Source: a virus. Taken from it: a stretch of DNA of 23,515 nt. How positions within the stretch are numbered: position 1 is the first letter of the stretch; every line of letters begins with the position of its first letter. The stretch spans positions 1 to 23,515 of IMG/VR virus record IMGVR_UViG_3300032322_001738. One strand, written 5' to 3'. Shown piece after piece: positions 1 to 23,515 of this stretch. Position numbers and translations under genes: made by a program. The notes below the pieces were generated by a model. That model did not search any database and was not told where the DNA came from. It worked only from the letters and a program-made list of their open reading frames with translations.

Positions 1-57
1 GCCCAAGGCATAGGCGATCATCGGTCCAAAAATGTACAGCATCGCTTCAGTGTCCAT
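1..57 (-). CDS. Partial small membrane-like protein (N-terminus only)
   Basis: Only the first 19 codons are inside the window. The product begins MDTEAMLYIFGPMIAYALG, which is hydrophobic and would suit a membrane segment, but no family can be named. The ATG is at 55-57. The 15 nt around this start (GCTTGACAATGGACA on the minus strand) are identical to those at the start of the next gene upstream (293-307), which suggests that the start region was duplicated. The stop of the upstream gene lies two bases before this ATG, so the two are probably translated from one message. Confidence 0.5.
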   Translation of the reverse strand, partial: MDTEAMLYIFGPMIAYALG

Positions 58-59
58 TG

Positions 60-299
60 TCAAGCATCCATCTCTTCTGATATAGCCACGATCATGTCTT
101 CGATAAACTCATCGCCGATCTTACGAGCTGCAGCGATGCTATTCACATTATAACAAATACGGATATCAATAACCCGGAACGGCTGATCGACGACATCGAA
201 AATCTCGAACGTAGCTGATCCATTCCAAGTTACAACGAGACCATAGTCTTTGTTACCAGCGACTATAGCTTTACCATTGAGGATTTCGAACATGTCCAT
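60..299 (-). CDS. Small hypothetical protein, 79 aa
   Basis: This is an acidic 79-residue protein with no recognised domain; it ends in EEMDA. The start is set at the ATG at 297-299 because an upstream GGAG followed by CTTGACA gives a 7-nt spacer. The in-frame TTG two codons earlier would sit on the Shine-Dalgarno sequence. It lies 14 bp downstream of the 64-aa gene ending at 314 with no promoter between them, so it is probably the second gene of the unit driven from the promoter at 539-567. Confidence 0.7.
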   Translation of the reverse strand: MDMFEILNGKAIVAGNKDYGLVVTWNGSATFEIFDVVDQPFRVIDIRICYNVNSIAAARKIGDEFIEDMIVAISEEMDA

Positions 300-313
300 T
301 GTCAAGCTCCTGA

Positions 314-508
314 TTAGGCGTCTTCATATACCATGGAAGAGAAGTTTTGCAACTTACCTTCTATGAACTTATATCCTTCTACGCGAACATCGTCGCCTTC
401 GTAGTATACGACGTCCCAGTAGCCGCCCATCACATCGTGATACTCGACCTTGTCAGCGTCGTCGAACCAGTTCTTCAAGAACTCGGACACTTTTTCCACG
501 TTTACCAT
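314..508 (-). CDS. Small acidic hypothetical protein, 64 aa
   Basis: This is a 64-residue acidic protein rich in Asp, Glu and Tyr (segments YWDVVYYEGDD and YKFIEGKL). It has no signal peptide or membrane segment and no family I recognise. GGAGCTAAACG precedes the ATG at the right distance. It is the first gene after the cassette promoter at 539-567, whose transcript would start near 532. Small acidic early phage proteins often bind and redirect host enzymes, but nothing here identifies a target. Confidence 0.75.
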   Translation of the reverse strand: MVNVEKVSEFLKNWFDDADKVEYHDVMGGYWDVVYYEGDDVRVEGYKFIEGKLQNFSSMVYEDA

Positions 509-538
509 CGTTTAGCTCCTCATCTCAACCTATAACTC

Positions 539-567
539 ATCATACGTCGGACCGGAATTAAAATCAA
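539..567 (-). promoter_or_regulatory. Sigma70-type cassette promoter, stop codon embedded
   Basis: On the minus strand this reads -35 TTGATT (562-567), a 17-bp spacer with the shared core AATTCCGG, and -10 TATGAT (539-544). The leader that follows (TTATAGGTTGAGATGAGGAG) recurs upstream of other left-arm genes. The TGA stop of the upstream 33-aa gene (564-566) lies inside the -35 hexamer. Confidence 0.85.
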
Positions 568-665
568 GCGGCTCCAGTGAGAACGATGTATGCTATGGTG
601 AAGAACAAGATCATGATCAGCGAGCCAATCAGACCCAGCGCAACCTGCATCTGATGCAAGGTCAC
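564..665 (-). CDS. Single-pass membrane micro-protein, 33 aa
   Basis: This 33-codon ORF begins with GTG. It reads VTLHQMQ and then an uninterrupted hydrophobic stretch (VALGLIGSLIMILFFTIAYIVL), so it is a predicted single transmembrane peptide. GAGG, which is also the end of the upstream coding sequence, lies 7 nt before the GTG. The upstream stop codon is 3 nt away, which suggests translational coupling. An internal ATG would give 28 aa with the same membrane segment. The role is unknown; inner-membrane peptides of this kind in phage early regions can act in superinfection exclusion or as lysis modulators. Confidence 0.55.
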   Translation of the reverse strand: MTLHQMQVALGLIGSLIMILFFTIAYIVLTGAA

Positions 666-667
666 GT

Positions 668-919
668 TCAAGCCTCGTCAAGCTCTTCTAGCTGAGCTTC
701 AGTTAGTCCTTCGTTGGCTTCCAGCTGCTCGAAAGCCTCGCTCAACTGTCCCAACAGATCGATCATCCGCTGGACCGAACGGCGCTCATAGACAGAGCTC
801 AGCCGATCCATGAACTGAGCCATGCTCAGCCCAGCGTCTACTGCATCGACCAAGTCGATTAGGCAGTCATTCATATCACCAGCAGTGTTTTCGAAGCGGC
901 AGTAGGACATATTAGGCAT
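668..919 (-). CDS. MSYCRFENT-type phage/plasmid protein, 83 aa
   Basis: The N-terminus MPNMSYCRFENTAGDMNDC matches a small-protein family that I recognise from many phages and plasmids by its SYCRFENT signature followed by DxxDC. The function is unknown. The rest is helical (residues 25-83: LVDAVDAGLSMAQFMDRL, then RMIDLLGQLSEAFEQL) and acidic at the end. AAAGGAAATACACC precedes the ATG. There is no good promoter in the 38 bp upstream, so it is probably co-transcribed with the 958-1152 gene, with the membrane micro-protein following 3 nt after its stop. Confidence 0.75.
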   Translation of the reverse strand: MPNMSYCRFENTAGDMNDCLIDLVDAVDAGLSMAQFMDRLSSVYERRSVQRMIDLLGQLSEAFEQLEANEGLTEAQLEELDEA

Positions 920-957
920 GGTGTATTTCCTTTCATCAGGTATTCAGATGTTGATTA

Positions 958-1152
958 TTAGTCAACTACTTCCCAGGTTTCACCAGAGAACACCCATTGT
1001 TTACCAGTTTCTTCATCAACTAGAAGTACATCACCACCAACATAACCTTCAGCATTATCAAATATTTCTATAAGAGCTTCAGCAGTTTTGAATGTATAGT
1101 CACCATCAATTTCTACAATGTTCAGAGCATCAAACTCAATGATCATTTTCAT
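958..1152 (-). CDS. Small hypothetical protein, 64 aa
   Basis: This 64-residue acidic protein probably forms a compact beta-rich fold (IIEFDALNIVEIDGDYTF, then GGDVLLVDEETGKQWVF). No family is recognised. AAAGGAAAACACC stands before the ATG, nearly the same leader as the downstream 83-aa gene (AAAGGAAATACACC), so the two starts may be a duplicated leader. It is driven by the promoter at 1183-1211. Confidence 0.72.
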   Translation of the reverse strand: MKMIIEFDALNIVEIDGDYTFKTAEALIEIFDNAEGYVGGDVLLVDEETGKQWVFSGETWEVVD

Positions 1153-1182
1153 GGTGTTTTCCTTTCATTCAACCTATAAGCC

Positions 1183-1211
1183 ATTGTACGTTAGACCGGA
1201 TTTAAAGTCAA
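1183..1211 (-). promoter_or_regulatory. Sigma70-type cassette promoter, stop codon embedded
   Basis: On the minus strand: -35 TTGACT (1206-1211), a 17-bp spacer starting TTAAATCCGG, and -10 TACAAT (1183-1188), followed by the shared TTATAGGTTGAA leader. It drives the gene starting at 1152. The TGA stop of the 78-aa gene (1208-1210) sits within the -35 box. Confidence 0.85.
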
Positions 1212-1444
1212 ACGACATATAGACAAGCTGGAGCTGCATAGACAAGATCAAGCAGATCATCGTCCAGCTTAACCTCACCATCAACCAGGTACTCAAGCAT
1301 GTCGAGGTAATCGTCAACCTCAAGCCGAACAGCCAGTTTTTCAAGGTAGTTGAGCGCTGCCACAGCATGGCGGATGCCATACTCAACCTCAAGGTTGATA
1401 TAGAGCAGACGTTCAAACGCGATCACATCAAGCACCTTAGACAT
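1208..1444 (-). CDS. Small hypothetical protein, 78 aa
   Basis: This is a 78-residue, mostly helical acidic protein (AFERLLYINLEVEYGIRHAV, then YLEKLAVRLEVDDYLDML) without a recognised domain. AAGGAGATAACA lies before the ATG. It is a single-gene unit with its own cassette promoter at 1474-1502, and it ends in the -35 box of the next promoter. A competing frame over the same DNA (1174-1416) lacks a ribosome-binding site and is rejected. Confidence 0.75.
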   Translation of the reverse strand: MSKVLDVIAFERLLYINLEVEYGIRHAVAALNYLEKLAVRLEVDDYLDMLEYLVDGEVKLDDDLLDLVYAAPACLYVV

Positions 1445-1473
1445 TGTTATCTCCTTGTTTCAACCTATAACTC

Positions 1474-1502
1474 ATCATACGTCGGACCGGAATTAAAATC
1501 AA
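1474..1502 (-). promoter_or_regulatory. Sigma70-type cassette promoter, stop codon embedded
   Basis: On the minus strand: -35 TTGATT (1497-1502), 17-bp spacer, -10 TATGAT (1474-1479). The 29-bp core matches the promoter at 539-567 base for base, and the TTATAGGTTGAA leader is shared. The stop TGA of the upstream 62-aa gene (1499-1501) is inside the -35 box. Confidence 0.87.
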
Positions 1503-1687
1503 GCCCAGAAGATAACATTGCGGCGAATCAGCTCACGAGCGATCACACGCATGCCATGCTCGAGCTCAGCTTTGGACACAGTGGACTTGGGATTGCGATA
1601 GCCACGCTCAAGCAAGTCCATAGCAGCGAGCAAGCTGTCAGTGTCCTTGAAGCGTAGAACGATCGGGGCGATCAGCTTGCGGAACAT
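1499..1687 (-). CDS. Small basic hypothetical protein, 62 aa
   Basis: This 62-residue basic protein (MFRKLIAPIVLRFKDTD, then ERGYRNPKSTVSKAELEHGMRV) looks helical and could bind nucleic acid, but no family is recognised. The start is the ATG at 1685-1687 because GAGGAG followed by ATGAGA gives a 6-nt spacer. The in-frame ATG two codons earlier abuts the Shine-Dalgarno sequence. It is driven by the promoter at 1717-1745. Confidence 0.72.
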   Translation of the reverse strand: MFRKLIAPIVLRFKDTDSLLAAMDLLERGYRNPKSTVSKAELEHGMRVIARELIRRNVIFWA

Positions 1688-1716
1688 TCTCATCTCCTCA
1701 TCTCAACCTATAACCC

Positions 1717-1745
1717 ATCATACCTCATGCCCGAATTAAAAGCAA
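1717..1745 (-). promoter_or_regulatory. Sigma70-type cassette promoter
   Basis: On the minus strand: -35 TTGCTT (1740-1745), 17-bp spacer with TTAATTCGGG, and -10 TATGAT (1717-1722), then the GGTTATAGGTTGAGATGAGGAG-type leader. It drives the 62-aa gene. A GC-rich hairpin lies immediately upstream, so the order is terminator then promoter. Confidence 0.8.
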
Positions 1746-1747
1746 GT

Positions 1748-1774
1748 GGGGAGCCGCCACCCAGCGCACTCCCC
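1748..1774 (-). terminator. Probable intrinsic terminator hairpin
   Basis: GGGGAG (1748-1753) pairs with CTCCCC (1769-1774). An inner CGC/GCG pair (1755-1757 with 1764-1766) extends the stem. On the minus strand the stem is followed by ACTTGCTTTT, a weak U-rich tail that overlaps the next -35 box. It would end the transcript of the 51-aa gene (1832-1987). Confidence 0.5.
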
Positions 1775-1800
1775 ATAATACATAGGTGCTATCAATCAAT

Positions 1801-1829
1801 TTGACTTAAATTAAGGTTTGACCTATAAT
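1801..1829 (+). promoter_or_regulatory. Consensus sigma70 promoter pointing antisense
   Basis: On the plus strand: TTGACT (1801-1806), a 17-bp spacer and a perfect TATAAT (1824-1829). It points into the 3' end of the minus-strand gene at 1832-1987, so a transcript starting near 1836 would be antisense to that gene. No plus-strand coding sequence with a ribosome-binding site follows. Confidence 0.6.
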
Positions 1830-1831
1830 TA

Positions 1832-1987
1832 TTACTCAATCTCAGCCATAGCCGACCAAACCTCGATCAGCCGATCATAATTGATTTCATAGTCAAGATC
1901 AAGACGTTTTAAATCCTTAAGATATTCAACCTTATCATGAACCGTTTCGAGCGCCTTAAAGGATTCAAAGATATAAGCCAGATCCAT
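1832..1987 (-). CDS. Small hypothetical protein, 51 aa
   Basis: This short ORF encodes 51 residues starting MDLAYIFESFKALETVHDK and ending VWSAMAEIE. It is helical and acidic, with no known family. AGGAG followed by ATGACT precedes the chosen ATG (1985-1987). The ATG two codons earlier lies directly on the Shine-Dalgarno sequence. The same GGAGATGACTATG start context occurs at the AAA+ ATPase gene (6503). It is a single-gene unit between a cassette promoter (2015-2043) and a hairpin (1748-1774), with an opposing promoter at its 3' end. Confidence 0.65.
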   Translation of the reverse strand: MDLAYIFESFKALETVHDKVEYLKDLKRLDLDYEINYDRLIEVWSAMAEIE

Positions 1988-2014
1988 AGTCATCTCCTAT
2001 CGAGTTACATACGT

Positions 2015-2043
2015 ATGATACCGTGCACCCGATTTAAAGTCAA
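2015..2043 (-). promoter_or_regulatory. Sigma70-type cassette promoter
   Basis: On the minus strand: -35 TTGACT (2038-2043), 17-bp spacer, -10 TATCAT (2015-2020). It drives the 51-aa gene. The -35 box ends 5 bp from the stop of the 202-aa gene. Confidence 0.75.
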
Positions 2044-2047
2044 GGCA

Positions 2048-2656
2048 CTACACGAGCGCCTTGACCTGGTCCTTGGAGAGAAACTTGGGCGTCTCAAAGC
2101 TATCCAAGTCCTTATACATCTGGTCTACTTCAGCTCGAGCACCTTCCGGAGTAAAGTCAAGCGGATCGAAAGGAGCATCAGCACCACGAGCAATGTTACC
2201 ATTGTATTGGGCACGAATTACCTTGTTACGCTCAGTAATCTCCTTCATGCGCTTGAGGTTAGCAGCCTTGATCTTAGCCAGATCATCATCGGTCTTGGTT
2301 TTGGACTCAGCCTTCACCTTACCAGTGAAGCGATTGCCCTTCGGCTTGGCCTCAACAGTTTTGGCTTCCTTGATACGCTTGTTATCTTCAGCAATAACAG
2401 ACTTGACCTTAGCCACTGCCTTGGTCTTGACAGTCTTTTCTGCTTTGGGCTCTGCCTTTGCCTTGGAGCGACCAGCTTCGACCTTGCCAGGACCCAGCTT
2501 GTTCGCTACAATGTACTTGTAATAGGACTTGGCGTTGGCCGTAGTAACATCAATCGCCTTAGCGATCAACTCAACCACATCAGCCATGGCCAAGGTCTTG
2601 TTCTCAGTCATGATTCGAATTGCAGTAGCGCGCTTCGAAGTCTTTTCGGTAGCCAT
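2048..2656 (-). CDS. Lys/Ala-rich putative DNA-binding protein, 202 aa
   Basis: Three parts are visible. Residues 1-53 (SKRATAIRIM, then ADVVELIAKAIDVTTANAKSYYKYIV) resemble a small winged-helix-like phage domain. Residues 54-150 are a highly basic, low-complexity Lys/Ala/Glu region like the tails of histone H1-type proteins. The C-terminal part (DFTPEGARAEVDQMYKDLDSF, then PKFLSKDQVKAL) is acidic and ordered-looking. The composition argues for nucleic-acid binding, perhaps early nucleoid remodelling or transcription control, but no function is established. GGAGAAATCTG precedes the ATG. Its own promoter at 2689-2717 has a perfect TATAAT and is probably the strongest in the arm, so high expression is expected. 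Confidence 0.75.
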   Translation of the reverse strand: MATEKTSKRATAIRIMTENKTLAMADVVELIAKAIDVTTANAKSYYKYIVANKLGPGKVEAGRSKAKAEPKAEKTVKTKAVAKVKSVIAEDNKRIKEAKTVEAKPKGNRFTGKVKAESKTKTDDDLAKIKAANLKRMKEITERNKVIRAQYNGNIARGADAPFDPLDFTPEGARAEVDQMYKDLDSFETPKFLSKDQVKALV

Positions 2657-2688
2657 CAGATTTCTCCTTAGTTTCAGTTCACATAGTG

Positions 2689-2717
2689 ATTATACTGGAT
2701 CCCGGAATAAAAGTCAA
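2689..2717 (-). promoter_or_regulatory. Strong sigma70 promoter
   Basis: On the minus strand: -35 TTGACT (2712-2717), 17-bp spacer containing TTCCGGGAT, and -10 TATAAT (2689-2694), followed by CACTATGTG. A clear sister copy lies on the plus strand at 7510-7537, sharing the -35, CGGGAT and TATAATCACTATGTG. Confidence 0.9.
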
Positions 2718-2718
2718 C

Positions 2719-2901
2719 TCACTCCTTGAGCTCAAGCGCAGATTCAATAGCATTCTGCAAATGCTCAAGGCTACGTCGGCTGGCTTCAATTTCCTCAGGT
2801 TCAACGTACTCAGCTTCAAGTAGGAACAGCAGACCTTCAACTAGAGAATGGAACGGAATTTGGGCAACACGGTCCAGGTCACGTTCAAAATCACGCTTCA
2901 T
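2719..2901 (-). CDS. Small acidic helical protein, 60 aa
   Basis: This is a 60-residue, probably all-helical acidic protein (MKRDFERDLDRVAQI, then SRRSLEHLQNAIESALELKE) with no known family. AGGAGCTGAACC precedes the ATG; the same block precedes the 3375 start. It sits 21 bp downstream of the 64-aa gene with no promoter between, so the two form one unit. Confidence 0.7.
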   Translation of the reverse strand: MKRDFERDLDRVAQIPFHSLVEGLLFLLEAEYVEPEEIEASRRSLEHLQNAIESALELKE

Positions 2902-2922
2902 GGTTCAGCTCCTAGTCAAGAT

Positions 2923-3117
2923 TTAGCGAAGGCGAAAGGACTCAAACTCACCATCATCATACATAAACTGGACCATATCACCATCAATCACGACCGTAGC
3001 CGTATCAGAATAAGCGACCAGAGCGTTTTCACTTTCAACGCCAGCGAAACCTTCACGGTCAACCAGCGGCTCAAACTTCAGCGAAGCTATAAGAACGAGA
3101 GCTTCAAAGGCAGTCAT
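2923..3117 (-). CDS. Small hypothetical protein, 64 aa
   Basis: This 64-residue protein starts MTAFEALVLIASLKFEPLVD and continues with a beta-rich acidic half (ATVVIDGDMVQFMYDDGEF). No family is recognised. The start is the ATG at 3115-3117 because GGAG plus AAACGCA gives a 7-nt spacer. The longer in-frame ORF back to 3174 would read through the leader and promoter. It is driven by the cassette promoter at 3146-3174. Confidence 0.72.
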   Translation of the reverse strand: MTAFEALVLIASLKFEPLVDREGFAGVESENALVAYSDTATVVIDGDMVQFMYDDGEFESFRLR

Positions 3118-3145
3118 TGCGTTTCTCCGTTTCAACTTATAACCC

Positions 3146-3174
3146 ATATTACCGCCGACCGGATTTAAAATCAA
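3146..3174 (-). promoter_or_regulatory. Sigma70-type cassette promoter
   Basis: On the minus strand: -35 TTGATT (3169-3174), 17-bp spacer TTAAATCCGG..., and -10 TAATAT (3146-3151), then GGTTATAAGTTGAAACGGAG, a variant of the common leader. It drives the 64-aa and 60-aa genes. Confidence 0.8.
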
Positions 3175-3183
3175 GCACCAGTT

Positions 3184-3375
3184 TCACAGTTCAAACCAAG
3201 CGCCCATTTCAATGGTATAGACCAAGCCAGACAGTTCGTCAGTTAAACGGTACTCATATTCATCAGACCAGTCATGGACTTCACCATGGGTTTCAGCCCA
3301 ATTCATGGCAGAGTCAAAGTCAAAGTCACCTTCAACCAAACTATAGTCACCACCAAAGCCAACTTCAAGTTTCAT
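3184..3375 (-). CDS. Small acidic hypothetical protein, 63 aa
   Basis: This very acidic 63-residue protein is rich in Asp, Glu, Trp and Tyr (GEVHDWSDEYEYRLTDEL). It has no recognised domain; negative charge of this degree is typical of phage proteins that bind host enzymes or mimic DNA, but that is only a possibility. GGGAGCTGAACC lies before the ATG. It is a single-gene unit from the promoter at 3405-3433. Confidence 0.72.
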   Translation of the reverse strand: MKLEVGFGGDYSLVEGDFDFDSAMNWAETHGEVHDWSDEYEYRLTDELSGLVYTIEMGAWFEL

Positions 3376-3404
3376 GGTTCAGCTCCCGTTTCATCTCATA
3401 ATCA

Positions 3405-3433
3405 TTTATACCGCTGACCGGATTTAAAAGCAA
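3405..3433 (-). promoter_or_regulatory. Sigma70-type cassette promoter
   Basis: On the minus strand: -35 TTGCTT (3428-3433), 17-bp spacer with TTAAATCCGGTC, -10 TATAAA (3405-3410). The leader is a degenerate form of the common one and is followed by GGGAGCTGAACC. It drives the 63-aa gene. Confidence 0.75.
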
Positions 3434-3479
3434 ACCCAGCGCAATTGGTATTACCTATGATGAACGGCGAATCCATTGG

Positions 3480-3508
3480 TTGACTTTATAAAGGGTCAAT
3501 GGTATCAT
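3480..3508 (+). promoter_or_regulatory. Plus-strand sigma70 promoter with dyad in spacer
   Basis: On the plus strand: TTGACT (3480-3485), 17-bp spacer, TATCAT (3503-3508). The -35 box and spacer form a near-palindrome (TTGACTTTATAAAGGGTCAA), which could be an operator. It fires into a stretch without a convincing gene and against the minus-strand genes beyond 3779. Confidence 0.55.
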
Positions 3509-3778
3509 TATGGTTCAGTTGGAGTTGTTTACGGTGCAGTCCTAGCATGATGCCATAGCAAAGACCAAGACCACCAATGGCCACGAACAAGCCATTATGG
3601 CCACGACCAAGCACATGGCACAGTCTCAGTGTCCTGTGGTTGCGTTCAAGTGCACATAGTGAAGCACAAGCACACAGCCACGTCCAAGTGCACAGACACA
3701 GCGACACAGACACAACATCGCATCCATTTTTAAAATAGGATTTAAAATCGATAGGCAAAACCAATCAATTCACCACTA
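3509..3778. repeat. Low-complexity, repeat-rich non-coding stretch
   Basis: There is no convincing gene in this 270-bp stretch. It is CA-rich on the plus strand and holds short imperfect repeats: ATGGCCACGAACAAGC at 3577-3592 against ATGGCCACGACCAAGC at 3597-3612 (20-bp period, one mismatch), and GTTCAAGTGCACA at 3644-3656 against GTCCAAGTGCACA at 3682-3694. Open frames exist on both strands but lack ribosome-binding sites and have biased Cys/His/Leu content. Near 3735-3750 the minus strand carries TCGATTTTAAATCC, a likely decayed copy of the cassette promoter. Confidence 0.5.
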
Positions 3779-4024
3779 TCAATAACCACGATCACGCACT
3801 GAATTGCCTTCAAGAACATAGCGACGGTATTCATCATCAGTAGCACCAGATCTAATAAACTCCCGTGCTTCAGGACTAACATGTTCGAATGCTTCATCAA
3901 GCGTCAGATAACCATTACGATATGCAATCCAACGCTTTTCGAACTCATCATGGTCATACTGTTTCAGTTCTAAGGTGCGAGTTATCCCTGATAGATATGA
4001 TGTTCTGGTCACTCGAGCGGGCAT
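3779..4024 (-). CDS. Small hypothetical protein, 81 aa
   Basis: This 81-residue charged protein begins MPARVTRTSYLSGITRTLELKQYD and continues with a helical part (LDEAFEHVSPEAREFIRSGATDDEYRRYVLEG, shown as two adjoining helices). No function is recognised. There is no Shine-Dalgarno sequence before the ATG. The sequence upstream is the 13-bp iteron array, whose first degenerate unit overlaps the start codon. Expression may depend on the upstream operon or on whatever binds the array. Confidence 0.6.
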   Translation of the reverse strand: MPARVTRTSYLSGITRTLELKQYDHDEFEKRWIAYRNGYLTLDEAFEHVSPEAREFIRSGATDDEYRRYVLEGNSVRDRGY

Positions 4025-4128
4025 AGGTCACACATGTTGGTAGCGGATGTTGGTCATGGATGTTGGTCACACGTATATGCATGCTGGTCACGTATGTTGG
4101 TCATCGATGTTGGTCACGGATATTACGG
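4021..4128. repeat. 13-bp iteron array
   Basis: Units of ATGTTGGTCAYNG occur with a strict 13-bp period. They start at 4034, 4047, 4060, then (after an 8-bp insertion GTATATGC) at 4081 (ATGCTGGTCA), 4094 and 4107. Degenerate end units start at 4021 (shared GGTCACAC) and 4120. The array fills the gap between two minus-strand genes and runs into the last codons of the 84-aa gene. As 13 is not a multiple of 3, it cannot be a protein repeat. This looks like a protein-binding or origin-type iteron set. Confidence 0.8.
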
Positions 4129-4355
4129 AAGTAGGCAACAGCATCATCATATGGCATGTGATATTCAATTAGAATACGAGCAGCATCACGGACTTCCTTA
4201 CAGTACGCACGATCAGCACGCTGATATTCCTCGAGCGTAGGGAGATTGTTAAGGCGATCAATCTCATCTAGCTGTATATTATAGATTGACTTGAGTTCAT
4301 CAAGCACGATGGTATCAATTTGTTCATTATCAAGTGTGATAGTCTTAGCGTTCAT
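4101..4355 (-). CDS. Small hypothetical protein, 84 aa
   Basis: This 84-residue protein starts MNAKTITLDNEQIDTIVLDEL and is mostly helical (LKSIYNIQLDEIDRL, then YCKEVRDAARILIEYHMPY). The spacing of hydrophobic residues in the first half suits a coiled coil. The start is the ATG at 4353-4355, after AAAGGAAAAGACCG. The longer frame upstream is inside the 88-aa membrane gene. It overlaps the stop of that gene by 11 nt. Its last six codons (IRDQHR) are made of iteron sequence. Confidence 0.7.
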   Translation of the reverse strand: MNAKTITLDNEQIDTIVLDELKSIYNIQLDEIDRLNNLPTLEEYQRADRAYCKEVRDAARILIEYHMPYDDAVAYFRNIRDQHR

Positions 4356-4611
4356 CGGTCTTTTCCTTTTCTGGACGTTCAAAATGTTTTCTAACAGCAC
4401 GAAGAGCTTCTTGTCTTGCCTTCTGATATTCTGCTTCCTCACGGCGATGCTGGCCAACAGCAAAACAAGCGCCAAGGAATAAGAAAACGATCATAATATA
4501 CAATGGCAGGAATGGGTCAATTAATCCACTAGCAAGCCAAAGTGCGATCGGTATAAGAGCAATCGCTATGACCTTAAACCCACTCAACATATCAGTCAAC
4601 ATTTGTTTCAT
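4345..4611 (-). CDS. Two-TM small membrane protein, 88 aa
   Basis: There are two hydrophobic segments, about residues 12-30 (FKVIAIALIPIALWLASG) and 34-53 (FLPLYIMIVFLFLGACFAV), followed by a highly charged C-terminal tail (QHRREEAEYQKARQEALRAV) predicted to be cytoplasmic and coiled. No family is recognised. GAGGAAATAGCC precedes the ATG. It overlaps both neighbours, so translation in this operon is probably coupled. Confidence 0.72.
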   Translation of the reverse strand: MKQMLTDMLSGFKVIAIALIPIALWLASGLIDPFLPLYIMIVFLFLGACFAVGQHRREEAEYQKARQEALRAVRKHFERPEKEKTDER

Positions 4612-4786
4612 TGGCTATTTCCTCAATAATCCATTCGGGTAATTGCTTCGGTATATTCGTTACGCCAATCAACTGAATCGAATCAGCAATAGGTTGAGCT
4701 TGCCATCTTTCCCAACGCATATTCAAAGCAGCTAATTGCTCTCTCCAATCGTTCGGCGCCAGCCACAAATCAATCAATAACGTCAT
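4592..4786 (-). CDS. Small hypothetical protein, 64 aa
   Basis: This Trp-rich 64-residue protein (WLAPNDWREQLAALNMRWERW) is of unknown function. AGGTGAGAGCCA is correctly placed before the ATG. It overlaps the preceding gene by 17 nt and the next by 20 nt, the compact pattern of this operon (promoter at 5623-5651). Confidence 0.7.
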   Translation of the reverse strand: MTLLIDLWLAPNDWREQLAALNMRWERWQAQPIADSIQLIGVTNIPKQLPEWIIEEIANETNVD

Positions 4787-5012
4787 TGGCTCTCACCTTA
4801 CGGTAATCGCGTTCAAACAATACAGTGGCACACTTATCTTCGTACGTATATACCTTGGCGTCAATAATGTTGTCAATGAAACCACGAGGCGAGTTGGCAT
4901 GATCAATAGCCTCCTCAAGCGTGGCAAAATTCAACCAGTAGTCAGAGACATCCCAGTCGCCTACAAGATCACGATACCAGTAGCAAACTTCAACACGGTA
5001 ATTGTCAGCCAT
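4770..5012 (-). CDS. Small hypothetical protein, 80 aa
   Basis: This 80-residue protein starts MADNYRVEVCYWYRDLVGDW and has an alpha/beta pattern (WLNFATLEEAIDHANSPRGF, then KVYTYEDKCATVLFERDYRK). It resembles many small phage proteins with a beta strand, then an xATLEEA helix; no function is known. The start is the ATG at 5010-5012 after AAGGATATCGACA, eight nt inside the end of the SWIM gene. Confidence 0.7.
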   Translation of the reverse strand: MADNYRVEVCYWYRDLVGDWDVSDYWLNFATLEEAIDHANSPRGFIDNIIDAKVYTYEDKCATVLFERDYRKVRANDVID

Positions 5013-5388
5013 TGTCGATATCCTTAACATGAGTGCACGTTTTACGATATGAGAATCCCGTGCAGTTGCAACTCAACTTTCCTCTTGAGTCTTGTGTAAC
5101 CAGATACGTCTTGCCTTTTCCCTCGACTTGATACGTGATTGGCGTCGGCGATGTCGCTTCTGCTTCTGTTGTAGATGGGAGTAGCCATCCATGAATAATG
5201 TTCTCCTTAGATATAATACGGAAAGGAAATTGCTCGTCGCCAGTCGTCAAACAAAACGAGTCACTGCTAACCCACTTCGGATTAGGATACAACTCGCCTA
5301 CGTACTCATGATACTCCGGTACATAATAACCCAAACGGTCACGCCGAACGTACTCGTCATTGGCTACACGTACCTTGAGTCTAGTCAC
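5005..5388 (-). CDS. SWIM zinc-finger protein, 127 aa
   Basis: Residues 85-120 carry a SWIM-type zinc finger: a beta segment (ITYQVEGKGKTYLVTQ) followed by C107-x-C109-x8-C118-x-H120, the CxCxnCxH pattern of the family. SWIM domains bind DNA or proteins and occur in transposases, SWI2/SNF2 helicases and RAD51-paralogue partners. Here the finger stands nearly alone at the C-terminus. Residues 1-70 are Tyr-rich and unassigned. The start is GTG at 5386-5388, overlapping the TGA of the 70-aa gene (GTGA). An adaptor role in early phage DNA or transcription control is possible but not shown. Confidence 0.8.
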   Translation of the reverse strand: MTRLKVRVANDEYVRRDRLGYYVPEYHEYVGELYPNPKWVSSDSFCLTTGDEQFPFRIISKENIIHGWLLPSTTEAEATSPTPITYQVEGKGKTYLVTQDSRGKLSCNCTGFSYRKTCTHVKDIDNG

Positions 5389-5597
5389 TTCCGCTTATCC
5401 TTCTTAATGTCATACGTGAGCAGCAGCAAATCGCCAACTACATATGCAAGATACAAACCAAGCACAGCGGCAAACGCATACATATAATGCGCAGCCACCA
5501 GCCCAGCGTACACATGAATATAACTCAATCCGTAAGCGATAACAACAACAATCGCTATCGCTACAAAGCCAACACCAATCCTAAGCAAACGGTCCAT
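5385..5597 (-). CDS. Two-TM small membrane protein, 70 aa
   Basis: Two hydrophobic helices are visible, roughly residues 9-28 (VGFVAIAIVVVIAYGLSYI) and 42-61 (FAAVLGLYLAYVVGDLLLL), with a basic tail (DIKKDKRK). The function is unknown. The start is the ATG at 5595-5597 after AAGGAGAGAACG. It is the first gene of the operon running down to 3779, with the promoter at 5623-5651. Confidence 0.72.
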   Translation of the reverse strand: MDRLLRIGVGFVAIAIVVVIAYGLSYIHVYAGLVAAHYMYAFAAVLGLYLAYVVGDLLLLTYDIKKDKRK

Positions 5598-5622
5598 CGT
5601 TCTCTCCTTCACTTATATCAAT

Positions 5623-5651
5623 ATGCTACCGCGATTCCTGATTAAAGTCAA
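5623..5651 (-). promoter_or_regulatory. Sigma70-type promoter of the 5597-3779 operon
   Basis: On the minus strand: -35 TTGACT (5646-5651), 17-bp spacer TTAATCAGG..., -10 TAGCAT (5623-5628). The -35 box abuts the stop codon of the AAA+ gene (5652-5654). It is likely to drive seven genes. Confidence 0.75.
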
Positions 5652-6503
5652 TCAGCGGCAGCAAGTAATCTTAGCTACCTTTTCCCAGTTGCCACCCTGC
5701 TTGCGGAGAGCACCGAGCTTGATAGCCATACGCAGGGACAACTCGCGAAGCGAATCGTGATGCTTCTCGAGAAAAACGATAACCTCAGCACGCTCACGCG
5801 CATCAAGATCACCAAGCAAACCCTCGCGGATTACCTGACGAATACGCACCAGATAATCACGACGCGACTTCATAGCAAGATCAACATAATGAGCGCGAGA
5901 CACAAGAGCAGCAAGATGCGGAGCGAGCTTGTGACCCTTGTCGATCATAGCATCAAAGTCGTAGTTAGAGATAAAGATAATCGTGCCGTTGAAGTCGAAC
6001 GTACGCGGAATCAGCACAGCAGTCTCGTCGTCAACGAGCTTACCCTCAGACAACCACGACACACGACGGCGCTCGGTCGTATCGCAAACTGCCTTGAGCA
6101 GATTGAGCGAAACGTCATCAAAGAAGATAGAGTCAGCGTCATCAAACACGATAACCTGACCTGCCTCACGATATTGATACAGCAACTTCACAAGACCAGT
6201 AGCGCGAACGTAACCCTTCACGATCGTGTGGTTGACTTCGCTCGGATCCCAGTCAGCAAGACGCTTCTCAATCGTGTAGGACTTACCGAGACCAGCAGGA
6301 CCAGAAACGATAAGCGCACGCGAGTTGCCGAGGGTACATGCCTCAGCCATCACATCAAGAATCTCAAAACGCTCAGCGATGCGCGCATCAATCTCGTCGT
6401 CGGTTTCAACGGGACGAGCGTCATAGTTAACCTTCACCGAAGCGATATCGGTAACGGTACGAGCACGGCGAGCAGCGGAACGGTCATAAACACCACGAGG
6501 CAT
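5652..6503 (-). CDS. AAA+ ATPase, 283 aa
   Basis: This is a single AAA+ module. Walker A is GPAGLGKS (68-75), Walker B is VIVFDDAD (117-124), a sensor-1 Asn lies at TIIFISN (174-180), and a likely arginine finger is in LVSRAH. A C-terminal helical lid follows. The N-terminus (MPRGVYDRSAARRAR) is basic, as in other phage nucleic-acid-binding proteins. It should hydrolyse ATP as a ring to remodel DNA or protein; the substrate is not evident. The start is the ATG at 6501-6503, since GGAG plus ATGACT places it correctly. It is the largest protein of the left arm, with its own promoter at 6528-6556. Confidence 0.88.
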   Translation of the reverse strand: MPRGVYDRSAARRARTVTDIASVKVNYDARPVETDDEIDARIAERFEILDVMAEACTLGNSRALIVSGPAGLGKSYTIEKRLADWDPSEVNHTIVKGYVRATGLVKLLYQYREAGQVIVFDDADSIFFDDVSLNLLKAVCDTTERRRVSWLSEGKLVDDETAVLIPRTFDFNGTIIFISNYDFDAMIDKGHKLAPHLAALVSRAHYVDLAMKSRRDYLVRIRQVIREGLLGDLDARERAEVIVFLEKHHDSLRELSLRMAIKLGALRKQGGNWEKVAKITCCR

Positions 6504-6527
6504 AGTCATCTCCATCAGTTATAACGT

Positions 6528-6556
6528 ATCATACCGCTGACCGGAATTAAAATCAA
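6528..6556 (-). promoter_or_regulatory. Sigma70-type cassette promoter, stop codon embedded
   Basis: On the minus strand: -35 TTGATT (6551-6556), 17-bp spacer TTAATTCCGGTC..., -10 TATGAT (6528-6533). It drives the AAA+ gene. The TGA stop of the 68-aa gene (6553-6555) lies in the -35 box. Confidence 0.85.
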
Positions 6557-6759
6557 TCCACCGGACCCATATAATTTTCGGCCAACCCTAACAGGAGCTT
6601 GGCAGCTTGGGAGCTTTCCAAAGCTCCGCTCAAGATAGCTCGGACTGAGCAATTCATGAATTTGGCGAGATCTTCAGCTGCACAGTAGATAGCGTAGCCA
6701 TCAACCGAGAAGGAAGGATAGCGGTCGATAAGAGCGAATACGGTAGGGACGTTTTTCAT
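6553..6759 (-). CDS. Small hypothetical protein, 68 aa
   Basis: This 68-residue protein (MKNVPTVFALIDRYPSFSVD, then a helical half with DLAKFMNCSVRAILSGAL) is of unknown function. The middle could be a small helix-turn-helix, but the match is not strong. The start is the ATG at 6757-6759 after GGAGGTCAAT, an excellent Shine-Dalgarno sequence. It is the first minus-strand gene next to the divergent promoters and ends inside the AAA+ promoter. Confidence 0.7.
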   Translation of the reverse strand: MKNVPTVFALIDRYPSFSVDGYAIYCAAEDLAKFMNCSVRAILSGALESSQAAKLLLGLAENYMGPVD

Positions 6760-6782
6760 ATTGACCTCCATTTCATACATTC

Positions 6783-6811
6783 ATCATACCGCCGACCCGA
6801 TTTAAAAGCAA
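6783..6811 (-). promoter_or_regulatory. Leftward half of divergent promoter pair
   Basis: On the minus strand: -35 TTGCTT (6806-6811), 17-bp spacer TTAAATCGGGTC..., -10 TATGAT (6783-6788). It drives the 68-aa gene. Only 3 bp separate its -35 box from that of the rightward promoter. Confidence 0.82.
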
Positions 6812-6814
6812 TCG

Positions 6815-6843
6815 TTGATTTTAATTCCGGTTCGAGCTAGAAT
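6815..6843 (+). promoter_or_regulatory. Rightward half of divergent promoter pair
   Basis: On the plus strand: -35 TTGATT (6815-6820), 17-bp spacer TTAATTCCGGTTCGAGC, -10 TAGAAT (6838-6843). It is the same cassette as the minus-strand promoters, in the opposite orientation, and drives the GP88-family gene. Confidence 0.83.
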
Positions 6844-6871
6844 GTGTTATAAATTGAAACGGAGCTGAAAC

Positions 6872-7513
6872 GTGACTGTGACTCTCTCAAAACCCTCTAA
6901 GATGCCCTGTAAAACGTGGTCGCTGGAGGCTGGCGCTACCTGTCCTGGTTCTATTGATCCTGTGACCAAGGAACCGATTCCCGTTTGCGCTGGCTGCTAC
7001 GCCAAAGATGGCTTCTATAATATGCCTGATGCTAAGGCACTGCGCGAGCGTAACCGTGAGGACTGGAAACGTGCGGAATGGGTAGATGATATGGTTGCTG
7101 CTTTGTCTAAGCAGTCCTACTTCCGTTGGTTTGACTCTGGTGACGTGTATCATCCCGCACTCGCGTTTAAGATTTATCTGGTGATGCAGCGTACGCCTCA
7201 GGTCAAGCACTGGCTTCCTACTAAGTCCTACAACATCAAGCGCATTCGCCATATCCTTGAGCGAATGAAGTCGCTGCCGAATGTGTCTGTCCGCTACTCC
7301 TCGCCGTCAATGGTTGGTGAGTTTGGTCAGGAGCATGGTTCAACGGTCATTCCCTATGCGGAAACGCCGACCGCTGCTACGCTCTGTGAAGCATACACGC
7401 GTGGTGGTAAGTGTGGTGACTGTCGTGCTTGCTGGAACAAAGATGTGGCTGTGATTGCTTATCCTGCTCATGGTTCTCGTATGATGGCTAAGGTCAGGCG
7501 TCTTGCCGCTTGA
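6872..7513 (+). CDS. GP88-family Cys-rich protein, 213 aa
   Basis: The opening (SKMPCKTWSLEAGATCPGS, then PVCAGCYAKDGFYNM) is the signature of the phage 'gene product 88' family. Cys clusters lie at C13/C24/C39/C42 and at C172/C181/C184/C187 (CGDCRAC), which suggests metal or Fe-S binding. The middle (YFRWFDSGDVYHPALAF, then HWLPTKS) resembles the barrel strands of phage radical-SAM-like proteins, but a classical CxxxCxxC is not obvious. The biochemical role is unknown. The start is GTG (6872) after GGAGCTGAAAC. Its TGA stop (7511-7513) is part of the next -35 box. Confidence 0.85.
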   Translation: MTVTLSKPSKMPCKTWSLEAGATCPGSIDPVTKEPIPVCAGCYAKDGFYNMPDAKALRERNREDWKRAEWVDDMVAALSKQSYFRWFDSGDVYHPALAFKIYLVMQRTPQVKHWLPTKSYNIKRIRHILERMKSLPNVSVRYSSPSMVGEFGQEHGSTVIPYAETPTAATLCEAYTRGGKCGDCRACWNKDVAVIAYPAHGSRMMAKVRRLAA

Positions 7514-7537
7514 CTTTATTTACGGGATAAGTATAAT
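7510..7537 (+). promoter_or_regulatory. Strong sigma70 promoter, stop codon embedded
   Basis: On the plus strand: TTGACT (7510-7515), 16-bp spacer with CGGGATAAG, TATAAT (7532-7537) and then CACTATGTG. It is a sister copy of the minus-strand promoter at 2689-2717. The TGA of the GP88-family gene (7511-7513) lies in the -35 box. Confidence 0.85.
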
Positions 7538-7576
7538 CACTATGTGGTCGTTGAAGTTGATAAAGGAAGTTGGTCA

Positions 7577-7744
7577 ATGATTGAGGTACAGGTTCAAGAC
7601 ACCACTGGTAATTGGCGTACTTACAGTTATGTCAATAACGAGTCGCTACAAATTCGCACTGCTATGCAACAATTACATTGGCAGTTCCCTGACTCCCGCA
7701 TCCGTGCTGTTGATCAGCGTGGTTCGGTAGTTGATATCTTATAA
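7577..7744 (+). CDS. Small hypothetical protein, 55 aa
   Basis: This 55-residue protein (MIEVQVQDTTGNWRTYSYV, then MQQLHWQFPDSRIRAVDQRG) has a beta-beta-alpha-beta look and no assigned function. The pattern of a short modified-residue or ligand-like beta sheet with a W-R-T-Y strand recurs in many small phage proteins. The start is the ATG at 7577 after AAAGGAAGTTGGTCA; an earlier GTG (7544) lacks a ribosome-binding site. It is the first gene after the 7510-7537 promoter and is followed by arfA. Confidence 0.7.
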   Translation: MIEVQVQDTTGNWRTYSYVNNESLQIRTAMQQLHWQFPDSRIRAVDQRGSVVDIL

Positions 7745-7759
7745 TACAGGAGCAAGACA

Positions 7760-7903
7760 ATGGTACATAATCCTGTCGCAAAAGAGTTGCGTACCATAAA
7801 ATTCCGTTCTAAGGTTGTAAAGGCCAAGAAAGGTAGAGGCTCTTACAATCGAAAAAAAGGAATTAAATATGCATTGGGGAATGATCAAAGGATTGATTTT
7901 TAG
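7760..7903 (+). CDS. arfA: Phage ArfA-like alternative ribosome-rescue factor, 47 aa
   Basis: The core NPVAKELRTIKFRSKVVKA followed by KKGRGSYNRK (residues 4-32) matches the ArfA family core (in E. coli, FRQRVEKNKKGKGSYMRK). ArfA binds stalled ribosomes with no codon in the A site and recruits RF2 to release the peptide, as a backup to tmRNA. The bacterial gene is normally controlled by an mRNA hairpin and carries a hydrophobic C-terminal tail that marks full-length protein for degradation. This version stops at 47 residues, lacks that tail, and shows no strong hairpin, so it looks constitutively active. CAGGAGCAAGACA gives a good ribosome-binding site. It lies in the early unit from 7510-7537. 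Confidence 0.88.
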   Translation: MVHNPVAKELRTIKFRSKVVKAKKGRGSYNRKKGIKYALGNDQRIDF

Positions 7904-7961
7904 TTTTTGGTTACCATTGTTGACTATGATTTTATTTTTTGGGTATTTACTTTTAATCTAA
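7869..7961 (+). CDS. Single-pass membrane peptide overlapping arfA, 30 aa
   Basis: A 30-codon ORF (MHWGMIKGLIFSFWLPLLT, then MILFFGYLLLI) forms one long hydrophobic segment. It starts inside the 3' end of arfA in the +1 frame, preceded by AAAAAAAGGAATTAAAT, a good ribosome-binding site that also codes for ArfA residues. It is probably an inner-membrane peptide; function unknown. Confidence 0.55.
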   Translation: MHWGMIKGLIFSFWLPLLTMILFFGYLLLI

Positions 7962-8019
7962 GTCGTAGTAACCTATATAAAGTTGGTCAGATGTTTTGGC
8001 CAGTGCAAAGGAGACAGCG

Positions 8020-8184
8020 ATGTTCGAAGTAGTGTACATGATTAAAGATCCTAATGGCTACATCAAGGAACAGAAGGCAAAGTTCGAAATGCTTCAAGAT
8101 GCTATTCGTTTTGTCCGTAATCTCACGCACAATAACTTCAATGGTGTGAAGGTAGTTGGTAAACCTTCTATCGAGAGATTCTAA
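8020..8184 (+). CDS. Small hypothetical protein, 54 aa
   Basis: This 54-residue basic protein (MFEVVYMIKDPNGYIKEQK, then MLQDAIRFVRNL) has a beta-hairpin and helix pattern seen in many small phage proteins of unknown role. The start is the ATG at 8020 after AAAGGAGACAGCG; upstream in-frame TTG codons have no ribosome-binding site. Its stop overlaps the next ATG (TAATG), so the pair is coupled. Confidence 0.7.
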   Translation: MFEVVYMIKDPNGYIKEQKAKFEMLQDAIRFVRNLTHNNFNGVKVVGKPSIERF

Positions 8185-8429
8185 TGTCGTTTACCAACGA
8201 GGAGTTTGTTCAATACATTCAGGGTTTGGAATTTATAGAGCTCGAAGATGTAGCAGAATTCGTACAATCCTATTGGAAGGAATACAACGAAAAACCAACT
8301 GACGACAACTCATTCAAATATAATGCGTGCATAGCCACGTTTGGTCACCTGTTTTTGTATTTTACCCGTGAAGCAATCAAGATGAGGAAAGACTATGAAT
8401 CTCGTGAAGCGCTGGAACAGCAATCTTAA
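8184..8429 (+). CDS. Small acidic hypothetical protein, 81 aa
   Basis: This is an 81-residue acidic, helical protein (FTNEEFVQYIQGLEFIELED, then HLFLYFTREAIKMRKDY) of unknown function. The ATG overlaps the preceding stop by one base, with GAGAGATTCTA upstream. It is translated as part of the short plus-strand early operon. Confidence 0.7.
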   Translation: MSFTNEEFVQYIQGLEFIELEDVAEFVQSYWKEYNEKPTDDNSFKYNACIATFGHLFLYFTREAIKMRKDYESREALEQQS

Positions 8430-8499
8430 TGCCTGGGAAATTGGTTACTGGGTTGGTACTCGGTTCTACATTGTTGGTCATGTGAAATTGACCAACTAA
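8395..8499 (+). CDS. Possible small Trp-rich protein, 34 aa
   Basis: A 34-codon ORF (MNLVKRWNSNLNAWEIGYW, ending HVKLTN) overlaps the end of the previous gene by 35 nt. AGGAAAGACT precedes the ATG, which supports translation. Aromatic residues are frequent. Its last codons fall in a perfect 8-bp inverted repeat (8473-8496). No family is recognised and it may be a chance ORF. Confidence 0.42.
   Translation: MNLVKRWNSNLNAWEIGYWVGTRFYIVGHVKLTN
8473..8496. repeat. Perfect 8-bp inverted repeat
   Basis: GTTGGTCA (8473-8480) and TGACCAAC (8489-8496) form an 8-bp stem with an 8-nt loop. They are followed by TAAATAATG rather than a U-run, so this may be a weak terminator, a processing site or a protein-binding site. 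The arm equals the core of the 4021-4128 iterons. Confidence 0.6.
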
Positions 8500-8551
8500 A
8501 TAATGTCAGTGAATTATCATCGGTATGTTTCGTTAACAAAAGGAGATACCG

Positions 8552-9031
8552 ATGGCTGACTCGGACGATAAGAAATTGACACAACTATCTGAACAAATGG
8601 CTGCAAATAGCAGTAAGAGTGGATTAGTAGAGAAGCTGGTGTTCGCTGGAATACCAATTCTTTTCTCTTGCGTAGTTTATTTGATGTCTGCTCTTTCAAA
8701 CACAAGCAATGAATTAATCCAACTTAAATCAAAGATTGCAGTTGTGGTGAATGCTGAGAACAAGGCAATACCACCACAGGGAACAACCATTGATATGGCT
8801 GTTATCCGTGAACAACTAAATGATAAGATCGATAGAGTAGAAAGAGATGCAGCACTAGCACGTGCAGCTATGACTCTAGATCGTGAACGTTCAATGTCTT
8901 CTATTGAAAAGAGTCGTTTGGATATGGCAGCAGATGCAGCAGCCGCTCGTGCTGCTATTCGTTATGAAATGCAGAAGATGTTTTCAGAACTTGATAAGAG
9001 ATTGTTTGTTATTGAACAAAAAAATCGCTAA
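8552..9031 (+). CDS. Membrane-anchored coiled-coil protein, 159 aa
   Basis: A charged N-terminal stretch is followed by one transmembrane segment (about residues 28-48, LVFAGIPILFSCVVYLMSAL). A long helical, probably coiled-coil domain follows (residues 50-159, with KIDRVERDAALARAAM and SRLDMAADAAAARAAIRYEM). The architecture, one TM plus an extended coil, is like phage spanin or holin partners, but there is no clear family match. AAAAGGAGATACCG is an excellent ribosome-binding site. The gene ends exactly where the convergent o-spanin gene ends, next to the lysis cluster. A lysis or membrane-scaffold role is an inference from context. Confidence 0.72.
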   Translation: MADSDDKKLTQLSEQMAANSSKSGLVEKLVFAGIPILFSCVVYLMSALSNTSNELIQLKSKIAVVVNAENKAIPPQGTTIDMAVIREQLNDKIDRVERDAALARAAMTLDRERSMSSIEKSRLDMAADAAAARAAIRYEMQKMFSELDKRLFVIEQKNR

Positions 9032-9044
9032 TCATCTCTGATTA
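9029..9044. terminator. Possible weak bidirectional terminator
   Basis: TAATCA/TGATTA form a 6-bp stem around a TCTC loop, followed by TTTT on the plus strand, precisely at the junction of two convergent genes whose stop codons abut. The stem is AT-rich, so any termination would be modest. Confidence 0.35.
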
Positions 9045-9325
9045 TTTTGCTCTGCTGTTTTCTTAGCTTCTTCTAATGCTTGCTTAATAGCATTGATGTT
9101 TCTCTGACAGTTTGTATTGTTCCTGTGAAGAGTAACTAGAAGCTCCGCTACTTGAGCGTCCGTTAAGTTTTCTGGATTAGGAAATCTACGGACGTTCGGA
9201 CAATTAAACAAAGCACTGTCTGGTATAATAACAACTTGTTCTGTTCTAACAAGAGCAGCAGGAGGATTAGTGCTTAGGCAACCACCAAGTAGCAATGCAG
9301 GTGCAATCAATAATATCTTTTTCAT
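9032..9325 (-). CDS. Outer-membrane lipoprotein spanin (o-spanin, Rz1-like), 97 aa
   Basis: The N-terminus MKKILLIAPALLLGGC is a lipoprotein signal peptide with a lipobox (LGGC) and predicted lipidated Cys16. After a Pro-rich linker (STNPPAALVRT), the C-terminal half is helical and Gln/Asn/Lys-rich (INAIKQALEEAKKTAEQ). Together with the upstream gene this is the two-component spanin that fuses inner and outer membranes at the end of lysis. It overlaps that gene by 4 nt (ATGA). At 97 residues it is longer than lambda Rz1, and it is not nested inside the i-spanin gene. Confidence 0.8.
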   Translation of the reverse strand: MKKILLIAPALLLGGCLSTNPPAALVRTEQVVIIPDSALFNCPNVRRFPNPENLTDAQVAELLVTLHRNNTNCQRNINAIKQALEEAKKTAEQNNQR

Positions 9326-9669
9326 TTGGTATCCTTCAATCTCTTGATTGTTTCTTTTAGAAGTTCAGATGCTGGTCTGTCAGACTTTCTTGCTTCCTCT
9401 GACTCAATAAATGTTTGAGCACCTTTGATTTTATCTTCAAATGCTCTTCTATCTTCATCGTTCTTTTTAAGTATTGCTTCTTGCTTCTCAGCAATTTCCT
9501 GCATTTTACGGCGGAACTCAGCCTGATCAGCCATAGTTTGTTCTAATTGTTTTTGGTTAAATTCTAATAGAGCTTGACGCTCAATGCTTTTACGCCAGCT
9601 ATAATAAGTACCAGTAAGAGCACCGAATACCACAACAGCAATTACTGCATATATGTAAATACGTGTCAT
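9322..9669 (-). CDS. Inner-membrane spanin (i-spanin, Rz-like), 115 aa
   Basis: One N-terminal transmembrane helix (about residues 4-22, IYIYAVIAVVVFGALTGTY) is followed by a long charged coiled coil (RKSIERQALLEFNQKQ, then EIAEKQEAILKKNDEDRRAF) that would span the periplasm. This is the i-spanin layout: N-in, periplasmic coil, partner lipoprotein directly downstream. GGAGGTTAGACAT precedes the ATG, and a T4-type late promoter lies 25 bp upstream (9694-9701). Late, leftward expression contrasts with the rightward endolysin and holin. Confidence 0.8.
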   Translation of the reverse strand: MTRIYIYAVIAVVVFGALTGTYYSWRKSIERQALLEFNQKQLEQTMADQAEFRRKMQEIAEKQEAILKKNDEDRRAFEDKIKGAQTFIESEEARKSDRPASELLKETIKRLKDTK

Positions 9670-9693
9670 ATGTCTAACCTCCGTGAACAGGAA

Positions 9694-9701
9694 TATTTAT
9701 A
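9694..9701 (-). promoter_or_regulatory. T4-type late promoter for the spanin pair
   Basis: The minus strand reads TATAAATA, the exact T4 late promoter -10 box recognised by the gp55/gp33/gp45 system. It sits 25 bp before the i-spanin start, with transcription expected from about 9687. The site also lies directly before the ATG of the opposing SGNH gene. Confidence 0.75.
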
Positions 9702-10082
9702 ATGGAATGTGTTGCACTTGGTGATTCTATTGCAGTTGGTATATCACAATTTTCTAATTGTAAGAAAGTTGCTGTAGTTGGTTATTCCTCTAAGAAAATA
9801 TTGGTTTTATCTAAAAATATTAATTCTGAAATTGTAGTTATTTCTGTAGGATCAAATGATCCACACAATCCCAAATTAAGATCAAATCTTATCGCTATAC
9901 GTAACAATGTTACTGCTAAAAAAGTTATATGGATTGTTCCATATGATATTATGGCTGGTAAAGTTGTTCGTGAAGTTGCTATAATGCACGGGGATAAAAT
10001 TGTATCATTGACAAATTATAAAACAAATGATAATCTACACCCTAGAAATTACAGTGAACTAACTAAAGGAATTTTTAAATGA
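9702..10082 (+). CDS. Compact SGNH/GDSL hydrolase-like protein, 126 aa
   Basis: All four SGNH blocks can be seen. They are G7-D8-S9 (nucleophile Ser9), Gly27 in VVGYSS, G50-S51-N52-D53, and D110-N-L-H113-P (the catalytic Asp/His DxxHP). SGNH enzymes are esterases or acetyl-hydrolases acting on lipids, sugars or peptidoglycan O-acetyl groups. At 126 residues this one is much shorter than the usual 180-230, so it is a minimal core without signal peptide. The gene is clearly more AT-rich than its neighbours, a sign of separate origin. GGAATATTTATA precedes the ATG. Removal of O-acetyl groups to help the nearby endolysin is a plausible but unproven role. Confidence 0.78.
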   Translation: MECVALGDSIAVGISQFSNCKKVAVVGYSSKKILVLSKNINSEIVVISVGSNDPHNPKLRSNLIAIRNNVTAKKVIWIVPYDIMAGKVVREVAIMHGDKIVSLTNYKTNDNLHPRNYSELTKGIFK

Positions 10083-10735
10083 AAGTCTACATCGGTCCTT
10101 ACGCAAAGCACTGGAACGCTCATCGCTTTCGTCGTTGGTATCTTTCCAAAAAGTATAAGTGTGACTATTGGGACGTTGATGAATTGAAGTACGATCGCCT
10201 TGATCGCATCATTGACGCTGTAAGCGAAAAGCTGCAGGATGTTTTCAACGCGACTATCAATCGTTTTGAGCAGTGGCGTGCATGTAAAATTAAGATTCGT
10301 ATTGATCGATATGACACTTGGGGTATGGATCATACGCTCGCACTGATTATCCTTCCGATGCTCAAGCAGCTGCGGGATACAAAGAGTGGTTCGCCATTCA
10401 TTGATTATGCTGATGTTCCGGAGCAACTTCGTCCAACAGAAGAAGCTGGACCTGACAATGGATATACAGACAACACCATTCACAAACGTTGGAACTGGGT
10501 TCTCGACGAAATGATTTGGACGTTTGAGCAGTTGGTTGATGAAGAGTCAGACTCTCAGTTTTATTCTGGTGAATGTGACATTCTTTGGGAAAAGAAAGAG
10601 AGCGGTCGCTCTGAAATGAAGTGTGGTCCGAACGATACCTTTAAGGTTGATCGTGAAGGTATGGATGCTTGGAACAAGCGCATTGATAATGGTCTTCGTT
10701 TGTTCGGCAAGTATTTCAGAAATCTTTGGGACTAA
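10079..10735 (+). CDS. Conserved T4-like phage protein of unknown function, 218 aa
   Basis: I recognise this as a widespread protein of large tailed phages by three signatures. These are MKVYIGPY at the N-terminus, a central IRIDRYDTWGMDHTLALII segment ending in LPMLKQLRDTKSGSPF, and a C-terminal FKVDREGMDAW followed by GLRLFGKYFRNLWD. No biochemical function is established. It is rich in Trp, Tyr and Asp and cytoplasmic by composition. It overlaps the SGNH gene by 4 nt (ATGA), so the two are coupled. The high conservation suggests a general role in infection rather than a host-specific one. Confidence 0.85.
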   Translation: MKVYIGPYAKHWNAHRFRRWYLSKKYKCDYWDVDELKYDRLDRIIDAVSEKLQDVFNATINRFEQWRACKIKIRIDRYDTWGMDHTLALIILPMLKQLRDTKSGSPFIDYADVPEQLRPTEEAGPDNGYTDNTIHKRWNWVLDEMIWTFEQLVDEESDSQFYSGECDILWEKKESGRSEMKCGPNDTFKVDREGMDAWNKRIDNGLRLFGKYFRNLWD

Positions 10736-10743
10736 ATATTATT

Positions 10744-10953
10744 ATGAATTACAAAGTAGTACCCGAAAATGTTATTGTTGAAGCTGATAAAGCATCTCGC
10801 GAGTTAGGAGATGCTAATAACAGTTTTGGCAGACTACTTAAAGTAGCAGAAGAATACAAAGAAGCTGGTGTTAATCCAATATTCCTTTTAGACCCATGTC
10901 ATATGGATTTATTGGTTGTTTGCGAAGAAACATTTAAGAAAAAATTACACTGA
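10744..10953 (+). CDS. Small hypothetical protein, 69 aa
   Basis: This 69-residue protein (MNYKVVPENVIVEADKASRE, then LLKVAEEYKEAGVNPIFLLD) looks alpha/beta; no family is recognised. No strong Shine-Dalgarno sequence precedes the ATG at 10744. An in-frame TTG at 10726 overlapping the previous gene is an alternative start. It probably relies on coupling to the upstream gene. Confidence 0.62.
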   Translation: MNYKVVPENVIVEADKASRELGDANNSFGRLLKVAEEYKEAGVNPIFLLDPCHMDLLVVCEETFKKKLH

Positions 10954-10958
10954 AACTA

Positions 10959-10988
10959 TTTACTTTTAGATAAACACGCCTATATAAT
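10959..10988 (+). promoter_or_regulatory. Probable promoter of the Hsp20 gene
   Basis: TTTACT (10959-10964) and a perfect TATAAT (10983-10988) are 18 bp apart, within TATATAATATG, 57 bp upstream of the Hsp20 start. The spacing is one more than optimal, so confidence is moderate. Confidence 0.5.
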
Positions 10989-11045
10989 ATGTTGTGCTGC
11001 CTAATGGAGCACGTAAATTAACCTCGCTAATTTTAGGAGAAAAAT

Positions 11046-11489
11046 ATGAACGATATATTCAACACAACTACATTCGATAAGTTTTTCGTTGGTGCTGATA
11101 AGATGATTAATCATCTGGCTAGAGCCCACGAATCCTATGCGAAAGCAATTCCTGGATATCCCCCATACAACATTGTTAAAACTGACGAAAACAAGTACTG
11201 CATTGAAATGGCAGTTGTTGGTTTCGGTAAGAATAATATCGACATTGAAGTAGCCAATGGCACTTTGACCATCAAGGGTGGATTGACAGTTGATGATATG
11301 GTAAATGAAACAGTAAATCCAGTTTCTTATATCTACAAGGGTATCGCAGACCGTGCGTTCACGCGTAAGTTTGTTCTCGCTGATACCGTTGAAGTAAAAA
11401 ATGCAGAATTGATCAATGGTATGTTGAAACTTTGGTTGGAAAATATCATTCCTGATGATAAGAAGCCAAAGAAGGTAGATATCAAGTAA
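11046..11489 (+). CDS. Hsp20 small heat-shock protein, 147 aa
   Basis: An alpha-crystallin domain spans about residues 39-136: PPYNIVKTDENKYCIEMAVV, then NNIDIEVANGTLTIKG, and the late AELINGMLKL signature. A short C-terminal tail carries the V-D-I anchor. Small heat-shock proteins hold unfolding proteins for refolding. Homologues are common in T4-like marine phages, where they probably assist scaffold or capsid assembly. The N-terminal arm (1-38) is short, as in the phage forms. TTTAGGAGAAAAAT provides a strong ribosome-binding site. It has its own promoter and a downstream terminator, so it is a single-gene unit. Confidence 0.9.
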   Translation: MNDIFNTTTFDKFFVGADKMINHLARAHESYAKAIPGYPPYNIVKTDENKYCIEMAVVGFGKNNIDIEVANGTLTIKGGLTVDDMVNETVNPVSYIYKGIADRAFTRKFVLADTVEVKNAELINGMLKLWLENIIPDDKKPKKVDIK

Positions 11490-11519
11490 TCAAAGTGAGA
11501 TATTTGTTATGATCATCAC

Positions 11520-11552
11520 AGCTGGGGGATAAACTTCCCCAGCTATTATTTT
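11520..11552 (+). terminator. Intrinsic terminator after Hsp20
   Basis: AGCTGGGG (11520-11527) pairs with CCCCAGCT (11537-11544) around a 9-nt loop, followed by ATTATTTT. The 8-bp GC-rich stem and T-rich tail make a good rho-independent terminator. Confidence 0.82.
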
Positions 11553-11569
11553 GCACAAAGGAACAAAAA

Positions 11570-11737
11570 ATGATTAACTTTTTTAAACAAGCAATAGAAA
11601 TATACAACGATACTTTTAGGTTTTATAAAACTGTATACGAGTTGAGTAACTTATCTGAAGACGAATTGCGTCATCTTGGTATTAAAAGAAACGAAATTCC
11701 GTTTATTGCTATGAAAGCTTCTTTAACAGATAAATAA
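11570..11737 (+). CDS. DUF1127-like small protein, 55 aa
   Basis: Residues 17-45 (FRFYKTVYELSNLSEDELRH, then LGIKRNEI) match the pattern of the DUF1127 (YjiS-like) domain: a basic/aromatic run, then ELSxLSDxELxDIGLxRxDI. In alphaproteobacteria such proteins have been linked to RNA turnover and phosphate or polyamine responses. Here the Arg-rich stretch typical of host proteins is replaced by FRFYKTVY. AAAGGAACAAAAA precedes the ATG. It sits between the Hsp20 terminator and the endolysin. A phage copy could interfere with or supplement host RNA control; this is inference. Confidence 0.72.
   Translation: MINFFKQAIEIYNDTFRFYKTVYELSNLSEDELRHLGIKRNEIPFIAMKASLTDK
11729..11736 (+). promoter_or_regulatory. 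Possible late promoter of the lysis genes
   Basis: GATAAATA differs by one base from the T4 late box TATAAATA and lies 54 bp before the endolysin start, overlapping the DUF1127 stop codon. A TATATTATG element nearer the gene is an alternative. Evidence is weak. Confidence 0.3.
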
Positions 11738-11789
11738 CACGTAATGAACCTTCTATATTATGTTGCACTATAGTATAGGAGAATGAAAT

Positions 11790-12413
11790 ATGTCGCTTGT
11801 AACATTAGATCAGTTATGCCAATTCTTTGAAGATACAGATGAAGAATGGCTTGCTGAAGTATTAGAACCATTAAACGAAGTTCTAACTTTTTACGAAATC
11901 AATACACCTCAGCGTATTTCTATGTTCTTGGCTCAAGTTGGTCACGAATCAGCTGGTATGTCAGTAATGGAAGAAAACCTTAATTACTCTGCTCAAGGAT
12001 TAAATAAGATTTTTCCAAAATACTTCATCCGTGCTGGTCGCGAGGCTAATGCTTATGCTAGAAAACCAGAAAAGATTGCGAATGTAGTATATGCAAGTCG
12101 CATGGGTAACGGTCCACCAGAATCAGGTGATGGTTATCGTTATCGCGGAAGAGGATTTATTCAGCTAACAGGTAAGAGCAATTATGCAGCTTTCGCATCA
12201 GACATGGAAATGTCTCTTGAGGAAGTTGTGCCTTGGCTTGAAACTGCTGAAGGTGCATGTTGGTCTGCTGCTTGGTTCTGGGATTCCCGTGAACTAAACA
12301 AGTGGGCTGACAAAGGAGACATTTTAACTGTAACTAAGAAGATCAACGGTGGAACAATCGGTCTGGAAGATCGTAAGCATCATTATGAAGAAGCTCTTCA
12401 CATTTTTTCATAA
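11790..12413 (+). CDS. GH19 chitinase-like endolysin, 207 aa
   Basis: This is a glycoside hydrolase family 19 domain over nearly the whole length. The likely catalytic acid Glu53 is in FLAQVGHESAGM, a second acidic site E61/E62 precedes NLNY, and the family signature is YRYRGRGFIQLTGKSNY (116-132). Phage GH19 enzymes cut the peptidoglycan glycan strand. There is no signal peptide, so export needs the holin encoded 9 bp downstream. ATAGGAGAATGAAAT precedes the ATG. With the holin and the opposing spanin genes it completes a Gram-negative lysis set. Confidence 0.9.
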   Translation: MSLVTLDQLCQFFEDTDEEWLAEVLEPLNEVLTFYEINTPQRISMFLAQVGHESAGMSVMEENLNYSAQGLNKIFPKYFIRAGREANAYARKPEKIANVVYASRMGNGPPESGDGYRYRGRGFIQLTGKSNYAAFASDMEMSLEEVVPWLETAEGACWSAAWFWDSRELNKWADKGDILTVTKKINGGTIGLEDRKHHYEEALHIFS

Positions 12414-12422
12414 GGAACTACG

Positions 12423-12902
12423 ATGGCAAAATTCGGTAATCCAGATCCAACTCAGGAACCAGCAAAACCAACTATACCAATGGATGAACGTGAGCCAGCT
12501 TCGAAAGGAGCTGCAGCTCAAATAGATAATAACACACCTGGTCCTTCAAGACCTCCTATTTCCGCCGCCCCAGCGCCACAACTATCAGAAGCAGCTCAAC
12601 TTGCTGCTTTAGATTTCGAGAAGCAAAAGTGGGAAGCTCAACTCGCAAAAGAGTCTGAGCATTGGATGAAGGCAATGTGGCGTCCAGCCATGGGTTGGTT
12701 GTATATGGGTATGTGCGCCTGTGACTTTATCATTTTCCCAATCATAGCAATGTTTTTACCTCAAATTATCCCTGGTCTAACTTATATACCATGGAAGTCA
12801 ATCACACTCGATAACGGTGGTTTGATTCACATGGCATTCGGTGCTATCCTTGGTGTTGCTGCTTGGACTCGTGGTCAGGAAAAGATAGCTGGTAAAAACT
12901 AA
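12423..12902 (+). CDS. Holin, gene-transfer-agent/3-TM type, 159 aa
   Basis: A long Pro/Ala-rich N-terminal region (1-60) and an amphipathic helix (EKQKWEAQLAKESEHWMKAM) lead to WRPAMGWLYMGMCACDFIIF (86-105). This is the WRP-start of the '3TM holin' family known from gene transfer agents and related phages. A further hydrophobic segment (132-149) ends in AWTRGQEKI, also typical. Holins make the inner-membrane lesion that lets the endolysin reach the cell wall. Its place directly after the endolysin supports the call. Only two to three membrane passes can be seen. Confidence 0.78.
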   Translation: MAKFGNPDPTQEPAKPTIPMDEREPASKGAAAQIDNNTPGPSRPPISAAPAPQLSEAAQLAALDFEKQKWEAQLAKESEHWMKAMWRPAMGWLYMGMCACDFIIFPIIAMFLPQIIPGLTYIPWKSITLDNGGLIHMAFGAILGVAAWTRGQEKIAGKN

Positions 12903-12905
12903 AGA

Positions 12906-12934
12906 TTGATTTTATGTAACGAATAATATATAAT
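12906..12934 (+). promoter_or_regulatory. Strong sigma70 promoter of DNA polymerase gene
   Basis: TTGATT (12906-12911), 17-bp spacer, perfect TATAAT (12929-12934), 24 bp before the gp43 start. There is no T4 late box here, in line with early expression of replication genes by unmodified host polymerase. Confidence 0.85.
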
Positions 12935-12957
12935 GTAATGTATTATGTGGAGGTGTA

Positions 12958-15447
12958 ATGGCTGCAAAATTTTATACTAATGTTCATATGCGAGGCGATA
13001 AGATCTATGTTCGCGGATTTGATATGGGTCTGCGTTTCAAAGATGTTATCGCCTATCAACCATATCTTTTCATTAATAAACCAAATGGTAAGTATCGCAC
13101 TCTTGAAGGTAAGAGTGTGGATAAACTCATGTTTGATTCTATCCGCGATGCTAGAGACTTCATAGAAAAGTATGAGGAAGTTTCTAACTTTGACATTTAT
13201 GGTTTGACCACATTCCCATATCTTTACATCTTTGACAACTTCAAGGGCGATATTGATTACGATCCTAAGTTGGTAAAGATCGGCACGATTGATATTGAGT
13301 GTGCTGCCGACGAAGGTTTCCCTGACATTCAAAAAGCAGATAAGGAAGTTACCGCTATCACTATCAGATATCGCGGTAAATCATTCGTATTTGGATGCGG
13401 CGAGTTCAGAACTAATGATCCTTCTATCAATTACATCAAGTGTAAGAACGAACATGAATTGATGCTACAGTTTCTCAACTGCTGGCAAGCTCTTGACTTG
13501 GATATTGTTACTGGTTGGAACATTGAGTTCTTTGACATTCCTTACCTTGTGAATCGCATTAAGTTTCTCTTTGACGAAAAACAAGCAAAGCGTTTGTCGC
13601 CTTGGCATATTCTTGATGAAAAGATGGTAGAATTTAAAGGTAAACAAAATCAAAGCTATTCTCCCGCTGGCGTTACTGTGCTTGATTACTACCAACTGTA
13701 CCGTAAGTTTACTTTCGGTAATCAGGAATCGTATAAGCTAGATTATATTGCACAAATAGAGTTGGGCGAGAAGAAGATTGATTACTCTGAGTATGGCAAT
13801 CTGCTTGAACTTTACAAGAAAAACTTTCAGAAGTTTATCGAGTACAATATTTATGACTGTGTGCTTGTCGAAAAGCTAGATGATAAGTTGAAGTTCATTG
13901 AGCAGGTTATGGCTATCGCATATGATGCGAAGGTCAACTACAATGACACAATGACTACTGTGCGTCCCTGGGATATTATTATTCATAACTATCTGCTTGA
14001 ACAAAACATTGTCATTCCGCCGATGAAGAAGCAGAACACATATGATGCTCTTGTTGGTGGTTTTGTTAAGGAACCAAAGATTGGCTTGAGTAAGTGGGTT
14101 GTGTCGTTTGACTTGAACTCTCTGTATCCTCACCTGATTATGCAGTATAATATCAGCCCTGAAACTTTCTGCGGTAAATTGTCTGATATGCCCAGCATCG
14201 ATCAACTGTTGACTGGTACATCTGTTTTCGGTGCCAATTATCGTTCTACTGCTGGCGTTTGTTATGCTGCTAATGGTTGTTATTATTCCAGAGATAAGCA
14301 AGGGTTTTTACCTGCGCTGATGGAAAAGATGTACAACGATCGCACCAAGTATAAGAAGATGATGATTGAAGCGAAGCAGCGTTATGAGAAAACTAAAAGT
14401 CTTGAAGACGAAAAGTTGGTAGCTCGATATCATAACATGCAGATGGCCAAAAAAATTCAGCTGAACTCAGCTTATGGTGCGTTGGGTAACCAATACTTCC
14501 GTTGGTTTAACTTCAATCACGCGGAAGCAATTACAACATCTGGTCAGCTTTCAATTCGTTGGGTTGAGCGTAAGATAAATGCTTTCCTTAACAAAATGAT
14601 GAGGACAAATAGCGTGGATTACGTTATTGCCTCTGATACTGACTCTATCTATGTCACTATGGAAAAGATGGTAGAGCAACTCAATAATGATGATGAAAGG
14701 TTCATTGTAGATGCGATTGATGCTTTTTGTGAGAAAGTAATTCAACCGAAGCTTGATGGTTGGTATCAAGAGTTGGCGGATATGATGAATGCTTATCAGC
14801 AGAAGATGCAGATGAAGCGCGAAACAATCGCTAACAAGGGCATCTGGCGCGGCAAGAAAATGTATATCCTCAACGCATGGAACGTTGAAGGTGTGCAATA
14901 TGATAAGCCAAAGTTGAAGCTACAAGGTATTGAGGCTGTTCGTTCATCAACACCGCATGCTTGTCGCGAAAATATTAAGAAGGCACTTGAAGTTATTATG
15001 AATGAGGATCAGGCTGCGCTGCAGAAGTTTATCGCTGACTTTAAGGAACAGTTTATGAAGCTGCCCTTTGAAGATGTTGCTTTTCCTCGTGGTGTAAAAG
15101 GAATGAAGAAGTATAATGGTAAAGGTGACATTTATATCAAGGGTACGCCCATTCATGTAAAGGGTTCGCTCCTGTTTAATTCGCTGTTGCTTCAAAAGGG
15201 CATCAAGAATATTCCGCCAATTCAGGATGGTGATAAAGTTAAGTTTGCATATCTCAAGGAGCCAAATCCTATTGGTGACACAGTTATCGCAACACCTGAC
15301 GAGTTGCCTGATGAATTTGGTCTTGATAAATATGTTGATAGAGAGCTTCAATTTACAAAAGCATTTCTTGAACCTCTCAGATCAATCGCAGAAGTTATTG
15401 GTTGGGAAGTTGAACATCGTTCAACGTTGGAGGATTTCTTTTCATGA
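12958..15447 (+). CDS. 43: Family B DNA polymerase (T4 gp43-like), 829 aa
   Basis: This is a complete replicative polymerase with proofreading. Exo I is D112-I-E114, Exo II is GWNIEFFDIPYL (Asp193) and Exo III is YDC (Asp300). Polymerase motif A is DLNSLYP (Asp385), motif B is KKIQLNSAYG (498-507) and motif C is SDTDS (Asp560, Asp562). All catalytic acids are present. It is somewhat shorter than T4 gp43 (about 898 aa). The C-terminal end (LEDFFS) should carry the sliding-clamp contact. AGGTGTA precedes the ATG. It overlaps the next gene by 4 nt and lies in the T4-like block with uvsX and gene 41. No intein or frameshift is seen. Confidence 0.97.
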   Translation: MAAKFYTNVHMRGDKIYVRGFDMGLRFKDVIAYQPYLFINKPNGKYRTLEGKSVDKLMFDSIRDARDFIEKYEEVSNFDIYGLTTFPYLYIFDNFKGDIDYDPKLVKIGTIDIECAADEGFPDIQKADKEVTAITIRYRGKSFVFGCGEFRTNDPSINYIKCKNEHELMLQFLNCWQALDLDIVTGWNIEFFDIPYLVNRIKFLFDEKQAKRLSPWHILDEKMVEFKGKQNQSYSPAGVTVLDYYQLYRKFTFGNQESYKLDYIAQIELGEKKIDYSEYGNLLELYKKNFQKFIEYNIYDCVLVEKLDDKLKFIEQVMAIAYDAKVNYNDTMTTVRPWDIIIHNYLLEQNIVIPPMKKQNTYDALVGGFVKEPKIGLSKWVVSFDLNSLYPHLIMQYNISPETFCGKLSDMPSIDQLLTGTSVFGANYRSTAGVCYAANGCYYSRDKQGFLPALMEKMYNDRTKYKKMMIEAKQRYEKTKSLEDEKLVARYHNMQMAKKIQLNSAYGALGNQYFRWFNFNHAEAITTSGQLSIRWVERKINAFLNKMMRTNSVDYVIASDTDSIYVTMEKMVEQLNNDDERFIVDAIDAFCEKVIQPKLDGWYQELADMMNAYQQKMQMKRETIANKGIWRGKKMYILNAWNVEGVQYDKPKLKLQGIEAVRSSTPHACRENIKKALEVIMNEDQAALQKFIADFKEQFMKLPFEDVAFPRGVKGMKKYNGKGDIYIKGTPIHVKGSLLFNSLLLQKGIKNIPPIQDGDKVKFAYLKEPNPIGDTVIATPDELPDEFGLDKYVDRELQFTKAFLEPLRSIAEVIGWEVEHRSTLEDFFS

Positions 15448-15677
15448 ATATTGATTTAAACGAAAATGATGACTTTGGTTTTACATTTACCGATTCAGAG
15501 GAAATGTTATCAAAAACAGCACAGGCTGAGGATAAGGTTCAAGGATTGCGTAAGATGATTATGCCATTGCTTAATAATCTGATGAAAAATCCAGAAAAGG
15601 ATACTATCGTTTGGCCAGATCGAGAAAAGAGAATTAAAAAGTTTATCAAAGATATGGATGCATACATTAACAGTTGA
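15444..15677 (+). CDS. Small acidic protein between gp43 and uvsX, 77 aa
   Basis: This 77-residue acidic protein has an N-terminal FGFTFTDSEE segment and a helical rest (AEDKVQGLRKMIMPLLNNLM, then REKRIKKFIKDMD). Similar small ORFs sit at this place in marine T4-like phages, so a replication-associated role is likely but unassigned. It overlaps gp43 by 4 nt (ATGA). Its TGA stop (15675-15677) is part of the -35 box of the uvsX promoter. Confidence 0.75.
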   Translation: MNIDLNENDDFGFTFTDSEEMLSKTAQAEDKVQGLRKMIMPLLNNLMKNPEKDTIVWPDREKRIKKFIKDMDAYINS

Positions 15678-15702
15678 CAAATACACAAATACAAGATATA
15701 CT
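15674..15702 (+). promoter_or_regulatory. Consensus sigma70 promoter of uvsX, stop codon embedded
   Basis: TTGACA (15674-15679, full consensus), 17-bp spacer, TATACT (15697-15702), 30 bp before the uvsX start. The stop TGA of the preceding gene overlaps the -35 box. Confidence 0.9.
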
Positions 15703-15731
15703 AATAACATATTGATATACAGGAGAAATAC

Positions 15732-16784
15732 ATGTCACTTAAAGAAAAGTTGATTAAGAATAGCACTATCGATCTTACCGCTACACTCGAAAACAGTAAG
15801 ATCTTCACCAAGAAAGATATGATCCAAACATCAGTGCCGATGATCAATGTCGCACTATCTGGTTCAGTTGATGGTGGTATTACGCCAGGTATTACGATGC
15901 TTGCTGGTCCTTCAAAGCATTTCAAAACTGGTTTCGCACTTCTTCTCGCTTCCTCTTATTTGAAGAAGTATCCTGATGGTGTTGTGCTGTTTTACGATTC
16001 TGAGTTTGGCACTCCTCAAGCATATTTCAAAACATTTGGTATCCCTTTTGATTCAGTTGTTCACACTCCAATTACTGACGTTGAAGAGCTGAAGTTCGAC
16101 ATTATGGCACAGCTCAAAAACATTGAGCGTGGTGATCGCGTTATGATTGTGGTTGATTCTATCGGCAATCTCGCTTCTAAAAAGGAAGTTGAAGATGCAC
16201 TCGACCAAAAGAGTGTTGCTGATATGACACGAGCAAAGCAGCTCAAGTCGTTGTTCAGAATGATTACATCTCATCTATCACTAAAGGATATTCCTATGGC
16301 TGTGATCAATCACACCTATAAGGAAATCGGAATGTTTCCAAAAGATATTGTTGGCGGTGGCACTGGTAGTTATTATGGTGCTGATAATATTTGGATTCTC
16401 GGTCGTCAACAAGACAAGGATGGCACTGAAATTTCAGGCTATCACTTTGTCATCAATGTAGAGAAGTCCCGTTATGTTAAGGAAAAATCTAAGATCCCTA
16501 TTACAGTTTCTTTCGAGGGAGGAATTAATCGTTGGAGTGGTTTGCTTGATGTCGCTTTGGATGGCGGCTACATATCTAAACCAAAGGTTGGATGGTATGC
16601 GGTTGTGGATCGCACAACAGGAGAATTGCTCGCTCCAAACATGCGAGCCTCAGATATAGTTGATAACGGTAAGTTTTGGTTGAAGATGTTCCAGGAAACT
16701 GACTTCGCTAATTTTATTCAATCAAAGTATAAAATCGCCATGGGCTCTATTATGGAAGATAAGGATGATGAAGATGCAGCGTGA
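15732..16784 (+). CDS. uvsX: UvsX RecA-like recombinase, 350 aa
   Basis: This is a RecA-fold strand-exchange protein of the T4 UvsX type. The P-loop is the non-standard GPSKHFKT (59-66), as in T4 UvsX where Ser/Phe replace the usual Gly residues. Walker B is VMIVVDSIGNL, and the loop region following FPKDIVGGGTGSYYGADNIW should bind single-stranded DNA. It coats ssDNA for recombination-dependent replication and repair. At 350 aa it is slightly shorter than T4 UvsX. The ribosome-binding site is CAGGAGAAATAC. It overlaps the next small gene, then gene 41, in the T4-like order. Confidence 0.95.
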   Translation: MSLKEKLIKNSTIDLTATLENSKIFTKKDMIQTSVPMINVALSGSVDGGITPGITMLAGPSKHFKTGFALLLASSYLKKYPDGVVLFYDSEFGTPQAYFKTFGIPFDSVVHTPITDVEELKFDIMAQLKNIERGDRVMIVVDSIGNLASKKEVEDALDQKSVADMTRAKQLKSLFRMITSHLSLKDIPMAVINHTYKEIGMFPKDIVGGGTGSYYGADNIWILGRQQDKDGTEISGYHFVINVEKSRYVKEKSKIPITVSFEGGINRWSGLLDVALDGGYISKPKVGWYAVVDRTTGELLAPNMRASDIVDNGKFWLKMFQETDFANFIQSKYKIAMGSIMEDKDDEDAA

Positions 16785-16980
16785 GATTTCTGAGTATTAC
16801 AGCGACGACAAGACCAAGAAGGCAGTCGTAATTCTTAATGGTGAAGATTACAACATTGACTTTTACGTCAATGACAAGTATTATCATAGTATATTGTATG
16901 CTGGTAAGTCTTTGCGTTATGTAGAGGATGCAGCTGAAAATTATGCGCTTGGTATTTTCAAAAACGTCAGGGATTTTTAA
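16774..16980 (+). CDS. Small conserved protein between uvsX and gene 41, 68 aa
   Basis: This 68-residue protein (MQREISEYYSDDKTKKAVVI, then YNIDFYVNDKYYHSILYAGK) looks like a four-strand beta sheet with a final helix (LRYVEDAAENYALGIF). A small ORF occurs here in related phages; its function is unknown. The start is set at the ATG at 16774, since AAGG lies 9 nt upstream. Two earlier in-frame ATGs overlap the Shine-Dalgarno sequence. It overlaps the end of uvsX, and its stop overlaps the gene 41 start (TAATG). Confidence 0.75.
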   Translation: MQREISEYYSDDKTKKAVVILNGEDYNIDFYVNDKYYHSILYAGKSLRYVEDAAENYALGIFKNVRDF

Positions 16981-18386
16981 TGGCTGTTGAACAATTGATT
17001 TTCAACAATTTGGTTAATAATGAAGACTATGCTCGTAAAGTTATTCCTTTTCTGAAGGACGAATATTTTTCAGATCAAACGCAAAAAGTTGTTTTTCAAT
17101 TAATTAATGAGTATGTGAAGAACTACAATGCATTTCCTACTATCGAGGCGTTGGCGATCGATCTTACTAACAAGGAAGGTTTGAATGAGGAAACGTTCAA
17201 GCGTTGCAAAGATGTGCTCTCAGAAATCAAACCTGAAGAGAGGTCGTCAGAACTCCAGTGGCTTATTGACCAAACCGAAAAGTTTTGTCAAGAGAAGGCA
17301 GTATACAACGCCATTATGGCATCAATTCAAATTCTCGACGATAAGAGTGGGAAAACCTCCAAAGGGGCAATTCCGCAAATCTTATCAGATGCACTTGGTG
17401 TATCTTTTGACACGCATATTGGGCACGACTTCATTGAAGACGCGGATTCGCGCTATGAGTTTTATCACGCCAAGGAAGTTCGTATCCCGTTCGACCTTTC
17501 GTATCTGAATAAGATTACGCAAGGTGGATTGCCAAGGAAAACATTGAACATTGCACTTGCTGGTACTGGTGTTGGTAAGTCACTGTTCATGTGTCACTGC
17601 GCTGCTGCTAATTTGACAGCAGGGTTGAACGTTCTTTACATTACTCTTGAAATGGCAGAAGAGCGCATCGCTGAACGTATTGATGCTAATTTGCTTGACA
17701 TTCCTGTTGATGAATTGAAGTTGATTCCTAAAGATTCATATGATAAGAAAATTAACAGGCTCAAGAAAAAAACTGATGGTAAGTTGGTCATCAAAGAATA
17801 TCCTACAGCTTGTGCTGGTAGTGCCAACTTCCGTCACCTTCTTAATGAATTGAAGATTAAGAAAAACTTTGTTCCTGATATTATCTATATCGATTATCTA
17901 AACATTTGTTCATCATCAAGGATACGCCATGGAGCCAACGTCAATTCTTATACCCTTGTCAAAGCAATCGCAGAAGAGTTGCGAGGGTTGGCGGTTGAGT
18001 TCAGCGTCCCTATCGTCAGTGCAACTCAAACAACTCGAACAGGATATTCGAGCAGCGACGTGGGTCTGGAAGATACATCGGAATCCTTTGGACTCCCAGC
18101 CACAGCTGATTTTATGTTTGCACTTATCTCAACAGAAGAGTTGGCGGAACTGGGTCAACTTATGGTTAAGCAGCTTAAGAATCGATACTATGATCCCAAC
18201 ATTGATCGTAGGTTTATTGTTGGGGTGGACCGTAGCAAAATGCGTCTCTTTGATGTAGAACAGTCAGCTCAAGAAGATTTGCTTGATGGTCCAGTAATGG
18301 ATAATACTAAGTTTGGTGAAGAGGATTTTGAACGTTCTAAACCAAAGAAAAAATTCAACAAGTCAGCTTTTGAGGGGTTCAAGTGA
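16980..18386 (+). CDS. 41: DnaB-like replicative helicase (T4 gp41-like), 468 aa
   Basis: There is an N-terminal helical domain (1-150) and a RecA-like C-terminal domain. Walker A is GTGVGKS (195-201), then LEMAEERIAERI, and Walker B is IIYIDYLN (about 297-304). The Q-motif-like SATQTTR and GVDRSKM arginine-finger region follow. The layout and length match T4 gp41 (about 475 aa), the hexameric 5'-3' fork helicase that also activates the primase. It ends in a basic tail (RSKPKKKFNKSAFEGFK). A separate primase and helicase loader are not in the window. Its start overlaps the preceding stop by one base. Confidence 0.95.
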   Translation: MAVEQLIFNNLVNNEDYARKVIPFLKDEYFSDQTQKVVFQLINEYVKNYNAFPTIEALAIDLTNKEGLNEETFKRCKDVLSEIKPEERSSELQWLIDQTEKFCQEKAVYNAIMASIQILDDKSGKTSKGAIPQILSDALGVSFDTHIGHDFIEDADSRYEFYHAKEVRIPFDLSYLNKITQGGLPRKTLNIALAGTGVGKSLFMCHCAAANLTAGLNVLYITLEMAEERIAERIDANLLDIPVDELKLIPKDSYDKKINRLKKKTDGKLVIKEYPTACAGSANFRHLLNELKIKKNFVPDIIYIDYLNICSSSRIRHGANVNSYTLVKAIAEELRGLAVEFSVPIVSATQTTRTGYSSSDVGLEDTSESFGLPATADFMFALISTEELAELGQLMVKQLKNRYYDPNIDRRFIVGVDRSKMRLFDVEQSAQEDLLDGPVMDNTKFGEEDFERSKPKKKFNKSAFEGFK

Positions 18387-18577
18387 TCTACGTTCTTATC
18401 GTTGTTTCATACTTTGCTGGTGCTGGTGGTAACGGTCAGACTGTTACTTTCCAAGAATTCAATAACTACAATGCTTGTATGTATGCATTAAAAATTATTG
18501 AAGAAAAGAAATTCGGAATGAGATATGCATGGGATACCTATAAGTTGGCTTGTGTACCTAAAGGAGAAGTTAAGTGA
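18383..18577 (+). CDS. Small probably exported or membrane protein, 64 aa
   Basis: It starts with GTG overlapping the gene 41 stop (GTGA). The first 15 residues (MIYVLIVVSYFAGAGG) are hydrophobic with small residues after them, like a signal peptide or signal anchor. Two Cys (32 and 57) could form a disulfide in the mature part. The rest (FNNYNACMYALKIIEEKKFG) is typical of small proteins in marine phages with unknown function. Confidence 0.68.
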   Translation: MIYVLIVVSYFAGAGGNGQTVTFQEFNNYNACMYALKIIEEKKFGMRYAWDTYKLACVPKGEVK

Positions 18578-18795
18578 TGAAATATAAAATGCTTAGTGAC
18601 CTTGGATCATATAAGGTTCTTGAAACGACAACTGAACAAACTGTTGGACGATTTTCAACTGAGTTGGAAGCAAGGAAGTTTCTTCGTCATTTGAATTTTG
18701 GTGGTGGATTTGATGGTTGGACGCCAAATTTTTTTCTTCGTGACTTGTCAACTTATATAAATAATACACGCAAAGTTAAACAAGAAAGCGTTTAA
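18577..18795 (+). CDS. Small hypothetical protein, 72 aa
   Basis: This basic 72-residue protein starts MKYKMLSDLGSYKVLETT and contains ELEARKFLRHLNFGGGFDGW. The pattern of a two-strand hairpin and the ELEAxxF helix is common in phage proteins of unknown role. GGAGAAGTTAAGTG lies before the ATG. A GTG one codon earlier (18574) is an equally spaced alternative. It is the last gene of the replication operon; a TATAAATA box lies inside its 3' part. Confidence 0.68.
   Translation: MKYKMLSDLGSYKVLETTTEQTVGRFSTELEARKFLRHLNFGGGFDGWTPNFFLRDLSTYINNTRKVKQESV
18756..18763 (+). promoter_or_regulatory. T4-type late box inside a gene end
   Basis: TATAAATA, within TTATATAAATA, the same 11-mer as the downstream late promoter at 18918. 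It lies in the last codons of the 72-aa gene. If active it would make an RNA of about 140 nt ending at the 18886-18912 terminator. It could be a chance match in an AT-rich stretch. Confidence 0.4.
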
Positions 18796-18885
18796 TTACG
18801 CTGTGGCACGAGACATAAAGGGTCAAAAGGAATAGTTGAGAGAAAACGGTGGGGTTCCGCTCAACCTTGTTTTGCGGTGAGTTCT
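18796..18885 (+). ncRNA. Possible structured RNA before the terminator
   Basis: No gene fits this 90-bp stretch. GTTGAG (18835-18840) pairs with CTCAAC (18860-18865) and encloses CGG/CCG (18847-18849 with 18857-18859). A small AGCGT/ACGCT hairpin (18787-18802) lies upstream, and the terminator follows. It could be a small RNA or simply the 3' UTR of the replication operon. It is not a tRNA. Confidence 0.35.
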
Positions 18886-18912
18886 AAGGCGAGTCGAAAG
18901 GCTCGCCTTTTT
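18886..18912 (+). terminator. Strong intrinsic terminator with GAAA tetraloop
   Basis: AAGGCGAGTC (18886-18895) and GGCTCGCCTT (18900-18909) form a 10-bp stem (one G-U pair) capped by a GAAA tetraloop and followed by T-residues. It marks the boundary between the early replication operon and the late operon. Confidence 0.92.
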
Positions 18913-18917
18913 CATTA

Positions 18918-18925
18918 TATAAATA
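18918..18925 (+). promoter_or_regulatory. T4-type late promoter of the virion-protein operon
   Basis: An exact TATAAATA late box directly after the terminator and 57 bp before the first late gene. The terminator-then-late-promoter order is the classic T4 layout for temporal switching. Confidence 0.82.
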
Positions 18926-18982
18926 CCTTAAACGTTTTCTGGGCTTGAGCCTAATTAGTTAATTCTCAAGAGGTAAATTAAA

Positions 18983-20662
18983 ATGCTAAAATTCATTACT
19001 TTTATATTGAAAGAAGCTGCAGGTGATATTACGGCTAGACAAGGTCATGCCAATGAATTTTTTACTAATGATCATGGAAAGGCTTACGCGAAAGCATCTC
19101 TTGAAGCAGTAAATAGAGGTGCTTCTTCAGAAGAAGCACATGCTGCTGGTCTAGCAGCTATTATGAGCAAACAGTATGACCACAATTCATATCTTGCAAA
19201 TTCAAAAACTAAAAAGTCTGTTGCAACGTTAGGTCCTGAGGCGGCTAGACAAGTTCATGATAACTCTCGTCAAACTATGGCGGCTATGGCAGAGTATCTT
19301 CATAAAAGGTATAACGGTCGCCTTTCAGACAGTATTTGGGTAGGTGCTGGACAGGCAGGAGCCGCAGCTGCAGCAGCTAATGGTATGAAAACGAATGCTG
19401 ATCTTATTTTGAAGGTAAATCACGAAAAAAGAGAAAAATCAGCCGAAGCACATCTCGAAAATGAGCCTACTAATTTTGGCGGTTCTTTAAAGTACAGTTC
19501 CTCAGAAAAAGATAGTCAGTCAAAAATTCATTCTCCTGGTATTAATACCCTTGCTAAAATTATTGAAAGTCACCATAAGCAAATGTTTGGTGAAGAATCA
19601 GGAATTACCGAAAAACTACAAACTGCTAGAGAAGAAGGTCAGGAACGCCAAAGAAGATCGGTCACAGATTTAAACAAATCAGGCGTTTCTCATCACGAAG
19701 TAATTTCAGATTTTCTTGAAAAAGCACGAGCTAACCCGAAAAAATACAGTGGAGGAGATGAGAAGTGGGAAGAAGCTTTACGAAAAACAAAGTACATTCC
19801 TATTTCTAACCCAAAAACTAACGGTATTCATGGAGCTGACTTTAACGATGATTTCCTCAGCTTAATCAGAAAAACGATTAGAAATAAACCCAAGGGCGTA
19901 GATCATAAAGCCCTTGATGAGTTCTACAAGCACGTAAGCAATAAAAACTCTGAGATGAGAAACGATATGGCTGACATTGTCCATGAGCCTATCAGAAACA
20001 TGCTTAGACACACTTCTCCTGACGCAGAAACTCAGGATAGCCTTGATAAAATTAAGGAAAGCTTGCATCGTCATTTAGCAAACGTTCATAATCCAGGCGA
20101 AAAACCGGATCAGCTCCCAACCATGATGGTTAAAACAGGAGGCGATGGTACTGTAGGTATTGCAGACGTAAATGAAGCATATCGTCAACATTTTTCCGCA
20201 GACAGAAATAACTTATCTTTCGAAAAGAAAAGCCCTAATAAAGGTACTTTCAGAGTTGGTCCGGGCACGCTTACATTAGACGTACGCCCCGGAACTATGC
20301 ATAATCCGTTAGCAAATCCAGCCAACTATACCATTCCATCAAGCCTCACCAGGAGCGCAATTGTAAAATATAAGAACGGTAAGTTCGATAAAAAAATTAC
20401 TTCAGACGAAACTAACACTAAAGAAACATCACCAGAAAGTAGAATTGCACCAGCCGCTCCTAAATCTTATGCCCCCGCTCCTGTAGCTACAGCTGCTCCA
20501 CCAGCAAATAAGGGAACGAGAGGTTTTGCAGTTAACAAAGATAGTTCAGGCGACTGGAGACAAAATCAACCGCACAGCCAAAATTTAGCTGGTTCTATGA
20601 CACACGGCACAGGTTGGCACACTGCTTCAGAACAACAAGAAATGGCTAAAGGATTGGGTTAA
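18983..20662 (+). CDS. Predicted capsid-internal (injected) protein, possible nuclease, 559 aa
   Basis: The N-terminus MLKFITFILKE-A resembles T4 capsid-targeting sequences, with an L-K-E/A site for the prohead protease. Residues 100-170 may form a PD-(D/E)xK-type core: a helix with Glu104, TNADLILK (Asp140) and GGSLKY (Ser168-Lys170), followed by HSPG. A long helical charged middle and a Pro/Ala-rich C-terminal linker (441-500, AAPKSYAPAPVATAAPP) come after. No full-length family is recognised. AGAGGTAAATTAAA precedes the ATG. It is first in the late operon. If packaged, it could act on host DNA right after injection; the nuclease call is tentative. Confidence 0.7.
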   Translation: MLKFITFILKEAAGDITARQGHANEFFTNDHGKAYAKASLEAVNRGASSEEAHAAGLAAIMSKQYDHNSYLANSKTKKSVATLGPEAARQVHDNSRQTMAAMAEYLHKRYNGRLSDSIWVGAGQAGAAAAAANGMKTNADLILKVNHEKREKSAEAHLENEPTNFGGSLKYSSSEKDSQSKIHSPGINTLAKIIESHHKQMFGEESGITEKLQTAREEGQERQRRSVTDLNKSGVSHHEVISDFLEKARANPKKYSGGDEKWEEALRKTKYIPISNPKTNGIHGADFNDDFLSLIRKTIRNKPKGVDHKALDEFYKHVSNKNSEMRNDMADIVHEPIRNMLRHTSPDAETQDSLDKIKESLHRHLANVHNPGEKPDQLPTMMVKTGGDGTVGIADVNEAYRQHFSADRNNLSFEKKSPNKGTFRVGPGTLTLDVRPGTMHNPLANPANYTIPSSLTRSAIVKYKNGKFDKKITSDETNTKETSPESRIAPAAPKSYAPAPVATAAPPANKGTRGFAVNKDSSGDWRQNQPHSQNLAGSMTHGTGWHTASEQQEMAKGLG

Positions 20663-21861
20663 TGTTAAAGTTTACAGAATATCTTATAGAGGCAGAAGAA
20701 CAAACAGAGGGTAAAAAGCTAACCCACCTTACTCACCTTGAAGATCTTCCTATTCATCATGGTAACGAAGGTGCTGGTATGGCTGCTGACTTTCTTGACA
20801 GTGTGCATAATCACTTGTTAGGTAAGAAGTCAACAACTCACTTATCCACAAAGTATGATGGTGCACCTTCAGTTGTTTTTGGCACACATCCTAAAACTGG
20901 TAAATTTTTTGTTGCTACAAAATCAGCTTTTAACAAAGAACCTAAGATTAATTATACCCCAGAAGATATTGAACGTAATCATGGCCATGCTCCTGGTTTA
21001 GTTGAAAAGTTAAAAGCTGCCCTAGAACATCTACCTAAAATTATGCCAAAGCAGGGTGGTGTGTATCAAGGCGACTTAATGCATACAACTGGTGACGTTC
21101 AAACCAAACGTAATCAAGTAAGTTTTATGCCTAACACTATTACATATTCAACTGATAAAGATAGCGATGATGGTAGAGCAGCAAGAGCTGCTAAAGTAGG
21201 TATCGTAGCCCACACTCAATACAGAGGTAAAGGCGATCTAGGCAATATGAGTGCTGGACCTATATCAGACAAAGAAAGAGCATCTTTCCGCAATCACCCT
21301 GATGTTCATAATATTGATCCTACAATAAGTTCAAATCCTGCAAATTATACTCCTGAAGATCAAACTGAATTCCATTCACATATGGACAAAGCTAGAAGAA
21401 CATATTCTAGAATGAAACCTGAGGCTCTTGATGCATTACAGGGTCATGGCACTGATCTTGAGGCGCATGTAAATCAGATGATCAGAACTGGTGGTAAACC
21501 AAGTGTTGATGGGTATGTAAAGCATTTAACTGATAGAGCTACCAAAGAAATAGAAAAGGTTAAAACTCCTGGCGCTAAAGACCGTAAGATGAGAGCGCAT
21601 AGTGCTAATATTCAAAACATTTTAAATAATCGCGATCACTTTGAAAAAGCGTTAGAGCTTCATGGTCATCTTCAAAGAGCTAAAAATGTTCTAGCTCGTG
21701 TAATGGCCAGGAATAATCCTTTTGGTCATAGTATTAATGGTGTTGAAACTGGACCTGAAGGCGCTGTAGCTGTAGATAAAACTGGTAATATGACTAAATT
21801 CGTTGATCGTGACGAATTCTCTAGACAAAACTTTCTTCGTAATCAAGGAGGATTCCAATGA
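20662..21861 (+). CDS. Predicted injected ligase-like nucleotidyltransferase, 399 aa
   Basis: After a capsid-targeting-like start (MLKFTEYLIE-A, site after Glu10), the protein carries the hallmarks of the covalent nucleotidyltransferase fold of ligases and capping enzymes. Motif I is K64-Y-D66-G67, FFVATKSAF (82-90) corresponds to a motif Ia region, motif III-like VYQGDL is at 134-139, and VGIVAHT (179-185) is a motif IV-like strand. Lys64 would carry the AMP or GMP. RNA or DNA end-joining or protein nucleotidylation are possible; the substrate is unknown. The C-terminal half is helical. Similar proteins of unknown function occur in T4-like cyanophages. Its start overlaps the preceding stop (TAATG). 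Confidence 0.72.
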   Translation: MLKFTEYLIEAEEQTEGKKLTHLTHLEDLPIHHGNEGAGMAADFLDSVHNHLLGKKSTTHLSTKYDGAPSVVFGTHPKTGKFFVATKSAFNKEPKINYTPEDIERNHGHAPGLVEKLKAALEHLPKIMPKQGGVYQGDLMHTTGDVQTKRNQVSFMPNTITYSTDKDSDDGRAARAAKVGIVAHTQYRGKGDLGNMSAGPISDKERASFRNHPDVHNIDPTISSNPANYTPEDQTEFHSHMDKARRTYSRMKPEALDALQGHGTDLEAHVNQMIRTGGKPSVDGYVKHLTDRATKEIEKVKTPGAKDRKMRAHSANIQNILNNRDHFEKALELHGHLQRAKNVLARVMARNNPFGHSINGVETGPEGAVAVDKTGNMTKFVDRDEFSRQNFLRNQGGFQ

Positions 21862-22481
21862 TCAGCTTTAAGAGTTATATAGCAGAAGCTGCAGCCAAGG
21901 GCGCTGGTAAAGTAGTATTTGCTTTCGGTAGAATGAACCCACCAACTATCGGTCACGGAGCTTTGGTCGACACTGTAAAAGGTTTAGCTAATCAACATAG
22001 TGCCAATCATGAGATAGTTCTTTCTCATTCTCAAGATCCTAAGAAAAATCCACTCACACCTGAACAAAAACTATCACATGCTAGAATGTTTTTCCCAGGT
22101 ACAAACATTTCTTTAGCGTCAAAAGACCAACCTACACTATTACATCACCTTTCTAGACTACATCAAGCTGGTCATGACCACGCTATAGTAGTTGCTGGTG
22201 GTGATAGAGTACCAGAATATCAAAAGTTGTTAAACCATTACAACGGTAAGCCAGATAAGAGTGGCAAAGTTTTATTCAACTTTAAGAAAATTGATGTTGT
22301 TTCTGCTGGTGAAAGAGATCCAGACGCTGAAGGCGTTGAAGGAATGTCTGCATCAAAAATGAGAGAACATGCAGCAGCAAATGATTTTAAATCTTTTAAA
22401 CAGGGAGTGCCAAAAGGTGTTCCTGAAGAACATGCTATGCAAATGTTCAATAATGTAAGAGCAGGAATGGGAGCAAAGTAA
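21858..22481 (+). CDS. Predicted injected NMNAT/cytidylyltransferase-like enzyme, 207 aa
   Basis: A capsid-targeting-like start (MISFKSYIAE-A) is followed by a Rossmann-type nucleotidyltransferase. VVFAFGRMNPPTIGH (19-33) is the (T/H)xGH phosphate-binding motif region, and SASKMR (164-169) is the C-terminal (I/S)SxxxR motif. The family makes NAD (NMN adenylyltransferase), CDP-activated compounds or coenzyme A precursors. Phage members are usually annotated as 'cytidylyltransferase'. Which nucleotide it uses cannot be read from the sequence. It overlaps the previous gene by 4 nt (ATGA) and the next by one base, so the four late genes are coupled. Confidence 0.8.
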   Translation: MISFKSYIAEAAAKGAGKVVFAFGRMNPPTIGHGALVDTVKGLANQHSANHEIVLSHSQDPKKNPLTPEQKLSHARMFFPGTNISLASKDQPTLLHHLSRLHQAGHDHAIVVAGGDRVPEYQKLLNHYNGKPDKSGKVLFNFKKIDVVSAGERDPDAEGVEGMSASKMREHAAANDFKSFKQGVPKGVPEEHAMQMFNNVRAGMGAK

Positions 22482-23515
22482 TGGCTCAGTTTAGAAAAGA
22501 CACACAGCAATATCTTTCTGATGGTAAAACCATCTTTGATGTGGTCATGTTGGCTGATCAAACCGGAAGAGTTGTAAACTCCAATAATCCCATTGTAGCT
22601 AATCCTTCCGGAGTAGCTGTTGATGCGTTTGGTAGATTAAGAATATCAACACCCTTTACTCTGTTTGATTCCTCGCACCGCTTCAAGGACAATGGTCTGT
22701 GGGTTACATCAAATACAGCGGGTGCGACTTACGCCCATAATGCCAACGCTGGCTTAATCGAACTAAATCTTCCTACAACAGCAAATGCCGAAATTGTACG
22801 CGAGACAACCAAGGTTTTCTCTTACCAGCCAGGTAAGTCTCTACAGTCACTAAACACATTCGTCATGAATACACCTAAGGCAAACCTGCGCCAGCGCGTT
22901 GGCTACTTTGGTTCTCAAAACGGGATCTATCTTGAACTTGACGGTACGACACTTAACTTTGTCGAACGTTCGTATGTTACTGGCGCAGTAATCGAAACGA
23001 AAGTATCGCAAGCAAACTGGAACGTAGATACGCTTCTTGGAAATGTCAGTTCAAGTCCATCAGGAATTACTCTGGATATCTCAAAAGCGCAGATTGTATT
23101 CTTTGACATCGAGTGGCTAGGACTAGGTACTGTAAGGTGTGGATTTGTCATTGACGGTAAGTTAATCCACTGCCACTCATTCCATCACGCAAATCTAATC
23201 GAATCAACCTATATGACTACTGGGTCTCTTCCTCTTCGTTATGAAATTAAGAACACAGCTGCAACAGCAAGTGTTAGTACTCTTAAGCAAGTCTGCTCAA
23301 CTGTCATAAGCGAGGGTGGATATGAGCTTCGAGGTTCGCAACAAGCAATAGGTACTCCAATAACTGCGGCGCGTACTTTGACTACAGCAGGGACGTTTTA
23401 TCCAATTGTATCATTGAGATTAAAAGCCACAGCACTAGATGCTGTAGTCATTCTCACTGCTATATCTTGCATAGCCGACACATCAAGTAACTTCAACTGG
23501 CAGGTAAGAGCAAAC
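22481..23515 (+). CDS. Virion structural protein, partial (first 345 codons)
   Basis: The frame is open from the ATG at 22481 to the window end without a stop, giving 345 residues. The sequence (AVDAFGRLRISTPFTLFDS, then RQRVGYFGSQNGIYLELDG) is typical of large beta-rich virion proteins of T4-like marine phages, probably a tail-fibre or baseplate-associated protein. Many Thr/Ser/Asn and short beta strands (IVFFDIEWLGLGTVRCGFVI) support this. The start overlaps the preceding stop (TAATG). Exact location in the particle is unknown. The C-terminal part is outside the window. Confidence 0.8.
   Translation, partial: MAQFRKDTQQYLSDGKTIFDVVMLADQTGRVVNSNNPIVANPSGVAVDAFGRLRISTPFTLFDSSHRFKDNGLWVTSNTAGATYAHNANAGLIELNLPTTANAEIVRETTKVFSYQPGKSLQSLNTFVMNTPKANLRQRVGYFGSQNGIYLELDGTTLNFVERSYVTGAVIETKVSQANWNVDTLLGNVSSSPSGITLDISKAQIVFFDIEWLGLGTVRCGFVIDGKLIHCHSFHHANLIESTYMTTGSLPLRYEIKNTAATASVSTLKQVCSTVISEGGYELRGSQQAIGTPITAARTLTTAGTFYPIVSLRLKATALDAVVILTAISCIADTSSNFNWQVRAN

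Follow-up and report, generated by a model that had tools for sequence, protein, structure and literature searches.

Three adjoining genes of the window, which is the whole stretch of 23,515 nucleotides analysed (IMG/VR virus record IMGVR_UViG_3300032322_001738, a fragment of a T4-like phage), very likely form an operon of head cargo, that is, of enzymes loaded by an N-terminal tag, trimmed by a gp21-type protease and injected; for these particular three proteins we infer the packaging, cleavage, injection and activity. Genes 1 to 3 corresponded to open reading frames lying where a first-pass annotation had placed them, each one overlapping the next start to stop. The features of the region are:

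18886..18909, + strand: intrinsic terminator-like hairpin (10 pairs, 6 GC) with a T-rich tail, a consensus match only
18918..18925, + strand: T4-type late promoter element TATAAATA, 57 nt upstream of the gene 1 start codon
18926..20545, + strand: segment in which DNA similarity to the sister phage L084/L150 is lacking, flanks 88-92% identical
18983..20662, + strand: gene 1, PD-(D/E)XK-type nuclease-like, 559 aa, its C-terminal region Ala/Pro-rich and of low confidence
18983..19015, + strand: gene 1 capsid-targeting-like tag MLKFITFILKE, 11 residues against ten in the canonical form
19400..19492, + strand: gene 1 predicted catalytic segment, D140 and S168-L-K170, from an alignment of 28 sequences
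20662..21861, + strand: gene 2, DUF6267 (PF19782, phrog_455), ligase-fold nucleotidyltransferase-like, 399 aa
20662..20691, + strand: gene 2 capsid-targeting-like tag MLKFTEYLIE, matching the strict pattern exactly
20851..20862, + strand: gene 2 K64-Y-D-G67, covalent nucleotidyltransferase motif I (K, D and G invariant)
21757..21798, + strand: gene 2 E366-G-x-V369 and K379, candidates for motifs IV and V, invariant
21858..22481, + strand: gene 3, NMNAT-like/cytidyltransferase-like nucleotidyltransferase, 207 aa
21858..21887, + strand: gene 3 capsid-targeting-like tag MISFKSYIAE, matching the strict pattern exactly
21930..21956, + strand: gene 3 R25-M-N-P-P-T-I-G-H33, HxGH-type nucleotide-binding motif (T-x-G-H form)
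22347..22364, + strand: gene 3 S164-A-S-K-M-R169, equivalent of the ISSTxxR motif, in the matching segment aligned to 3gmi

The terminator-like hairpin separated the cargo operon from the replication genes. The late promoter element occurred three times in the window, where 1.4 copies were expected by chance. Among the relatives it was found almost exclusively on the + strand, and it lay upstream of 39 of 191 tagged genes versus 84 of 996 untagged ORFs (p 6e-6).

In all three window tags an Ala directly followed the Glu (MLKFITFILKE/A, MLKFTEYLIE/A and MISFKSYIAE/A). When the strict pattern M-x-x-[FY]-x-x-[FYLI]-[ILVM]-x-E was used, the shared N-terminus described in the first-pass annotation was exact for genes 2 and 3, whereas gene 1 bears one additional residue ahead of the Glu and is therefore covered by the annotated pattern only if a one-residue insertion is allowed. 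The annotation had also suggested a search for the motif elsewhere in the genome, and it was absent from the other 18 genes examined in the window. The tag was outside the confidently predicted fold in the models of both gene 1 and gene 2 (pLDDT below 50 for residues 1-13 and 1-17, respectively), and the mature parts of the three proteins differed in predicted fold or family, in agreement with the earlier statement that they are otherwise unrelated.

The Glu of the tag was conserved in 26/27, 39/39 and 21/22 members of the gene 1, gene 2 and gene 3 families, respectively, and the Phe at position 4 in 36/39 and 21/22 members of the last two. Information content was high at positions 4, 7, 8 and 10 in all three families and low at the positions between them. 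These conserved positions are those linked by T4 IPIII mutants to targeting (positions 4 and 7) and to processing (positions 8 and 10) (PMC9026906).

Gene 1 appeared to encode a PD-(D/E)XK nuclease-like protein with a predicted fold similar to HinP1I (Z 7.6, which is modest, with 228/247 residues aligned) and MspI (Z 6.0, 206/262 residues), the next row scoring 3.9. Residues D140, S168 and K170, as well as E25 upstream of the catalytic segment, did not vary among 28 diverse sequences, whose mean column identity was 17%, and the core D...(E/Q/N/S)-x-K was present with Ser, not an acidic residue, preceding x-K. Foldseek alone yielded nothing significant (E above 1), searches of Pfam, PHROGs, NCBIfam, PADLOC, the phage collection and the viral contigs with the plain sequence produced no usable match, and the relatives were found only by iterated profiles of same-position genes, whose E-values are partly circular. 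In the sister phage L084/L150 the body of gene 1 was replaced and the replacement was likewise tagged; the dissimilar segment spanned the tag and body of the gene and stopped short of its last ~38 residues. The most likely role of gene 1 would be that of a restriction-enzyme-like nuclease acting against host or rival DNA at entry. Palindrome avoidance was set aside as a clue to its specificity, as there was no reason to tie it to this gene; GGCC was the sole notably low palindrome in the window (13 seen, ~30 expected, without multiple-test control).

Gene 2 was a clear member of DUF6267 (E 6.8e-93) and seems to be ligase-like, judging from the predicted model and the conserved residues. All 50 chains listed for its predicted fold were RNA or DNA ligases, with a modest best Z of 9.2 (rmsd 3.7, 187 residues), and K64, D66, G67, E366, G367, V369 and K379 were invariant in 39 sequences; Foldseek alone detected nothing significant, and PDB sequence profiles gave only helical noise. 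The protein would most likely act as an RNA/DNA-ligase-like nucleotidyltransferase in nucleic-acid end repair. Gene 3 matched phrog_3041 (E 3.5e-62), with PF01467 just below the cut-off (E 0.00076) and TIGR00125 below it. Both NMNAT/cytidyltransferase motifs, (H/T)xGH and the SxxKxR type, were present as TIGH and SASKMR, and its PDB matches were weak and limited to UPF0348 (MJ0951), PPAT and PAPS synthetase chains. Its most likely role would be to supply or recycle NAD-type dinucleotides, perhaps on behalf of gene 2, with which it frequently forms a fusion. The enzymes guessed in the first-pass annotation (a nuclease, a ligase-like protein and an NMNAT-like protein) were upheld as far as family or fold is concerned.

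Proteins bearing the tag might be packaged and yet act in the head itself, as scaffold partners or in DNA condensation or head maturation, and not in the next host. T4 IPIII also influences head assembly (PMC9026906), and a structural gene, phrog_1645, lies immediately downstream of the operon. We consider this unlikely, because the cargo shows enzyme-like folds with conserved catalytic-type residues and because gene 1, unlike structural proteins, is exchanged between close relatives. Slightly less likely still, the motif could be a docking helix joining the operon enzymes, or attaching them to another phage protein, in the infected cell, with packaging being incidental. It was indeed predicted as a short helix, and the adjoining nuclease, ligase-like and NMNAT-like genes, together with the fusion of 32/136 DUF6267 ORFs to the gene-3 domain, suggest that these proteins probably cooperate. 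However, the motif is borne by many unrelated proteins, including the kinase and the SAM hydrolase of S-CREM2, which are encoded far from the operon, and docking leaves unaccounted for the near-invariant Glu at the exact T4 processing position. Tagged proteins also occur in virions.

Gene-3 orthologues have been detected by mass spectrometry in virions of S-SM1 (PMC3037559), S-SZBM1 (PMC9146016) and S-CREM2 (PMC10665884), and their N-termini are MKKFSAFLNEA, MRFRQFIIEA and MKNFSSFLTEA, respectively. Protein kinases were reported in S-CRM01 virions (PMC10665884), and the kinase of this phage starts with MISFDQFLSE. The strict scan of S-CREM2 (first 150 kb) retrieved four genes, coding for the cytidylyltransferase, the SAM hydrolase, the kinase and ORF136; although there were only four of these full-tag genes, all of them corresponded to virion proteins (P 0.0019, or 0.0003 when named structural genes were left out). 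The Cas9-like ORF12 contains a tag-like stretch (residues 17-27) that starts with CTG and was therefore not counted. In S-SZBM1 virions the slot-1 and DUF6267 proteins, which are the orthologues of genes 1 and 2 and are both untagged, were not detected, while the tagged gene-3 protein was. The untagged gene-3 homologue of PA5oct was not flagged as detected by mass spectrometry and most of its neighbours were. The tagged orthologues in three virions and the four S-CREM2 genes support the head packaging proposed in the first-pass annotation.

The authors of the S-CREM2 (PMC10665884) and S-SCSM1 studies could not exclude contamination of the CsCl-purified virions and left the choice between cargo and contamination open. 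If abundant late proteins had simply contaminated these preparations, the tag would not mean packaging, but we regard this as improbable, given the repeated detection in independent phages and the S-CREM2 virion, where all the full-tag genes were represented and the majority of untagged non-structural genes were not. The tag favours cargo over contamination for the cyanophage virion enzymes.

The chance rate of the tag, assessed at internal Met residues in related loci, was 3/5343 with the strict pattern and 11/5343 with the relaxed one. Since MISFKSYI had itself served as a search pattern, we recalculated the enrichment for loci retrieved independently of the tag. There the tag was carried by 37/55 DUF6267 genes and 26/47 gene-3 homologues, and by 38/212 of the other genes at a distance of up to two genes, versus 3/253 farther genes, and it appeared at 2/2930 internal ATGs. 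Although the pattern is short, the latter rate against that of the DUF6267 genes, the different families and predicted folds of the mature parts and the out-of-sample test in S-CREM2 make chance resemblance or common gene ancestry scarcely credible. About 20 tagged clusters had no mutual sequence relation, and the strict scan of T4 retrieved only two genes, both tagged with MKTYQEFIAE and identified by sequence as IPII and IPIII. No tag was present in the DUF6267 genes of the marine cyanophages S-SM1, Syn9, S-PM2, S-SZBM1 and HTVC008M or in the gene-3 homologues of the jumbo phages RaK2, CBB and PA5oct, and tag-carrying families include some untagged members, such as the S-H34 kinase. Identical MISFKSYI tags on several families were real, but they were dropped as evidence of tag swapping because this sequence was one of the scan patterns; their codons differ.

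A gp21-like protease, also sought at the suggestion of the first-pass annotation, was encoded by 7/7 IMG/VR relatives longer than 120 kb and 8/8 reference phages searched; it was not seen within the 23.5 kb fragment. We propose that the three-enzyme operon would be transcribed late, that the N-terminal tag, acting like the T4 capsid-targeting sequence, would draw the three enzymes into the prohead core, and that the gp21-type protease of the phage would trim them after the conserved Glu. The trimmed enzymes would remain with the packaged DNA and, by analogy with T4, enter the next host alongside it. In Kyanoviridae and their relatives the T4-type tag is probably a general signal for delivery of large enzymes, by which nuclease, ligase-like and NMNAT-like proteins (elsewhere kinases, SAM hydrolases and phosphatases) would arrive with the genome, the body in the nuclease slot being exchanged between close relatives.

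Gene 1 has the invariant D...S-x-K of the type II restriction endonucleases HinP1I and MspI, and its predicted fold may be akin to theirs, but it lacks a sequence match in family searches, has a long C-terminal extension and a capsid tag, and no methyltransferase was seen adjoining it. The catalytic-domain fold of gene 2 resembles those of RNA ligases (Naegleria RNA ligase, TbREL1, T4 Rnl1 and Rnl2; Z 9.2 to 7.7), with which it has motifs I, IV and V in common, although identity is 10-15% and a large helical insert precedes motif IV; DNA ligases scored only slightly below. The libraries give no function for DUF6267, and its ligase-like predicted fold and N-terminal tag are presented in this work.

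Gene 3 is a homologue of the virion-associated NMNAT-like cytidylyltransferases of S-SM1, S-SZBM1, S-CBWM1, S-SCSM1 and S-CREM2, of which the S-SM1, S-SZBM1 and S-CREM2 copies are both tagged and virion-detected; the published accounts consulted mention no targeting tag. In preparations of cyanophage virions, several groups had detected NMNAT-like proteins and kinases whose status as real cargo was undecided. A tag readable from the sequence offers a mechanism as well as a predictor, so that candidate injected proteins can be listed in hundreds of phage genomes. DarB of P1 is an anti-restriction protein brought into the phage head via its N-terminus; its signal extends beyond nine residues, with no consensus among Dar proteins (PMC9024508).

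The T4 internal proteins IPI, IPII and IPIII, which are restriction enzyme inhibitors (PMC12373910), have the same ten-residue tag, in which positions 4 and 7 are aromatic, position 8 is hydrophobic and position 10 is Glu, and the same hotspot of otherwise unrelated proteins, and a gp21-type protease is encoded by the relatives of the present phage, where cleavage after the Glu is presumed. In contrast to the small T4 cargo, the proteins described here are enzyme-like, of 207-559 aa, and belong to a different phage family, which would widen T4 capsid delivery beyond small inhibitors to include kits of several enzymes carried by ecologically abundant phages.

The window is an IMG/VR fragment of 23,515 bases. 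Its operon lies 3' of genes for DNA polymerase, UvsX and a gp41-type helicase and 5' of the start of a virion structural gene (phrog_1645), and its elements are the following.

18886-18909, terminator-like hairpin before the operon
18918-18925, TATAAATA, T4-type late promoter element before the operon
18983-20662 (+), gene 1, nuclease-like
20662-21861 (+), gene 2, DUF6267, ligase-like
21858-22481 (+), gene 3, NMNAT-like

Reading of the ORFs bore out the three genes and the N-termini proposed in the first-pass annotation. The T4-type capsid-targeting sequence (CTS) pattern claimed for them, here called the tag (strict form M-x-x-[FY]-x-x-[FYLI]-[ILVM]-x-E), was matched exactly by genes 2 and 3, whereas gene 1 fitted only with one added residue. 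As a positive control, a strict scan of the T4 genome returned only the two MKTYQEFIAE genes, those of the internal head proteins IPII and IPIII. Among cultured phages, genes 2 and 3 had their relatives chiefly in the Kyanoviridae (Synechococcus and Prochlorococcus phages, HTVC008M, Melnitz and C48C1). GGCC was under-represented in the window (1-23515), with 13 occurrences against ~30 expected from shorter words.

Tag alignments comprised 39 DUF6267, 23 gene-3 and 28 gene-1-family sequences, the start codon being the first start of each ORF and not picked by the tag (a few gene-1 relatives took the ORF start given by the search). Positions 4, 7, 8 and 10 held most of the information in all three families, with positions 2, 3, 5, 6 and 9 variable, and the Glu was kept in 39/39, 21/22 and 26/27 sequences, respectively; in T4 mutants, positions 4 and 7 affect targeting and positions 8 and 10 processing (PMC9026906). 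The tag falls outside the confident fold in the models of genes 1 and 2. Among loci fetched by tag-free gene 2 patterns, and counting a tag when it lay at most 12 codons from the first ATG, 37 of 55 DUF6267 genes and 26 of 47 gene-3 homologues were tagged, as were 38/212 other genes within two genes versus 3/253 farther genes, over a background of 2 in 2,930 internal ATGs. Enrichment was alike in the full locus set, some of which had been retrieved by using the tag peptide as a search pattern. Tagged genes formed ~20 BLAST groups without detectable mutual similarity, including a HAD-like family (DxDET motif) and a PAP2 phosphatase. In several phages (loci L085:1427-2056, L176:5297-6004 and relatives), the position before DUF6267 holds the HAD-like family (D-x-D-E-T), and the tagged PAP2-superfamily phosphatase-like proteins are at L133:4076-4741 and L139:3716-4399 (MKNFTGFIREA, MKKFKQYLKED). 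The count of TATAAATA in the window was not significant by itself; in related loci the element was almost confined to the coding strand and preceded 20% of tagged genes versus 8% of other ORFs (p 6e-6).

Published virion proteomics could be compared with the tag. In S-SM1 virions, Sullivan et al. 2010 (PMC3037559) detected the cytidylyltransferase T4-GC190, whose gene, SSM1_190, is directly 3' of DUF6267 and encodes the N-terminus MKKFSAFLNEA; tags were also present in P-SSM4, S-SM2, ACG-2014f, ACG-2014d, S-RIM14 and RN05-S, and not clearly in S-PRM1. A cytidylyltransferase is the sole enzyme that the authors name among S-SZBM1 virion proteins (PMC9146016); it begins MRFRQFIIEA, and the untagged DUF6267 and slot-1 proteins (slot 1 being the position before DUF6267) are absent from the virion table. 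For S-CREM2, the strict pattern was settled before the genome was fetched, and the scan of 150 kb gave four tagged genes (cytidylyltransferase, SAM hydrolase, APH-like kinase and ORF136), 4/4 of which are in the published virion table (PMC10665884; P 0.0019, or P 0.0003 with named structural genes excluded). The S-CRM01 homologue of this kinase begins MISFDQFLSE, and a protein kinase has been reported from S-CRM01 virions. The S-CREM2 and S-SCSM1 authors did not decide between virion cargo and contamination for such proteins; the tag argues for cargo. A gp21-family prohead protease, of the kind that the first-pass annotation proposed to search for, was found in 7/7 IMG/VR relatives >120 kb and in all cultured phages searched.

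Tag-like stretches were also seen in S-CREM2 (OR473000, L294). The Cas9-like nuclease reported in virions (7704-10313, minus strand) has LRFASFMAEAA at residues 17-27 of the annotated protein, a stretch that lacks a usual start codon and stands behind a 16-residue extension, and two small virion-detected neighbours of the kinase (10310-13331, minus strand) bear near-tags (ORF13, MKDLHSFLTEQ; ORF15, MNFSEFNES). The virion-kinase homologue of S-H34 (L298, 109-401) has no full tag (MRLSQFNENAES), so one family includes tag loss or a variant form.

The family of gene 1, found in the same slot, diverges fast; E25, D140, S168 and K170 are its sole invariant columns, and the tag Glu is nearly so. The gene 1 model (mean pLDDT 70.8, of lower confidence than that of gene 2) aligned with HinP1I (Z 7.6, 228/247 residues) and MspI (Z 6.0), unrelated proteins giving ≤3.9, and a D...S-x-K-like pattern is kept in slot 1 of the marine relatives Melnitz, HTVC008M and S-SM1 (regular expression and inspection by eye). 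The invariant residues and this predicted fold are in line with the earlier nuclease-like guess and point to a putative restriction-enzyme-like nuclease family. Over 15228-18925 and 20546-23193 the window shares 88-92% identity with the sister phage L084/L150, with no DNA similarity between 18925 and 20546; the last ~38 residues of gene 1 (20546-20662) are common to both phages and the remainder is replaced. The two bodies were not alignable by BLAST, and iterated profiles put both into one broad family. Both versions begin with a tag (MLKFITFILKE in the window, MLSFFQYLIEK in L084/L150). Such a replacement is as expected of exchanged cargo. The conserved C-terminus may have its own role. In ~11 loci (L104:3986-4783, L106:3968-4783 and relatives), the same slot holds a family that lacks the tag and has a PD..ELK-like pattern, perhaps a further nuclease.

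Gene 2 is a DUF6267 member (E 6.8e-93). Foldseek alone gave nothing significant for its model (mean pLDDT 91.5); the best-aligned structures were RNA and DNA ligases, led by Naegleria RNA ligase (Z 9.2), with TbREL1 at 8.4 and T4 Rnl1 at 8.0. All aligned family members keep K-x-D-G, E-G-x-V and a later Lys, in agreement with the ligase-like nucleotidyltransferase first suggested. Gene 3 likewise conforms to its NMNAT-like designation, being an HxGH-superfamily nucleotidyltransferase whose relatives are annotated as NMNAT-like; its domain is fused to DUF6267 in 32/136 DUF6267 ORFs.

T4-type delivery would be the most economical account of the three-gene operon. The enzymes would be synthesised late, the tagged proteins captured by the prohead core and the tag trimmed after its Glu, and the trimmed enzymes would stay with the DNA and be ejected together with it. 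T4 heads tolerate a nuclease encapsidated via the CTS (PMC3012670), which makes nuclease cargo plausible. Gene 1 might then attack DNA at entry, gene 2 could repair nucleic-acid ends and gene 3 may supply or recycle NAD-type dinucleotides.

Protein packaging by the CTS in T4 and NMNAT-like proteins in cyanophage virion preparations were already known; we found no literature joining the two in a search that was thin on subscription journals. What is new is that DUF6267, a restriction-enzyme-like nuclease family and many other proteins bear the tag, and that the tag agrees with virion proteomics.
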